From Amycolatopsis sp. FBCC-B4732 (GTDB taxonomy: Bacteria; Actinomycetota; Actinomycetes; Mycobacteriales; Pseudonocardiaceae): a stretch of 64,000 nucleotides of DNA. Location: contig NZ_CP095376.1 in NCBI RefSeq assembly GCF_023008405.1, positions 520,001 to 584,000 on the forward strand. Direction: 5' to 3'. This document shows positions 1 through 64,000 of this stretch, piece by piece. Position numbers and translations under genes: made by a program. Positions within the stretch are counted from its first letter, which is position 1. The number at the start of each line of letters is the position of its first letter. Below the pieces are notes generated by a model. The model was not told where the DNA came from, did not search any database, and saw only the letters and a program-made list of their open reading frames with translations.

Positions 1-3047
<3,047 letters not shown>

Positions 3048-3119
3048 TACGAAGATGTTGCGCATCCACTCTACGGTTCTGAAACACCACGCCAGTATGG
3101 TGTGTGTTGTTTCGGAGTG

Positions 3120-3237
3120 TTTCGGTGGTTTTAGCGTCAGGGAAACGCCCGGTCCCATTCCGAACCCGGAAGCTAAGCTTGACAGCGCCGATGGTACTGC
3201 AACCGAAGGGTTGTGGGAGAGTAGGACACCGCCGAAC
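3120..3237 (+). rRNA. 5S ribosomal RNA
   Basis: Follows the 23S gene after a spacer of about 70 bases. It contains the conserved internal block GGTCCCATTCCGAACCCGGA and closing TGGGAGAGTAGGACACCGCC, and the ends (TTCGGTGG and CCGCCGAA) pair as helix I. The length of about 118 nt is typical for actinobacteria. Confidence 0.95.
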
Positions 3238-3248
3238 ATAACCAAATG

Positions 3249-3291
3249 AAAGGCCCCGGTCGAGAACCTCACGGTTCTCCCGGGGCCTTTC
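3249..3291. terminator. Bidirectional terminator between rRNA operon and cobF
   Basis: Perfect hairpin with outer arms AAAGGCCCCGG / CCGGGGCCTTT and an inner GAGAACC / GGTTCTC helix. It lies just after 5S and 2 bases before the cobF stop codon on the other strand, so it can end both convergent transcripts. Confidence 0.85.
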
Positions 3292-3292
3292 G

Positions 3293-4060
3293 CTATTTCC
3301 GGACCGGCCGGCGCAGCAGGTAGGTGTCCATGATCCAGCCGTGCCGCTCCCGAGCCTCGGCCCGTACGCGCCGGATCTCCGCCGCCAGGCCGTCCGTGAG
3401 CGGGCCCGAAAGCAGGATCTCGTCCGGAGTCCCGACGTAGGCGCCCCAGAAGATCTGCAAATCCTCGTCGGTGAAGCGGTCGAAGGTCGTGTGGGCGTCC
3501 AGGAGCACGAAGACGTCGTCGACCCCGTCCGGCCAGCCTTCGGCCAGCCGCCGGCCGGTCGTGAGCTGGACCGCGCGGCCGATCTGGTTCATCGTCGTCC
3601 GGTGCCGGGCCACCAGCGCCGAGATGCTGCTGACCCCCGGCACGACCTCGTAGTCGAACGAGACGTTCCCTCGCGCGAGCACCGCCTCGATCAGGGCGAT
3701 CGTGCTGTCGTACAGCGACGGGTCGCCCCAGACCAGGAACGCCCCCGTGCCGTCGGGGCCCAGCTCCGAGCGGATCAGCCGCTCGTAGACCTCCGCGCGC
3801 GCCGCGTGCCAGTCGGCGACCGCGGCCCGGTAGTCCGCCGGCGTCCGGTCGCGGGGCGGGTCCTCCGCCAGCACGACGCGGTAGCCCGGCCGCGTGACGA
3901 ACCGGTCGAGGATCTCCTGCCGCAGCCGCACCAGGTCGGCCTTCTCCGAGCCCTTGTCGAGCACGAAGAAGACGTCGACGCGGTTGAGGCGGTCGATCGC
4001 CTGCACCGTGAGGTGCTCCGGGTCGCCGGCACCGATGCCGATCGCGTAGAGCTTGCGCAT
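3293..4060 (-). CDS. cobF: Precorrin-6A synthase (deacetylating), CobF
   Basis: A 255-residue SAM-dependent tetrapyrrole methylase of the aerobic cobalamin pathway. In the known reaction it methylates C1 of precorrin-5 and releases acetate to give precorrin-6A. The N-terminal GIGAGDPEHLT loop (from residue 8) and a mid-protein VWGDPSLYD motif are the family's SAM/substrate signatures. The ATG at 4060 is chosen because it immediately precedes the conserved start of the fold; an upstream in-frame extension would run through the divergent copZ promoter. It stands alone, with no other cob genes in view, and shares its upstream region with the copper island. Confidence 0.9.
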   Translation of the reverse strand: MRKLYAIGIGAGDPEHLTVQAIDRLNRVDVFFVLDKGSEKADLVRLRQEILDRFVTRPGYRVVLAEDPPRDRTPADYRAAVADWHAARAEVYERLIRSELGPDGTGAFLVWGDPSLYDSTIALIEAVLARGNVSFDYEVVPGVSSISALVARHRTTMNQIGRAVQLTTGRRLAEGWPDGVDDVFVLLDAHTTFDRFTDEDLQIFWGAYVGTPDEILLSGPLTDGLAAEIRRVRAEARERHGWIMDTYLLRRPVRK

Positions 4061-4093
4061 GGGTCGAGTCTGTCGGGCCCGATGGTGAACCCC

Positions 4094-4108
4094 TACCCCC
4101 GATGGGTA
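4094..4108. promoter_or_regulatory. CsoR-like copper operator upstream of copZ
   Basis: Inverted repeat TACCC-N5-GGGTA matching the G/C-tract pseudo-palindrome bound by CsoR-family repressors. Its right arm overlaps a TATAAA-like -10 element (4107-4112) and it sits about 30 bp before copZ, a good position for repression of the copZ-copA transcript. A second copy precedes csoR itself. Confidence 0.7.
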
Positions 4109-4138
4109 TAAATGAGGGGAGAGCGAAAGGACCCTCAG

Positions 4139-4344
4139 ATGACCGAAGCGAGCTACACCGTCGAGGGCATGACCTGCGGACACTGCGCCACGTCGGTCCG
4201 CGAAGAGGTCTCCGAACTCACCGGGGTCCGGCAGGTGGACGTCGACGTCGAGAGCGGGCGCGTGATCGTGACCAGTGACACCCCGCTGGCCGCCGAAGCC
4301 GTCGCCGCCGCCGTCACCGAGGCCGGTTACCGCCTGGTGGCGTG

Positions 4345-4345
<1 letters not shown>
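4139..4345 (+). CDS. copZ: Copper chaperone CopZ (heavy-metal-associated domain)
   Basis: A 68-residue single HMA-domain protein that carries Cu(I) in the cytosol and hands it to the CopA ATPase. The metal site is GMTCGHC with Cys13 and Cys16; the rest follows the ferredoxin-like pattern of the family. The ATG at 4139 is preferred over an earlier in-frame start because GAAAGGA lies at good spacing and translation then begins just before the HMA fold. Its stop overlaps the copA start, so the two are translationally coupled, and a CsoR-like operator lies upstream. Confidence 0.92.
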
Positions 4346-6465
<2,120 letters not shown>

Positions 6466-6480
6466 ACCCCCGGAGGGTAT
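6466..6480. promoter_or_regulatory. CsoR-like operator upstream of csoR
   Basis: ACCCCCGGAGGGTAT resembles the TACCC/GGGTA operator before copZ. It begins directly after the copA stop and lies 40 bp before csoR, so csoR probably has its own autoregulated promoter besides read-through from copA. Confidence 0.6.
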
Positions 6481-6520
6481 AGTCGGTGGTCAGGGACGCG
6501 GACGAGGGGACAGGTGGGCG

Positions 6521-6802
6521 ATGACGGGTTACGGCACCGAACGAGAGGCCTATCTCAAGCGCTTGCGCCGGATCGAGGGGCAGATCCGCGGGCTGCAGCG
6601 CATGGTCGAGCAGGACAAGTACTGCATCGACATCCTGACCCAGGTCTCGGCGGCGACGAAGGCACTGCAGTCGTTCTCGCTGGAACTGCTCGACGAGCAC
6701 TTGGCGACGTGCGTCGTCCAGGCGGCGGCGTCGGGTGGCGAGGAAGCGGACCTGAAGGTGCGGGAAGCGTCGGACGCGATCGCCCGGCTGGTCCGTTCGT
6801 AA
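6521..6802 (+). CDS. csoR: Copper-sensing transcriptional repressor CsoR
   Basis: A 93-residue all-helical repressor of the CsoR/RcnR family. The Cu(I) ligand triad Cys-His-Cys is intact at Cys35, His60 and Cys64, which separates copper sensors from other family members. The N-terminal RLRRIEGQIRGLQRM helix is the basic DNA-binding signature. It lies directly after copA, and two G/C-tract inverted repeats upstream of copZ and of csoR are the likely operators. Copper binding should release repression of the export system. Confidence 0.92.
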   Translation: MTGYGTEREAYLKRLRRIEGQIRGLQRMVEQDKYCIDILTQVSAATKALQSFSLELLDEHLATCVVQAAASGGEEADLKVREASDAIARLVRS

Positions 6803-6803
6803 G

Positions 6804-7511
6804 TTATCTGACCAGTACGGCGATGATGAGGCCGCCGGCGTTGGTGGCGAAGTGCACGATGACGGAGGCGAGCACGCCCCGGCCGGCGTGCCGCCACCAG
6901 TGCAGGAAGATCCCGGCGACACCGGCCGCGGCCATGGCGAGGATCTGCAGGACGACCACGGGAGTCGACCCGAACACGGCGTGCACGGCGGCGTTGCGGC
7001 CGATGGCCAGTGCGGGGAGGACGTGCCAGAGCCCGAAGAGCGCGGCCGAGCAGAGGATGGGCGGCCAGCGCCAGCGGTCGTCGGTCGCGCCGAAGAGGCC
7101 GGGGAGGACTCCGCGGAAAGCGATTTCTTCGACGAGGACGGTCCCGAAGAGGATGCGTCCGCAGGTCAGCCAGAGGAGCTGGGTGAGGTCGGGGTCGCCT
7201 ACGCGGCCGTCTTGGTAGACGGTGCGGAGGCTGGGGATCGCCAGCGCGATCCCGAAGATGACGGCGATGAGTGCGGCACCGGCCAGGCCGACGAGCGCCG
7301 GGCGGCGGAGGGCGCTGAGGCCGAGGTCGGCCCAGCTGCAGCCGGCGGCTCTTCCGAGGGTGATGAGGATGAGGGCGGCGATCAGGCCGCAGAGGGGGTA
7401 GGCCCAGCCGGGCAGGACGCGGTTGGCGAGGGTGGTGGCCGCCGCGAGGACGAGGACGGCGGTGACCAGGGCGAACACGCGGCGAGGCGTGAAGGGGACG
7501 GCCTCGCTCAA
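6804..7511 (-). CDS. CPBP-family intramembrane metalloprotease
   Basis: A 235-residue multi-pass membrane protein of the CAAX-protease/bacteriocin-processing (Abi) family. The three catalytic motifs are present: EEIAFRG, FGLWH and a later H-x3-N in VIVHFATN. Family members are intramembrane endopeptidases, but the substrate of this one is unknown. It converges on csoR with a one-base gap. It is 6 kb from the azole-peptide locus, so a role in leader cleavage there is possible but not supported by operon structure. Confidence 0.8.
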   Translation of the reverse strand: MSEAVPFTPRRVFALVTAVLVLAAATTLANRVLPGWAYPLCGLIAALILITLGRAAGCSWADLGLSALRRPALVGLAGAALIAVIFGIALAIPSLRTVYQDGRVGDPDLTQLLWLTCGRILFGTVLVEEIAFRGVLPGLFGATDDRWRWPPILCSAALFGLWHVLPALAIGRNAAVHAVFGSTPVVVLQILAMAAAGVAGIFLHWWRHAGRGVLASVIVHFATNAGGLIIAVLVR

Positions 7512-8098
7512 GGTCGGATGCCCACGGTTGCGACGGGCCTGACTGGGGTCGGCGGGTTCGCCGCTGGAGTGCCGCGCGGGCTGGTGGTGCCGGGGCGGCG
7601 AGGTCGCGAATGACCCATTGGGGGCGCCGCAGTCGGCTGGTGGCCGCTGGGTCCGGTGACCTGGGCTGGTCGGGGTGGCAGTGGTCGGGAGTGGGGCATT
7701 GGCGGCATCGCCGCAGCTGGCTGGTGGCCGCTGGGTCCGGTGACCTGGGCTGGTCGGGGTGGCAGTGGTCGGGAGTGGGGGATTGGCGGCATCGCCGCAG
7801 CTGGCTGGTGGCCGCTGGGTCCGGTGACCTGGGCTGGTCGGGGTGGCAGTGGTCGGGAGTGGGGGATTGGCGGCATCGCCGCACTCGGTGGGCAGCCTCG
7901 GCCGCCGAGGGCTCCGGCCAGCCGGGCCGATAGAGGTCGCGAATCGGTCATTGGCGGCGGCAGCGGTCCCGAATGGGGCATTCGCGGCACCCTCGGCCGG
8001 CTGCCGCAGGGCCGGGCGTCGGCCAGCCGAGACGGCAAAGGTCCCGAATGAGTCATTCGCGACACCACCGCCGGCCGCCCGCCACCTGCACCCACCAA
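7512..8098. repeat. Array of 84-bp tandem repeats carrying GAATG-type palindromes
   Basis: A 590-bp stretch without a convincing gene. Three almost identical 84-bp units begin at 7635, 7719 and 7803. Seven copies of a 24-bp imperfect palindrome start at 7602, 7683, 7767, 7851, 7935, 7965 and 8040; four are spaced exactly 84 bp. The last copy (8040-8063) has the intact core GAATGAGTCATTC, while those inside the array are degenerate (GGAGTGGGGCATTGG). Both strands are open only because 84 is a multiple of three and the DNA is GC-rich. Confidence 0.85.
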
Positions 8099-8100
8099 GG

Positions 8101-8943
8101 TCAGCTGACCGGGTCGGCCAGGTTGTCCGCTGGTGAGCGGCGCTGGACCGGCACTCTCTTCGACATCGGCATCGGCAACGTCGCTTCCGGGTCGAACGGC
8201 GCCGGGCGGTCGTCCAGGGCCACCGCTGCCTCGCTCAGCAATGTCCGGCAGCCCGTCAAGCTCGCGTGCAGCTTGTCGCGGACCTCGTTCAACGCCGTGA
8301 CCTCGCGCTCGGCCGCGCCGACCAGGGCCTCGCCGCGGGTGGTGGCCTCCGCTACCAGCCGGTCCGCCTTCGTCCTGGCGGCCGCTTCCTGCTCTGCCAG
8401 CTCGCGCATCGCCTCCGCGCGGCGGACCGTCATCGCGCGCTTGTGGTCCTCTTCCAGCTCCGCTCGGCGGTGGGCCGCCGCTTCGTCGAGTTCGCGGCGG
8501 CGCTGCTCGGAGGCGCGCATCAGCTCTTCGTGCTCGGTGCGGTGGCGGTCGCGCTCCGCTTCCGCCTCGGCCACCAGGCGGCGCTCCTCCGCGGTCAGGC
8601 GGACGGCCTCCGCCTTCGCTTCTTCGCGGATGCGGGCCGCGGTTTCCGTTGCGCGGCCGGTGATTTCGGCCGCCTCTTCGCGGGTGAGCTCGATCATCCG
8701 GCGCGAGCGCTCCTGGAGGGCGTCCGGGGCGATCGGGGTGCGGCTGATCCGGTCGATCTTCACGCGGAGCTCACCGTTCCGCTCCGCGAGCTCGGCTCCG
8801 CGGCGGCGCGCCGCGTCGCGTTCGGTCGTGAGCCTGCGGATCTCGGACTCGGCCCACTCGACGTATTCCTTGACCTGGACGCGATTGAAGCCGCGCCACG
8901 CCAGGTCGAATCGGGTCACGTCCTCGCCACCGCCGGGGGCCAT
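8101..8943 (-). CDS. DivIVA-domain coiled-coil protein
   Basis: A 280-residue protein. The N-terminus (FDLAWRGFNRVQVKEYVEW, about residues 12-30) matches the DivIVA membrane-targeting/dimer motif. From about residue 30 to 240 it is a charged Glu/Ala/Arg coiled coil, ending in a short proline- and arginine-rich tail. Proteins of this type organise polar growth and cytoskeletal assemblies in actinomycetes. It is shorter than Scy or FilP and lacks the Wag31 tail, so its exact role is open. The ATG at 8943 follows a plausible GGAGGTGAG site. Confidence 0.8.
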   Translation of the reverse strand: MAPGGGEDVTRFDLAWRGFNRVQVKEYVEWAESEIRRLTTERDAARRRGAELAERNGELRVKIDRISRTPIAPDALQERSRRMIELTREEAAEITGRATETAARIREEAKAEAVRLTAEERRLVAEAEAERDRHRTEHEELMRASEQRRRELDEAAAHRRAELEEDHKRAMTVRRAEAMRELAEQEAAARTKADRLVAEATTRGEALVGAAEREVTALNEVRDKLHASLTGCRTLLSEAAVALDDRPAPFDPEATLPMPMSKRVPVQRRSPADNLADPVS

Positions 8944-9063
8944 GCCTCACCTCCGAATTGGATGGTTTTTCCTCGGCCGCACCTTTTCCTTGCGGTACCG
9001 GGGAATCCGGTGTGCACCCCAGTGTGCCGCAAACCCGCCGCCGCGCGCTGCCCGGGCGGGTGA

Positions 9064-9789
9064 TCATTCGTCGAGCGGTTCCCCGGCGCCGGTGGACGTG
9101 CTCCGCACGCCGGGCAGTTCGGCGAGTTCGGCGGCGAGGTCGTAGAGATCACCGCGGCCGTCGAGGCGCAGCGTGACGACCGCGATCCGTTGCCCCTCCT
9201 CGGAAAGGGACTCGTGGTCGACGTCGACGTGCTGCACCGACCAGCCCCGTCCGGTGCACGTGGCCAGTGCCGCGCGCAGCACGCCGTGGCCGTCGAGGTA
9301 GCTCAGCTGCAGGAGCGGCGGTTCCCGGCGGTGCCGCGCGACGAACCGCTGCAGCGGCGGGAACCCGCGGGTCACCACGAAGTGCGCGATCGTCGCGCCG
9401 ACGGCGAGCACCGGGAGGCCCGCACCGCACGCCGTGCCGATCGCGGCGGTGACCCAGATCGTCGCCGCCGTGGTCAGGCCGCGGACCGCGTCGCGGCGGA
9501 CGAAGATCAGGCCGCCGCCGATGAAGCCGATGCCGGACACGATCTGCGCCGCGATCCGCGACGGGTCGAGCGACACGTGGTCGAGGCCGAGCAGGTCGGC
9601 GAAACCGTACTTCGACACCAGCATGAACACGGCCGACCCGACCCCGACCAGGCTGTGCGTCCGCAGCCCGGCGGCCTTCATGCCGGCTTCGCGTTCGAGC
9701 CCGATGGCGACGCTCAGCACGAGCGCGAGCAGCACCGGCGGCAGCAGTTCCCACTGCGCCGACGTGGACCACAGAGTGGGCAAGGTCAC
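9064..9789 (-). CDS. MgtC/SapB-family membrane protein
   Basis: A 241-residue protein with five predicted N-terminal membrane helices (residues 12-150) holding the MgtC signatures IGLEREAGMKAAGLRTH and GIGFIGGGLIF, followed by a cytosolic ACT-like domain. Homologues influence Mg2+ homeostasis, ATP synthase activity or virulence; transport by MgtC itself is disputed. It stands alone; no riboswitch-like leader is evident in the 100 bp upstream. Confidence 0.85.
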   Translation of the reverse strand: MTLPTLWSTSAQWELLPPVLLALVLSVAIGLEREAGMKAAGLRTHSLVGVGSAVFMLVSKYGFADLLGLDHVSLDPSRIAAQIVSGIGFIGGGLIFVRRDAVRGLTTAATIWVTAAIGTACGAGLPVLAVGATIAHFVVTRGFPPLQRFVARHRREPPLLQLSYLDGHGVLRAALATCTGRGWSVQHVDVDHESLSEEGQRIAVVTLRLDGRGDLYDLAAELAELPGVRSTSTGAGEPLDE

Positions 9790-9892
9790 GACCTCCTGTC
9801 GCTTCGTCCGACGGCACGCGAAGAGAACCGCGAGCCCGTCACCAGGGGATACTGGGTCAAGACCCCCGATCGTGCCAGGGTGAGGTGAGCTC

Positions 9893-10564
9893 GTGACAGC
9901 GACCCGGCCGGTCCCGGCCCCGGACTTCGTCGGCTACCCGGAAGTGCGGCGCCACGTCCGCGCGCTGCTCGACGGGCGGCCCGGCACGCACCGGCGCCCG
10001 GTCCCGGCGTGTCCGAAGTGGACCGTCACGGACCTGCTCGACCACGTCCTCGAGAAGGCCGAGGGCGTCCTCGAGCGCCACGGCGGCACGCTGCCGCCCG
10101 CGGTGCCGCGCGAGGTCCCCGAGCTGCTCGACCGCTGGGACGAGATCGGCGACGAACTCGACCGGCGCTTCGCGGACGCGGGCGGGCGCAGCGGCGAAGT
10201 GCTGGTGATGGACGCCTACACCCACGAACTCGACCTGCGCGCGGCCCTCGGCGTCCCGCCGCCGGTGGAGCACCTGGCCTGGGCGCCGAGCTTCGACGTG
10301 CTGGTCCGCGGCTTTTCGGGCTCGATCGCCGGCCGCGGCCTGCCGTCGGTCGGGATCCGCACGACGGGCGGCTCGGCCTGGACGGCGGGCGCGGGACGGC
10401 CCGGCGTGACGGTGACCGCCCCGGCCCACGAGCTCTACCGGGCGCTGGCCGGACGCCGGTCGTTGACCCAGCTCACGGCACTGGACTGGAGCGCGCCGCC
10501 GGCGCGGTGGCTCCCCGCGTTCACCTGGGGACCGTTCCAGCCCCCGCCCCGACCCGGGATCTGA
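9893..10564 (+). CDS. DinB-like maleylpyruvate isomerase-family protein
   Basis: A 223-residue protein of the mycothiol-dependent maleylpyruvate isomerase/DinB superfamily common in actinobacteria. The WTVTDLLDHVLEK helix and later MDAYTHELDLRAALG, with the His-containing helix typical of the metal site, support the assignment. Members are thiol-dependent isomerases or transferases; the substrate is unknown. The GTG start at 9893 is preceded by AGGTGAG. It is the first of three DinB-like genes in this window. Confidence 0.7.
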   Translation: MTATRPVPAPDFVGYPEVRRHVRALLDGRPGTHRRPVPACPKWTVTDLLDHVLEKAEGVLERHGGTLPPAVPREVPELLDRWDEIGDELDRRFADAGGRSGEVLVMDAYTHELDLRAALGVPPPVEHLAWAPSFDVLVRGFSGSIAGRGLPSVGIRTTGGSAWTAGAGRPGVTVTAPAHELYRALAGRRSLTQLTALDWSAPPARWLPAFTWGPFQPPPRPGI

Positions 10565-10579
10565 GCGCGCCGGACGTCG

Positions 10580-10624
10580 TGAACGACTCTTTCATGCCAT
10601 CAGATGAAATGAAAGAGTCGTTCA
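10580..10624. repeat. Palindromic intergenic element, ACGACTCTTTCAT family
   Basis: Perfect 16-bp inverted repeat (TGAACGACTCTTTCAT / ATGAAAGAGTCGTTCA) with a 13-nt loop, located between convergent genes and touching the stop region of the copCD gene. The same 16-bp word recurs at 28.5 kb and 61.8 kb. It probably acts as a terminator-like or REP-type element. Confidence 0.8.
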
Positions 10625-10626
10625 TG

Positions 10627-11949
10627 TCAGCCGCCGGGGGGTGTGACTGTCAGGAGCGCTGCCAGCGCCAGCACCACCACGCTGAGCAGGACCTCCACCG
10701 CGACCGCTCCGCGCAGGCGGCGGAGCGTGACCGTTTTCGTGGTGCCTTCGGCCGGTTCGGCCACGCTCCGCCGGACCGCCGCGCGCGAGCGGCTCGCCAC
10801 CGCCAGCAGCGCCGCCAGGCCGGCGATCTTCAGCAGCACCAGCAGGCCGAACTCGGTCGTCCACAGCGTGGACAGCGCCGGCATGATCCGCAGCGCCAGG
10901 ATCGCGCCGCTGATCGCGACCGCCGTCACCGAGCCCGCCGCGATGCGGGAAAACCGCGTCGCGACTCCGACCAGGTCTTCGTCCGGGGCCGGGCGGTACA
11001 GGCACAGGGCCAGCTGGACCAGGCCGCCCGCCCAGACCGCGATCGCACCGAAGTGGACCAGGTCCGCCGTCACCGAGACGAACATGACCGGGTCCGTCAC
11101 CGGGTGGCCGGTGGCCGAGAACGTCAGCAGGACGACGAAGCCCGTCACCATGGTCAGGTTCTCGTAGCGGGCCCGCAGCCGGTCCGGCTGCCCGGGCCGC
11201 AGCAGCCTGGGCAGCAGCACGAGCAGCACGGCCACCGCGACCAGCCGGAGCAGCAGCAGCTTCCCGTAGGCGACGCGCAGCGTGTCCGCCAGCAGCCCGA
11301 AGTCGGACACCGCGCCGATGCCCCGCCCGGCCGCGTAGGGGCCTTGCAGCACGAACGCCGCCACGGTGGCCGCCGCGACCAGGCCCGCGCCGGTGTTCAA
11401 GAGCCGGCGGGCCCGGCGGTCGGTACGGCCCGCCGGGCGGCACAGGACCAGGAACGCCGCGCCGCCGAGGAGGACGACGCCGAGGTAGGCCAGCCAGCGC
11501 ACCGACGTCGAGGCCGCGTCGACGACGCCGTCGGTGCCGGTGGCCGCGGACACCGCGCCCGCCGACGTCACCAGCGGGCCGGTGCCGACGACGAACGCGA
11601 ACGTGCCGCGCACCGGGTGGGAGTCGGCCGAGACGAACGCGTACTCGACCAGGTAGCTGCCGTCGGAGATGCCCGGCTGCAGCTTCACGGCGAGCTGTTC
11701 GGCGTCCTCGCCGGGCTGGAACACCGGACCGGAGTCCACCTGCTTGCCCGTCAGGTCGACGACCTTGATCGACCCGGGCTGGATCCCGACGTTCTCCGAC
11801 AGCGTGACCGACACCAGGGACGGCGCCGCGCTCAGGCGGGCGCCGTCCCCGGGGGTCGACGAGACGACTTCGACGTGCGCCGAAGCGGGTGTGGCGCCGA
11901 GCAGCAACCAGCCGGCCAGGAAGGCCAGCAGGGCCAGCGCACGTTTCAC
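10627..11949 (-). CDS. CopC-CopD fusion, copper-resistance membrane protein
   Basis: A 440-residue protein. A signal peptide (residues 1-24, ending ASA) is followed by mature His25, the N-terminal copper ligand of CopC domains, and a CopC beta-sandwich to about residue 120 with DSHPVRG. The rest is the eight-helix CopD domain (YcnJ-like arrangement). The family handles periplasmic or extracellular copper and its uptake. The start is GTG at 11949 (MKRALALL); it overlaps the stop of the upstream membrane gene as GTGA, implying coupled translation. Confidence 0.85.
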   Translation of the reverse strand: MKRALALLAFLAGWLLLGATPASAHVEVVSSTPGDGARLSAAPSLVSVTLSENVGIQPGSIKVVDLTGKQVDSGPVFQPGEDAEQLAVKLQPGISDGSYLVEYAFVSADSHPVRGTFAFVVGTGPLVTSAGAVSAATGTDGVVDAASTSVRWLAYLGVVLLGGAAFLVLCRPAGRTDRRARRLLNTGAGLVAAATVAAFVLQGPYAAGRGIGAVSDFGLLADTLRVAYGKLLLLRLVAVAVLLVLLPRLLRPGQPDRLRARYENLTMVTGFVVLLTFSATGHPVTDPVMFVSVTADLVHFGAIAVWAGGLVQLALCLYRPAPDEDLVGVATRFSRIAAGSVTAVAISGAILALRIMPALSTLWTTEFGLLVLLKIAGLAALLAVASRSRAAVRRSVAEPAEGTTKTVTLRRLRGAVAVEVLLSVVVLALAALLTVTPPGG

Positions 11950-12521
11950 GACGCGGAGAGCGCGGGCTGCCTCGGCACACCGCACGAGCAGCCGGTGATC
12001 TCGCGCTCGGCGGCCGAAGCACGCCGGTGCAGCACGACCGCGACGATCATCGGGATGGTGACGATCGTGTTGTAGAACAGGTGCAGTTCCACCCGGGGAA
12101 CCAGCAGCTGGATGATGCTGGTGGGCACCTTCTGCCCGGCCAGCCGCCAGCCGCTCTGCGCCTGGATGAACAGCAGCAGGTGCTCGATGTGGTGCCAGAA
12201 CTGGATGCCCAGCGCGAGGTTCCACCACTGCCGCGAGCGGCCCGCGAACCCGTGCCGCAGCACCCACAGGAACACCAGCATCACCAGTGCGTAGCCGTAG
12301 TGCAGCCACTCCTGCGAGATCAGCCACGGGAAGGGCATGCCGAGCACGCCGCGGGCTCGCGAAGTCGGCCAGCCCAGCGCGTAGATCTGCACGGCCTGCA
12401 CGATGTGCTCGCCCCAGTGGGCGAGGACGATCAGCATGAACACCGCGAGCGCGCGGTTGTGGTACCGGCTGTTGAGACTGCCCAGGAACCCGGCAGGGCG
12501 AGTGATTTCGGACGTCGACAT
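11946..12521 (-). CDS. Histidine-rich integral membrane protein coupled to CopC-CopD
   Basis: A 191-residue protein with about five membrane helices and histidine clusters in membrane segments (HWGEH near residue 35, FWHHIEH near residue 107). I do not recognise a named family. It is the first gene of a two-gene operon with the CopC-CopD fusion, overlapping by 4 bases, so a copper- or haem-linked membrane role is a reasonable inference. The ATG at 12521 follows CTGGGG at acceptable spacing. Confidence 0.65.
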   Translation of the reverse strand: MSTSEITRPAGFLGSLNSRYHNRALAVFMLIVLAHWGEHIVQAVQIYALGWPTSRARGVLGMPFPWLISQEWLHYGYALVMLVFLWVLRHGFAGRSRQWWNLALGIQFWHHIEHLLLFIQAQSGWRLAGQKVPTSIIQLLVPRVELHLFYNTIVTIPMIVAVVLHRRASAAEREITGCSCGVPRQPALSAS

Positions 12522-12672
12522 GCGAACCCCAGGTCTCCCGAAGTCGAAAGGTGTGCGTAGACGATAGCCGTCCGCGAGCGGTGATCCGTTACTCCGGATT
12601 GCGCATTCCACCAGGGAAACTGCGGTACTCGGCCGATTGCGCGCCGCGGGGTGGCCCCGCGGCGCGGATCGG

Positions 12673-13365
12673 TCAGTGCGCGACGAGACCGGTCGGGCGG
12701 TCCGGGGCCGGCGGGACGCGGAACAGGCGGGTGAACAGGTCCAGGTGCGCCGGGTCGCCCTCGACGCGGACCTTGCCGCTGGCGATCGCGTCCGGCGCGG
12801 ACAGGTTGCCGTTGAGCAGGTCCAGCAGCGCCGGTCCCTGCGGCTCGATCACCAGGTCGGCGGCGGGCAGCGCGCCCGCGGACGCCTTGAGCGCGCCGTC
12901 GTCGACCATGGCGTGCACGACCATGTCGCCGGGGTGGTGCAGCTCGTAGTTGACGTGCACGCCCGTGGCGGCCTCCTCCTGGAAGGTCGTGTAGAGCGAG
13001 ATGATCGCGGTGTCGAGGGTGAAGACCTCGTCCGGCTTCGGGTAGGTCAGCGACCGCGAGCCCCACAGGCCCAGGTCGAGGACGATGTGGTCGAGCTCGG
13101 TGCCGTACTCGGTCAGCTCGTAGACGATGCCGCCGTCCAGCTGCGACAGCACGCGCCGCCGGACCACGCCCGACTCTTCGAGCTCGTTGAGCCGGGAGGT
13201 CAGGATGCTCACCGGGATGCGTGGCAGGGTGCGCTGCAGGTCGGTGAACCGCTTCGGGCCGAGCATGAGGTCCCGGACGACGAGCAGCGACCAGCGCTCG
13301 CCGACGATCTCGAGCGCCCGGGCCAGGCCGCAGAACTGTCCGTAGGTGCGAGCAGAGGTAGGCAT
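12673..13365 (-). CDS. HxlR-type winged-helix regulator with SCP2-like C-terminal domain
   Basis: A 231-residue protein. Residues 1-100 form an HxlR DNA-binding domain (YGQFCGLARALEIVGERWSLLVVRDLMLG, then ILTSRLNELEESGVVRR); residues 125-225 look like an SCP2/sterol-carrier-type pocket. It is divergent from the azole-peptide operon across a 302-bp region containing two TGYGTTTYRCA palindromes, so it may control that operon. A close paralogue sits at 28588-29286 beside the enediyne cluster. The start at 13365 has GAGGA upstream. Confidence 0.82.
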   Translation of the reverse strand: MPTSARTYGQFCGLARALEIVGERWSLLVVRDLMLGPKRFTDLQRTLPRIPVSILTSRLNELEESGVVRRRVLSQLDGGIVYELTEYGTELDHIVLDLGLWGSRSLTYPKPDEVFTLDTAIISLYTTFQEEAATGVHVNYELHHPGDMVVHAMVDDGALKASAGALPAADLVIEPQGPALLDLLNGNLSAPDAIASGKVRVEGDPAHLDLFTRLFRVPPAPDRPTGLVAH

Positions 13366-13667
13366 ACTCGGGTCCTCACTATGTCTCGGGGTGCCAGACC
13401 GGGCACCACCCCCCGAATCGCGCAGGGCCGCGAGGTCGGTTACGGTGCCCCGTGACGCACCAATCCGGCGCGGGCGTCGCTGTCTACGGTGACGGTTCAG
13501 CGCGGTGCACGGCCAGTGAGTCCCGCATCGCCGTGCCATGTGTTTCACACCCCAAACCATGCGTTTTGCATGACTTCTCCGTGTTTGCCGCACTGGTTGA
13601 GTAGACCTCGTGTGGAGCAGGATTCAGATTCTCGTCCCGCCCCACCCGGCTACCGGCAGGAGAGCCC
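13366..13667. promoter_or_regulatory. Divergent regulatory region between HxlR gene and azole-peptide operon
   Basis: 302 bp without a gene. It holds two palindromic words close together: CATGTGTTTCACAC (13537-13550) and CATGCGTTTTGCATG (13557-13571). They lie 96-131 bp before the cyclodehydratase start and 172-207 bp before the HxlR start. The same words recur at 20750, 30323 and 54792, making this the best operator candidate in the window. Confidence 0.6.
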
Positions 13668-15974
13668 ATGCGCACGACGGCTGTCAACGCACGGGTCCCG
13701 GAAGACGGCGGCGCGGTGCCGACGCGGGCCCCCGCCTTCCGCCGGCACCTCCGCGCCGAGGTCAGGGCGGGCAAAGGGGCGTACCTGTTCTCCGAGCAGG
13801 GCGTGATCGCGATGCGCGGGGCGAAGATCGAGTCGCTCGCGGCGCTGCTGGACGGGACCCACGACCTCGACGGGCTGCTGCGCGACCGGCCCGGCGGGAT
13901 GGCCCCGGAAGAGGTTGCCGCGCTGCTGGCGCAGCTGGTCGACGCCGGTCTGGTGACGTTGCGCAGCCAGGGAGAAGACGACCGGGCCGGCGACGAACGC
14001 GCGCTGGCCTACTGGGACGCGTGCGGCGTGGACGCCGACCTCGTCGCCGCACGGCAGGGCACCGTGCGGCTGACGGCGGTCGGGGACAGCGCCGACGGCG
14101 TCGACCCCGGCGCGGTCGAGCGGGCGCTCGCCGGTGCCGGGCTCGGGGTGGTGCGCGCCGACGCCGGGGCCGCCGACCTGTCGGTCGTGCTGTGCGCCGA
14201 CTACCTCGACCCGCGGCTGGCCGAAGTCGACGCCGAACACCGGCGGGCCGGGCGGCCGTGGCTGCTGGCGCGCCCGTTCGGCGCCCAGGTGTGGATCGGC
14301 CCGGTGCTGCAGCCGGAAGGCGCCTGCTGGCACTGCCTGACCCACCGGCTGTGGGGTCACCGGCACGCCGAAGCGTGCGTGCAGGAGGAGCTGGGCCACG
14401 CCGGCCCGGCGCGCCGCCCGATGCCGGCGTTGCCGCCGCTCACCTCGGCCGCGGCGCACCTCGTGGCGCTGGAAGCGGCCAAGTGGGTGGCCGGCTACCG
14501 CTACCACGGCCAGCAGTGCGTGTGGACGCTCGACACCCTCGACCTGCAGGGCCGCCTGCACGAGCTGCGCCGCCGCCCGCAGTGCCCGGGTTGCGGCGAC
14601 CCGTGGCAGGTGGCGTGGCGCTCGGTCCGGCCGGTGACGCTGCAGCCGGCGAAGAAGGCGACCACCGGCGGCGGCGGGCACCGCACGGCGACGCCGTCAC
14701 AGATGCTCGAGCGGCACCGGCACCTGATCAGCCCGATCACCGGGATCATCAAGGAGATCCAGCCGGACCCGGCCGCGCCGCCGTTCGCCAACGCCTACCG
14801 CTCCGGGCCCAACGTCGCCCGCGGCATCACCGGGATGGCCGCGCTGCGCGCCGGGCTGCGCTGCGAAAACGGCGGCAAGGGCGTCAGCCCGCTCGACGCG
14901 GAGGTCAGCGCGCTCTGCGAGGCGGCGGAACGCTTCTCCGGCAACTTCCAGGGCGACGAGCTGCGCATTCGCGGCTCCTACGACGAGCTGGAGGACGAAG
15001 CCGTCCACCCCAACGCCTGCATGCTCTTCGCCGGGCGGCAGTACGCCGACCGCGAGGCGTGGAACCGCGCGCACGCCGACTTCCAGCACGTCCCCGAGCC
15101 GTTCGACACGTCGGCCCGCACCGACTGGACGCCGGTGTGGTCGCCGTCCGGGCGCCGCCGCCTGCTGCCGACGTCCTACCTCTACTACGGGACCCCGCGG
15201 GTGAGCGCGGCGCGCGGGGTGCGCGCCGATTCGAACGGCGCGGCGGCGGGCAGCAGCCTGGAGGACGCGATCCTGCAGGGCGCGCTCGAGCTCGTCGAAC
15301 GCGACGCCGTGGCGCTGTGGTGGTACAACCGCACGCCGGTGCCGGGCGTAGACCTCGCCTCGTTCGCCGACGCGTGGCTCGAGGAGATGGCGGGCAACTA
15401 CGTGGCGATCGGCCGCGAGCTGTGGGTCCTCGACGTGACCTCCGACCTGGGGATCCCGGTGGCCGTCGCGCTTTCGCGGCGGACCGACGGGCCGCACGAG
15501 GACATCATGATGGGCTTCGGCGCGCACCTCGACCCGCGGATCGCGGTGCGCCGCGCGGTGACCGAGCTGAACCAGATGCTGCCGGTCGTGCGGGAAGGCG
15601 GCCGCGGCCTCGACGACCCGGACGCGCGGCGCTGGCTCGCCTACGCGACCGTCGCGAACCAGCCGTACCTGCGACCGGCGGCCGGGCAGCGGATGCGGAC
15701 CGCGGCGGACTTCCCGTTCGTCAACCGGCCCGACGTCCGCGACGACGTCGAGGCGCTGGGCAAGGTGTTCGACCGCGCGGGCCTGGAGCTGCTGGTGCTC
15801 GACCAGACCCGCCCGGACGTCGGGATCCCCGTGGTCAAGGTGCTCGTGCCCGGCCTGCGCCCGTTCTGGGCCCGGTTCGCGCCCGGCCGCCTCTTCGACG
15901 TCCCGGTCGCGCTGGGCAGGCTCGAGGCGCCGACTCCGTACGAGCGGCTCAACCCGTTCCCGATGTTCCTCTGA
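13668..15974 (+). CDS. Fused E1-like/YcaO TOMM cyclodehydratase
   Basis: A 768-residue fusion. The N-terminal half (about 20-350) is an E1-like/ocin-ThiF partner domain that binds the precursor leader. It has two zinc-type CxxC pairs (Cys220/223 and Cys306/309). The C-terminal half (about 360-768) is a YcaO domain ending in the proline-rich NPFPMFL tail needed for cyclodehydration. Such C-D fusions convert Cys, Ser and Thr of a precursor peptide to azolines using ATP. The ATG follows AGGAGAG. It is followed by a SagB-type oxidase, and no peptide gene directly precedes it; the best precursor candidate is at 21049. Confidence 0.9.
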   Translation: MRTTAVNARVPEDGGAVPTRAPAFRRHLRAEVRAGKGAYLFSEQGVIAMRGAKIESLAALLDGTHDLDGLLRDRPGGMAPEEVAALLAQLVDAGLVTLRSQGEDDRAGDERALAYWDACGVDADLVAARQGTVRLTAVGDSADGVDPGAVERALAGAGLGVVRADAGAADLSVVLCADYLDPRLAEVDAEHRRAGRPWLLARPFGAQVWIGPVLQPEGACWHCLTHRLWGHRHAEACVQEELGHAGPARRPMPALPPLTSAAAHLVALEAAKWVAGYRYHGQQCVWTLDTLDLQGRLHELRRRPQCPGCGDPWQVAWRSVRPVTLQPAKKATTGGGGHRTATPSQMLERHRHLISPITGIIKEIQPDPAAPPFANAYRSGPNVARGITGMAALRAGLRCENGGKGVSPLDAEVSALCEAAERFSGNFQGDELRIRGSYDELEDEAVHPNACMLFAGRQYADREAWNRAHADFQHVPEPFDTSARTDWTPVWSPSGRRRLLPTSYLYYGTPRVSAARGVRADSNGAAAGSSLEDAILQGALELVERDAVALWWYNRTPVPGVDLASFADAWLEEMAGNYVAIGRELWVLDVTSDLGIPVAVALSRRTDGPHEDIMMGFGAHLDPRIAVRRAVTELNQMLPVVREGGRGLDDPDARRWLAYATVANQPYLRPAAGQRMRTAADFPFVNRPDVRDDVEALGKVFDRAGLELLVLDQTRPDVGIPVVKVLVPGLRPFWARFAPGRLFDVPVALGRLEAPTPYERLNPFPMFL

Positions 15975-16023
15975 GCGTCCCGTGGGAAGCTCGGTTTTCG
16001 CAGTTCGCTTGAGGAGTTCCGCC

Positions 16024-17469
16024 TTGCCTGCACACCGCCAGGAGGGGATCCCGGAGACCGTCCGGCTCTGGTCCCTCACCGAAGACACCCTGCTGGAGGC
16101 GGGGGACGACGACACGATCGTCGCCATCACCTGGTGGGGTGAGTACGAGCTGGCGGACATCCCCGGTCCGGTCCGTGAGTCGCTCGGCCGGATGGTGCTC
16201 GGCCCGGTCTCGATGGGCAACCTCGCCTCGTCGGCCAGCGGTGGCACCGAAGCCTGGGCGGGGGCGCTGCGCAAGGCGCTGAACCGGTTGTCCGGCTCGG
16301 TCGTGCACTCGCTGGCGCTCAACGACGGCCGCGGGCCCCTGCTTTCGGCGATCCCGGTGACGCAGTTCCCGGTCTTCCCGAGCGATCCGGTGCAACCGGG
16401 CCGGCTCATCAAGCTTTCGCGGTTCTCGGCCATGCGCCCGGACGGTGGCGGGCTGCTGCTCGAATCGCCCCGCGCCCGGTACCGCGTCGCGCTGCTGCGC
16501 CCGGCGGCGGTGACCGTCGCGTCGTCGCTCGCCCGGCCGGTCACCGTCGCCCAGGTCGCCGAGACGACCGGGCTGACCGAAGCGGTGGTGGCCGACATCG
16601 CGGCGTTCCTGGTGTCCGCCGGCGTGGTGCTCGCGGCCGACGACTGGGCGGAGTTCGCCGAGGACGGCGACGACGACCTCGCCGCCTGGTCGCCCGACGA
16701 CCTGATGTTCCACGCGCGCAGCCGGACGTGGCAGAAGGGCGGGTCCTCGGAACCGGGGCCGCGCCGCACCGGCGCCGAGCCGCCGGTGGTCAAGCCGATC
16801 ACGGCGGGCCCGACCTTCCCGTTGCACCGCCCCGACCCGGCGGTGCTCAAGGCGGCCGACCCGACGCTGAGCTCGCTGCTCGAAGAAGACCACCTGTGCC
16901 CCGAGGTCACCGAGCGCGCGTTGTCGGCCGAGCAGATCGGCGAGTTCCTCTTCCGCGCCGCGCGGGTGCGCTCGATCGGGCCGACGTACCTGCCCGGCGG
17001 GCCCGGCCACGAGGCGTCCCAGCGGCCGTACTTCAGCGTCGCCTGCCTGTACGAGCTCGAAATCTACGTCGCCGTCAACCGGTGCGCGGGCCTCGGGCGC
17101 GGGATCTACCACTACGACCCGCTGTGGCACACGCTGACGCTCATCAACGACGACGCGGTGGCGCTGGACGGCATGCTGGACCTGGCGATGATCGGCGCCG
17201 GCAGCCACCGCAGGCCGTCGGTGCTGCTGACGATGACCGCGCGGATGTCGCGGATCGCGTGGGTGCTCGGCAGCGCCGCATACGCGACGACCCTGCTGCA
17301 CGTCGGCGCGCTCCAGCAAGTCCTGTACCTCACGGCGAAGGCGATGGGCCTCGCCGCGCACGCCGTGCCGGTCGACGCCGGCGACCGCGTCGACCGCTCG
17401 CTGAAGCTGGAGTGGCCCGCCGAAGTGAGCGTCGGCGAGTGCGTCCTCGACTTCCCCGGGGTCGGTTGA
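16024..17469 (+). CDS. SagB/ThcOx-family azoline dehydrogenase
   Basis: A 481-residue flavoprotein. The nitroreductase-like FMN domain occupies the C-terminal 230 residues (FLFRAARVRSIGP, then YFSVACLYELEIYVAVNRCAGLGRG in pieces, and a C-terminal AKAMGLAAHAVPV). The N-terminal 250 residues form the extra winged-helix region seen in SagB proteins. It oxidises azolines to azoles after YcaO. TTG at 16024 is chosen because GAGGAG lies 6 bases upstream; GTG at 15982 is the alternative. It is 49 bases after the YcaO gene and in one operon with it. Confidence 0.85.
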   Translation: MPAHRQEGIPETVRLWSLTEDTLLEAGDDDTIVAITWWGEYELADIPGPVRESLGRMVLGPVSMGNLASSASGGTEAWAGALRKALNRLSGSVVHSLALNDGRGPLLSAIPVTQFPVFPSDPVQPGRLIKLSRFSAMRPDGGGLLLESPRARYRVALLRPAAVTVASSLARPVTVAQVAETTGLTEAVVADIAAFLVSAGVVLAADDWAEFAEDGDDDLAAWSPDDLMFHARSRTWQKGGSSEPGPRRTGAEPPVVKPITAGPTFPLHRPDPAVLKAADPTLSSLLEEDHLCPEVTERALSAEQIGEFLFRAARVRSIGPTYLPGGPGHEASQRPYFSVACLYELEIYVAVNRCAGLGRGIYHYDPLWHTLTLINDDAVALDGMLDLAMIGAGSHRRPSVLLTMTARMSRIAWVLGSAAYATTLLHVGALQQVLYLTAKAMGLAAHAVPVDAGDRVDRSLKLEWPAEVSVGECVLDFPGVG

Positions 17470-17537
17470 CCCCTGAATCCGGCGGGCCGCCCTGTTACCT
17501 TGGAGTCACTGGGGTGCGGGGTGACGCGGGAGGGGCC

Positions 17538-18731
17538 GTGGTTTATCCGGTGCGGGTGCGCGGTGCACGGCTTCGGAGGCGGACCGCGCCGCTCGCGGGC
17601 GAGCGGCAGGAATCCCGCGCGCTCGTGCTCGGCGCGCAGGCCGTGGCCGCCGTCGGGGTGGCCGTGCTGGCCGCACTGCCGGTGCTGACCGGTGCCCAGC
17701 CCTGGTTCCTCAAGCCGATCGCGCTGGTGTGCGCCGCGGGGCTGGTGGCCGGGCACCTCGCCTGGTTCGCCCGTGGCCGCGTCCGGCGTCCGTGGCTGGC
17801 CCTGACCGTGCAGGCCGTGCTGGGATTCGGGCCGTTGCTGGCGCTCGGGGAGCCGTGGAGCACGGCGGGCGGCTTCTTCGCCGGCGGGCTGCTGCTGGTG
17901 TCCCCGCCGGCCAGAGCGGTGCCGTGGGCGCTGCTCGCGTGCGTCGTGGCCGGGGTCGTTTCGGCGCTGCCGGGCTGGCCGGCCGGGTTGCTCGACGCGG
18001 GGGTGGGGAGCGCGGTGTCGGCCGGGGTGGCGGCGCTGTCCCTATTCGGGCTCGCGACGGCCGCGCGGGTGGTCGCCGGGCGGGCGGAGGAGGTGTGCGA
18101 GCTGAAGCGCCGGACCATCGCCGAGGAACGCATGCGCTTCTCCCGAGACCTCCACGACCTGCTGGGATTGAGCCTTTCGGCCATCACCCTCAAGGGTGAA
18201 CTCGTCGACCGCATGGTGCCCGGCAAGCCGGAGCTGGCCAAGGCGGAACTGGCGGAGCTGCTGGTGATGTCCCGGCGCGCGCTGGCCGACGTCCGCACGA
18301 TCGCGGCGGGCTACCGCGAACTGTCCCTGGAAGAGGAGTGCCGCGCGGCGGCGGACGTGCTGAGCGCGGCGGGCACCCGCGTGACGGTCGCCCGCTCCGG
18401 CATCGGCGAGCTGCCGCCGCCGGTGGCCACGACGCTGGGGACGGTGCTGCGCGAAGGGGTGACGAACGTGGTGCGCCACAGCACGGCGAGCTGGTGCGCG
18501 TTCTCGGTGAGCACCGAGGACGGCACGGCCTGGCTGGAGATCGTCAACGACGGCGCGGGCGGCGCCGGCGGCGGTGGTGCGGGTTCGGGCGCGGGACTGC
18601 GGAACCTGGGCGACCGCGTGGCGGCGATGAACGGGACGTTGACGACGGAAGTGGGCCAGGACGGCACCCACCGCCTGCTGGTGGCGATCCCGGTCGGGTC
18701 GGTGCGCAGGGAACGCCCGAAGGCGAGCTGA
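17538..18731 (+). CDS. Sensor histidine kinase, HisKA_3/NarX-DesK type
   Basis: A 397-residue kinase with four to five N-terminal membrane helices (about 28-175), a dimerisation/phosphoacceptor helix SRDLHDLLGLSLS with His206, and a HATPase domain (VLREGVTNVVRHS, EIVNDG, GAGLRNLGDR). The GTG at 17538 has GGGAGGGG upstream. It lies 68 bases after the azoline dehydrogenase and is probably in the same transcript. Its sequence closely resembles both halves of the tandem kinase at 22.2-24.6 kb; the two response regulators nearby are the likely partners. Confidence 0.88.
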   Translation: MVYPVRVRGARLRRRTAPLAGERQESRALVLGAQAVAAVGVAVLAALPVLTGAQPWFLKPIALVCAAGLVAGHLAWFARGRVRRPWLALTVQAVLGFGPLLALGEPWSTAGGFFAGGLLLVSPPARAVPWALLACVVAGVVSALPGWPAGLLDAGVGSAVSAGVAALSLFGLATAARVVAGRAEEVCELKRRTIAEERMRFSRDLHDLLGLSLSAITLKGELVDRMVPGKPELAKAELAELLVMSRRALADVRTIAAGYRELSLEEECRAAADVLSAAGTRVTVARSGIGELPPPVATTLGTVLREGVTNVVRHSTASWCAFSVSTEDGTAWLEIVNDGAGGAGGGGAGSGAGLRNLGDRVAAMNGTLTTEVGQDGTHRLLVAIPVGSVRRERPKAS

Positions 18732-18789
18732 GGCCGGCGGCCCGGCCTGCGCGGTGCCGGGCGGCTCGGTGGTCGCCGGGCTCGCTCAC

Positions 18790-18845
18790 GCGCCCCCGAT
18801 GTGGCGTTCGGTGCGTTGGACGCAACCAACGCCACATTGGGGCGC
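18790..18845. terminator. Long hairpin between convergent kinase and response-regulator genes
   Basis: Imperfect inverted repeat: GCGCCCCCGATGTGGCGTT pairs with AACGCCACATTGGGGCGC, extended by GGTGCG/CGCAACC around a TTGG loop. It sits between the stops at 18731 (+) and 18964 (-), fitting a shared terminator. The 18846-18930 stretch adds degenerate GCGGGTGCGGGCGCAG repeats and no gene. Confidence 0.7.
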
Positions 18846-18963
18846 TCGCGGCTGGGCGCGGAGCGGGTGCGGGCGGGTGCGGGCGCAGCGGAGCGGGCGG
18901 GTGCGGGCGCAGCTGGGCCAGGCGGAGCGGGGTGGGCGAAAGCGCTTTCCGGGACCGGTGCGG

Positions 18964-19569
18964 TCAGAGCCACTCGGCTTCGGTGGCGATGCGGATCGCG
19001 TGGACCCGGTTGCGGGCGTTCAGCTTCGTCACCACCGCGGCCAGGTAGTTGCGGACCGTGCCCGCCGACAGGAACAGCTCGGACGCGATGTCGGCCACCG
19101 TCCGGCCGCGCGCTGCCAGTGACAGGATCTCGATCTCGCGCGGGGTCAGCGGGCAGTCGTCGGTTTCCCAAGCGGCCAGTGCCAGTTCGCTGTCGATGAC
19201 CCGGCGTCCGATCGCGACCGAGCGGACCGCGTTCGCCAGCTTGTCCGACGGCGCGTCCTTGAGCAGGAAGCCGTTCACCTTGGCGTCCAGCGCGCGGCGC
19301 ACCGTGCCCGGGCGGCCGAGGCTGGTCAGGATCAGCGTGTGGACGTCGGGCAGGCTCTCGTGGATCTCGATGGCGGCGGACAGGCCGTCCTTGCCCGGCA
19401 GGTCGATGTCGATGATCGCGACGTCGGGCTGTGCCGCCTTCGCGGCGGGCAGGATCTGGTCCCCCGTGGACACCTCGGCCACGACCTCGATGTCGGATTC
19501 GAGGTTCAGCAAGGCGACGAGCGCGCCGCGGACCATGTGCATGTCCTCGGCCAGCAACACCTTGATCAC
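18964..19569 (-). CDS. NarL/FixJ-family response regulator (copy 1)
   Basis: A 201-residue regulator. The receiver domain has acidic pair Glu8/Asp9, phospho-acceptor Asp54 (DIDLPGKDG), switch residue in LTSLGRPG and LKDAP lysine. The C-terminal LuxR-type helix-turn-helix (LTPREIEILSLAARGRTVADIA, then AGTVRNYLAAVVTKLN) binds DNA. GTG at 19569 is chosen over GTG at 19584 because the paralogue at 21541 begins at the identical residue with GGAGG before it. It faces the kinase gene convergently. The two regulators are near-identical in length and layout, evidence of a local duplication. Confidence 0.9.
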   Translation of the reverse strand: MIKVLLAEDMHMVRGALVALLNLESDIEVVAEVSTGDQILPAAKAAQPDVAIIDIDLPGKDGLSAAIEIHESLPDVHTLILTSLGRPGTVRRALDAKVNGFLLKDAPSDKLANAVRSVAIGRRVIDSELALAAWETDDCPLTPREIEILSLAARGRTVADIASELFLSAGTVRNYLAAVVTKLNARNRVHAIRIATEAEWL

Positions 19570-19842
19570 GACGGTACCTCGCACCCCAGTCCGACGACTC
19601 CGAACAGTAATTGTACGCCATTGCCCCGCACCGCCGGAGTTTCGCGGAAGTGAAACCCCGATCGCGCACCGGAGGAGAATGCCCCCTCAATTCCCGCGCG
19701 CTTACCCGAGATAGGCACTTACCCGCAATCCCGCGGCCGATGACGGCACGTTGGGCCGAACGGCCGCGGGTGCTCCCCAGTACCCCACGCCGCCCGCACC
19801 CCGGCGGGCGGCGGCTTCCCCAGTGACTCCCCAGTGCGTGCT

Positions 19843-20595
19843 TCAGCTCGCCAGCGAACGCGAAACGGCGGCCTGGCGCAGGTCCGGGAGGGCCAGCAGG
19901 ACCGGCGGGTCGAAGCCGTGGCGCGGGCGCAGCCGGACGTCGGCCAGGCTCGCCGTGACGCCGCGCTGGATGGTCACCGGGCCGGTGAGGCCGGTGAACG
20001 GCCGCAGCCCCTGGTTGCCGTCCAGCGGGCAGCTGCCGAACGCGTGGGTCAGCACGTACCACGACCCCAGCGGAACGTCTGCCAGCGCGTACGGCCCGGG
20101 ACCGGGCACGACGACGTGCCGGGCGGGGGTACCCTCGGCGATCCGGGCGCTGAAGAGCCCGATGAACACCGGCCCGACGTCGGCCGGCGAGGAAAGGCGC
20201 AGCTGCCCGCGCACCGTGGCACCCGAGCCCGGCTCGGCCTGCCGGTCGGCGATCCGCGGCGCCATGCCGTGCAGCTGGCGGTAACCGGACGGCGAGACGC
20301 CGACGCTGCCGCTGAACCGCGCGCTGAAGGTGCCGACGCTGTTGTACCCGACCTGGTGGCTGATGTCGGCCACCGAGATGACGGTGGTCGCGAGCAGGCG
20401 TTTCGCCTCCGCCAGCCGCAGCGCCGAGAGGAACCGGCCGGGCGAGAGCCCGGTGACCCGCAGGAACACGCGGGTGAAGTGGAACTTGCTGAACATGGCC
20501 GCGCGGGCGAGGTCGTCGATCGTGAGCCGCTCGCCCAGGTTGTCTCGCATGGTCACGATCGCTCGCGCCACAGCTTGCCGGACGATCTCATCCAT
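19843..20595 (-). CDS. AraC-family regulator with GyrI-like-sized C-terminal domain
   Basis: A 250-residue protein with an N-terminal AraC double helix-turn-helix (residues 18-110: LTIDDLARAAMFSKFHFTRVF, then ISVADISHQVGYNSVGTFSARF). The C-terminal 140 residues are a probable ligand domain I cannot name. The N-terminal HTH order is the reverse of classical AraC and is shared with the paralogue at 30659-31564. A TGCGTTTTGCA palindrome lies 155 bp before its start. It diverges from the candidate precursor gene, so it may control the peptide. Confidence 0.82.
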   Translation of the reverse strand: MDEIVRQAVARAIVTMRDNLGERLTIDDLARAAMFSKFHFTRVFLRVTGLSPGRFLSALRLAEAKRLLATTVISVADISHQVGYNSVGTFSARFSGSVGVSPSGYRQLHGMAPRIADRQAEPGSGATVRGQLRLSSPADVGPVFIGLFSARIAEGTPARHVVVPGPGPYALADVPLGSWYVLTHAFGSCPLDGNQGLRPFTGLTGPVTIQRGVTASLADVRLRPRHGFDPPVLLALPDLRQAAVSRSLAS

Positions 20596-21048
20596 GGTGG
20601 GCCGTCCTTCCGGTCGAGGATGCCGCCCGATCGCCCGCCGAAGCAGGCACCCGGTGCGGGAATTGATTTCGACTAAAACTGTAGATCCGCCGCCGTCTAC
20701 TTCTTAAGTGCTCTGTGCACCGGTCGACGTGGATTTCACCGGTGGTCGACATGCGTTTTGCACATGCCCTGTTTGTGGGGGTTCGGGGCGGGTAGCCGAC
20801 GTGCACCGGACGTGTGTCACCCGTGACGGTGATAGCAAAGCGCAGCCGGATGACCGCGCTTCGTCACGAAATCGGTGTGCTCAGCTCCCGATTCGACTTC
20901 TTGTTAGGCCGTTCGGAGTCCGCTCCGGAACCGCACGGACCATGTGTAAGCCACAGCGCCCCGATGATGCGGGCACTGGCTGTCGTTGCGTCCGTCGGCG
21001 ACGATTTATGGCACGTGAAGCATTCATCTTCGCCACTGGGAGCAAAAA
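20596..21048. promoter_or_regulatory. Divergent regulatory region, AraC gene / candidate precursor gene
   Basis: 453 bp with no convincing gene. It contains CATGCGTTTTGCACATG at 20750-20766, the same palindrome as before the azole-peptide operon. GTGTGTCACCCGTGACGGTG (20811-20830) adds a CACCCGTGACGGTG mirror-like element. The GC content falls to unusually low levels near 20840-21060 (for example CATTCATCTTCGCC and AGCAAAAAATG), as expected for a promoter and leader before a highly expressed small gene. Confidence 0.5.
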
Positions 21049-21225
21049 ATGTCCGCACAGGTTTCTGCTGACGTCCGCGCACTTTTCGCCGATATGGGTA
21101 TCGAGTTCGAGAAGGCCGCGACCGATCTGGCCATCGACCGCTTCGAGCAGTGGAGCAACCGCGGCGCCGACCTCCGTCCCGTCATGGGCACCATCTGCAA
21201 CATGGACCTCCTCGAAGCCGCCTGA
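21049..21225 (+). CDS. 58-residue peptide, candidate RiPP (TOMM) precursor
   Basis: ATG at 21049 with GGGAG six bases upstream; stop TGA at 21223. The product has an acidic, amphipathic helical leader-like stretch (ADVRALFADMGIEFEKAA, residues 7-24, then a second helix to Trp35), followed by RGADLRP and a C-terminal MGTICNMDLLEAA carrying the only cysteine (Cys50) next to Thr48. This leader/core layout, the lone TIC cyclisable site and the location inside a YcaO-SagB locus suggest an azole-peptide precursor. It is 5 kb from the cyclodehydratase and flanked by AraC and a response regulator, so it could instead be a signalling peptide. I recognise no known family. Confidence 0.6.
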   Translation: MSAQVSADVRALFADMGIEFEKAATDLAIDRFEQWSNRGADLRPVMGTICNMDLLEAA

Positions 21226-21540
21226 GGTCTGTTTGCGCAGTTCCTGACGGTGCCGAGCCGGTCTCGACGGATGCCTCCCGTGTCCGCTGCGACCGGCTCG
21301 TCGCATGTGGAGGGCCCGAGTGTCCACACTCGCCGGCCGGTGACTTTCCCACCGGACCGCCGGTACGCTCGTCACGGCCGGTAGCCGTCCGGTCGCGAGC
21401 TGGTATTTTTAACCTGGTACTTACCTGGTGCGGAGTATTCCCGCCGCGGTGACGGCAAAGTGGTGCCCGAATGGTGCAACCGATTCGTCAAGCAGAATGT
21501 TTAACTGAGCTTCTGGGGAATCGTGAGTGCGGAGGCACCC
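21226..21540. promoter_or_regulatory. Intergenic region upstream of response regulator 2
   Basis: 315 bp without a credible gene. It includes a tandem ACCTGGT pair (TTTTTAACCTGGTACTTACCTGGT, overlapping 21405-21430) and an AT-rich patch unusual for this genome, probably the promoter/operator of the response regulator gene. A CCGGTA/TACCGG-type inverted segment near 21355-21385 could end the precursor transcript. Confidence 0.4.
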
Positions 21541-22146
21541 GTGATCAGAGTGCTGGTTGCCGAGGACATGCACATCGTGCGGGGCGCACTGGTCGCCCTG
21601 CTGCGGCTGGAGCCCGACATCGAGGTCGTCGCGGAGGTCGCGTCCGGGCTGGAGATCCTGCCCACCGCCAGGGCCAAGCAGGCGCAGGTGGCGGTCATCG
21701 ACATCGACCTGCCGGGCAAGGACGGGCTCACGGCGGCCGGTGAGCTGCACGAACAGCTGCCGGAGTGCCGGACGCTCATCCTGACCAGCCTGGGCAGACC
21801 GGGGACGCTCCGGCGCGCGCTGGACGCCAAGGTGGGCGGGTTCCTGCTGAAGGACGCACCGCCCGACAAGCTGGCCAACGCCGTCCGCGGGGTCCTCGCG
21901 GGCCGCCGCATGGTCGACGGGGACCTGGCGCTGGCGGCCTGGGACACGGTGGACTGCCCGCTCACCGGCCGCGAGCTGGACGTGCTGCGGATGACCGCGC
22001 AGGGCTACGGGACCGTCGAAGTCGCCGCGCGCCTGTACCTGTCCGCCGGCACGGTCCGCAACTACCTGACGACCGTCGTCGCGAAGCTCAACGCCCGCAA
22101 CCGGGTCGACGCCATCCGCATCGCCGAGGAGTCCGGCTGGCTCTGA
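21541..22146 (+). CDS. NarL/FixJ-family response regulator (copy 2)
   Basis: A 201-residue regulator aligned without gaps to the one at 18964-19569. Receiver residues Glu8/Asp9, Asp54 and the LKDAP lysine are kept, and the LuxR-type HTH (LTGRELDVLRMTAQGYGTVEVA, in part, then SAGTVRNYLTTVVAKLN) is intact. GTG at 21541 has GGAGG five bases upstream; an earlier GTG at 21523 would place that site inside the gene. It converges on the tandem kinase gene across a strong terminator and lies 315 bp after the candidate precursor gene. Confidence 0.9.
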   Translation: MIRVLVAEDMHIVRGALVALLRLEPDIEVVAEVASGLEILPTARAKQAQVAVIDIDLPGKDGLTAAGELHEQLPECRTLILTSLGRPGTLRRALDAKVGGFLLKDAPPDKLANAVRGVLAGRRMVDGDLALAAWDTVDCPLTGRELDVLRMTAQGYGTVEVAARLYLSAGTVRNYLTTVVAKLNARNRVDAIRIAEESGWL

Positions 22147-22151
22147 GCCGC

Positions 22152-22192
22152 GGCATACTGGTCTGGACCATAAAGGTACAGACCAGTATGCC
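22152..22192. terminator. Perfect bidirectional terminator between response regulator 2 and tandem kinase
   Basis: GGCATACTGGTCTG (22152-22165) and CAGACCAGTATGCC (22179-22192) form a perfect 14-bp stem with a 13-nt loop, in the 52-bp gap between convergent genes. Its relatively AT-rich stem stands out from the surroundings. Confidence 0.85.
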
Positions 22193-22198
22193 CGTGGT

Positions 22199-24604
22199 TC
22201 AGACCGGTACGACCGCGCGCAACCGGAAGCGGCCGTCCGGCTCGACCCCGGCGGTGAGTTCGCCGCCGAGATCGGCCACCCGGTGCGACAGGTTGCCGAT
22301 CCCGCTGCCCGGCGAGGTGTCCCGCGACGCGACGACGACGTCCGGGCGCCGCGGTGCGGGCACCACCGGCTCTTCCCCGGCCGCGTCCGGCGCTTGAGGA
22401 CGGTCGGGGCGGGTGCCGTTCCCGGTGCGCTCGACGCCGTCGTTGACGATGTCGAGGCAGATCCCGTTGTCCGTGCGGCGCATGGCGATCTCGCAGCTCT
22501 CGACCCGGCTGTGCCGCAGCACGTTCGTGACGCCTTCGCGCAGTACGACGGCGAGCACCGTCCGCACCGGCATCGGCAGGTCGTCCTCGAGCATCTCCAT
22601 CCGCACCCGGACGTCGGCGGCCGCCAGCACGGACTTCGCGGTGCGTGACTCGCTGTCGAGGGACAGCTCGCGGTAGCCGCTGGCGACCGACCGGACGTCG
22701 GAAAGGGCTTGCCGCGTCAGGCCGAGCACTTCGGTCAGCTCCTCGGCGGCGCGGTCGCGGTCCAGCGGCAGCACCCGCGCGGTCAGCTCGCTCTTCAGCG
22801 CGATCGCCGACAGGCTCATGCCGAGCAGGTCGTGCAGGTCGCGGGCGAACCGGAGCCGTTCCTCGGCCAGCGCCATCTCGGCCAGCCGGCGCCGGGTGCT
22901 GTCGAGCTCGGCGACCAGCCGCACCAGCCACAGCAGCCCGAACACGGCCAGCCCGGTCATCACGGTCGCGGCGGTGTAGTAGACCGTCGAGATGACGTCC
23001 GCGCCGGAGAACCGCTGGATCTCGGCGTAGACGGCGATGTTCACCGCGAAGAACGCCCAGCCCGCCACCGGCGGCAGGACCAGCAGCCCGCTGCCGATCA
23101 GCAGCCCGGGCACGCTGACCCAGTTCGCGCCCAGCGGCAGCAGCGGCAGGTAGGTCAGGCAGATCTGGACGAAGAGCATGCCGTAGCTCTGCCCCGACCG
23201 CAGTTGCGTCGACGGCCGGTTGAAGTACGAGAACTGCAGGGCCAGCAGCGCCAGCACGCAGCCGACCACCAGCGTCACCTGCCACGCCTGGGTGGTCAGC
23301 TGGAGCACGTGCACGGTCGCGCCGCACCCCATGATGGCCATGCACGCCGGCAGCAGCCAGCGGATCCGCTTCGACTCGCTCGTGCCCTGCCGCTCGGTCT
23401 CGCGATCGGCGGAGCCCATCGTCCGGTCGGCCACCGGGAGGTCGACGCGCAGCCGGAAGCGGCCGTCCGCGCCGGCCTTCACGGTCGCGGTGCCGCCGAG
23501 CGCGGCGACCTCGTCGGGCAGGGCGGTCAGCTTGCTGTCCGGGGCGAGCGCGGCGTCGTCCGCCGTCACCCCGTCGTTGACGATCTCGAGGGTGACCTTG
23601 CCGTCGTGGTGCCGGACGTCGATCTCGCAGTGCTCGACTTCGCTGTAGCGCAGGACGTTCGTGACGCCTTCGCGCAGCACCCGCGCGAGCAGCGTGCGGG
23701 CCTGCACGGGCAGGTCGCCCTGGTCCAGGTGGATCTGCACGGCGATGTCGGAGGCCGACAGCAGCGTCTCGGCCGTCCGGGACTCCTTCTCCAGCGACAG
23801 CTCCCGGTAACCGTGGGAGACGGCCCGGACGTCGGAGAGGGTGCGCTGCGCGGTGGCGGTGATCTCGGCGAGCTCGGCCTTGGCGCGCTCGGTGGACTTG
23901 CGCATCAGCCGGTGCACCAGCTCGCCCCGGAGCGCGATCGCGGACAGGCTCAGCCCGAGCAGGTCGTGCAGGTCGCGGGCGAAGGCCAGCCGCTGCTCGG
24001 CGACCGCGCGCTGGGCCAGTTCGGTGCGGGCCTGGTGCAGTTCGTTGACCAGCCGGACGAGCCGGGCAAGCAGGTAGAACAGGAAGCAGTAGAAGGCGGC
24101 CGCGAGCCCGTTGTAGATGGCGGACAGCGGCTCGGCGTCGAAGATCCAGTAGACGAAGACGACGCTGAGGCAGACCGTCACGAGCGTGGGCCACGCCCAC
24201 CGGGGCGGCAGCACGAGCAGCGCCGCGCCGCCGACGAAGTCCGGCATGTCCGCCCAGTAGACGCCGAAGGTCAGGATGGGGAGGTAGGCCAGGACGACGA
24301 CGACGGCGAGCAGGACCCGGCTGGTCGCCGAGTCGAGCTGGGCGCTCGGCCGGCTGAACCACAGCAGCTGGATCGCGAGCAGCCCGGCGACGGCGGCGAT
24401 CGCGTACACGGCGTGCAAGCCGTCGACCGACGTCGGCAGCAGGTTCACCACGCCGACCACACCAAACCCGGCGACCACGACGACGACGATCGCCGCCGCC
24501 AGGTAGGTGGCCAGCCGTGGCCGCCGGTCCGCCGCGGTCGTGCCGCGGGGCTCGGCGGTCGCTGAGCGCCCGGTGGGCGGCTCGAGTGCGGCGACCGGAG
24601 ACAT
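22199..24604 (-). CDS. Tandem fusion of two complete sensor histidine kinases
   Basis: An 801-residue protein made of two full kinases. Half one (1-405): membrane helices, ARDLHDLLGLSLS with His213, HATPase VLREGVTNVLRYS and EIVNDG. Half two (406-801): a second membrane block (SKRIRWLLPACMAIMG onwards), ARDLHDLLGMSLS with His591, VLREGVTNVLRHS, DIVNDG and GIGNLSHRV. The first HATPase lacks a clear GxGL/N-x-G2-type lid (it reads TALPDEVAALGG), whereas the second retains GSGIGNLSHR, so half one may be catalytically weak. ATG at 24604 is preferred; ATG at 24676 is possible but has a poor ribosome site. Confidence 0.9.
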   Translation of the reverse strand: MSPVAALEPPTGRSATAEPRGTTAADRRPRLATYLAAAIVVVVVAGFGVVGVVNLLPTSVDGLHAVYAIAAVAGLLAIQLLWFSRPSAQLDSATSRVLLAVVVVLAYLPILTFGVYWADMPDFVGGAALLVLPPRWAWPTLVTVCLSVVFVYWIFDAEPLSAIYNGLAAAFYCFLFYLLARLVRLVNELHQARTELAQRAVAEQRLAFARDLHDLLGLSLSAIALRGELVHRLMRKSTERAKAELAEITATAQRTLSDVRAVSHGYRELSLEKESRTAETLLSASDIAVQIHLDQGDLPVQARTLLARVLREGVTNVLRYSEVEHCEIDVRHHDGKVTLEIVNDGVTADDAALAPDSKLTALPDEVAALGGTATVKAGADGRFRLRVDLPVADRTMGSADRETERQGTSESKRIRWLLPACMAIMGCGATVHVLQLTTQAWQVTLVVGCVLALLALQFSYFNRPSTQLRSGQSYGMLFVQICLTYLPLLPLGANWVSVPGLLIGSGLLVLPPVAGWAFFAVNIAVYAEIQRFSGADVISTVYYTAATVMTGLAVFGLLWLVRLVAELDSTRRRLAEMALAEERLRFARDLHDLLGMSLSAIALKSELTARVLPLDRDRAAEELTEVLGLTRQALSDVRSVASGYRELSLDSESRTAKSVLAAADVRVRMEMLEDDLPMPVRTVLAVVLREGVTNVLRHSRVESCEIAMRRTDNGICLDIVNDGVERTGNGTRPDRPQAPDAAGEEPVVPAPRRPDVVVASRDTSPGSGIGNLSHRVADLGGELTAGVEPDGRFRLRAVVPV

Positions 24605-24785
24605 CAGTGCGGACCCCCCGGAGTCTGCGCGGCGGCCGGTCCGCTCGGGAGGCCGGAACCTGGACGCGGTGTGCATGGCGTGCGGTAGATCCTAACTCAC
24701 GGGAGCGCGCCGAAAACGGTGCGAAAGCGCGCGGAACGGGCCCGGTGGCCCCTTCGGACACCGGGAATCGGAGGTGGCGGCCTGG

Positions 24786-25301
24786 TCAGCGGCCGTCCGG
24801 TGCGGGCGGGAACCCGAACGCGTGGGCGAGCAGGCCGAGGAAGTCGAGGCGGGGCACGGCGACCGACCCGGTGTGCAGCACCGAACCCTGCGCCAGCCGG
24901 AAGAAGCTCAGCCCGGACTCGTCGTCGTCCCACGAGTCGCTGCCCGCCGCACCGGGGATGTGGCGGGTCGCCGGGAAGTCGTCGGTGAACCGGGTGCCCG
25001 CGGCCGAGAACGCGGCGACGTCCCAGCCGAGGTGCCGCCGGTACTGCTCGACCTTGGCGTAGGGCGCGCGGGAGACCAGCACCAGCCGCAGGCCCGGGTC
25101 GTCCAGCGCCGCCGCGACGTCGGCGGCGGGCAGCAGGTCGGCGGGTCCGCTGTGGTCGGCCATCGGGTGGTGCACGGCCAGGCGCTGGTGACCGCCGAAC
25201 AGCCCGGCCAGCGAAACGCGGCCCCGCGAACCTTCGAACAGGTACTCGGCCCCGGCGACTACGCGGGGGCGGTCCAGCTCCGGCACGGTCAGCTCCGTCA
25301 T
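24786..25301 (-). CDS. DUF899-like thioredoxin-fold protein (short form)
   Basis: A 171-residue protein. FEGSRGRVSLAGLFGGHQRLAVHHPMADHS resembles the start of the DUF899 thioredoxin-like domain (its GHQRL/HHPM corresponds to GHNQLIIYHYM in the longer relative at 60873-61535); FFRLAQGSVLHTGS near the C-terminus continues the fold. The catalytic cysteine pair of thioredoxins is absent. Function unknown. The ATG at 25301 follows GGGAGGA. Confidence 0.65.
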   Translation of the reverse strand: MTELTVPELDRPRVVAGAEYLFEGSRGRVSLAGLFGGHQRLAVHHPMADHSGPADLLPAADVAAALDDPGLRLVLVSRAPYAKVEQYRRHLGWDVAAFSAAGTRFTDDFPATRHIPGAAGSDSWDDDESGLSFFRLAQGSVLHTGSVAVPRLDFLGLLAHAFGFPPAPDGR

Positions 25302-25463
25302 GACTCGTCCTCCCTGGCTTGGTCCCACAGCGGATTGTGAGCCGGTGCCGGGGCACGAGCCCAGCGTTCGGCCCGTGAACCGCAACCTAGGAGACGCGGG
25401 CGGCGTGTCGCTGCCGGTGGGGCCCGACGTGCCGGTCCGGGCGGGCGACCCTAGGCTCGGCCC

Positions 25464-26084
25464 ATGGCACGCTATTTCGACCTGCACCCGGAGAACCCGC
25501 AGAAGCGGTCGCTGGGCCAGGTCGTCGAGATCCTCCGCGGCGACGGGCTGATCGCCTACCCGACCGACTCGTGCTTCGCGCTCGGCTGCCGGCCGGGCAA
25601 CCGGGACGGGCTCGACCGGATCCGCAGCATCCGCAAGCTGGACCACCGGCACCACTTCACGCTGGTCTGCCAGGACTTCGCCCAGCTGGGCCAGTTCGTC
25701 ATCGTCGACAACGCGGTGTTCCGCGCGATCAAGGCGGCGACGCCGGGCAGCTACACGTTCATCCTGCCCGCCACCAAGGAGGTGCCGCGGCGGCTGATGC
25801 ACGAGAAGAAGAAGACGGTCGGCGTGCGCATCCCCGACCACCGCGTTACCCAGGCGCTGCTGGCCGAGCTCGGCGAACCGCTGCTGTCGAGCACGCTGCT
25901 GCTGCCCGGCGAGGGCGAGCCGATGACGCAGGGCTGGGAGATCAAGGAAGAGCTGGACAACGTCCTGGAAGCGGTCCTGGACTCGGGCGACTGCGGCGTG
26001 GAGCCGACGACGGTCGTGGACTTCTCCTCGGGGGAGGCGGAGATCCTGCGCGTCGGCGCGGGCGACCCGGCCCCCTTCGAGTGA
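25464..26084 (+). CDS. YciO/Sua5/YrdC-family L-threonylcarbamoyladenylate synthase-like protein
   Basis: A 206-residue YrdC-fold protein. LIAYPTDSCFALGCRPGN and KLDHRHHFTLVCQDFAQL match the nucleotide/threonine-binding region of the Sua5 family, which makes threonylcarbamoyl-AMP for t6A37 tRNA modification. The layout (no C-terminal Sua5 domain, HRHHFTLVC in place of KRP-type variants) is closer to the YciO branch, whose in vivo role is less certain. Monocistronic. Confidence 0.8.
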   Translation: MARYFDLHPENPQKRSLGQVVEILRGDGLIAYPTDSCFALGCRPGNRDGLDRIRSIRKLDHRHHFTLVCQDFAQLGQFVIVDNAVFRAIKAATPGSYTFILPATKEVPRRLMHEKKKTVGVRIPDHRVTQALLAELGEPLLSSTLLLPGEGEPMTQGWEIKEELDNVLEAVLDSGDCGVEPTTVVDFSSGEAEILRVGAGDPAPFE

Positions 26085-26121
26085 CGCCCGGTTGAGCACT
26101 CCGCGGCCGGCGGCGGTGGCG

Positions 26122-26787
26122 TCAGCTCTCCAGCAGCTCCAGCCATTCGGCCGTGTGCCGTCCGGTGAACGCCAGGTCCAGGTCCTCGGCGAAGCGGCGG
26201 CCGGTCACCAGCAGGCAGAAGTCCTCCGCCGGGCCGCTCACGCGGTCGGTCGCGTTCTCCGGGCCGAAGTCCCAGCGCGCTCCCGACGGGGCCACCAGCT
26301 CGAAGCGGAACGGCTTCGCCGGTGGCGTCTCCTGGTGGCGCCGGTAGGCGCGGTCCCTGGTCCGGACGCCGTAGTAGGCGACGTGGCCGATGGAGTCGTC
26401 GCGCTGGGGCTGGACGCCGAACAGGTCGGCGATGTCCTGGCCGCCGGCGAAGACCTCGGTCAGCACGGCCGCGGCGAGGACCGACGGGCGCAGCGGGCCG
26501 TCGCTCCACGGCAGCTCCGGCTCCGGTGGTGCCGAAGCCAGCAGGGCGTTGGCCTTCCGCTGCTCGATCAGCCAGACCAGGATCGCCTCGTCGAGCGAGT
26601 CGTAGGAGATCTGCGGCGTGACGCCGAACGCGCCGGGGTTCTCCACGCTGAGCCGGACCAGCCGGGCGGTCGACGTCAGCCGGGCGAAGTGCCCGGTGAT
26701 GTTCGGCCCGGGACCGTACCCGTGGCGTTCGGCCAGTTCGGCCAGCGCCTCCGTCTCGGTCTGCAGGTCCGTGAACACGTCGGCCAT
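26122..26787 (-). CDS. TIGR03084-like DinB-superfamily protein (short N-terminus)
   Basis: A 221-residue relative of the TIGR03084 metal-binding family. The central FAGGQDIADLFGVQ and C-terminal FRFELVAPSGARWDFGPENATDRVSG segments align with the full-length member at 41644-42438 (FGHGQDIADALGV, FRFELTAPSGALWTFGPEDATQRVSG in part). The N-terminal WxVxHQ-type metal helix of that member is not recognisable here, so activity may differ. ATG at 26787 has AGGAGG nine bases upstream. Confidence 0.7.
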   Translation of the reverse strand: MADVFTDLQTETEALAELAERHGYGPGPNITGHFARLTSTARLVRLSVENPGAFGVTPQISYDSLDEAILVWLIEQRKANALLASAPPEPELPWSDGPLRPSVLAAAVLTEVFAGGQDIADLFGVQPQRDDSIGHVAYYGVRTRDRAYRRHQETPPAKPFRFELVAPSGARWDFGPENATDRVSGPAEDFCLLVTGRRFAEDLDLAFTGRHTAEWLELLES

Positions 26788-26914
26788 CGGTGCCACCCTC
26801 CTGGGTCCGGGACTGCCCGGGTCCAGGCTGGCAGCCGGGCGCGCGGGGGCTCCACTCCGCGGTTGCGACGTCGGCCTCGGCTATGTTCGAGGCGCACGGA
26901 CGAAGGGAGCGGGC

Positions 26915-27298
26915 GTGAAGTACCTGCTGGCGATGTACCTGAACCCCGACGTGATGGCGGGCCTGTCCGAGGCCGAGATGGACACCATCATGACCGGGCA
27001 CCAGGATTTCATCCGCACGATCAGGGAATCCGGCGAGATGATCAGCACGCAGGCGCTCGGCGCGGTCGCCGACAGCTCCGTCGTGCGGGTGCGCTCGGGC
27101 CTGCCGGCGGTCACGGACGGGCCGTTCGTGGAGTCCAAGGAGTTCCTGGCCGGGTACTACCTCGTGGAGTGCGCGAGCAAAGACCGCGCGGTCGAGCTCG
27201 CGGCGATGATCCCGGACGCCGCGATCGAGGGCCTCGGCATCGAGGTGCGCGAAGTCGTCTTCTTCGCCGACGCCGAAACCGAAGTCCCCATGGCGTGA
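26915..27298 (+). CDS. YCII-related DGPF-domain protein
   Basis: A 127-residue dimeric alpha/beta-barrel protein with the diagnostic VTDGPFVESKEFLAGYY segment (residues 67-85). DGPF proteins are the characteristic partners of ECF42 sigma factors, as found here: its stop overlaps the sigma gene's GTG start. They probably act as sensors or in an unknown enzymatic role. The start is GTG at 26915 after AAGGGAG. Confidence 0.85.
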   Translation: MKYLLAMYLNPDVMAGLSEAEMDTIMTGHQDFIRTIRESGEMISTQALGAVADSSVVRVRSGLPAVTDGPFVESKEFLAGYYLVECASKDRAVELAAMIPDAAIEGLGIEVREVVFFADAETEVPMA

Positions 27299-28521
27299 CC
27301 GGCGTCGCCGAGGTCCTGCGGCCGCTGGTGCCGCAGGTGCTGGGCGTGCTCGTCCGCCGCTACGGCCAGTTCGACGCCTGCGAGGACGCCGTCCAGGAGG
27401 CCCTGCTCGCGGCGAGCGAGCAGTGGCCGGCCGAGGGGGTGCCGGACAACCCGCGCAGCTGGCTCGTCACGGTCGCGACCCGGCGGCTCACCGATCTCTG
27501 GCGCAGCGAAAGCGCCCGGCGGCGCCGGGAAGAGACGGTCGCCGTGCGCGAGCCCGCCGCGGTCGTCGCCGGCCCCGGCGAAGAGCGGCCCGCCGACTCC
27601 GACGACACGCTGACGCTGCTGTTCCTCTGCTGCCACCCCGCGGTTTCGGCGCCTTCGCAAGTGGCCCTGACGCTGCGTGCGGTCGGTGGCTTGACGACGG
27701 CGCAGATCGCGAGCGCGTTCCTGGTGCCCGACGCGACCATGACGCGCCGCATCACCCGCGCGAAGGAGAGCATCGCGGCGGCCGGCTCGACGTTCGGCGA
27801 ACCTTCGCCCGCCGACTTCCCGGAGCGGCTTCGCGTGGTGCTCCAGGTGCTGTACCTGATCTTCAACGAGGGCTACACGGCGACGTCGGGGGAGAACCTG
27901 CTGCGCGTCGAGCTGGCGGCGGAGGCGATCCGGCTGACGCGCGCGGTGCGCGAGCTGGTCCCGGGCGAGGGCGAAGTGGCCGGGCTGCTGGCGCTGATGC
28001 TGCTGACGGACGCGCGGCGAGCGGCGCGCACCGGCCCGGACGGCGAGCTGGTCCCGCTGCCGGAGCAGGACCGCACCCGCTGGGACGCGGCGATGATCGC
28101 CGAAGGCGTCGAGCTGGTGCGTGCCGTGCTCGGCCGCGGCCCGATCGGGCCGTACCAGGTGCAGGCGGCGATCGCGGCGCTGCACGACGAAGCGCCGAGC
28201 ACCGGAACGACGGACTGGCCGCAGATCGTCGAGCTGTACGGCGTGCTGGGCGAGCTCATGCCGGGCCCGGTGGTGGCGGTGAACCGGGCGGTCGCCGTCG
28301 CGCAGGTTTCGGGCCCGGAGGCGGGCTTGGCGCTGCTGGACGGGGTCGACGTCGCCCACCGGTCCGACGCGGTGCGCGCGCACCTGCTGGAAGAAGCGGG
28401 CCGCGCGGCGGAAGCGCGGGAGTGCTACCTCAGGGCGGCGAACCGGACCGGGAGCGGCCCGGAACGCCGTTATCTGCAAGCGAAAGCGGACCGGCTCGGC
28501 GGGGGCTCGCCGACGTCATGA
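27295..28521 (+). CDS. ECF42-type RNA polymerase sigma factor with C-terminal TPR-like extension
   Basis: A 408-residue sigma factor. Regions 2 and 4 occupy the first 170 residues (FDACEDAVQEALLAA; LTTAQIASAFLVPDATMTRRITRAK). The long C-terminal extension, with NEGYTAT and VAVNRAVAVAQVSGP, is typical of the ECF42 group and is needed for its function. No anti-sigma gene is present. The GTG start overlaps the DGPF gene stop by four bases. The stop codon lies inside the left arm of a perfect 25-bp palindrome, so terminator and coding end are merged. Confidence 0.88.
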   Translation: MTGVAEVLRPLVPQVLGVLVRRYGQFDACEDAVQEALLAASEQWPAEGVPDNPRSWLVTVATRRLTDLWRSESARRRREETVAVREPAAVVAGPGEERPADSDDTLTLLFLCCHPAVSAPSQVALTLRAVGGLTTAQIASAFLVPDATMTRRITRAKESIAAAGSTFGEPSPADFPERLRVVLQVLYLIFNEGYTATSGENLLRVELAAEAIRLTRAVRELVPGEGEVAGLLALMLLTDARRAARTGPDGELVPLPEQDRTRWDAAMIAEGVELVRAVLGRGPIGPYQVQAAIAALHDEAPSTGTTDWPQIVELYGVLGELMPGPVVAVNRAVAVAQVSGPEAGLALLDGVDVAHRSDAVRAHLLEEAGRAAEARECYLRAANRTGSGPERRYLQAKADRLGGGSPTS

Positions 28522-28569
28522 AAGAGTCGTTCATGTCGTCTGGTGACATGAACGACTCTTTCATGACGT
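28513..28569. repeat. Perfect long palindrome, ACGACTCTTTCAT family
   Basis: Twenty-five-base arms (28513-28537 and 28545-28569) pair perfectly around a 7-nt loop. The core GAACGACTCTTTCATG is the same word as at 10580 and 61835. The element contains the stop codon of the sigma gene and lies between convergent genes, so it should act as a bidirectional terminator. Confidence 0.88.
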
Positions 28570-28587
28570 TCCCGGGTGGGGCGGACC

Positions 28588-29286
28588 TCAGCGGACCACG
28601 ATGCCGGACGCCGGCTCCGGGGCCGCCGGGACGTGGAACAGCTGGGCGAACAGCTCGAGGTCCGACAGCTCGCCCTCGATCGCGATCTTGCCCGAGCGCA
28701 GCGCGGTGGGCGCGGTGAGCTGGCCGCTCATCAGGTCCAGCAGCGCCGCGCCGTGCACGGCCTTGATGACCAGGTCGGCACCGGCGAACCGGCCCTCGCC
28801 GACCTTGACCGCGCCGTCCTCGACGAGGGCGTGCACGATCATGCGGTCGTCGTAGCGGATCTCGAAGTTGATCTGGACGCCCTCCGCGCACTCGGCGCGG
28901 AACGTGGTGTACAGCGACAGGATCGCCGCGTCCAAGGTGAACACGTCGTCGGCGCCGGGGGCGTGCAGCGAGCGGGCGCCCCACAGGCCGAGGTCGAGCA
29001 GGATGTGGTCGAGCTCGCTGCCGTACTGGGTCAGCTCGTAGACCAGGCCCGCCTCCAGCTCGGCGCGGACGCGGCGGCGGATCACGCCGGTCGCCTCCAG
29101 CTCGTTCAGCCGGGCCGACAGGATGGACGGCGGGATCTTCGGCAGGCCGGCCTGCAGCTCGTCGTAGCGCTTCGCGCCGAGCACCAGATCGCGGATGATC
29201 AGCAGCGACCAGCGCTCGCCGATGAGTTCGAGCGCGCGGGCGACGCCGCAGAACTGGCCGTAGGCACGGGTGGGTGCAGTGGGCAT
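28588..29286 (-). CDS. HxlR-type regulator with SCP2-like domain, enediyne-side paralogue
   Basis: A 232-residue paralogue of the protein at 12673-13365. The HxlR domain (YGQFCGVARALELIGERWS, then PKIPPSILSARLNELEATGV) is followed by an SCP2-like domain from about residue 125. It is read in the same direction as the SARP gene upstream of it (67-bp gap) and is probably co-transcribed with it, which places it among the enediyne cluster's regulators. Confidence 0.82.
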   Translation of the reverse strand: MPTAPTRAYGQFCGVARALELIGERWSLLIIRDLVLGAKRYDELQAGLPKIPPSILSARLNELEATGVIRRRVRAELEAGLVYELTQYGSELDHILLDLGLWGARSLHAPGADDVFTLDAAILSLYTTFRAECAEGVQINFEIRYDDRMIVHALVEDGAVKVGEGRFAGADLVIKAVHGAALLDLMSGQLTAPTALRSGKIAIEGELSDLELFAQLFHVPAAPEPASGIVVR

Positions 29287-29353
29287 CGAACGTTCCTCAC
29301 TTCTTTCTCGGGCGATCCGACGGTTCGGCGGGTGCCGGGGAAGTCTGGGCGGA

Positions 29354-30160
29354 TCAGCGGTGGTCGCCTTCGGAGATCAGCTCCCGGTGCAGCGTCTGCA
29401 GGTCGTCGCACGGTTCGACGCCCAGCTCCCCGGCCAGCCGGGACCGGAGTCTGCGGTAGACGGACATCGCGTCGGACCGCCGTCCGCTGCGCCCGAGCGC
29501 GCGCATCAGCTGCCCGTGCAGGGCTTCGTCGAGCGGGCTGCCCGTGGTCAGCGAACGCAGTTCGCCGATCAGCTCGCGGTGCCGCCCGCCGATGATCTCG
29601 GCTTCGATCCTCAGGTGCAGCACGCTGCGTCGCTGCTCCAGCAGTTCGGTCCGGTACGCGGACAACACCGGTCCACAGTGGACGTTCGCGAACGGCGTGC
29701 CGGACCACAGGTCCAGCGCCGCGCGGTAGGCGTCCGCGGCGGCCGAGTGATCGCCGGCGTCCTGGTGCTCGTGACCGATCTGCTGCAGCCGGGTGAAGTC
29801 GTACGTGTCCACCTGGGCCGGGTCGATGTGGAACGTGTAACCGGATTGTTTGGTGGTCAACATCTTTTCGCCGTCCCCCGCGAGCTTGTTCTGGTCGATG
29901 CACCGGCGGAGGTGGTAGACGTAGGTGTGCAGGGTGGTCCGGACCGTCCGCGGCGGGTTGTCCGACCAAAGCTCCCGGATCAGGGTGTCGATGTGTACCA
30001 TCTTCCCCGGTCGCATCACGAGCACGGCCAGCAGCGCCAGCACCTTCGGCGTCGTCGGGGCGTAGTCGGTTCCCTCACGCAGCACTTCCAGCGGCCCCAG
30101 CACGGTGAAGCGGACGCCACCGGGGTCCGGCTCGTCGGTTCGCCGCTGTTCGGAGTACAT
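29354..30160 (-). CDS. SARP-family transcriptional activator
   Basis: A 268-residue protein with an OmpR-type winged-helix domain (residues 17-112, TPKVLALLAVLVMRPGKMV) and a bacterial transcriptional activation domain with TPR-like repeats (about 118-265). SARPs are pathway-specific activators that bind heptameric direct repeats near cluster promoters. It is divergent from the AraC regulator and faces away from the enediyne cassette. It is probably the main activator of the cluster. Confidence 0.9.
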   Translation of the reverse strand: MYSEQRRTDEPDPGGVRFTVLGPLEVLREGTDYAPTTPKVLALLAVLVMRPGKMVHIDTLIRELWSDNPPRTVRTTLHTYVYHLRRCIDQNKLAGDGEKMLTTKQSGYTFHIDPAQVDTYDFTRLQQIGHEHQDAGDHSAAADAYRAALDLWSGTPFANVHCGPVLSAYRTELLEQRRSVLHLRIEAEIIGGRHRELIGELRSLTTGSPLDEALHGQLMRALGRSGRRSDAMSVYRRLRSRLAGELGVEPCDDLQTLHRELISEGDHR

Positions 30161-30658
30161 GGCAGGCCTCCAGCATCATCAAAGCGTCCTCGTGCTCCCC
30201 AGGTCGTGCCGCGCGGCTCGGTGGACGGCCGAATTCCGGGCTTCTATCCGAATGTGACAGAGCCGGGCCGCCGCGGCCAGTGAGCCGCCCACCAGACTCC
30301 TCGTGCGTTAACCCCGCCCCCGCATGCGTTTCGCACGGTCCGGGTGTGCGTTGCGCATCCTCGGCCATCTGGCCGAACCAGGGGCCCGGCCCGTCCAGGG
30401 GGTCCCCGGAACGGACCAGACGGGACTCCCGCCGGACCGCGGACGATCAAGACGGCGGGTGTTGCGCACGCCCGGCCCGGGTGTTGCGCACGCCACACCC
30501 GGGTGGAATCCCCGCACCCGGGTGGGTGTCACGCGTCCGGGTTGGACGGACATCGGGATTCCTCAATCGCTCGTCGATCGATCTGCGAGATGTGGCGTCT
30601 TCCCTGGCTACAAGAGAACCAGGAGAACTGCCATCAGGGGAATTCGAGGTTTGGACTG
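30161..30658. promoter_or_regulatory. SARP/AraC divergent control region with repeated TGCG-TTT-CGCA words
   Basis: 498 bp with no credible gene. Sites: CATGCGTTTCGCAC (30323-30336), GTGTGCGTTGCGCATCC (30345-30360), and two exact copies of GGTGTTGCGCACGCC (30458-30472 and 30480-30494), spaced 22 bp, which is two DNA turns. The first matches the palindrome found at 13.5, 20.7 and 54.8 kb. The direct repeat could be a SARP- or AraC-binding site. Confidence 0.6.
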
Positions 30659-31564
30659 ATGATGTTGCGCTCTATAGCTGCTGTCGGGAACGACGGCGAG
30701 TTCGGTGAACCGCGCCGCGAGCCGGCGCTCGAGCGAGTGGAAAAGTCGGTCCGGCCCGCCGTCCTGCAAGCCATCTCTTCGATCCAGGAACGGTACTTCG
30801 AGCCGATCACGCTCGCGGAGCTGGCGTCGGAGGTGTTCGTCAGCCGGTTCCACTTCTCGCGGATGTTCGCCGAGGCCACCGGCGTCACACCCGGCCGGTT
30901 CCTCACCGCCGTGCGCCTGTTCGAGGCGAAGCGGCTGCTGCTGACGACGTCGCTGAACGTCTCGGACATCGTGTGCAGCGTCGGCTACAGCAGCGTCGGC
31001 ACGTTCACCAGCCGGTTCTCGCGGGCGGTCGGGATGACCCCGACGCAGTACCGCGAGCCGCAGGTGGCCGAGCTGCTCGTCGCGATCTCGTCGACGTTCC
31101 AGCGGCTCCCGCCGCTGCGGACGCTGCGCGCGGCCGGCCGCAGCTGCGCCTCGCTGCAGACCGGCTCCGGCGTGCTGTCGCTGCAGCTGGACATGCCGCG
31201 CGGCTCGGCGCCGGCGGACACGCTGGTCGGGCTGTTCGCCGACCCGGTGCCCCAGTGCGGCCCGGTCGCCTTCGGCGGCATGGCCAACATGACCTCCGGC
31301 GACCTGACCATCCACGGCGTCCCGGCCGGGCGGTGGACGGCGATCGCGGTCGCCCAGCACCAGCCGGGCAACGCCGGGCCGCGGTTCTCGATCGGCTACT
31401 CGCCGGTGCAGGTGGCCCCGCACGGCCAGTCGACCGGCCGGGTCGGGCTGCGCGCTCCCGCGTCGACCGACGCGCCGATCGCGATCACGCTGGCGTCGAA
31501 GCAGTCGCCGTTCACCCAGCGGATGCTCGCCGCCCAGCGGCCGCACCTGCGCGCTGTCGCCTGA
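30659..31564 (+). CDS. AraC-family regulator, enediyne-side paralogue
   Basis: A 301-residue protein with an internal AraC double HTH (residues 35-135: ITLAELASEVFVSRFHFSRMF, in part, then LNVSDIVCSVGYSSVGTFTSRF), followed by a C-terminal domain of about 160 residues like that of the regulator at 19843-20595. The pair share the same HTH-first layout and are clear paralogues. It lies 31 bp upstream of the first DUF1702 gene in the same direction, so it may head the cassette operon. Confidence 0.83.
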   Translation: MMLRSIAAVGNDGEFGEPRREPALERVEKSVRPAVLQAISSIQERYFEPITLAELASEVFVSRFHFSRMFAEATGVTPGRFLTAVRLFEAKRLLLTTSLNVSDIVCSVGYSSVGTFTSRFSRAVGMTPTQYREPQVAELLVAISSTFQRLPPLRTLRAAGRSCASLQTGSGVLSLQLDMPRGSAPADTLVGLFADPVPQCGPVAFGGMANMTSGDLTIHGVPAGRWTAIAVAQHQPGNAGPRFSIGYSPVQVAPHGQSTGRVGLRAPASTDAPIAITLASKQSPFTQRMLAAQRPHLRAVA

Positions 31565-31595
31565 TCCCCTTCGAACCGTAAGGACGACTACGACG

Positions 31596-32591
31596 ATGTC
31601 CACTGTCATCGGAGTGCTCCGCAAGCGGGTGCTCGCTCCTTCGCTCGCCTCGGTCGGGTTCGCCGACCGCGGCTTCCCGGTCACCCACACCGACGCGACG
31701 GCCCGGCTGGAGGCGGTGCCGCAGGCGGTGGTGTGCGGGTTCGAGTGGGCCATCGAAGGGGCTTCGCTGTGGGAGATCGAGCGGCGCCTCGCGCTGATCG
31801 AGCCCGAGCAGCGCGGCTTCGCCTACGAAGGCGCCACGATGGGCTACACGATCCTCGACGCGATGCCCGGCGGCGGCCGCAACCGCACGCGCGAGCTGCT
31901 CGAAGGACCGGGCCGCCCGCACATCTTCCTGACCTACATCGGGATCGGCTTCGCGATGGCGCGGCTGCCGCGTCCACTGTGGAAGAACATCCTGCCCGAG
32001 CTGAGCGGGGTGGCCTACCACCCGGTGATGAGCTGGCTCGCCGTCGACGGCTTCGGCTTCGACCGCGCCTACTTCGACACCGAAAAGTGGGTCGGCGAGC
32101 AGGCCGAGCCACAGCCCTACCCGTGGGCGGGGCGCCCGGAGTACTTCGCGCGCGCCTTCGACCAGGGCGTCGGCCGGGCGCTGTGGTTCATCAACGGCGG
32201 CAACCCCGAAGCCGCGGCCGCCGCGGTCGGGCGGTTCGCCGAGGGGCGGCGGGCGGACCTGTGGAGCGGGGTCGGGCTCGCCGCGACCTTCGCCGGCGGG
32301 GCCGACCAGGCCGGGCTCGGCAAGCTGCGGCGGCTGGCCGGGGAGCACTACGACGAGCTCGCGCTCGGCGTGGTGTTCGCCGTCAAGGCCCGCACGTACT
32401 CCGGCTACGTCCCGGCCCACACGCACCTCGCGGCCGGCGTGCTCACCGACCTGTCGGTGCAGGGCGCGCAGAACCTCGCGGACCGCACCGAGCGGGCCGA
32501 CGGCGAGGACGGGCCGGAACCCGCGTACGAGCTGTGGCGGCAGCGGATCCGCGACGAATTCGACGTCGCCGCGAAGCGTCGCGCGAGCTGA
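31596..32591 (+). CDS. unbL: Enediyne cassette protein UnbL-like (DUF1702), copy 1
   Basis: A 331-residue DUF1702 protein. EQRGFAYEGATMGYTILDA, RPHIFLTYIGIGFAMARLP (in parts), FDQGVGRALWF and a C-terminal YELWRQRI are shared with the next gene. DUF1702/UnbL proteins belong to the conserved enediyne warhead cassette (with UnbV, UnbU, PKSE and thioesterase) but their reaction is unknown. The duplication of this family is unusual relative to the minimal cassette. The start is ATG after CGTAAGGACG. Confidence 0.85.
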   Translation: MSTVIGVLRKRVLAPSLASVGFADRGFPVTHTDATARLEAVPQAVVCGFEWAIEGASLWEIERRLALIEPEQRGFAYEGATMGYTILDAMPGGGRNRTRELLEGPGRPHIFLTYIGIGFAMARLPRPLWKNILPELSGVAYHPVMSWLAVDGFGFDRAYFDTEKWVGEQAEPQPYPWAGRPEYFARAFDQGVGRALWFINGGNPEAAAAAVGRFAEGRRADLWSGVGLAATFAGGADQAGLGKLRRLAGEHYDELALGVVFAVKARTYSGYVPAHTHLAAGVLTDLSVQGAQNLADRTERADGEDGPEPAYELWRQRIRDEFDVAAKRRAS

Positions 32592-32724
32592 GGCGGATTC
32601 CGCACTCGCGGAGAGGCCAGGCCCGCCCACGCAAATGTGGAGTAGAGCGCTGACCAGCGAATCTGTGACCGTAGAAGGCGAAGAAGCGACACCTTCCTAT
32701 TCGACCCGTAAGGGGGAGAGTGCG

Positions 32725-33708
32725 TTGGGCAATGGTTGGCGCGCGCTCAGACGGCGCATCCTGACACCGAATGTCTCGGAGACCTCGCTGGAGAAGCGGG
32801 GTTTCCACCGGAAGAGCCCAGCCGCTCAAGAACGGCTCGAGACGGTCGGGGAGAAGTTCCTCCTCGGTTACGCACACGCGGTCGAAGCCCGGTCGGTCGA
32901 GCAGGCCGAAGAATGGCTCGAGCAGATCCCGACGCAGTTCCGCGGGTTCGCCTACGAGGGCGCGGGAATGGGGTACGGCGTTCTCGACGGGCTGCCCTTC
33001 GGCAAGAGCACCAACATCGCCGAGTTCCTGGCCGGCCCGGGTGAGAAGCACGACTACATCATCTACGTCGGGGTCGGCTGGGCGATGTGCCGGCTCCCGC
33101 GGTTCGCGTGGCCGAAGGCGTCGGCCTTCGACCCGCTGCTGCGGTGGCTGGTGCTCGACGGCTACGGCTTCCACCAGGCGTACTTCAAGACCGAGAAGTA
33201 CATCCGGCAGCAGCACCAGGACCAGGGCTTCTCCTGGCCGGACCGGCGCTACGACGGCTACGCGCTGCGGGCCATCGACCAAGGCATCGGCCGGGCGCTG
33301 TGGTTCATCTGCGGCACCGACGTCGAGCTGGTGACCAAGACGATCGAGGAGTTCCCCGAGTCGCGCCACGGCGACCTCTACGCCGGGGTCGGGCTGGCCT
33401 CGACCTACGCGTGCGGCGTCACCGCCGACGAGCTGGCGGAACTGGTCGACCGGGCCGGGATCCACCACGGGCCGCTCGCCCAGGGCAGCGCGTTCGCCGC
33501 CGAGTGCCGGGTGCGCGCGGGCCTGATGATCCCGGAGACCGAAATGGCGGCCCAGGCCATCTGCGGGATGTCCGCCGAACGCGCCGCGGCCATCACGCAA
33601 GAGGTCCGGCCGGCCGTGGTCGTCGACGGCGACGACGTCCCGGCGTTCGAAACCTGGCGGCAGCGGATCGCCGAAGAAGTGCTGACCCACGGAGGGAAGA
33701 ACAAATGA
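32725..33708 (+). CDS. Enediyne cassette protein UnbL-like (DUF1702), copy 2
   Basis: A 327-residue DUF1702 paralogue (FRGFAYEGAGMGYGVLDGLP, IDQGIGRALWFICG, FETWRQRIAEE). TTG at 32725 is chosen because GGGGGAGAG lies upstream and the product then begins in register with copy 1 (GNGWRALRRRILTP versus VIGVLRKRVLAP); ATG at 32635 would add 30 residues. Its stop overlaps the unbV start (ATGA), so it is coupled to the membrane/secretory part of the cassette. Confidence 0.85.
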   Translation: MGNGWRALRRRILTPNVSETSLEKRGFHRKSPAAQERLETVGEKFLLGYAHAVEARSVEQAEEWLEQIPTQFRGFAYEGAGMGYGVLDGLPFGKSTNIAEFLAGPGEKHDYIIYVGVGWAMCRLPRFAWPKASAFDPLLRWLVLDGYGFHQAYFKTEKYIRQQHQDQGFSWPDRRYDGYALRAIDQGIGRALWFICGTDVELVTKTIEEFPESRHGDLYAGVGLASTYACGVTADELAELVDRAGIHHGPLAQGSAFAAECRVRAGLMIPETEMAAQAICGMSAERAAAITQEVRPAVVVDGDDVPAFETWRQRIAEEVLTHGGKNK

Positions 33709-35678
33709 CCGCGACCTTCGGCTGGCTGCGCAAGCAGCTGGCGGGCATCGTGGCGCTGGTGCTGGTCCTCGGCCTGTTCCTGGTCGCACGGCTGCCCAGC
33801 GTTTCCGCCGCCGAACAGGACAAGCTGGCGGACCAGTTCCACTTCACGCCGATGACGATCGCGCTGCCCGCGGCCACGAAGTCGCAGTCGATCCGCACGG
33901 TGAACAAGGAGTACGAGCACATCGCCGCGTGGATCTCCTCGGTCGGCGCCGCGATCGCCATCAACGACATCAGCGGCAGCGGCAAGGCGAACGACCTCTG
34001 CCTGGTCGACCCGCGCAGCGACCAGGTCGTCATCACGCCGGCGCCGGACTCCGGCCCGCGGTACGCGCCGTTCGCGCTCGACCCCGCCCCGGCGCTGCCG
34101 ACGTGGGACTACATGGCGCCGATGGGCTGCGTGCCCGGTGACTACAACGAGGACGGCCGCACCGACATCCTGGCCTACTACTGGGGCCGGACCCCGGTGC
34201 TGTTCCTGCAGAAGGCGAACGCGACCAAGTTCGACGCGTCCGCGTTCCAGCCGACCGAACTGGTGCCGGGCAACCACCGCGGAGCCGACGGCAAGTACAA
34301 CGGTCCACTGTGGAACACCGACTCCGTCACCATCGGCGACTTCGACGGCGACGGCCACGTCGACATCTTCGTCGGGAACTACTTCCCGGACAGCAAGGTG
34401 CTCGACCCGAACGCCGACGGCGGCATCACGCTGAACCAGTCGATGTCGCACGCCACGAACTCCGGCGGCAAGTTCATCTACCGGTGGACGGGCGCCAAGT
34501 CCGGGGCGAACCCGTCGGCGAGCTTCGTCGACGCGTCCCAGGGGATCCCGGAGAGCGCGCGCCTCGGCTGGACGCTGGCTTCCAGCGCCACCGACGTCGA
34601 CGGGGACAACCTGCCCGAGCTCTACATCGCCAACGACTTCGGGCACGACCACTTCCTGTACAACAAGTCCACGCCGGGCCACGTCGAGTTCGGCGAGGTC
34701 AACGGGGTCCGCGGGATCGCCGACCCGAAGTCGAAGGTGCTGGGCCACGACTCCTTCAAGGGGATGGGCGTCGACTTCGGCGACCTGAACCACGACGGCC
34801 TCTACGACCTGTTCGTCAGCAACATCACGACGTCGTGGGGCATCGAAGAGTCGAACTTCCAGTTCATGAACCGGGCCAAGGACAACGCGGACCTCACCGC
34901 GCAGCTGAAGGACGGGGTCGCGCCCTTCCACGACGACAGCGGCTCGGCGGGCACGGCGTGGTCCGGCTGGGGCTGGGACGTCAAGATCCAGGACTTCAAC
35001 AACAGCGGCGAGAACCAGATCGCCCAGGCGACCGGGTTCGTCAAGGGCCAGGTCAACCGCTGGCCGAACCTGCAGGAGATCGCGACCGCGCACGACGGCC
35101 TGCTGTCCAACCCCTTCTGGTGGCCGAACGCCCGCGCCGGTGACGACATCGGTGGCGACCAGACCCTGCACTTCTTCGTGAAGAGCGCCGACGGCCGGTA
35201 CGTCGACCTCGCGCCGAAGCTGGGCCTGGCGGTGCCGGTCCCGACCCGCGGCATCGCCGTCGGCGACACCGACGGGGACGGCCTGCCCGAGTTCGCGGTG
35301 GCGCGGCAGTGGGAGCAGCCGATCTTCTACCACAACGACAGCCCGAACCCCGGCAAGTTCCTGCAGCTGAAGCTGACCACCGACGCCCCGGTGGCGCCCG
35401 GCCCGCTGCCCGCGGCCGGCCCGCCCGCGATCGGCGCCCAGGTCACCGTGACGACCTCGGACGGCAAGAAGTACCTCGGCCGGGTCGACGGCAGCAGCGG
35501 TGAAGCCGGCCGGCGCAGCTTCGACATCCAGATCGGTCTCGGCCAGAACGTCAGCGGCCCGCTCGACGTGCACCTGCAGTGGCGGGACCGGACCGGGCAG
35601 CTGCGGACGCAGGACCTGAAGCTCGAACCCGGTTGCCACATGTACCAGCTGGGCTCCACGGCGAAGGAAGCGATGTGA
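33705..35678 (+). CDS. unbV: Enediyne cassette protein UnbV (secreted FG-GAP/ASPIC-UnbV protein)
   Basis: A 657-residue exported protein. A signal sequence or anchor covers residues 12-35. Calcium-type FG-GAP repeats follow (GDYNEDGRTDI, DFDGDGHVDIF, DVDGDNLPELY, DLNHDGLYDLF, DTDGDGLPEFA), and the C-terminal 110 residues form the ASPIC/UnbV domain (GAQVTVTTSDGKKYLGRVDG). This is a hallmark cassette protein, with an unknown biochemical role outside the membrane. The ATG overlaps the previous stop; GGAGGGAAG lies six bases upstream. Confidence 0.92.
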   Translation: MTATFGWLRKQLAGIVALVLVLGLFLVARLPSVSAAEQDKLADQFHFTPMTIALPAATKSQSIRTVNKEYEHIAAWISSVGAAIAINDISGSGKANDLCLVDPRSDQVVITPAPDSGPRYAPFALDPAPALPTWDYMAPMGCVPGDYNEDGRTDILAYYWGRTPVLFLQKANATKFDASAFQPTELVPGNHRGADGKYNGPLWNTDSVTIGDFDGDGHVDIFVGNYFPDSKVLDPNADGGITLNQSMSHATNSGGKFIYRWTGAKSGANPSASFVDASQGIPESARLGWTLASSATDVDGDNLPELYIANDFGHDHFLYNKSTPGHVEFGEVNGVRGIADPKSKVLGHDSFKGMGVDFGDLNHDGLYDLFVSNITTSWGIEESNFQFMNRAKDNADLTAQLKDGVAPFHDDSGSAGTAWSGWGWDVKIQDFNNSGENQIAQATGFVKGQVNRWPNLQEIATAHDGLLSNPFWWPNARAGDDIGGDQTLHFFVKSADGRYVDLAPKLGLAVPVPTRGIAVGDTDGDGLPEFAVARQWEQPIFYHNDSPNPGKFLQLKLTTDAPVAPGPLPAAGPPAIGAQVTVTTSDGKKYLGRVDGSSGEAGRRSFDIQIGLGQNVSGPLDVHLQWRDRTGQLRTQDLKLEPGCHMYQLGSTAKEAM

Positions 35679-35679
35679 C

Positions 35680-36684
35680 ATGGCCACCCCGACTCTGACC
35701 AAGGTGGAGAGCGCGCCACCGAAGCGGACCAACAAGGTCATCACCGCACTGCGGCGCTTCGCGATCTCGATCACGATCTTCAACATCGTCGGCTACACGT
35801 TCCTCGGCTTCGAGCAGCCGTACCTGTACCCGTTCGTCGCGCTGGCGACCGCGTACACCACGGAGATCGTGCTCGAGATCATCAACTCCCGCGTGACCAA
35901 GCGCGACGTCCGGTTCCGCGGCAACGGGTTCAAGGGGCTCGTCGAGTTCCTCCTCCCGGCGCACATCACCGGTCTCGCGCTGAACATGCTGACCTACGTC
36001 AACGACCGGATCTTCGTGATGATCTTCGGGGTCGTCGTCGCCGTCGGTGCGAAGTGGGTGCTGCAGGCTCCGGTGTACGGCCGGATGCGGCACTACATGA
36101 ACCCGTCGAACTTCGGCATCACGATCATCCTGCTGGTGTTCCCGTGGGCGAGCATCGCGCCGCCGTACCACTTCACCGAGCAGATCCCCACCTGGGGCGG
36201 CTGGCTGATCGTCGGCATCATCCTGGTGTCGGGCACGGTGCTCAACGCGTTGCTGACCAACCGCATGTGGCTGATCCTGGGCTGGCTGAGCTTCTTCGTG
36301 GTCCAGGCCTTCGTCCGCGGCTGGATCTTCGGCACGTCGATCCCCGGCGCGCTGGCGATGGGGACCGGCGTCGCGTTCGTGCTCTACACCAACTACATGG
36401 TGACCGACCCGGGCACGTCGCCGTCGAAGCCGTTCTCGCAGTTCGCCTTCGGTTCCGGCGTGGCGCTGGCGTACGGCTTCTTCACCGCCGTGCACGTGGC
36501 CTACGGCCTGTTCCTGGCCACCGCGACCGTCTGCCTGATCCGCGGGATGTTCCTGTGGGGCCTGCACTTCTCGAACAAGGCCCGCATCAAGTTCGAAGCC
36601 GACCAGGCCGCGCAGAAGGCGAAGCTCGAACTCGCCGCGGCCCCGCCGGCCGAGGACGAGAAGCCGGGAGCCGTCGCGGCATGA
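35680..36684 (+). CDS. unbU: Enediyne cassette integral membrane protein UnbU
   Basis: A 334-residue multi-pass protein with about eight hydrophobic segments between residues 25 and 295, and an alanine/glutamate tail. Segments PYLYPFVALATAYTTEIVLE and HYMNPSNFGITIILLVFPWA (shared with RnfD/NqrB-like proteins) identify the UnbU family. It starts one base after the unbV stop and its own stop overlaps the P450 start, so the order unbV-unbU-P450 is translationally locked. UnbU is proposed to work with UnbV in electron or export functions; this is not established. Confidence 0.9.
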   Translation: MATPTLTKVESAPPKRTNKVITALRRFAISITIFNIVGYTFLGFEQPYLYPFVALATAYTTEIVLEIINSRVTKRDVRFRGNGFKGLVEFLLPAHITGLALNMLTYVNDRIFVMIFGVVVAVGAKWVLQAPVYGRMRHYMNPSNFGITIILLVFPWASIAPPYHFTEQIPTWGGWLIVGIILVSGTVLNALLTNRMWLILGWLSFFVVQAFVRGWIFGTSIPGALAMGTGVAFVLYTNYMVTDPGTSPSKPFSQFAFGSGVALAYGFFTAVHVAYGLFLATATVCLIRGMFLWGLHFSNKARIKFEADQAAQKAKLELAAAPPAEDEKPGAVAA

Positions 36685-38057
36685 CGGGTCCCACGGACGA
36701 CACCCGGGCGGCGCGCACCGCGCCGCCCGGGCCGCCGCGCCGAGCGACGCTCCGGTTGCTGAAGCAGCTCTTCACCGACCGGCTCGCGCTCATGGGCGAC
36801 AACGCCGAGGCCTACGGCGACGTCGTCCGCATCGCCATCGGACCGAAGGCGATGTACCTGGTGAACCACCCGGACCTGGCGAAGCACGTGCTCGCGGACA
36901 ACGCGGCGAACTACCACAAGGGCATCGGCCTGCAGGAGGCCCGCCGGGCCCTCGGCGACGGCCTGCTCACCAGCGACGGGGAGACCTGGCGCAAGCAGCG
37001 CCGGACGATCCAGCCGGTGTTCCAGCCCAAGCGGATCTCGCGGCAGGCGGGCATCGTCGCCACGCAGGTCGAGGCGCTGATCGAGCGGCTCGCCGCGCAC
37101 GACGGGCCGGTCGAGATCCTGCACGAGATGACCGGGCTGACCCTCGGCGTGCTCGGCAGGACGCTGCTCGACGCCGAGCTGGGCGGGTACGAAACGCTCG
37201 GCCACTCGTTCGAGGCCGTGCAGGACCAGGCCATGTTCGAGGCGGTCACGCTGAGCATGGTCCCGCAGTGGGTGCCGCTCAAGAAGCAGCTGCACTTCCG
37301 GACCGCGCGGGAGGACCTGCGCCGAATCGCGGACGAGCTGGTCGACGAACGACTCGCGAACCCGGTCGAGAACGGCGAGGACGTGCTGTCCCGGCTCATC
37401 GCGTCGGGTTCGGGCGACGGCGCGTCGCGCGAACGCATGCGCGACGAGCTGATCACCCTGCTGCTCGCCGGCCACGAGACCACCGCGAGCACGCTGGGCT
37501 GGGCGTTCCACCTGATCGACGAGCACCCGGAGGTCGGCGAGCGGCTGCACGCCGAAGCCGTCGAGGTGCTCGGCGACCGGCTGCCCGAGCACGAAGACCT
37601 GCGGCGGCTCACGTTCACCGTCGCGGTGGTCGAAGAGGTCATGCGGCTCTACCCGCCGGTGTGGCTGCTGCCGCGGATCGCCCAGGCCGACGACGAGATC
37701 GGCGGGTACCACGTGCCGGCCGGCTCCGACGTCGTCGTGGTGCCCTACACGCTGCACCGGCACCCCGAGTTCTGGACCGACGCCGAACGCTTCGACCCGG
37801 ACCGGTTCACCGGCGCGGAGCGGCCGCCGCGGTACGCCTACCTGCCCTTCGGGGCCGGGCCGAGGTTCTGCATCGGCAACAGCCTCGGCGTGATGGAGGC
37901 GGTGTTCGTGCTGGCGATGGCGGCGCGGGACCTGCAGCTGCGGAAGGTGCCGGGCAAGGTCGTCGACCCCGAAGCGATGCTCTCGCTGCGGGTGCGCGGC
38001 GGGCTGCCGATGACCGTGCACCGCCGGGAGCGGACGCGGCGCGCCGAAGCCGCCTGA
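36681..38057 (+). CDS. Cytochrome P450, enediyne cassette (SgcE7-type)
   Basis: A 458-residue P450 with I-helix LLAGHETTAS, ExxR in EEVMRLYPP, and the haem loop FGAGPRFCIGNSLG with Cys397. The size and HxH-rich K'-helix region are close to CYP102/CYP4-like class enzymes often found in cassettes. It follows unbU with an ATGA overlap. Likely role: oxidation of the polyene-derived enediyne core; the exact step is unknown. It needs ferredoxin partners encoded elsewhere. Confidence 0.88.
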   Translation: MTGPTDDTRAARTAPPGPPRRATLRLLKQLFTDRLALMGDNAEAYGDVVRIAIGPKAMYLVNHPDLAKHVLADNAANYHKGIGLQEARRALGDGLLTSDGETWRKQRRTIQPVFQPKRISRQAGIVATQVEALIERLAAHDGPVEILHEMTGLTLGVLGRTLLDAELGGYETLGHSFEAVQDQAMFEAVTLSMVPQWVPLKKQLHFRTAREDLRRIADELVDERLANPVENGEDVLSRLIASGSGDGASRERMRDELITLLLAGHETTASTLGWAFHLIDEHPEVGERLHAEAVEVLGDRLPEHEDLRRLTFTVAVVEEVMRLYPPVWLLPRIAQADDEIGGYHVPAGSDVVVVPYTLHRHPEFWTDAERFDPDRFTGAERPPRYAYLPFGAGPRFCIGNSLGVMEAVFVLAMAARDLQLRKVPGKVVDPEAMLSLRVRGGLPMTVHRRERTRRAEAA

Positions 38058-38092
38058 ACTCTACTGTGGACATTCGATGAGGAGGTAGGCCG

Positions 38093-38662
38093 GTGCAACC
38101 CGAGGCCACCGAAGAAGAACGCGTCATGAACATGACTCTCGAGGCCTACGCGGACACGATCGTGCCCGGGGAGAAGCGGTACCCCGAAGACCGCGCGATC
38201 GCCGGGGCCGCGCCCGGGCCCGGTTCGGTCGCCGCGGGCGCGCTCGAGCTGCTGAACTTCGACGCGACCGGCGTCACGGCCGGCCTGCCCTACCTCGCGC
38301 AGTCGCTCAACGACCACGCGAAGGCGTACGCGGGGGAGGTGGAGCTGGAGCTCGACCACGACGTCGCGCCGTTCGTCGCGCTGCCCTACGAGCACCGCCG
38401 CGAGCTGGTGCACCGGCTGACCACGCCGGGGCACCCGGAGAAGGACGGCTGGGTCAGCCTCGCGCTGTTCTGCAACATGGCCTTCGACAGCGCCGCGCAC
38501 AAGCACACCGCCGAGGCCATCCGCGAGGGCCACCCCGGCCTGCTGGCGCTGGGCTACACCGCGCCGGACGCGGACGGGTTCTGGCGGTTCCCGAAGTACG
38601 GCTACGGCCGCAAGCTGGCCGAGCTCCACCCCGACACCACGCCCTCCGGGAGCCCCGCATGA
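38093..38662 (+). CDS. Enediyne cassette protein, SgcE8-like
   Basis: A 189-residue soluble protein starting with GTG after GAGGAGGT. MTLEAYADTIVPGEKRYPEDRAIAG and the following helices recall the small subunit (subunit 3) of GMC-type sugar/gluconate dehydrogenases. This fits its four-base overlap with the GMC oxidoreductase gene that follows: the two probably form a small-large subunit pair. The E8/E9 gene pair is conserved in many enediyne clusters with undefined reaction. Confidence 0.78.
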   Translation: MQPEATEEERVMNMTLEAYADTIVPGEKRYPEDRAIAGAAPGPGSVAAGALELLNFDATGVTAGLPYLAQSLNDHAKAYAGEVELELDHDVAPFVALPYEHRRELVHRLTTPGHPEKDGWVSLALFCNMAFDSAAHKHTAEAIREGHPGLLALGYTAPDADGFWRFPKYGYGRKLAELHPDTTPSGSPA

Positions 38663-40311
38663 GCGCCATCGAGAAGACCGACGTCGTCATCGTCGGCAGC
38701 GGTTTCGGCGGTTCGATCCCGGCCTACCACCTCGCCGCCGGCGGGGCTAAGGTGACCGTGCTGGAGCGCGGGCCGTGGCTGGCCGCGGCCGACTTCGAGC
38801 ACGACTACCTGCTCGGCTCGTCCTACACCCGCGCGTTCGACTTCGTCGTCGGCGACGGGATGAGCGTGCTGGGCGGCAACTGCGTCGGCGGCGGCAGCGT
38901 GGTGTACTTCGCCGCGATGCCGCGCGCGCCGCGGTTCGTCTTCGAGCGCCACGGCAGCATCGGGCGCCGGATGTGGCCGTCGGTCATCTCCCGCGACAGC
39001 CTGGAGCCGTGGTACGACCGCGTCGACGAGTCGATCCCGGTGTCCAAACAGGACTGGAGCGACGTCTCCTACGCCGGTGGCCTGTGGGCGGCGGCCTGCA
39101 ACCACTCGGGCCGCACGGCCAACCCGGCGCCGGTCGCGGTGGACAACGACACCTGCGTCAACTGCAACTTCATGATGGCGGGCTGCAAGTTCGACGCCAA
39201 GCGGTCGATGCTGACGAACTACCTGCCCGCGGCCCTGTCCCACGGCGCCGAGATCCGGCCGCTGCACGAGGTCGAACGGCTCGAGCGCACCGAGGACGGC
39301 AGCTACCGCGTCCACTTCGACATCGTGGACGAAGAGGACTACCGGGTGCACACCGGCACCGGCGTGATCGAGGCGAAGGTCGTCATCATCGCCGCCGGTG
39401 CCGGCGCGACCCCGGTCATCCTGCAGCGGTCGGAGGCGGCGCTGGGCGAGATGCCGCACGGCGTCGGCCGCTACTTCTCCGGCAACGGCGAGCGGCTCAA
39501 CACCGCGATCATCGACGAGGACCGCGTCCGCGAGGTGCTCGGACTGTCCCGTGAGGACGGTCCGGTCTACTCGGCCAACCACATCGGCAAGGGCCCGACG
39601 GTCGCGAACTGGGACAAGCTCGACGGATCGCTGCCGGAGTACGAGCGGTACTCGCTGGAGCAGCTGTACTTCCCGCCGGGCCTGGGCACCATCCTCGCGC
39701 AGGTGCCCGGCGGCGAGGAGCCGCGCTGGTACGGGGCGGAGAAGAAGGAAATCCTGAAGCAGTGGGCCAACTGGCTCACGATCTTCTTGATGACCGAGGA
39801 CGACAACGAAGGCGTCTTCGGCACGCCGCCGCCGACCGGCAACGCGTACCGGATCTCCCAGCAGATGCTCGGCCGCGGCCCGCTGCGCTACGACCCGACG
39901 GAGAACACCCGCCGGGGCTGGGCACTGGCCGACGCCGACTGCAAGGCGATCATCGAGAAGGACGGCCTGGCCAAGGTTTCGCCGTGGACCAACGACGTCG
40001 TCGGGGCGTACACGGTGCACCCGCTGGCGTCCTGCCGGATCGGCGACGACGCGGCGACGTCCGCGCTGCACCCGAACCACGAGCTGCGCAACCACCCGGG
40101 CATCTTCGTGACCGACAGCGCGTCGGTGCCGGGTGCGCTGACGGTCAACCCGGCGATGACCATCGCGGCACTGGCCGAGCGCTCGATCCCGGGCATCGTG
40201 CGGGAGCTGCAGTCGCGCGGGGTCGACGTGAAGTACGGCGCGCCGTCCCCGGACGGCTCGATCACCGGGCGGCGCGCGGTGTCCAAACTGGACCTGGTCG
40301 CGGGCAACTGA
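38659..40311 (+). CDS. GMC-family FAD oxidoreductase, SgcE9-like
   Basis: A 550-residue flavoprotein. The N-terminal FAD-binding fold is VIVGSGFGGSIPAYHLA (residues 9-25), and a GMC-type substrate domain is followed by C-terminal VHPLASCRIGDD and NPAMTIAALAER. A central cysteine cluster (DTCVNCNFMMAGCKFDAK) resembles the iron-sulfur-like/metal loop of cholesterol-oxidase-type relatives. It is coupled to the E8-like gene by ATGA. Probably dehydrogenates an alcohol or ring carbon during core formation. Confidence 0.87.
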   Translation: MSAIEKTDVVIVGSGFGGSIPAYHLAAGGAKVTVLERGPWLAAADFEHDYLLGSSYTRAFDFVVGDGMSVLGGNCVGGGSVVYFAAMPRAPRFVFERHGSIGRRMWPSVISRDSLEPWYDRVDESIPVSKQDWSDVSYAGGLWAAACNHSGRTANPAPVAVDNDTCVNCNFMMAGCKFDAKRSMLTNYLPAALSHGAEIRPLHEVERLERTEDGSYRVHFDIVDEEDYRVHTGTGVIEAKVVIIAAGAGATPVILQRSEAALGEMPHGVGRYFSGNGERLNTAIIDEDRVREVLGLSREDGPVYSANHIGKGPTVANWDKLDGSLPEYERYSLEQLYFPPGLGTILAQVPGGEEPRWYGAEKKEILKQWANWLTIFLMTEDDNEGVFGTPPPTGNAYRISQQMLGRGPLRYDPTENTRRGWALADADCKAIIEKDGLAKVSPWTNDVVGAYTVHPLASCRIGDDAATSALHPNHELRNHPGIFVTDSASVPGALTVNPAMTIAALAERSIPGIVRELQSRGVDVKYGAPSPDGSITGRRAVSKLDLVAGN

Positions 40312-40330
40312 GGCACGGCACCACCGTTCG

Positions 40331-40366
40331 CGGACTCGCGCACTCGACCTGGGGTGCGCGAGTTCG
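40331..40366 (+). terminator. Putative terminator after the E9-like gene
   Basis: CGGACTCGCGCAC (40331-40343) pairs with GTGCGCGAGTTCG (40354-40366) with one G-T pair and a 10-nt loop, followed by CCGTTTTC. It lies 20 bp after the GMC gene stop and could attenuate read-through into the next gene. Confidence 0.6.
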
Positions 40367-40387
40367 CCGTTTTCAGGAGGAGGGGTC

Positions 40388-41449
40388 ATGGCTCCGGGTT
40401 TGGTCAGGATCGCGCTGCGGCGGACGCTGCGGGACGTGAAGTACGTCGAGGTCGTGCGCCCGGGGCGGGCGCGGGGGCTCGTCAAGGACGTGTACCGGCA
40501 GGTCGAGCGGGACTTCGGGATGCTCGCGCCGCCGATGGCGCTGCACTCGCCTTCGCCGGAGGTGCTCGCCGCGGCCTGGGTCGTGCTGCGGGAGTCGCTC
40601 GTGGCCGGCGGGACCGCGAGCCGCGCCGGCAAGGAAGTCGTCGCGGCCGCCGTTTCCGCGGCCAACGACTGCCCCTACTGCGTCGAGGTGCACGGGATGG
40701 CGCTCGGGTCGCTGGGGGATCCCGCGGCCGCGGCGGCCATCGAGGCCGGGGACGTCGGGGCCATCCCGGACCGCGACACGCGGGCGCTGGCGGCCTGGGC
40801 GCGGGGCGAGGGTCCGCTGCCCGCGGACGTCCCCGACGGCGCCGCCGCCGAGTTCACCGCGGTCGCCGTCGCCTTCCACTACCTCAACCGGGTGGTGAGC
40901 GTGTTCCTCGGCCCTTCGCCGCTGCCGGAGAGCGTTCCGCCGCAGGCGCGCGCGAAAGCCAAGGCGGTACTGGGCTTCCTGCTCAAGCCGGGTGCGCCGC
41001 CGCCGGCCGGGCGGGCGCTGGAACTGCTGCCCGCCGCGGCCGGGGACGGGCCGGGCTGGGCACTTCCGGGGGACACGCTGCCGGACGCCTTCGCGCGCGC
41101 CGAGGCGGCCGTGGCGGCCGCCGGTGAGCGCTCGGTGCCGTTCCGGGTGCGGGAGCTCGTCCGGCGGGAAGTCAAGGCGTGGGACGGGAAACCGCCGGGG
41201 CTGAGCCGGGCCTGGGGCGAGCCGGTGCTCGCCGAGCTGCCTGCCGGAGAACGGGCTGCCGGACGGCTGGCGCTGCTCACCGCCAAGGCCGCGTACCAGG
41301 TCGGGGCCGACGACGTCGCCGCCGTCGGCGCGTCCGATCGCGGCCTGGTGGAGCTGGTGTCGTGGGCCGCTTTCACCGCGGCCGTGGCGGCCGGCGAGCG
41401 CCTGCCGGTCCGCCCGCCAAGAGAAGACCCTGCAGGTCGGCGCGGGTGA
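40388..41449 (+). CDS. AhpD/carboxymuconolactone decarboxylase-like protein
   Basis: A 353-residue protein with an AhpD-type catalytic motif NDCPYCVEVHGM (residues 95-106; Cys-x2-Cys and His retained) in a helical fold. It is twice the usual length of single-domain members: the C-terminal half contains a second helical segment without the CxxC motif, as in peroxidase-related duplications. It may act as a thiol peroxidase or isomerase protecting against or shaping the reactive product. The ATG follows CAGGAGGAG. Confidence 0.75.
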   Translation: MAPGLVRIALRRTLRDVKYVEVVRPGRARGLVKDVYRQVERDFGMLAPPMALHSPSPEVLAAAWVVLRESLVAGGTASRAGKEVVAAAVSAANDCPYCVEVHGMALGSLGDPAAAAAIEAGDVGAIPDRDTRALAAWARGEGPLPADVPDGAAAEFTAVAVAFHYLNRVVSVFLGPSPLPESVPPQARAKAKAVLGFLLKPGAPPPAGRALELLPAAAGDGPGWALPGDTLPDAFARAEAAVAAAGERSVPFRVRELVRREVKAWDGKPPGLSRAWGEPVLAELPAGERAAGRLALLTAKAAYQVGADDVAAVGASDRGLVELVSWAAFTAAVAAGERLPVRPPREDPAGRRG

Positions 41450-41643
41450 TGATCGGAAGGTCGGATCGCCCGCCGGGGCGCGCAGCACCGGGACACACAG
41501 AAACTCCGGGACCGCGTCGCCGCCCCGAGCGGCAGCCGATCTGCTCAGGCCGGCGGTCGCCGCACGGTGGCGCCCTTACCCCCGCCCCGCGCGGCGGCCG
41601 CCGGCTCACGAGAAAGACGTCGCATCGGTGAAAGGACTGACAG

Positions 41644-42438
41644 GTGACTGACACCACGGGCGTGATCGCCGACCTGACCGCCGAGGCCGCCGAGGTGGAC
41701 GCGCTCGTCGCCGGCCTTTCCGAAGCGGAGTGGGACACCCCCACGCCCGCGCCCGGCTGGCCGGTCCGGCACCAGATCGGGCACCTCGCCTTCATCTTCC
41801 GCATCGCCGGCCTCTCGGCCGCGCAGCCGGAAGCCTTCGTCGCCATGACGAAGTCGCTCAAGGGCGGCTTCGAGGCCGCGGTGAACGCCGCGCTGGAGGA
41901 CTACGTCCACGACCCGGCCGAGGTCCTGCTGACCCGCTGGCGCGCCGAGCGGGACGCCGGCATCAAGGCCCTCGCGGCCGTGCCCGGTGACCAGCTGGTG
42001 CCGTGGCTGGTCAACCCGCTGCCGCCGTACGTGCTGGCGTGCGCCGGGATGATGGAGGCCTTCGGCCACGGCCAGGACATCGCCGACGCGCTCGGCGTGC
42101 GCCGCGAGCGGACCGACCGGATCAAGCACCTGGTCGGGTTCGCCGTGCGCGTGCGGGACTTCGGTTACGAGGCGCGGAACCTGAAGCCGCCGGCCGAGGA
42201 GTTCCGGTTCGAGCTCACCGCGCCCTCGGGCGCGCTCTGGACGTTCGGGCCCGAGGACGCGACCCAGCGGGTCAGCGGCAGCGCGGCGGACTTCTGCCTG
42301 CTGGTGACCCGGCGGCGGCACCGCTACGACCTCGACGTGCGGGCGCAGGGCACGCTGGCGGACCAGTGGCTCGACATCGCCCAGGCTTACCGCGGGCCGG
42401 CCGGCCAGGGCCGCAAGCCCGGCCAGTTCGACGCCTGA
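41644..42438 (+). CDS. TIGR03084-family DinB-like metal-binding protein
   Basis: A 264-residue protein with the three-helix metal site pattern: WPVRHQIGHLAF (residues 40-51) and FGHGQDIADALGV. The C-terminal part has FRFELTAPSGALWTFG. TIGR03084 proteins are relatives of mycothiol-dependent maleylpyruvate isomerase with unknown substrate. Its place between the E9-like region and the PKS suggests a thiol-transfer or detoxification step in the enediyne pathway. Confidence 0.8.
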   Translation: MTDTTGVIADLTAEAAEVDALVAGLSEAEWDTPTPAPGWPVRHQIGHLAFIFRIAGLSAAQPEAFVAMTKSLKGGFEAAVNAALEDYVHDPAEVLLTRWRAERDAGIKALAAVPGDQLVPWLVNPLPPYVLACAGMMEAFGHGQDIADALGVRRERTDRIKHLVGFAVRVRDFGYEARNLKPPAEEFRFELTAPSGALWTFGPEDATQRVSGSAADFCLLVTRRRHRYDLDVRAQGTLADQWLDIAQAYRGPAGQGRKPGQFDA

Positions 42439-42689
42439 AAATCCATTGTAGACGGTGCGGGTCCCTTGTCCCAGCGTGCTGACGTGCGCGCCGCGGGCAG
42501 GGAGAGAGAAGACCGCCCGCACCGGCCGGGAGATGCTGGACTTCAACGGCCCGGCGGACGGGCACTCCGGGCGGCGCGGCCGCCCGAGGAGACAGACCGG
42601 CGGTGGGGCTCGAGCCCCGCACCGGAGGACAGCGGGGACCTGATGGTCCCGGTGATACGGGGCTCGAGAGCCAGTGGGAGTGCGGTGGC

Positions 42690-45600
42690 ATGAGCGTAGA
42701 GCGGATTTCGATCGTCGGTATCGGTCTCCGGTACCCCGACGCGAGTTCTCCGGAGGAGCTCTGGGAAAACGTGCTGGCCGGGCGCCGGGCGTTCCGCAGG
42801 CTGCCGGACGAGCGGATGAACCGGGCGGACTACTACTCACCGGACCCGAAGGCGCCGGACCGCTTTTACGCGCAGAAAGCGGCGGTGCTGCGGGACTACG
42901 AATTCGACCGGGTGGCGCACAAGGTCGCCGGCAGTACCTTCCGGGCGACGGACACGACGCACTGGCTCGCCCTCGAGGTCGCCGCGCAGGCGCTCGCGGA
43001 CGCCGGGTTCACCGAAGGTGACGGCGCCCCGCGGCAGAGCACCGGCGTCGTCATCGGCAACAGCCTGACCGGGGAGTTCTCCCGCGCCAACATCATGCGG
43101 CTGCGCTGGCCGTACGTGCGGCGCACGGTCGCGGCGGCGCTGAGCTCCCGCGGCTGGGAGGACGAGGAGACCGCGAGCTTCCTCCGGGAACTGGAAGTCC
43201 AGTACAAGGAGCCGTTCCCCGAGATCAACGAGGACACCCTCGCCGGTGGCCTGGCGAACACCATCGCCGGCCGCGTCTGCAACCACTTCGACTTCGCCGG
43301 CGGCGGCTACACCGTCGACGGCGCCTGCTCGTCTTCGCTGCTTTCGGTGGTCACCGCGGCCAACGCGCTCGTCCAGGGCGACCTGGACCTCGCCGTCGCC
43401 GGCGGTGTCGACCTGTCGATCGACCCGTTCGAGGTCATCGGCTTCGCCAAGACCGGCGCGCTGGCCAAGCGCGAGATGAAGGTCTACGACGCCGACTCCA
43501 ACGGCTTCTGGCCGGGCGAGGGCTCGGGCATGCTCGTCCTGATGCGCGAAAGCGACGCGCTGGAGCAGGGCAAGCGGATCTACGCGTCGATCGGCGGCTG
43601 GGGCGTCTCCTCCGACGGCAAGGGCGGCATCACCCGGCCCGAGGCCGCCGGGCACCGGCTGGCCATCAAGCGGGCCTACGACCGCGCGGGCTACGGCGTC
43701 GAGACCGTTTCCTACTTCGAGGGCCACGGCACCGGCACCGCGCTGGGCGACGCCACCGAGATCGAGGCGCTGTCCACCGCCCGCCGCGACGCCGACCCGC
43801 TGGCCAAGCAGGCCGCGCTGTCGACCATCAAGGGCAACATCGGCCACACCAAGGCCGCGGCGGGGGTCGCCGGCCTGATCAAGGCGACGCTGGCGGTGTA
43901 CCACCAGGTCATCCCGCCGGCCACCGGGCACCACGACCCGCACGAGTCGCTCACCGGCTCCTCGGCGCGGATGTACGTCCCGCGCGAGGCGTCGCTGTGG
44001 CCGGAGGACCAGCCGGTCCGCGCGGGTGTCTCCGCGATGGGCTTCGGCGGGATCAACTCCCACATCACCGTCACCGAGGCGCCGACCGCGCCGCGGCGCC
44101 GCGAGCTCGACGAGCGGGCCCGCGCGCTGGTCGCCGGCCGCCAGGACGCCGAACTGCTGCTCTTCGACGCCGACGACCTCGCGACCCTGCGCGGGAACGT
44201 GGCCGCGGTGCTGGAAACCGTGCCGAAGCTGTCGTTCGCCGAGCTGACCGACCTCGCCGCTTCGCTGGCGAAGGACCTTTCGGGCAAGGCGGTGCGCGCG
44301 GCGGTCGTCGCGGCCAACCCGGAGCACGCCGAGCGGAAGCTGACCAAGCTCCTGGAGCAGCTCGACTCGGGTGACGCGGTCTTCGACAGCGCCGACGGCA
44401 TCTTCGCGAGCAGCCGCGGCAGCGCGCCGAAGATCGGCTACCTGTTCCCCGGCCAGGGCTCCGGCCGCGGCGGCGAAAGCGCGCTGCGCCGCCGGTTCAC
44501 CGCGGCCGAGGAGATCTACCGCGCCGCCGGGCTGCCGGCCACCGGCGACCAGGTCGCCACCGAGGTGGCGCAGCCCCGGATCGTCACCGGTTCGCTGGCC
44601 GCGCTGCGGGTGCTGCGGTCGTTCGGCATCGAGGCTTCCACGGCCACCGGGCACAGCCTCGGCGAGCTGACCGCCCTGCACTGGGGCGGTGCGCTCGACG
44701 AGCGCGGGCTGCTGGCGCTGGCGAAAGTCCGCGGCAAGGTCATGGCCTCGACGACCGGCGACGGCACCGGCGCCATGGCCGGCATCGCCGCTTCGCCGAG
44801 CCGCGTCGAGGAACTGGGTCTCGGCTCGGACGTCGTCATCGCGGGCTACAACGCGCCGGAGCAGACCGTGATCTCCGGGCCCGCCCCGGCGATCGACAAG
44901 ATCGTCGCCCGGGCCAAGGCCCAGGGCGTCGGCGCGACCCGGATCAAGGTCTCGCACGCCTTCCACTCGCCGGCGGTCGAACCCGCCGCGAACGCGATGA
45001 CCGAGAAGCTGGGCGAATTCTCCTTCTCCCGCCTCGAGCGGCCGGTCGTCTCCACCGTGAGCGGCGACGTCCTGCACGCCGCGGAGAACCTGTCGGAGCT
45101 GCTGCGCGACCAGATCGTGCTGCCGGTCCGCTTCCGCGAAGCCGCCGCCAAGGTGGCCGAGCGCAGCGACCTGGTGGTCGAGGTCGGGCCGGGCCGGGTG
45201 CTGACCGGGCTGTTCGAGGAGATCGCGCCGGAGACCCCGGTGCTCGCGATCGACACGGACAACGCGTCGCTGCAGGCGCTGCTGCGGGTCGTCGGCGCGG
45301 CGTTCGCGCTCGGCGCCGACCTGGCGGTGGACGCGCTGTTCGAGGGCCGCGTCGTGCGCGCCCTGCCCGCGGACGGCGTCTTCAACTTCCTGGCCAGCCC
45401 GTGCGAGGCGGCGCCGTCGATCGACAGCGAGCTGGCCGCCGAGCTGGCCGCGGAGAAGGCGCAGGCCGCCGACGCCGACGCCGGCAACGCCGACAGCGAG
45501 TCCGGCTCGACGCTGGACCTGCTGCGCAAGCTCGCCGCCGAGCGCGTCGAGCTGCCGCTGGAAGCCGTCACCGCCGACACCCACCCGCTCGACGACCTGC

Positions 45601-48515
45601 ACCTTTCGTCGATCACGGTCGGGCAGCTGGTCAACGACGTCACCCGGGCGCTGGGGCGCCCCGCGCTGGAAGGCATGCCGAACTTCGCGACGGTGTGCCT
45701 CGGTGAGCTCGCCGAGATGATCGACGAGCTGGCGCAGACGGCGAAGCCGACCGACCAAGGCGCCGGCGAGGCTCCCGGTGTCGGCCCGTGGGTCCGGCCG
45801 TTCGCGGTCGAGTACGTGCCCGCGCCGCGGCCCACCGCGGACCTCACGCCGGGCGCCGGGCACGCCGAGTGGCAGGTCTTCGCGACCCCGCGCCACCCGC
45901 TGGCCGAACCGGTGAAGGCGGCGCTGGCGAAGGCGGGCGTCGGCGACGGCGTCCTGCTCGTCCTGCCGGCGGACTGCGACTCGAGCCACGTCGGCCTGTT
46001 CCTCGACGCCGGCCGCGCGGTCATGGCGGCTCCCAACGGCACGCGCTTCGTGGTCGTGCACCACGGCTACGGTGCCGCCGGCCTGGCCCGCACCCTGCGG
46101 CTCGAGGACCCCTCGGCGAAGACGACGATCATCGACTTCGCGGACCCGGCACCGTCGGGCGAGGACGCGATCGCGTCGGCCGTGACCACCGTGGTGGCCG
46201 AGGTCGCCGCGACCACGGACTTCACCGAAGCGCGCTACGGCGCCGACGGCGGGCGCACCGTGCCGCGGCTGTCCGCGCTGGCCGCGCCGAAGCCCGGCCC
46301 GATCCAGGACTCGCTGGACGCCACCGACGTCCTGCTCGTCACCGGTGGCGGCAAGGGCATCACGGCGGAGAGCGCGCTCGCGCTGGCCAAGGACTCCGGA
46401 GCGCGGCTGGCCCTGCTCGGGCGCAGCGACCCCGAGTCCGACACCGAGCTGGCGGAGAACCTCGACCGCATGGAAGCGGCGGGCATCCGCTACCGCTACG
46501 AGCGCGCCGACGTCACCAGCGCCCCGCAGGTCGCCGAGGTGGTCGCGCGGATCCAGGCCGACCTCGGCCCGGTCACCGCGGTGCTGCACGGCGCGGGCCG
46601 CAACGAGCCGGCCGCGCTGTTCTCCCTCACGGAGGACAGCTTCCGCAAGACGCTCGCCCCGAAGATCGGCGGCCTCAACGCGGTGCTGAACGCGGTCGAC
46701 CAGGACAAGATCAAGCTCCTGGTCACCTTCGGCAGCATCATCGGCCGGGCGGGCCTGCGCGGGGAAGCGCACTACGCCACGGCGAACGACTGGATGACCG
46801 AGCTGACCCTGCGCTTCGGCCAGGAACACCCGCAGGCGCGGGCGATCGCGCTGGAGTGGTCGGTCTGGTCGGGCACCGGCATGGGCGAGAAGCTCGGCGT
46901 GGTCAGCGCCCTGATGCGCGACGGCATCACGCCGATCCCCACGGAGGAGGGCATCACCATCCTCCGCCAGGTGCTGGCCGACCCGGCCGCGCCGCCGGTG
47001 CTGGTGGTCTGCGGCCGCACGTCGGGCCTGGCCACGCTGCCGATCCAGAAGCGGGAGCTGCCGCTGACCCGGTTCGTCGACCGCGCGGTCGTGCACTACC
47101 CCGGCGTCGAGCTGATCACCGAGGCGGACCTGTCCGACGGGTCGGACCCGTACCTGACCGACCACCTGCTCGACGGGCAGCTGCTGTTCCCGGCGGTGCT
47201 CGGCATGGAGGCCATGACGCAGGCCGCGGCGGCGACGCTCGACCGCACCGGCACCCCGGTGCTCTCGGACGTCGAGTTCCTCCGGCCGATCATCGTCTCG
47301 CCGGGCGGGTCGACCACGGTCCGGCTGGCCACGCTGGCCCGCGACGCCGACACCGTCGACGTCGTGATCCGCAGTGACGAGACGGGCTTCAGCGCCGACC
47401 ACTTCCGGGCGCGGCTGAGCTTCGCGCGGCCGGCGGAACTGGGCGAGCAGGTGCCCCGCGACGTCGCGCTGCCGCCGGTTCCGGTGGAGCCGATCAGCGA
47501 GCTCTACGGCTCGGTCCTGTTCCAGGGCAAGCGGTTCCAGCGGGTGCTGGGCTACCAGCGGGCGAGCGCCCGGCACGCGGTCGCCGAGATCGCGACCAGC
47601 GCGGACCACTACTGGTTCGCCCCGTTCCTCCCGCAGGAGCGGCTGCTGGCCGACCCCGGCACGCGGGACGCGATGATGCACGCGATCCAGTGCTGCGTCC
47701 CGGACGCGACGCTGCTGCCGCAGGGCATCGAGAAGCTGTACCTGGCCGAGCCGGGTGCCCAGCACGACGAGTACGTGCTGCTCGACGCCAGGGAACGGTC
47801 CCAGGACGGCGACAGCTACGTCTACGACCTCGACGTCCGGAACCCGGACGGCACCCTGGTCGAGCGCTGGGAAGGGCTGAAGCTGCGCGCGGTCCGCAAG
47901 CGCGACGGCGCCGGCCCCTGGGTCCCGTCGATGCTCGGGTCCTACGTGGAGCGTGCCTGTGAACGGCTGCTCGGCGGGACGCGGTCGGTGGTGCTCGAGC
48001 CGGACCCGGCCGGGCGCCCGGCGGAGGGCATCGCCGAGCGGAGGGCGCAGACCGCGCTCGCCGCGGGCCGCGCGCTCGACCGGCCGGTCGAGGTCCGCTA
48101 CCGCCCCGACGGCAAGCCCGAGTTCGACGCGGGCAACGTCGGCGCTTCGCACACCTCTCAGCTGACCCTCGTGGTCGCCGGCGCCGACCAGGTCGCCTGC
48201 GACATCGAGACGGCGATCGAACGCACCGAAGAGGACTGGGCCGGCCTGCTCGGCGAGGAGCTGCTCGGTCTCGGCCGGCTGCTGGCCGCCGACACCGGCG
48301 AGGCGATCAGCGTGGCGAACACCCGGGTCTGGAGCGCGCTGGAGTGCGTGCGCAAGACCGGGCTGATGACCCAGGCGCTGACCGTCCGCCAGGTCGACGC
48401 CGACGGGTGGGCGCTGCTCGCCTCCGGCAACGCCCGGATCGCCACCTGGTCGACCACCGTCAACGACCGGACCGACCCGATCGTGTTCGCCGTGCTCCAC
48501 GCAGAGGGGAACTGA
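42690..48515 (+). CDS. pksE: Iterative enediyne polyketide synthase (PKSE)
   Basis: A 1,941-residue type I PKS with the order typical of PKSE. KS: DGACSSS with Cys213, His in GHGTGTALGD and NIGHTK. AT: GHSLGE with Ser656. ACP: DDLHLSSITV, phosphopantetheine Ser974 probable. KR: LLVTGGGKGI near 1215 and catalytic Tyr near 1362 in HYATAND. DH: hot-dog region from about 1490. PPTase: VACDIETAIERTEEDW near 1838. It makes the linear polyene precursor of the warhead from acetyl/malonyl-CoA and self-activates its ACP. The ATG at 42690 follows GGGAG. A minus-strand frame of similar length is a codon-bias shadow. Confidence 0.95.
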   Translation: MSVERISIVGIGLRYPDASSPEELWENVLAGRRAFRRLPDERMNRADYYSPDPKAPDRFYAQKAAVLRDYEFDRVAHKVAGSTFRATDTTHWLALEVAAQALADAGFTEGDGAPRQSTGVVIGNSLTGEFSRANIMRLRWPYVRRTVAAALSSRGWEDEETASFLRELEVQYKEPFPEINEDTLAGGLANTIAGRVCNHFDFAGGGYTVDGACSSSLLSVVTAANALVQGDLDLAVAGGVDLSIDPFEVIGFAKTGALAKREMKVYDADSNGFWPGEGSGMLVLMRESDALEQGKRIYASIGGWGVSSDGKGGITRPEAAGHRLAIKRAYDRAGYGVETVSYFEGHGTGTALGDATEIEALSTARRDADPLAKQAALSTIKGNIGHTKAAAGVAGLIKATLAVYHQVIPPATGHHDPHESLTGSSARMYVPREASLWPEDQPVRAGVSAMGFGGINSHITVTEAPTAPRRRELDERARALVAGRQDAELLLFDADDLATLRGNVAAVLETVPKLSFAELTDLAASLAKDLSGKAVRAAVVAANPEHAERKLTKLLEQLDSGDAVFDSADGIFASSRGSAPKIGYLFPGQGSGRGGESALRRRFTAAEEIYRAAGLPATGDQVATEVAQPRIVTGSLAALRVLRSFGIEASTATGHSLGELTALHWGGALDERGLLALAKVRGKVMASTTGDGTGAMAGIAASPSRVEELGLGSDVVIAGYNAPEQTVISGPAPAIDKIVARAKAQGVGATRIKVSHAFHSPAVEPAANAMTEKLGEFSFSRLERPVVSTVSGDVLHAAENLSELLRDQIVLPVRFREAAAKVAERSDLVVEVGPGRVLTGLFEEIAPETPVLAIDTDNASLQALLRVVGAAFALGADLAVDALFEGRVVRALPADGVFNFLASPCEAAPSIDSELAAELAAEKAQAADADAGNADSESGSTLDLLRKLAAERVELPLEAVTADTHPLDDLHLSSITVGQLVNDVTRALGRPALEGMPNFATVCLGELAEMIDELAQTAKPTDQGAGEAPGVGPWVRPFAVEYVPAPRPTADLTPGAGHAEWQVFATPRHPLAEPVKAALAKAGVGDGVLLVLPADCDSSHVGLFLDAGRAVMAAPNGTRFVVVHHGYGAAGLARTLRLEDPSAKTTIIDFADPAPSGEDAIASAVTTVVAEVAATTDFTEARYGADGGRTVPRLSALAAPKPGPIQDSLDATDVLLVTGGGKGITAESALALAKDSGARLALLGRSDPESDTELAENLDRMEAAGIRYRYERADVTSAPQVAEVVARIQADLGPVTAVLHGAGRNEPAALFSLTEDSFRKTLAPKIGGLNAVLNAVDQDKIKLLVTFGSIIGRAGLRGEAHYATANDWMTELTLRFGQEHPQARAIALEWSVWSGTGMGEKLGVVSALMRDGITPIPTEEGITILRQVLADPAAPPVLVVCGRTSGLATLPIQKRELPLTRFVDRAVVHYPGVELITEADLSDGSDPYLTDHLLDGQLLFPAVLGMEAMTQAAAATLDRTGTPVLSDVEFLRPIIVSPGGSTTVRLATLARDADTVDVVIRSDETGFSADHFRARLSFARPAELGEQVPRDVALPPVPVEPISELYGSVLFQGKRFQRVLGYQRASARHAVAEIATSADHYWFAPFLPQERLLADPGTRDAMMHAIQCCVPDATLLPQGIEKLYLAEPGAQHDEYVLLDARERSQDGDSYVYDLDVRNPDGTLVERWEGLKLRAVRKRDGAGPWVPSMLGSYVERACERLLGGTRSVVLEPDPAGRPAEGIAERRAQTALAAGRALDRPVEVRYRPDGKPEFDAGNVGASHTSQLTLVVAGADQVACDIETAIERTEEDWAGLLGEELLGLGRLLAADTGEAISVANTRVWSALECVRKTGLMTQALTVRQVDADGWALLASGNARIATWSTTVNDRTDPIVFAVLHAEGN

Positions 48516-48517
48516 AG

Positions 48518-48970
48518 ATGACCGACTACTACGAGATCCGCCACACGGTCGGCTTCGAAGAGACCAACCTGGTGGGCAACGTCTACTACGTGAACTACGT
48601 GCGCTGGCAGGGCCGGTGCCGCGAGATGTTCCTGAAGGAGAAGGCGCCGGCGGTGCTCGAAGAGGTCCGCCACGACCTCAAGCTGTTCACCCTCAAGGTG
48701 GAGTGCGAGTTCTTCGCCGAGATCACCGCGTTCGACGAGCTGTCCATCCGGCTGCGCCTGGAGGAGCTCACCTCCACGCAGATCCAGTTCGCGTTCGACT
48801 ACGTGCACCTCACCGAGGACGGCGAGGAGCGCCTGGTGGCCCGGGGACGGCAGCGCATCGCCTGCATGCGCGGCCCCAACACGGCCACCGTGCCGTCGCG
48901 GGTCCCCGAGCAGCTGCGCGAGGCGCTGGTTCCCTACTCGACGGCCGCGGTCAACGGCAAGGGAGTCTGA
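48518..48970 (+). CDS. Enediyne thioesterase (SgcE10/CalE7-type hot-dog fold)
   Basis: A 150-residue hot-dog thioesterase. The signature EETNLVGNVYYVNYVRWQGRCREMF (residues about 13-37, in parts) is characteristic of the TEBC cassette protein, which releases the polyene from PKSE by hydrolysis and decarboxylation. The ATG is two bases after the PKSE stop, with GAGGGGAAC as ribosome site. PKSE and TE adjacency is universal in enediyne clusters. Confidence 0.95.
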   Translation: MTDYYEIRHTVGFEETNLVGNVYYVNYVRWQGRCREMFLKEKAPAVLEEVRHDLKLFTLKVECEFFAEITAFDELSIRLRLEELTSTQIQFAFDYVHLTEDGEERLVARGRQRIACMRGPNTATVPSRVPEQLREALVPYSTAAVNGKGV

Positions 48971-48971
48971 C

Positions 48972-49547
48972 GTGGGCTACGAAACCGAGCCTTCCGAGAG
49001 GACTCACGTCCTCAAGCGGCTACGGACCTCGCCGGCCCGCCGCGGGCTGTCGGCCCAGCCGGGGCTGCGCCAGGTGATGGCGCAGTTCGCGACCGGGGTG
49101 ACGGTGCTGACGGCGGGCGGGGAGGACGCGCACGGCATGACCGCCAACGCGTTCTCGTCGGTGTCGCTCGAACCGCCGATGGTGCTGTGCTGCGTTTCGA
49201 AGGCGGCCCGGATGCACGCCGCGATCGTCACCGCCGGCTCGTTCGGCGTGAACATCCTTTCGGCCGACCAGCAGGAGCTGTCGAAGTACTTCGCCGACTG
49301 GCGCCGTCCCGACGGCATCGCCCAGTTCGAAGCGGTCGGCTACACCGCGGGCGGCAAGACCGGCTCGCCGCTGCTCAAGGGCGCGCTGGCGTGGCTGGAG
49401 TGCGAGCTGGCCCAGGTGATCGAGGGCGGTGACCACTCGATCTTCCTCGGCCGGGTGGTCGAGACCAGCCGCGGCGAGGGCGAGCACGCGCTCGTCTTCT
49501 ACGGCGGCGGCTACCACCAGATCGACGGGCGGGCCCGCGCGGCCTGA
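48972..49547 (+). CDS. Flavin reductase-like protein (SgcE6-type)
   Basis: A 191-residue FMN-binding split-barrel protein. FATGVTVLTAGGEDAHGMTANAFSSVSLEPPMVLCCV (in parts, residues 37-72) and the C-terminal HALVFYGGGYHQ are the flavin reductase signatures of SgcE6/HpaC. It supplies reduced flavin to two-component monooxygenases; the partner oxygenase is not in the window. The GTG start is one base after the TE stop. Confidence 0.88.
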   Translation: MGYETEPSERTHVLKRLRTSPARRGLSAQPGLRQVMAQFATGVTVLTAGGEDAHGMTANAFSSVSLEPPMVLCCVSKAARMHAAIVTAGSFGVNILSADQQELSKYFADWRRPDGIAQFEAVGYTAGGKTGSPLLKGALAWLECELAQVIEGGDHSIFLGRVVETSRGEGEHALVFYGGGYHQIDGRARAA

Positions 49548-49561
49548 AGGGGGCGGAAAGC

Positions 49562-50605
49562 ATGTTGATCGCGGTCACGGGCGGGACGGGGTTCCTCGGC
49601 GGGCACACGGTCGCGGCGCTGCTGCGGCGGGGCCACCGGGTGCGGCTGCTCGCCCGTGACGCCGGTCGCGCTCCGTCCACTGTGGACGTCGTGGACGGCG
49701 ACGTCACGGATCCCGGTGCGGCGGCCCGGCTCGTCGACGGGGCGGACGCGCTGCTGCACGCGGCGGGTGTCTACACCTTCGACAGCAGGCGCCGGGCCGA
49801 GGTGCGGCGGGTCAACGTCGGCGGCACGGCGAACGTGCTCGACGCCGCCCGCCGAGCGGGTACCGGGCGGATCGTGCACGTCTCCACCGTCGGGGCGCTG
49901 TACCCGGCCCGGGAGCCGTCGATCGGCCCGGCCAGCCCGGTCGGCCGGCCGCGGGAGACCTACCTCGCGGCCAAGGCCGAGGCCGAGCTGATCGCCCGCG
50001 CGCACCGGGACGCCGGCGCGCCGGTCACCATCACCTACCCGCCCGCGCTGCTCGGTCCGGCCGACCCGCACCTGGGCGACCAGAACGCGCGGCTGCGGGA
50101 CCTGCTGCGCGGGCTGATGCCGATGTGGCCCTCCGGCGGGCTGCCGATCGGCGACGTCCGCGATTCGGCGGAGCTGCACGCGCGGCTGTTCGAGCCGGCG
50201 GCGCCGGGCCCCGCGTACTTCGGGCCCGGGCACTTCCTGCGCACCCGCGACTACCTCGCCGCCGTCCGGGCCGCGACCGGACGGCGGCTGCCCGCGGTGT
50301 TCCTGCCCGCCCGCGCGATGTTCCCGGTCGGCCACGCCGCCGGCCTGCTGCAGCGCGCCTGGCCGTGGCACATCCCGGCGGAGTACGGCGCGCTCTACGT
50401 GTGCGCCACCGCCGTCCCCGTCGACGCGGCCGCGCCGCACGCCGGCGTCCCCGCGCGGCCGGTGGCCCAGACCGTGCGCGACACGGTGGCGTGGCTGCAC
50501 GCCAGCGGGCGGCTGACCCGCCGTCAGGCGGGGACCGTTCTTCTGCCCAGAGTGTCCACTGTGGACGCCGGAGTCGGCGCCCCGACCGAGGAGGTCCTGC
50601 CATGA
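49562..50605 (+). CDS. NAD-dependent epimerase/dehydratase-family (extended SDR) protein
   Basis: A 347-residue extended SDR. NAD(P)-binding GGTGFLGGHTVAALLRRGH (residues 7-25), VDGADALLHAAGVYTF and the catalytic region STVGALYP...RETYLAAKAEAE, in which the Tyr-x3-Lys is present (YLAAK). Resembles dihydroflavonol-4-reductase-like SDRs more than sugar epimerases. It contains two copies of the palindrome GTCCACTGTGGAC (49675 and 50554). Coupled to the next small gene by ATGA. Confidence 0.82.
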   Translation: MLIAVTGGTGFLGGHTVAALLRRGHRVRLLARDAGRAPSTVDVVDGDVTDPGAAARLVDGADALLHAAGVYTFDSRRRAEVRRVNVGGTANVLDAARRAGTGRIVHVSTVGALYPAREPSIGPASPVGRPRETYLAAKAEAELIARAHRDAGAPVTITYPPALLGPADPHLGDQNARLRDLLRGLMPMWPSGGLPIGDVRDSAELHARLFEPAAPGPAYFGPGHFLRTRDYLAAVRAATGRRLPAVFLPARAMFPVGHAAGLLQRAWPWHIPAEYGALYVCATAVPVDAAAPHAGVPARPVAQTVRDTVAWLHASGRLTRRQAGTVLLPRVSTVDAGVGAPTEEVLP

Positions 50606-50781
50606 CCGCCAGCGATGCCACCGAACCCGCCCGGTCGGCCGCGGCCCCGCCCGCCGTGCCGGACGTGCCCGCCGAGTGGCCGGTCCGCCCGATGCCCCGG
50701 CTCGGCCGCGGCATCGTGTGGTCCGACATCGTCGCCGAGATCGAGCACGACCAGCAGCTACGGATGAGGGATGCCGCGTGA
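50602..50781 (+). CDS. 59-residue protein of unknown function
   Basis: Starts with ATG overlapping the SDR stop and ends overlapping the acyl-CoA carboxylase start (GTGA). It has a proline/alanine-rich N-terminal half and a more ordered C-terminal half (MPRLGRGIVWSDIVAEIEHDQQL). The overlaps at both ends and GAGGAGG upstream show that it is a real translated gene. It may be a small carboxylase accessory protein; no family is recognised. Confidence 0.7.
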   Translation: MTASDATEPARSAAAPPAVPDVPAEWPVRPMPRLGRGIVWSDIVAEIEHDQQLRMRDAA

Positions 50782-52493
50782 GCGGAGGCCACGAGTCCGG
50801 GGCCCAGCGAGCCGACGACGCGGAGGTGGTGCCGGTCCCGGAGGGGACCCGGCCCGCCCGTCGCCGGCTCGCGCGGGCGGGGGAGACCGGCGACGCCCAG
50901 GTCATCGAGCTGGCCAGGGCGACCGACCAGGTGCGCGCGGAGCCCGCGGACATGCCGCTGCTGCGGCGCCGCCGCGACGAGCTCCGCGCGCACATCCACG
51001 AGGGCAAGCTCGACGCCGTGCGGCGCCAGCACTCGCTGGGCAAGCTCACCGCGCGCGAGCGGCTGGCCCTGCTGCTCGACGAGGACTCGTTCACCGAGAT
51101 CGAGCCCTACCGGCGCCACCAGGCGAGCGGGCCGGGGCTGGCGGGCAACCGCCCGTACACCGACGGCGTCGTCGCGGGGTCCGGCACCATCGACGGGCGC
51201 CGCGTCTTCGTGTACGCCCAGGACTTCACGCTGTTCGGCGGTTCGCTCGGCGAGGCGCACGCGGCCAAGATCCACAAGGTCCTCGACCTCGCGGTGGCCA
51301 ACGGCGCCCCGGTGATCGGCCTCAACGACAGCGGCGGCGCCCGCATCCAGGAGGGCGTGCTCGCGCTCAACGGCTACGGCGGCATCTTCCGCCGCCAGGT
51401 CGAGGCGTCCGGGGTGATCCCGCAGATCAGCGTGATCCTCGGCCCGTGCGCGGGCGGCGCGGCGTACTCGCCGGCGCTGGCGGACTTCACGTTCATGGTG
51501 CGCGACACGGCCCGGATGTACCTGACCGGCCCGGACGTCGTGGAGGCGGTCACCGGCCGGCGGGTGACCCACGAGGAACTCGGCGGCGCCGACGTCCACG
51601 GCACCCATTCGGGCGTGGCGACGGTCGTGCACGACGACGAGGAGAGCTGCCTCGCCGACGTCCGCTACCTGGTTTCCCTGCTGCCGGCGAACTACCTGGA
51701 GCCGCTGCCGGACGCGAGCTCGTCCAGCGCGAAGGACGACTACCGCCCGCGCCTGGCGGAGCTGGTCCCGGTGGAGCCCAACCAGCCGTACGACATGCAC
51801 GACGTCTTTTCGGAGATCGCCGACGACGGCGAGTTCTTCGAGCTGCACGAAGGCTGGGCCCGCAACGTGCTGTGCGCGCTGGCCCGCATCGACGGCCGCG
51901 TGGTCGGCCTGGTCGGCAACCAGCCGGTGGTCTTCGCCGGCGTCCTGGACGGCCCGGCCTCCCAGAAGGCGGCGCGGTTCGTGCGGTTCTGCGACGCGTT
52001 CGGCATCCCGCTGGTGAGCCTGGTCGACGTCCCGGGGTTCCTGCCCGGCGTGGAGCAGGAGCGCAGCGGCATCATCCGCCAGGGCGCGCAGCTGCTGCAC
52101 GCGTACTGCGAGGCGACGGTGCCGCGGATCCAGGTGATCCTGCGCAAGGCGTACGGCGGCGCGTACATCGTGATGGACTCGCGGTCCATCGGGTGCGACC
52201 TGTCACTGGCGTGGCCGACGAACCAGATCGCGGTGATGGGCGCGGAGGGCGCGGTGAACGTGTTGCACCGCCGCGAACTCGCGGCGGCTCCCGATCCGGC
52301 CGCGTTGCGGGCGAAGCTCGTCGCGGAGTACACGGAGGAGTACCTGAACCCCCAGTACGCGGCCGAGCGGGGTCTGGTGGACGACATCATCGACCCGGCC
52401 GAGACCCGCGCGGCCCTGGCCCGCGGGCTGGCGATGTTGCGCGACAAGCGGAAGCCGGGCCCGGCGCGCAAGCACGGCAACCTTCCGATCTAG
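50778..52493 (+). CDS. Acyl-CoA carboxylase carboxyltransferase (beta) subunit
   Basis: A 571-residue biotin-dependent carboxyltransferase. Crotonase-fold motifs: GGARIQEG, GPCAGGAAYSPALADF (N-terminal half) and VPGFLPGVEQE, YGGAYIVM (C-terminal half). It starts with about 60 residues of Arg/Glu-rich extension before the usual N-terminus (PLLRRRRDELRAHIHEGK). With a biotinylated alpha subunit from elsewhere it should make malonyl- or methylmalonyl-CoA; the PKSE extender is malonyl-CoA. The start is GTG at 50778 inside the previous gene's stop. Confidence 0.92.
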   Translation: MSGGHESGAQRADDAEVVPVPEGTRPARRRLARAGETGDAQVIELARATDQVRAEPADMPLLRRRRDELRAHIHEGKLDAVRRQHSLGKLTARERLALLLDEDSFTEIEPYRRHQASGPGLAGNRPYTDGVVAGSGTIDGRRVFVYAQDFTLFGGSLGEAHAAKIHKVLDLAVANGAPVIGLNDSGGARIQEGVLALNGYGGIFRRQVEASGVIPQISVILGPCAGGAAYSPALADFTFMVRDTARMYLTGPDVVEAVTGRRVTHEELGGADVHGTHSGVATVVHDDEESCLADVRYLVSLLPANYLEPLPDASSSSAKDDYRPRLAELVPVEPNQPYDMHDVFSEIADDGEFFELHEGWARNVLCALARIDGRVVGLVGNQPVVFAGVLDGPASQKAARFVRFCDAFGIPLVSLVDVPGFLPGVEQERSGIIRQGAQLLHAYCEATVPRIQVILRKAYGGAYIVMDSRSIGCDLSLAWPTNQIAVMGAEGAVNVLHRRELAAAPDPAALRAKLVAEYTEEYLNPQYAAERGLVDDIIDPAETRAALARGLAMLRDKRKPGPARKHGNLPI

Positions 52494-52502
52494 GGGGCGG
52501 AG

Positions 52503-52694
52503 ATGGTGTTGCGGGTGGTCCGGGGCGCTCCGGACGACGTCGAGCTGGCTGCTTTGGTGACGGCGCTGGCTTTGCTGGGGACGGAGTCCCCGGCGGAGCC
52601 GGTCGCCGAAGCGGTGGGGTGGCGGGCTCGGGGTGAAATGGCGGGTTCGTTCCGGCGGCCGGGAGCTTGGCGGTTGTCGGGGTTGCCGCGCTGA
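52503..52694 (+). CDS. Acyl-CoA carboxylase epsilon subunit
   Basis: A 63-residue protein beginning VLRVVRGAPDDVELAALVTAL and ending in WRLSGLPR, the layout of actinobacterial AccE-type epsilon subunits that bind and stimulate the beta subunit. It follows the beta gene by 9 bases with GGGGCGGAG as ribosome site. Confidence 0.8.
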   Translation: MVLRVVRGAPDDVELAALVTALALLGTESPAEPVAEAVGWRARGEMAGSFRRPGAWRLSGLPR

Positions 52695-53640
52695 GGTTTT
52701 GCCGGTGGGGGCGGTCCTTTGTGGGGGCCGTCCCCTTTGGCGTGCCCCGGGGATTGCCGGGCCTCGGAACCGCCACCGGCCGTCATTGCCTGGGCCGACG
52801 CTCACGTGCTGGCTGGGCTGTGCCGGCCCGGGGTTCCCTCGCGGGCCCGCGCGCTGCGCCGGCCCGCCTCCGCGGCTCGGCTGGGCTTTCCGCGGCCCGG
52901 AACCGCAGCCGGCCTTCGCTGCCCGGGCAGGGATGCGCCGCCGGTTCGCCTCACGGGCCGTCTGGGTTGTGCCGGCCCGGGGCTGCTTCCGCCGCATGGG
53001 TTGGGTGGTCCCGCCCGGAACTGCAACCGGCCTTCGCGGGTCGGGCAGGGTTGTGCAGATCCGGGCAGGCATCACTGGGCCGGCTGGGTTGAGTCGCTTC
53101 CGCTGCCTGGGTGGCCGGTCCGGAAGTGCAGCCGGCCTTCGCTGCCTGGGCACGGTTGTGCCGGGGGTCGGCCTCGCGGGCCGGCTGGGCTGTCGGCTTC
53201 CGCGGCCTGGGGTGGCCGGCCCGGAAGTGCGACCGGCCTTCGCTGCCCGGGCAGGGTTGTGCAGATCCGGGCAGGCTTCACGGGGCTGGCTGGGCTGAGT
53301 CGGCCTCCGCGGCCTGGGGTGGCCGGTCCGGCACTGCCGCTGACCTTCGGCGCTTGGGCAGGGTTGTGCCGGTGGGGTCGGCCTCGCGGGCCGGCTGACC
53401 TGGGGCGGGTTCCGCGGCCTGGGGTGGCCGGTTCGGCACTGCCGCCGATCTTCGCCGCTTGGGCAGGGTTGTGCCGCGGATTGCTTCCGCGGCCCGGGGT
53501 GGGATGGCCAGTCCAGCACTGCAGCCGCCCTTCGCCGCCTGGGCAGGGATGCGCCGGCCGGGTCGGCCTCACGGGCCGGCTGGCCCGGGGCCGCTTCCGC
53601 CGCCCGAGTAGCCAGGCCAGAACCCCCAGCCACCCGCCGC
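52695..53640. repeat. Degenerate GC-rich minisatellite-like tract
   Basis: Nearly 950 bp without a credible gene. Units of about 80-118 bp recur seven times, each carrying CGGCCTTCGCTGCC, GGGCAGGGTTGTGC, a GGCCTCGCGGGCCGGCTGG block and CTTCCGCGGCCTGGGGTGGC. Copies of the CCTTCGC word start near 52911, 53029, 53134, 53235, 53341, 53447 and 53527. Units diverge in length and sequence and break reading frames across copies, so long open frames on both strands are compositional. It separates the carboxylase genes from the next group. Confidence 0.7.
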
Positions 53641-53676
53641 AGGCCCGGGCCGGGGTTCGACCCGGGCCCCGCCCGA

Positions 53677-53925
53677 TCAAGCAGCCTGGTCGCCGAGCTC
53701 CTCGCCCTCCTGGCGGCCGCTCGCGAACTCCCTCAGCCGGGCCGCCACCTCGCCCTCGCGGGCCGGGGAGTACGTGCTGTGCCCAGGGTGGACCGCCACA
53801 TAGCGGACCATCCCGTCGAGGAGGACCTCGACCTCCGTGTGCTCGCCCGGGACGAACGCGCCGCCGCAGGCTGCGCAGGTGCGCTGGCGCTCCGCGGCGC
53901 CCCGGTGGGTCTCGTGATCGGTCAT
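53677..53925 (-). CDS. Small zinc-ribbon-like protein
   Basis: An 82-residue protein with CAACGG (residues 17-22) and a later YVAVHPGHS histidine region, possibly a partial zinc ribbon, followed by a charged C-terminal helix. ATG at 53925 has GAGGTGC upstream; longer in-frame extensions run through low-quality sequence. No known family recognised. It diverges from the 46-residue gene at 54095. Confidence 0.6.
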   Translation of the reverse strand: MTDHETHRGAAERQRTCAACGGAFVPGEHTEVEVLLDGMVRYVAVHPGHSTYSPAREGEVAARLREFASGRQEGEELGDQAA

Positions 53926-54094
53926 GAGGCACCTCGCTCGACGGTCCAGGAAAATCTCTGTTCCTCCAGTGCACTCCGGTGCGATCCCCGGCCGCCACTC
54001 GTGCGGTGCGCATCCACCCGGACCTGATTCGCGCACATCCGATCCGCGACCGGGGCGGCGCATCGTGGAGATCACCTACCGGAAGGAGAAAGCC

Positions 54095-54235
54095 ATGACA
54101 GCAGCAGCGGTTCCGGCCGAACCCCAGCCGCCCGCCGAGCCGGTCGAGCGGACCTGGGAACGGCACCTGATCGCCGTGCCCGATCCCGAGCCGGAGGCGG
54201 ACGAGCGCGGGCACATCGTGCTCGGCTACAACTGA
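54095..54235 (+). CDS. 46-residue peptide of unknown function
   Basis: ATG at 54095 with a strong AAGGAG at 54083-54088. The product is proline/glutamate-rich at the N-terminus and ends RGHIVLGYN. The lack of a signal peptide and cysteines leaves its role open. It lies in the enediyne flank between unknown small genes. The C-terminal residues could be a peptide-modification substrate, but no modifying enzyme lies next to it. Confidence 0.5.
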   Translation: MTAAAVPAEPQPPAEPVERTWERHLIAVPDPEPEADERGHIVLGYN

Positions 54236-54389
54236 CTCGCACTTTCGGAGATGACCACGTCCCGGCCGCCACGGGAAACTGGAGGTCGGCCGGGGCGTCA
54301 CGGGGTTCCCGGCGGGGCGAGCCTGTGGTCGGTCCGCGACGCACGCCCGCGTCGGCCACCGGCGGACGTTCGGTTGGGAGGCCGGCGAA

Positions 54390-54701
54390 ATGGCAGTGCG
54401 CCTCCAGCTCACCGCTGGCTTCGAGATCCTCGAGGAGTGGGCTGAATCCGCGACCCAGGCCCAGCGCAACGCGCTTTACGAAGCGCTGTTCGCGGTCGGC
54501 GACGGTTCCGCATTCCTTGTTTACGACATTTTCGGCGACGCGGAAAACCCGCGCAATTTCGTCATCGTCGTGAAAGCGAATCTCGTCCTCAAAATCATGG
54601 TCCAACGCGCGGAATCGTCATTCGAAATCCGCTTCGTCGGCGCGCTCGAAGACGACGTCGACGTCGCCCCGGCCCAGTCGAGCCAGGTCAACCCGGAGTA
54701 A
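54390..54701 (+). CDS. 103-residue hypothetical protein
   Basis: Starts MAVRLQLTAGFEILEEWAES; predicted alpha/beta with a central hydrophobic strand FVIVVKANLVLKIM. There are no catalytic motifs. AGGCCGGCGAA lies before the start. The codon use in the second half (many TTC, CGC) is ordinary for the genome, supporting a real gene. Function unknown. Confidence 0.55.
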   Translation: MAVRLQLTAGFEILEEWAESATQAQRNALYEALFAVGDGSAFLVYDIFGDAENPRNFVIVVKANLVLKIMVQRAESSFEIRFVGALEDDVDVAPAQSSQVNPE

Positions 54702-54791
54702 CCGGCGGAGTTCCTGGGCCGAACGGCGCAATGCGTCCTCGCGAGCGGCGGTACGAGGACACGTGATCGGCCCACTATCGCCTGCCCCTGT

Positions 54792-54805
54792 CATGTGTTT
54801 CACAC
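54792..54805. promoter_or_regulatory. TGYGTTTYRCA palindrome upstream of the 54.9-kb operon
   Basis: CATGTGTTTCACAC is identical to the element at 13537-13550 upstream of the azole-peptide operon. It lies 88 bp before the ATG at 54894, followed by an AT-richer patch (TATGAAACTCTTCATATG) that could hold the promoter. Confidence 0.6.
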
Positions 54806-54893
54806 CTTGACTATGGCCCTCCCGGTATGAAACTCTTCATATGTTCGCTGGTCAGAACGTTATTTTTGGGGCGAATAACGAGGAGGCAGCACA

Positions 54894-55433
54894 ATGTCGT
54901 CACCTGAACTGCCGGGTCTTGACGTTTCCAGCCGGGTCCGGGCGCGGGACATCCAGATGACCGGGACTGCCGATCTCGGCCGCCGGGTCCTGATGATCAC
55001 CGGTGCGGTGGACACCACCGACCACGACGTCTCGGTCAGCGTCAACCTGCCCGAGCCGGGCCGGTGGCACGTGATCAAGGCGGAAACCAACCTCACCGAC
55101 CAGACCTGGGTCGCCATGCAGGCGGTGATGGACGAGGACTCGACGTTCGTCGACGACGACCTGCTCATGTCGCCGCAGTTCTCGAAGAGCTTCATGACCC
55201 CGGACCAGCGCCGCCTGACGTTCTACGACGGCGAGGTGCGCCCGGGCGAAACCGTGCTCAAGGCCTATTCGATGGAGACGGGCGGGCGCAAGCCGGCGTA
55301 CTTCTACTCCCGGTACAGCCCCATCCCCACCGACAGCGCCGAGCAGTCGCAGCAGACGCTGGACGAGCTGGTCGCGCACGGCATGAACCAGCGACCCGTG
55401 ATCGAGCTGATCGTCCCGGTGACCGTCATCTGA
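54894..55433 (+). CDS. 179-residue hypothetical protein, first gene of flavoprotein operon
   Basis: Soluble protein with no signal peptide, rich in beta-strand-like segments (VLMITGAVDTTDHDVSVSVNLPE; FYDGEVRPGETVLKAYSMETG). No family or active-site motif is recognised. The start follows AGGAGGCAGC, an excellent ribosome site. It is the first gene of a group of four in the same direction (54894-57780) downstream of a TGTGTTTCACA element. Confidence 0.7.
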   Translation: MSSPELPGLDVSSRVRARDIQMTGTADLGRRVLMITGAVDTTDHDVSVSVNLPEPGRWHVIKAETNLTDQTWVAMQAVMDEDSTFVDDDLLMSPQFSKSFMTPDQRRLTFYDGEVRPGETVLKAYSMETGGRKPAYFYSRYSPIPTDSAEQSQQTLDELVAHGMNQRPVIELIVPVTVI

Positions 55434-55467
55434 CGACCCACCGGGTCCCGATCGAGCTGGGGAGCAC

Positions 55468-56796
55468 ATGATCACGTTCGTGCCCGAGCCGCACCTGCTG
55501 GACTCGCCCCGTGGACGTGACTGGCCCCGGCCCCCGGTGCCGGCCCCGGTCCGCGGCACGGCGCCCGCCGCTTCGGCGGACGTCGTGGTCGTCGGCGCCG
55601 GCCCGGCCGGCGTCGCGGTGGCCTCCGCGCTGTGGCACCACGGCGTCCGCGACGTCGTCATCGCCGACCGGACCGGCCGCCCGTGCGGCCGGTTCTTCGG
55701 CCGGATCGACCGGCTGGGCCAGCGCGTCCTCCGGTCGCCGTACGAGCACCACCCCGGGGTCGAGGGCTACCGCGACTGCGAGCTGCTCGACTTCGCGCGC
55801 CTGCACTGGGGACGCCTGACCCCCACCGAGCGGCGCGAGATCCGGATGGCGCAGTCGGGCCACCGCTCGGTGGTGCCGGTGGACGTCTTCGACGCCTACT
55901 GCGACCACCTGATCGCCAGCCACCACATCGGCCGCAAGACCTGGCAGGCGCGCGTCCGCGAGATCGTGCCCGAGGGTGACGCGGTCACCGTGCGGGCCGA
56001 CCGGTTCTCGGTCACCGCCCGGCACGTCGTGCTGTGCCTCGGCGAAGAACGCCGTGACGCGCCGGATTCCTGGTGGGGCGGCGGGGCCGCGCCGGCCGGG
56101 GTGTCCTATTGGGACGAATCGGTGCCGGTCGGCGGCCGCTGCCTGGCGGTGGTGGGCGCCGGGCTCACCGCGGCCCACCTGATCGCCGGCGCGCTCGCGG
56201 AAGACCGCGAGGTGCACTGGGTGGTGCGCGAAACCGGCGAGCGCTACCAGTGCGCCGACGTGAACTCCTCGTTCTTCCGCCCCGAAGGCCGGTTGCGCTT
56301 CAACCGCGTCGGCTGGCCGGAGCGCCTCGAGCTGATGGACCGGTTCCGGCGGGCGTCGATCATGTTCGAGTTCCGCCCGCTGCTCGAACGCGCGCAAGCC
56401 GAGGGCAGGCTGGTCGTCCACCGCGGCGCGGCGGTCAAGAGCATCGGCCCCGGCGTCGGCGGGACGACCGTCGTGCGCCTGTCCGGCGGCGGGCGGATCG
56501 CCGCCGACCACGTCCAGCTCGCGCTGGGCACGACCCCGTCGATCGGCGAAGGCCTGCTGCCCGATGAAGCGCTTTCCGTCCGCGACGGCTGGCCGGAGCT
56601 GGACGAACGGACCCTGGCCCACGTCCGCGCCCCGCGGGTGTCGGTGGTCGGCGCCGCGGCCGCGATGGTCCTCGGCCCGGCCGCCCGCAACATCGACGGC
56701 CACCGGGTGGCGACCACCCGCGCGGCGGCGGCGATCGCCCAGGTCCTGCAGGGTGGCGAGCTCCCGGCGCCGGCGAAGACCGCGGTCGGGGTCTGA
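55468..56796 (+). CDS. FAD/NAD(P)-binding oxidoreductase, N-hydroxylase-like
   Basis: A 442-residue flavoprotein with two Rossmann folds. The FAD site is VVVVGAGPAGVAVASAL (residues 38-54) and a second dinucleotide site is LAVVGAGLTAAHLIAGAL near residue 230. The overall shape is like lysine/ornithine N-monooxygenases and related class B flavoproteins, but the substrate is unknown. It begins 35 bases after the previous gene. Confidence 0.8.
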   Translation: MITFVPEPHLLDSPRGRDWPRPPVPAPVRGTAPAASADVVVVGAGPAGVAVASALWHHGVRDVVIADRTGRPCGRFFGRIDRLGQRVLRSPYEHHPGVEGYRDCELLDFARLHWGRLTPTERREIRMAQSGHRSVVPVDVFDAYCDHLIASHHIGRKTWQARVREIVPEGDAVTVRADRFSVTARHVVLCLGEERRDAPDSWWGGGAAPAGVSYWDESVPVGGRCLAVVGAGLTAAHLIAGALAEDREVHWVVRETGERYQCADVNSSFFRPEGRLRFNRVGWPERLELMDRFRRASIMFEFRPLLERAQAEGRLVVHRGAAVKSIGPGVGGTTVVRLSGGGRIAADHVQLALGTTPSIGEGLLPDEALSVRDGWPELDERTLAHVRAPRVSVVGAAAAMVLGPAARNIDGHRVATTRAAAAIAQVLQGGELPAPAKTAVGV

Positions 56797-56807
56797 GGAG
56801 GAACGTG

Positions 56808-57260
56808 ATGGACGCCGGCGAAGACACCCGGTTCGCGCTGCCCGAGGTCGACGCGCCCGCGGCCACCGAGGTCGGGGTGATCCTGCTCGGCCTCGAGGCC
56901 GACCGGCTGCTCGCCGGGCTCGGCCTCGCGCGGCTCGCGGATGACCCGGCGCTGGTCACGCAGGTCGTCGACCAGGCGCGGCACGGCGTCCCGGACGCCG
57001 GCCTGCCCGGTCTCCTGGAGACGGGCAAACAGCAGTGGCGGGGCCTGCGTGCGGCGCTCGGCGAACCGCCGTCGACGTCGACGCCGGGGTCGCTGCGGCG
57101 GGAGTGGGACCGGGCGTCCGCCCGGGTCGCCGCGGCCGTTCCCGGGGCGGGCGCCGCGTCACTGGCCTACCTGACGGCGTGCGTGCTCCGCCGCGCCGAC
57201 GTCGACCGGATCGCGGATCGAAAGGACACCGATGTCGTACTTGAAGTCCCTGCCGGCTGA
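56808..57260 (+). CDS. 150-residue hypothetical helical protein
   Basis: An alanine/leucine-rich, probably all-helical protein (VILLGLEADRLLAGLGLARLADDP; SLAYLTACVLRRADVDRIAD). No family recognised. It follows the flavoprotein by 11 bases and its 3' end overlaps the AhpD-like gene by 29 bases, so it is translated from the same transcript and may pair with that protein. ATG at 56808 preferred over GTG at 56805. Confidence 0.65.
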   Translation: MDAGEDTRFALPEVDAPAATEVGVILLGLEADRLLAGLGLARLADDPALVTQVVDQARHGVPDAGLPGLLETGKQQWRGLRAALGEPPSTSTPGSLRREWDRASARVAAAVPGAGAASLAYLTACVLRRADVDRIADRKDTDVVLEVPAG

Positions 57261-57780
57261 GACCACGCTGCTGCAGGTCTTCCAAGCCAACCCCGAACCC
57301 GCCCGGCACCTGCTGGCCTTCCACGAGGTGCTGCTGCGCGGCGATTCGCCGTTCACGCCGGGGGAGCGGGAGCTGATCGCCGCCTACGTCTCCGGCATCA
57401 ACGAATGCGGGTACTGCCACGGCATCCACACCGTGACGGCCGAAGCCTTCGGCGTCGCTCCGGGCGTCCTGATCGCGGCGCTCGCCGACCTGGACACCGC
57501 GCCGGTCGAGGACCGCATGAAGCCGGTGCTCGCCTACGTCGGGAAGCTGACGCGGTCGCCGTCCCGGATGACCGACGCCGACGCCGAAGCGGTGTTCGCC
57601 GCGGGCTGGGACGAGCGCGCGCTGCACGACGCCGTGCTGGTCTGCGCGCTGTTCAACTTCATGAACCGCATGGTCGACGGCCTCGGCATCCACGCCGACG
57701 ACGAGTACAAGTCGCTTTCGGGCGAGCGCCTCAAGCACAGCGGCTACGCGGGCCTGGCGAAGTTCCTGCCCGAAACCTGA
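57232..57780 (+). CDS. AhpD-like/carboxymuconolactone decarboxylase-family peroxidase
   Basis: A 182-residue single-domain member with the active-site motif NECGYCHGIHT (Cys-x2-Cys-x3-His) at about residues 57-67, as in alkylhydroperoxidase-related proteins. It is the last gene of the 54.9-kb operon and a distant relative of the longer protein at 40388-41449. Likely role: thiol-dependent peroxide reduction or detoxification. Confidence 0.85.
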   Translation: MSYLKSLPAETTLLQVFQANPEPARHLLAFHEVLLRGDSPFTPGERELIAAYVSGINECGYCHGIHTVTAEAFGVAPGVLIAALADLDTAPVEDRMKPVLAYVGKLTRSPSRMTDADAEAVFAAGWDERALHDAVLVCALFNFMNRMVDGLGIHADDEYKSLSGERLKHSGYAGLAKFLPET

Positions 57781-57846
57781 TCCCGGCCGGGCCGCCCGGA
57801 ATTGTGCTTAGCTGTACTGGACAGCACTTTTCCCGGGGGGTTTCCG

Positions 57847-58776
57847 ATGAGAGTTCGTCATGGCTTCACCGCGCTCGTGGCCGTCGGGGTGGTGGTGTTC
57901 GGCGCGGTACCGGCCCAGGCGAGTACCGCGCTCGCCGAGCCGACCGTGACTTCGGCCGAGTACCCCGACGACGGCGCCTGGCACCCCGGCGCCGGCCTGC
58001 CGGGCTCGTTCACCTTCGACGCCGGCGGCGACGCCGCGGTCGTCGGGTTCTCCTACGGGACCGCCGATCCGGCGGGCACCTTCGTGCCGGCGGACCACCC
58101 CGGCGGGACGGCGACGGTCTCCTACACGCCGCAGGCGTCCGGCCCCGACGCCCTCTACGTCGCGAGCGTCGACAGCGCGGGCAACCGGTCGCCTCAGCAC
58201 GTCCACCACTTCTACGTGGCGTCGACCGAACCCGGGGTCGCCCTGCCCCGGGAAACCGGTGTCGGCATCCCCGCGGAGGTCCGCTTCTCACCCGGCATCG
58301 CCGATGTCGTCTCCTACACCTACCTGATCGACAACGGGCCCGAGACCACCGTCGCGGCCTCGGCCGACGGAACGGCGACCACGAACATCGTCACGGCGAA
58401 TCCGGGCTCGCACCGGCTCAAGGTGTGGAGCACCACCGGCACGGGCCTGACGTCCGGCACCGCGAGCAGGCCCTACACGGCCAGTGAAGCGCCCCTGGTG
58501 GCGAGCGCCGACTACCCGGACTTCGTGGGCAGCGGCGGCCCCGGCGTCGCCGGCGTCTTCACCTTGACGCCCCGGACGCCGGGCGTCGTCGAGTACGTCT
58601 ACTACTTCTACGAGGATTGGGACAACCCGACCGTGGTCCCGGCGGGTCCCGACGGCCGGGCGAGCTTCACCTTCACCCCGGCCGCTTCCGGGTTCTACCC
58701 CATGCAGGTCTACAGCCGGACGGCCGACGGCAAGCAGTCGAACGTCGGTCGCGACTACTCCATCGTCGTGAACTGA
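57847..58776 (+). CDS. Secreted beta-rich protein with repeated Ig-like modules
   Basis: A 309-residue exported protein. Its signal peptide (residues 1-25) ends AQA|S. Three related beta-sandwich-like modules follow, each with the pattern ASADYP/SAEYPDD...FTFTPxASG (about residues 37-125, 126-215, 216-309). No catalytic motif or cysteine pair. The function is unknown; it could bind cell-surface material. It does not resemble the ~110-residue, disulphide-bonded enediyne chromoproteins. Confidence 0.75.
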   Translation: MRVRHGFTALVAVGVVVFGAVPAQASTALAEPTVTSAEYPDDGAWHPGAGLPGSFTFDAGGDAAVVGFSYGTADPAGTFVPADHPGGTATVSYTPQASGPDALYVASVDSAGNRSPQHVHHFYVASTEPGVALPRETGVGIPAEVRFSPGIADVVSYTYLIDNGPETTVAASADGTATTNIVTANPGSHRLKVWSTTGTGLTSGTASRPYTASEAPLVASADYPDFVGSGGPGVAGVFTLTPRTPGVVEYVYYFYEDWDNPTVVPAGPDGRASFTFTPAASGFYPMQVYSRTADGKQSNVGRDYSIVVN

Positions 58777-58781
58777 ACCGG

Positions 58782-58820
58782 GGACGCCTTCGGCGCGCAG
58801 CGAGCGCGCCGAAGGCGTCC
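58782..58820. terminator. Perfect bidirectional terminator
   Basis: GGACGCCTTCGGCGCGC (58782-58798) and its exact reverse complement (58804-58820) form a 17-bp stem with a 5-nt loop between convergent stops at 58776 and 58828. Confidence 0.88.
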
Positions 58821-58827
58821 TCCCGGC

Positions 58828-59940
58828 TCAAGCCAGTTCGGCGAAGAACTCCGTGATGTCGCGTCCCAGTGACTCCGGCGCCTCGATGGCCGGGTAGTGC
58901 CCGCCGCGCTCCATCACCGTGTAGCGGCGCAGGTCGAACCGGCTCTCCACCCACTTCCGCGGCACCGCCGCGGGTTCGCGCGGGTAGGCCGCGACGGCGG
59001 TCGGCACGTTGAACAGCGGCTGCGCGTCGCTCTTCGGCGTCCACGGCTTCTGGAAGCTCTCCGCGTACAGCCGCGCGGTGCTGCCCATCGAATTCGTGAA
59101 CCAGAACAGCGAAAGCGTCGTGAGCACGCGCTCGCGCGGGTACCCGGTTTCGAAGTCGCCGTCGTGGTCGGTCCAGTCGTGCAGCTTCTCGACCAGCCAC
59201 GCCGCGGTCGCCGCCGGCGAGTCGCCGATGTAGGCGATGCTCTGCGGCCGGGTCGTGTGCAGCACGAAGTAGCCGTTGCTGTAGCGCGCCCACGCCGTGT
59301 TCGCCGCGCGCCGCGCCTTCTCGTCGGCCGCCCAGAGCTCCTCGGGGATCGGGCCCTCGAGGCTGAACGGCATCGTCGTGTGCAGCCCGACGACCGACTC
59401 CGGGTGGTGGTGGGCCAGGTGCTGGCCGATGATCGCGCCCCAGTCGGAGCCGTAGATGCCGTAGCGCTCGTGACCCAGCACCTCGGTCATCAGCCGGTGG
59501 TACATGGCGGCGGTTTCGGCGTACCCGATGCCCGGCCGGGCCAGCGGCGTCGAAAAGCCGTAGCCCGGCAGGTCCGCCACCACGACCTCGTGGCCGGCCA
59601 GGTGCGGCAGCACGTCCTTGAAGTCCCAGAACGTCCACGGCCAGCCGCCGATCAGCAGCAGCGGCACCTTCCCGTCGCCGGGGACGTGCAGGTAGTGCAC
59701 CGGCTGACCGTCCAGCTCGACGCGGTAGTGCGCGTGGGCGTTCATCTCCGCCTCGTGCGCGCGCCAGTCGTAGGTGTCCCGCCAGTCGGTCAGCAGCCCG
59801 GCCAGGTAGTCCTGGTTGGTCCCGTACTCCCAGCCGTCGTTGGCCAGGTCGCCGGGCAGGCGCGTGCGCGCGAGGCGCTCGCGCAGGTCCTGGATGTCCT
59901 CGTCGGGCACGGCGATGCGGAACGGTTCCGGTTTCGGCAA
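58828..59940 (-). CDS. Epoxide hydrolase, EHN-domain alpha/beta type (SgcF/NcsF2-like)
   Basis: A 370-residue alpha/beta hydrolase with the N-terminal epoxide-hydrolase domain (PFRIAVPDEDIQDLRERLART) and nucleophile Asp in YGSDWGAIIG; catalytic His in GGHYPAIEAPE near the C-terminus; oxyanion motif GGWPWTFWDF. Nine-membered enediyne clusters (C-1027, neocarzinostatin) encode this type to open the warhead epoxide. TTG at 59940 is chosen because GAAGGA precedes it and it begins just before the EHN domain. Confidence 0.88.
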   Translation of the reverse strand: MPKPEPFRIAVPDEDIQDLRERLARTRLPGDLANDGWEYGTNQDYLAGLLTDWRDTYDWRAHEAEMNAHAHYRVELDGQPVHYLHVPGDGKVPLLLIGGWPWTFWDFKDVLPHLAGHEVVVADLPGYGFSTPLARPGIGYAETAAMYHRLMTEVLGHERYGIYGSDWGAIIGQHLAHHHPESVVGLHTTMPFSLEGPIPEELWAADEKARRAANTAWARYSNGYFVLHTTRPQSIAYIGDSPAATAAWLVEKLHDWTDHDGDFETGYPRERVLTTLSLFWFTNSMGSTARLYAESFQKPWTPKSDAQPLFNVPTAVAAYPREPAAVPRKWVESRFDLRRYTVMERGGHYPAIEAPESLGRDITEFFAELA

Positions 59941-59998
59941 GGGATTCGTCCTTCGTTCGTGGTGACCACGGCCGCGGACCCGGCCGCGGGGGCGGTGG

Positions 59999-60793
59999 TC
60001 AGCCCAGCCGGCCGAGGCCGCCGTACATCCGGCGGGTGGTGTCGCCTTCGCGGCGCCAGTGCCCGGTCGGCACCAGGCCGGGCGCCTGCAGCGTGAAGCC
60101 GCTGAACAGCGCTTCGATTTCGGCGCGGGTCCGGAACACCATCGGCGACGTCGCGTTGCGGTAGATCGCGCGCATGGTGTCCTGCTCGTCGTCCGGCGAC
60201 TCGTCGGCGTTGAGGTGCGAGAGCGCGAGGAACGACCCCGGCGCCAGCCGCTCCCGGAACGTGCGGACGATGCCGTGCGGGTCGTCTTCGTCGGTGATGA
60301 AGTGGAAGACGGCGACGCACAGCAGCGCGACCGGCTGCGTGAAGTCGATGAGGTCCGCCAGCTCCGGGTTGTCCACAATGGACAACGGGTCGCGCAGGTC
60401 CGCGGTCAGCAGCCGGGTGATCTTCTGCTCCTCTTCGGTGAGCAGGGTCTTCCCGTGGGTGGCGACCACCGGGTCCAGGTCCACGTAGGCGACCCGGGCG
60501 TCCGGGATGGACCGGCGGGCGATCTGGTGGGTGTTCTCCATGCTGGGCAGCCCGGCCCCGACGTCGATGAACTGGCGCACGCCGTGCTCGGCGGCGAGGT
60601 GGTGCACCACCCGGCCGAGGAAGCGGCGGTTCTCCCAGACGACGTCCTTGGTGAGCACCTCACCGACCTGGTCGATGACGGCGTCCCCGGCTTCCCGGTC
60701 GACCGGGAAGTTGTTGTCCCCGTGGAGGAAGTAGTCGTACATCCGCGCCGGCGACGGCTTCTCCGCCGCCACGGCGTCTTCTGCTCCCGGCAT
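59999..60793 (-). CDS. SAM-dependent methyltransferase of the DUF574 family
   Basis: A 264-residue protein with the family's N-terminal PSPARMYDYFLHGDNNFPVDRE and SAM-binding QFIDVGAGLPSMENTHQIA segments, and VAYVDLDPVV. These proteins are abundant in actinomycetes, often near secondary-metabolite genes; substrates unknown. ATG at 60793 has GGGAGG six bases upstream. It lies 58 bases upstream of the epoxide hydrolase in the same direction, probably one operon. Confidence 0.85.
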   Translation of the reverse strand: MPGAEDAVAAEKPSPARMYDYFLHGDNNFPVDREAGDAVIDQVGEVLTKDVVWENRRFLGRVVHHLAAEHGVRQFIDVGAGLPSMENTHQIARRSIPDARVAYVDLDPVVATHGKTLLTEEEQKITRLLTADLRDPLSIVDNPELADLIDFTQPVALLCVAVFHFITDEDDPHGIVRTFRERLAPGSFLALSHLNADESPDDEQDTMRAIYRNATSPMVFRTRAEIEALFSGFTLQAPGLVPTGHWRREGDTTRRMYGGLGRLG

Positions 60794-60872
60794 CACTGGC
60801 CTCCCGCACGTCGGTCCCGGCCGCGAGCCTAAGCCGCGCCGGGACCGCGGTCGCCTTCGTGCGTGCGCTGGT

Positions 60873-61535
60873 TCAGCGCTGCGGGTACTCGTCGCGCAGC
60901 CGGAGCCAGCCCATGGTGGAGGTCTGTGGCCAGCCCTCCGGCGAGTCCTCCCAGACCTCCTGGCGCCCGTACGGGGTGAGGTCGAGCAGGTTGAAGTCGA
61001 GGCGGAGGCGGTCGGTGCCGCGCCCGTTGGTGAACCAGGTCCGGAAGACCTCGTCGCCGTCGCGCAGCAGCACGCTCACGCCGAAGCTGCCGCCGGTGCC
61101 CATGTCTTCGTTGAACGTGCTGCCGTAGCTCGAGTACCACGGGATCTGCCAGCCGAACCGCTGCCGCAGCGGCTCGAGTTCTTCCTGCGGCGCCACGGAC
61201 TCGAGGATCAGCCGCACCCCGCGGGGAGCCAGGTGCGCCCACGGCGAGAGGTTGTCGGTCAGCGACGCGCAGCCGACGCAGAGGTGGTCGCTGCCCGGCT
61301 GCTTCATGTAGTGGTAGATGATCAGCTGGTTGTGGCCGTCAAACAGCGAAACGAGATCACCGGTTTCGCCGTCGGGGCCGGTGAAGACGTAGCCGTCCTT
61401 CAGGCGGACCATCGGCAGCCGCCGCCGCTGCGCGGCGAGGTCGTCCAGCGCGTGGGTGAGCTCCTTTTCCTTGACGAGGAGCTTGTCGCGCTCGGCCTGC
61501 CATTCCTCCGCCGAGACGACGGGCGGGCGATTCAT
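60873..61535 (-). CDS. DUF899-family thioredoxin-like protein
   Basis: A 220-residue protein. RLPMVRLKDGYVFTGPDG, LFDGHNQLIIYHYM and CVGCASLTDNLSP (Cys-x2-Cys retained, unlike the short member at 24786-25301) match the DUF899 family of predicted thioredoxin-fold dithiol proteins. Possibly involved in redox protection. The ATG at 61535 follows GAAAGGACC. Confidence 0.82.
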   Translation of the reverse strand: MNRPPVVSAEEWQAERDKLLVKEKELTHALDDLAAQRRRLPMVRLKDGYVFTGPDGETGDLVSLFDGHNQLIIYHYMKQPGSDHLCVGCASLTDNLSPWAHLAPRGVRLILESVAPQEELEPLRQRFGWQIPWYSSYGSTFNEDMGTGGSFGVSVLLRDGDEVFRTWFTNGRGTDRLRLDFNLLDLTPYGRQEVWEDSPEGWPQTSTMGWLRLRDEYPQR

Positions 61536-61690
61536 GGGGTGGTCCTTTCCTTCGGCGGTGGGGAAACCGACCGTAGCAGCGGTTTCGGACGGGGGACATC
61601 GGTTGCCGGTGGGAGCGCACGGGAGAAGACGCCGGTCGCTCTTGTGGGTGACAAACTGGAGTTTTTCCTTTCGGAGGCGGGTGTCCGAGC

Positions 61691-61743
61691 GTCGCGAATG
61701 ACTCATTCGGGACGCTGGAGGTCGCGAATGAGTCATTCGCGAC
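61691..61743. repeat. Pair of GAATGASTCATTC palindromes
   Basis: Two 23-bp elements (61691-61713 and 61721-61743). The second is a perfect palindrome with core GAATGAGTCATTC and flanks GTCGC/GCGAC; the first has one mismatch pair. They are the same family as the palindromes in the 7.6-8.1 kb array. Confidence 0.85.
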
Positions 61744-61834
61744 CTTCGTGCGGACCCGCCGGTCAGGCCGGCCGTAGTCGGCGGCGGAGTGTCGTGGTCG
61801 TTCGCGTGGCGTGGTGCGGGTGGACAGCGATGCT

Positions 61835-61884
61835 GTGAACGACTCTTTCATGTCGCCGGACGACGTGAACGACTCTTTCATGAC
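61835..61884. repeat. Direct pair of GTGAACGACTCTTTCATG elements
   Basis: Two 20-bp copies 30 bp apart (61835-61854, 61865-61884), differing at one position (GTC/GAC end). The same word forms inverted repeats at 10580 and 28513. With the GAATG palindromes, these fill the 459-bp gene-free interval 61536-61994. Confidence 0.82.
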
Positions 61885-61994
61885 GTCCGGGGCCGGCGCG
61901 CGAAGCCCGAGCGGAATCCGGCAGCCGAGGAGAGGCGCGCGGGCCGGCGGAGCCGGAAACTGGGGCCTCGACCCGTACCCAGCCGAAAGTGGTC

Positions 61995-62540
61995 ATGTCC
62001 ATGAACGCGATTCCCGAACGCACCGGCGTCACGACCTTCCGCGGCCGTCCGGTCACCCTGCTCGGGCCGGCCGTCGGCGTCGGCGACCAGGCTCCGGACT
62101 TCACCCTCGCGGCGCCGGACATGTCGCCGCTCGCGTCCGCCTCCCTCGCCGGGCGGGTGCGGATCGTCTCGGTCGTGCCGTCGCTCGAGACGCCCGTCTG
62201 CGACCTGCAGACCCGCCGGTTCACCGAAGAGGTCACCGGGCTCGGCGACGTCTCCGTGCTCACCGTTTCCGTCGACCTGCCCTTCGCGCAGGCGCGCTGG
62301 TGCGGGGCCGCCGGGATCGAGGGCGCGCTGGTCGGCTCCGACCACCGCGACCTCTCCTTCGGCACCGCCTACGGCGTCGTGATCAAGGAATTCCGGCTGC
62401 TCGCGCGCGCCGTTTTCGTGATCGACGCGAACGACACCGTCGTGCACGCCGAATACGTGCCGGAAATCGGGGAGCACCCCGACTACGACGCCGTCATCGC
62501 CGCCGCCAAGGCCGCCGAATCCGCGCGGCTCGCCGCGTAG
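61995..62540 (+). CDS. tpx: Thiol peroxidase (Tpx-type peroxiredoxin)
   Basis: A 181-residue atypical 2-Cys peroxiredoxin. The peroxidatic cysteine is in PSLETPVCDLQTRRF (conserved T-P-x-C) and the resolving cysteine in ARWCGAAG; VGDQAPDFTL starts the fold. It reduces peroxides with thioredoxin and may help to withstand an oxidising product. ATG at 61995 has a GAAAG site; ATG at 62001 is the alternative. Confidence 0.9.
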   Translation: MSMNAIPERTGVTTFRGRPVTLLGPAVGVGDQAPDFTLAAPDMSPLASASLAGRVRIVSVVPSLETPVCDLQTRRFTEEVTGLGDVSVLTVSVDLPFAQARWCGAAGIEGALVGSDHRDLSFGTAYGVVIKEFRLLARAVFVIDANDTVVHAEYVPEIGEHPDYDAVIAAAKAAESARLAA

Positions 62541-62648
62541 GGACGACAAGCACGAATGAAGGCGCCCGCGCGGAACCGGGTGCCCACCATGGTAACCGGG
62601 GTTTGCTGTGCCGAACCCGGCAGAGATCCGTGACGACAAGGGGCCGGA

Positions 62649-63107
62649 ATGACGACCACCGAACAATCCCGTTTGGACGCGTACTACGGAGAGTTCACCA
62701 GCGACAAGGAGAAGGAGGTGCTCCAGGTTCCGCTGCGGCTGGTGGCGGCGTGGGCGAAGAACGACGCCGACGGTGTCGCCGACGTCTTCCTGGAGGACGG
62801 CCTCCTGCTGCTGCCCGGTGACGTGTACAAGGAAGGCCGCGAAGAGATCCGCATCTTCATGAAGGCCGCCTACGCCGGGCCGTTCAAGAACAGCGGGGTC
62901 ACCGGGCAGCCGGTCGACCTGCGCTTCGTGACCGACGACGTCGCGCTGATCCGCACGCACGGCGGCATCCTGGCCGAGGGCGAGACCGAGATCGCGCCCG
63001 AGCTGGCCGTCCGCTCGACCTGGATCACCGTCAAGCGCGACGGGACCTGGTACCTCGCCGGCTACCAGAACAGCCCGCGCGGCGAAGGCGCCACCCTCCG
63101 CTGGTAA
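62649..63107 (+). CDS. SgcJ/EcaC-family NTF2-like protein, copy 1
   Basis: A 152-residue SnoaL/NTF2-fold protein. VPLRLVAAWAKNDADGVADVF (in part) and the C-terminal WYLAGYQNSP are the pattern of the SgcJ/EcaC family, known from the C-1027 enediyne cluster, where the biochemical function of SgcJ is still undefined. It is followed 23 bases later by a second copy. Good evidence that the enediyne cluster extends to here. Confidence 0.88.
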   Translation: MTTTEQSRLDAYYGEFTSDKEKEVLQVPLRLVAAWAKNDADGVADVFLEDGLLLLPGDVYKEGREEIRIFMKAAYAGPFKNSGVTGQPVDLRFVTDDVALIRTHGGILAEGETEIAPELAVRSTWITVKRDGTWYLAGYQNSPRGEGATLRW

Positions 63108-63130
63108 CCCCCATCTTCGAGGAGACACCG

Positions 63131-63586
63131 ATGACTTCCAAGGCTTCCGACCTGGTCGCCAAGGCCAAGCAGTGGGCCGGCTACTACGGCGACTTCCCGA
63201 ACGGCGAGGAGGGCGCGATCTTCACCGTTCCGCTGCGCCTGCGCGCCGCCTGGGACGCCGGTGACGCCGACGCGCTCGCCGACCTGTTCACCGTCGACGG
63301 CAGCATGCTGATCGGTGACGAGCAGCTGCGCGGCCGCGAGGCGATCCGCGCCTACCTGACCGAGCAGTTCGCGGGCGCGTACCGCGGCAGCCGCGTCGCC
63401 GACGAGCCGGTGCAGGTCAAGTTCCTGGCCGACGGCGTCGCGCTCGCCATCACCAAGGGCGGCTTCATCAACCAGGGCGAGACCGAGATCGCGCCGGAGA
63501 ACGAGAACCGGGCCACCTGGGTCGTGCGCAAGGAGGGTGGCGACTACAAGCTCGTCTCCCACCAGACCAGCCCGATCCGCGGCTGA
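63131..63586 (+). CDS. SgcJ/EcaC-family NTF2-like protein, copy 2
   Basis: A 151-residue paralogue of the preceding gene (VPLRLRAAWDAGDADALADLF in part; YKLVSHQTSPI). The two share the conserved acidic pocket pattern GxxxEIAPE near residue 118. Tandem copies may form a heterodimer. The ATG follows GAGGAGACACC. Confidence 0.88.
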   Translation: MTSKASDLVAKAKQWAGYYGDFPNGEEGAIFTVPLRLRAAWDAGDADALADLFTVDGSMLIGDEQLRGREAIRAYLTEQFAGAYRGSRVADEPVQVKFLADGVALAITKGGFINQGETEIAPENENRATWVVRKEGGDYKLVSHQTSPIRG

Positions 63587-63598
63587 GCCCGTCGCGGT

Positions 63599-63631
63599 GC
63601 GAAGGCCACCCCCGCGCGGGGTGGCCTTCGC
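63599..63631 (+). terminator. Terminator after the SgcJ-like pair
   Basis: GCGAAGGCCACCCC (63599-63612) pairs perfectly with GGGGTGGCCTTCGC (63618-63631) around CGCGC; a 14-bp stem that begins 13 bp after the stop. Confidence 0.85.
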
Positions 63632-63731
63632 GCGTGCACCGTCCACAGTGGTCGGGCACGGGAGAAGTCGACGCCGGGCGCGGGACGCCGCCACGATGGG
63701 TGGCCACAGGCGACGAGCGGAAGGTGATCCC

Positions 63732-64000
63732 GTGGACAGCAAACCCGCAAGACTCTCCGATCAGGAACAGGCCGGTATCCGCCTGTTCGAGGAGACGCTG
63801 GGCTACGTCTATTCCGCGGCGTTGCGCGCCGCGGCCGCCGTGGGCGTCGCCGACCACCTGGCCGACGGCCCGAAGTCGGTCGTCGAGCTGGCGCAGGCCA
63901 CCGGGGCCCACGCGGACAACCTGAACCGCGTCCTGCGGGCGCTCGCCATGCGCGGGGTTTTCCACGAGGACGAGCAGGGGCGCTTCGAGCTGACCCCCGA
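63732..64000 (+). CDS. O-methyltransferase, N-terminal part (runs off the window)
   Basis: A GTG at 63732 opens a frame that continues to the window edge (about 89 residues). It begins SKPARLSDQEQAGIRLFEET and contains AALRAAAAVGVADHLADGP and VLRALAMRGVFHEDEQGRF, which match the dimerisation domain of plant-type, class I SAM-dependent O-methyltransferases (such as those that modify aromatic units of enediynes). The catalytic SAM domain lies outside the window. Confidence 0.8.
   Translation, partial: MDSKPARLSDQEQAGIRLFEETLGYVYSAALRAAAAVGVADHLADGPKSVVELAQATGAHADNLNRVLRALAMRGVFHEDEQGRFELTP

Follow-up and report, generated by a model that had tools for sequence, protein, structure and literature searches.

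A candidate precursor of a cyanobactin-like azol(in)e RiPP near sensor kinases and an enediyne-type polyketide synthase cluster in Amycolatopsis

Related peptide systems and the enzymes of the Amycolatopsis locus

In nisin-type autoinducing RiPPs, the genes for the peptide, its modifying enzymes, and a kinase/regulator pair occur together. The cyanobactins patellamide, trunkamide, and aesturamide depend on a PatD/TruD/LynD heterocyclase together with an oxidase. Passages of PMC4663559 on these enzymes name Cys, Ser, and Thr as targets of cyanobactin heterocyclases and give patellamide cores, ITVCISVC and VTACITFC, that carry a [ST]xC unit. From Mobiluncus and Rhodococcus, Cox 2015 (PMC4603692) named a presumed TOMM class, mobilisin, and described it as a fused cyclodehydratase with a B protein and a short, hand-found peptide poor in Cys, Ser, and Thr; that description does not mention kinases, a SARP, or a PKS. 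According to the same paper, sparse cores of this sort escape automatic detection. Goadsporin, an actinobacterial azole RiPP, likewise combines a fused cyclodehydratase with a B protein (PMC4603692), and its clusters also have split lanthipeptide-like dehydratases.

The locus described here lies in a 64,000-nucleotide stretch of the Amycolatopsis sp. FBCC-B4732 genome (NZ_CP095376.1, positions 520,001 to 584,000), which we call the window. On its forward strand is a gene for a 768-amino-acid protein (13668..15974) that matches PF02624, TIGR03604, and TIGR03882 and aligns over its full length with LynD and TruD (547 and 534 bits over residues 25-766 and 23-766, respectively, C-terminal PxPM included). 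It encodes the fused E1-like and YcaO cyclodehydratase of azol(in)e RiPP (TOMM/LAP) loci, in the PatD/TruD/LynD-like form found in cyanobactins, recognition region included. The next gene on the same strand (15982..17469; TIGR03605, PF22767) encodes a SagB/ThcOx-type dehydrogenase of 495 amino acids, whose residues 107-487 align with the cyanobactin oxidase CyaGox.

Together with a precursor that has a conserved leader, a Cys/Ser/Thr-bearing core, and the [ST]xC unit (see below), these enzymes resemble those of cyanobactins. Unlike in cyanobactins, however, a Pfam scan of 39 window ORFs recognised no subtilase, that is, no PatA/PatG-type protease/macrocyclase, the leader motif is a different one, and the Amycolatopsis peptide is linked to two-component systems and a PKS cluster. 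In contrast to goadsporin, the 39 scanned ORFs include no recognisable lanthipeptide dehydratase. They also include no ABC-kind transporter; the absence of both transporter and subtilase from this set, which leaves export and leader removal without an explanation, counts against the azol(in)e RiPP reading. The resemblance to mobilisin (fused cyclodehydratase, B protein, and sparse short peptide) is a comparison by description only. Relative to nisin-type RiPPs, the chemistry differs, and sensing of the Amycolatopsis peptide is a proposal only. We file the system as an apparently new variant among azol(in)e RiPPs, with mobilisin set beside it by description.

A conserved small gene and its association with YcaO

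The 58-codon ORF at 21049..21225 (forward strand, ATG to TGA) translates to MSAQVSADVRALFADMGIEFEKAATDLAIDRFEQWSNRGADLRPVMGTICNMDLLEAA. A ribosome-binding-site-like GGGAG (21038..21042, forward strand) precedes its ATG with a 6-base spacer. The original prediction had proposed a hidden gene with exactly these boundaries and this upstream motif, and both withstood analysis. The GC content at the three codon positions (0.64/0.44/0.80) is gene-like, and among seven close peptide sequences, the window's included, pN/pS is 0.51 (leader, 0.59; core, 0.45). A chance ORF was rejected on homology, synteny, codon pattern, and pN/pS. On sequence grounds, the ORF is a real, conserved coding gene. A profile of the peptide has a single match in the window's own genome (10.19 Mb, one contig). 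No model in Pfam or NCBIfam matches the peptide at an E value of 0.001, and the best PHROGs match reaches only 0.25, so membership in a curated family was rejected. No relative was found among viral contigs.

The gene lies among regulators. A histidine kinase with a HisKA_3 domain and an uncertain start (HK1; 17514..18731, forward strand) follows SagB, and LuxR-type response regulator RR1 (18964..19584) and an AraC-type regulator (19843..20595) are encoded on the reverse strand upstream of the peptide gene. Downstream are a second LuxR-type response regulator, RR2 (21523..22146, forward strand), an internally duplicated histidine kinase of 825 amino acids, HK2 (22199..24676, reverse strand), in which two HisKA_3 stretches stand in one chain and each half aligns with the region of the other, and a SARP-family activator (29354..30160, reverse strand).

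Within the genus, presence of the peptide follows presence of the enzyme. Searching 390 family genomes with the single peptide sequence gave matches in 51 at E ≤ 0.01, 49 of them in the same genus (the window's own counted). The YcaO query matches 70 of the 80 Amycolatopsis genomes at E ≤ 1e−20, and in 60 of them a copy is at least 59% identical (hereafter, close YcaO). The peptide profile (E ≤ 0.001) matches 57 of the 80 genomes, all of them among the 60 with a close YcaO and none among the 20 others (Fisher's exact test, P = 5e−16, shared descent ignored). The three remaining close-YcaO genomes also have the peptide: in G087 and G089 it lies directly upstream of YcaO (profile E values of 2e−4 and 5e−4 on the ORFs of those loci), and in G156 it was found by motif between RR2 and AraC. 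Within the genus, the prediction thus withstood its own refuting condition: of the 60 close-YcaO genomes, 57 have the peptide by profile and 3 more by inspection of loci, versus 0 of 20 others by profile. A more distant YcaO is present in 10 of these 20; in G085, G095, and G142, which have the distant form, a diverged small ORF of the same layout precedes YcaO, with weak or insignificant scores. Profile matches number up to four per genome (G097, G122), suggesting that one enzyme may serve several substrates.

Among 40 wide loci that we tabulated, YcaO, SagB, RR1, AraC, and the peptide are found together in 25, of which 24 also have RR2. Seven others have the peptide with RR2 and HK2 while YcaO falls outside the stretch, and in one, from another genus (L049), the peptide directly precedes YcaO. 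The last seven have the peptide without the window's neighbors or with just a weak regulator match; in one (L033), YcaO is on the same contig, 27 kb off, and the other six (L037, L040, L042, L044, L045, and L047) are extra precursor-like copies with CFTGACC-type cores, far from the YcaO of their own genome.

Beyond the genus, this YcaO type is present in 136 of the 390 family genomes at E ≤ 1e−140, a widespread enzyme for which a likely substrate can now be named. From these 136 genomes we drew 20 loci belonging to other genera, none longer than 9 kb. A fixed rule (a small ORF with the leader motif and a Cys, just before YcaO), for which the interval searched was anchored at the aligned start and the control was cleared of YcaO genes, picked out a peptide in 9 of the 20 loci versus 13 of 659 control starts (Fisher's exact test, P = 9e−10); an earlier version of the rule, whose control still included YcaO genes, gave 8 of 20 versus 30 of 777. 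Inspection by eye added eight peptides that the rule did not cover: six are Cys-less (L192, L194, L196, L200, L202, and L209), that of L204 has a long multi-core tail, and that of L205 has a variant motif. The other three loci (L190, L206, and L208) have no such peptide, which counts against the association. At the level of the class, YcaO was found at E ≤ 1e−60 in 30 of 394 genomes, the window's own included. There the expected co-occurrence held in part: 8 of 20 such loci, inspected over their full length, have this peptide type, whereas 10 do not, one of the latter (L157) having a different small ORF 5.6 kb away, and this again counts against the association. In the other two (L162 and L164) we found a long, Cys-rich precursor of a different kind. 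In other genera and in diverged loci, YcaO is often immediately preceded by the peptide gene. Very probably, the local E1-YcaO/SagB pair takes the window's peptide as its substrate.

Leader, core, and predicted modification sites

In an alignment of 31 peptides, the leader is conserved (VRxLFADLGIE, then LVIDRFExW), the C-terminal part is variable, and the core sequences differ strongly from species to species. In the window's peptide the leader motif is LAIDRFEQW (residues 27-35; 21127..21153, forward strand), which is conserved both in the alignment and in YcaO-adjacent peptides of other genera; we propose it as the recognition sequence that the enzyme would bind. The core, DLRPVMGTICNMD (residues 41-53; 21169..21207, forward strand; edges set by eye), matches repeat units of multi-core paralogues. 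These paralogues came from 15 short stretches upstream of YcaO copies that are either second or more distant ones; of these stretches, 12 have candidate peptides and 3 (L167, L173, and L181) have clear tandem core units with the repeat PV-x-[GA]-[ST]-[IV]-C-R. The multi-core sequence of L167 is EHPVKASVCRIEQPVMASVCRVEQPVMGSICRVDRPARPTICRAEQPVPAAG, one unit of which is matched by RPVMGTICNMD of the window core, and similar repeats are present in L204, from another genus. Alignment and paralogues together bear out the proposed leader/core layout.

The original prediction had placed the only cysteine beside a threonine and called the core unusually sparse. Cys50 (21196-21198) is indeed the only cysteine, but it is two residues after Thr48 (21190-21192) rather than adjacent to it (G47-T48-I49-C50). 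Cys, Ser, and Thr are indeed few, which makes this a precursor family of the sparse-core sort; the description has to be amended in that [ST]xC is a recurring unit, so that Thr48 is a candidate site beside Cys50. The unit is present in 35 of 67 cores, versus 10.4 on average in shuffled cores (standard deviation, 2.8; largest value, 23), a comparison that overstates significance because related sequences are not independent. The edges of these cores were set by eye, and they come from a set of 68 peptides, less one duplicate core, from which near-duplicates, second-locus peptides, and L204 are excluded.

Ten of the 68 peptides have no Cys, and three of these are main-locus Amycolatopsis peptides with YcaO and SagB present, which counts against the azol(in)e precursor reading. 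As a general rule, Cys as the sole modified residue was therefore rejected. Several of the Cys-less peptides carry GTIW, SIIW, or SIVW in place of the Cys unit. A [ST][IV] pair is retained in the Cys-less peptides of L070 (SIIW), L031 (SIVW), L041 (DTIG), L192 and L196 (both GTIW), and L202 (GTII), hinting that Ser/Thr, not Cys, may be the more constant modification site. Based on [ST]xC cores as in patellamides and on the LynD/TruD and CyaGox alignments, we predict that Thr48 is converted to a methyloxazol(in)e and/or Cys50 to a thiazol(in)e, and the [ST]xC core makes this chemistry directly open to test.

Genomic context and possible roles of the peptide

Downstream of the regulators are two tandem DUF1702 genes (31596..33708), an UnbV/FG-GAP ORF whose true start is probably later (33087..35678), a P450, an iterative-type PKS of 1970 amino acids with the domains KS-AT-KR-DH (42603..48515), and a 4HBT-type thioesterase (48344..48970); all those with coordinates given here are on the forward strand. 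A KS-AT-KR-DH PKS with DUF1702, UnbV, and thioesterase genes fits an enediyne-type PKS cluster; the domain order and DUF1702 agree with the account of such clusters given in part of PMC7692728. The cluster, at 31596-55433 of the window, is common to much of the genus. Titles and abstract openings in our literature search gave no account of the 58-amino-acid precursor or of a YcaO-enediyne link; in the literature searched, just one paper, a thiopeptide genome-mining study, contains both enediyne and YcaO.

DUF1702 is found in 68 of the 80 Amycolatopsis genomes, comprising 59 of the 60 with a close YcaO and 9 of the 20 others. In 57 of the 60, the distance between DUF1702 and the close YcaO is 3.6 to 19.3 kb; the exceptions are G107 and G108, in which the two are on different contigs, and G146, which has none. 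In G086, G116, and G156, the PKS is flanked by YcaO on one side and the peptide on the other, and coordinates suggest the same for G121. That YcaO, peptide, and PKS are still together after rearrangement speaks for a link in function. Beyond Amycolatopsis, 0 of the 20 class-level loci have DUF1702, and just 3 of the 20 from the same family do (loci of at most 9 kb). Of these 20 same-family loci, 18 have a histidine kinase, 15 SagB, 14 a response regulator, and 11 a SARP.

We consider the ORF likely to encode a precursor from which a cyanobactin-like azol(in)e RiPP is made. The leader motif LxIDRFxxW would bind the recognition domain of the E1-YcaO protein, which would cyclodehydrate Thr48 and/or Cys50 of the G-T-I-C unit; SagB would then oxidise the resulting ring or rings, and a putative protease would cleave off the leader and perhaps the C-terminal LLEAA. 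The mature small peptide might serve the surrounding pathway, most likely as a signal for the local kinases, a role that we put forward tentatively. The lasting association with sensor kinases and an enediyne-type cluster suggests that the modified peptide controls a pathway or is contained in it. It is quite conceivable, if short of probable, that a patellamide-like minimal azole peptide acts in the enediyne-type pathway, either as an autoinducer that HK2 senses and that turns on the cluster, or by forming part of the final molecule. RiPP and enediyne-type PKS would then work together as a single system.

The linkage of DUF1702 to YcaO and the position of YcaO and peptide on opposite sides of the PKS would also suit a modified peptide with no signal role that instead goes into the enediyne-type product as a building block or accompanies it as a protective partner. 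We regard this as distinctly unlikely, given how rarely DUF1702 accompanies YcaO outside the genus while kinases are retained, and given that no peptide-ligating gene was recognised among the scanned ORFs, which are part of the window's ORFs. Because kinase/regulator genes are a more constant partner than DUF1702, we lean, with low confidence, towards a signal and away from a building block. It seems somewhat unlikely to us that the peptide works on its own as an antimicrobial or as some other secreted azole peptide, tied to the PKS by shared inheritance and regulation only: the strong core variation between species and the existence elsewhere of YcaO-peptide units without PKS genes, such as the second locus of the window genome (L085), speak for it, but the PKS link survives rearrangement and neither a dedicated exporter nor an immunity gene could be recognised in the 39 window ORFs scanned.

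The position of the gene in the window's subclade, about 5 kb from YcaO, between AraC and RR2 and nearer to RR2, counts against a YcaO substrate and would fit a small regulator that acts unmodified in the RR2/HK2 or AraC system, as would the seven wide loci with RR2 and HK2 but YcaO outside the stretch. Diverged relatives, however, overlap or directly precede YcaO, tandem multi-core versions are ill-suited to a regulator, and the profile finds nothing in the 20 genus genomes without a close YcaO, all of which makes an unmodified regulator highly improbable.

The peptide region has on either side one of two similar regulators of the HxlR type whose C-terminal part is SCP2/alkyl-sulfatase-like (12673-13593 and 28588-29286). 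The AraC-peptide intergenic region contains a non-coding element of 19 bases, GTCTACTTCTTAAGTGCTC (20695..20713), that is invariant across 21 such aligned regions and is found once each in 63 of 209 loci examined, many of them overlapping. Its ACTT-CTT-AAGT pattern looks like a putative binding site; the idea of a shared regulator site was rejected, as it occurs once in the window even at three mismatches. At the second locus (L085), no SagB match was found within the 17 kb covered. The second E1-YcaO there (6923-9285; G000:C1, about 1498400-1500800) is 56% identical to that of the window, and its gene is overlapped by four bases by that of a peptide ending in CYTWVADPVRPSVSPCR. Related genomes have multi-core versions of the precursor at the counterpart of this locus.
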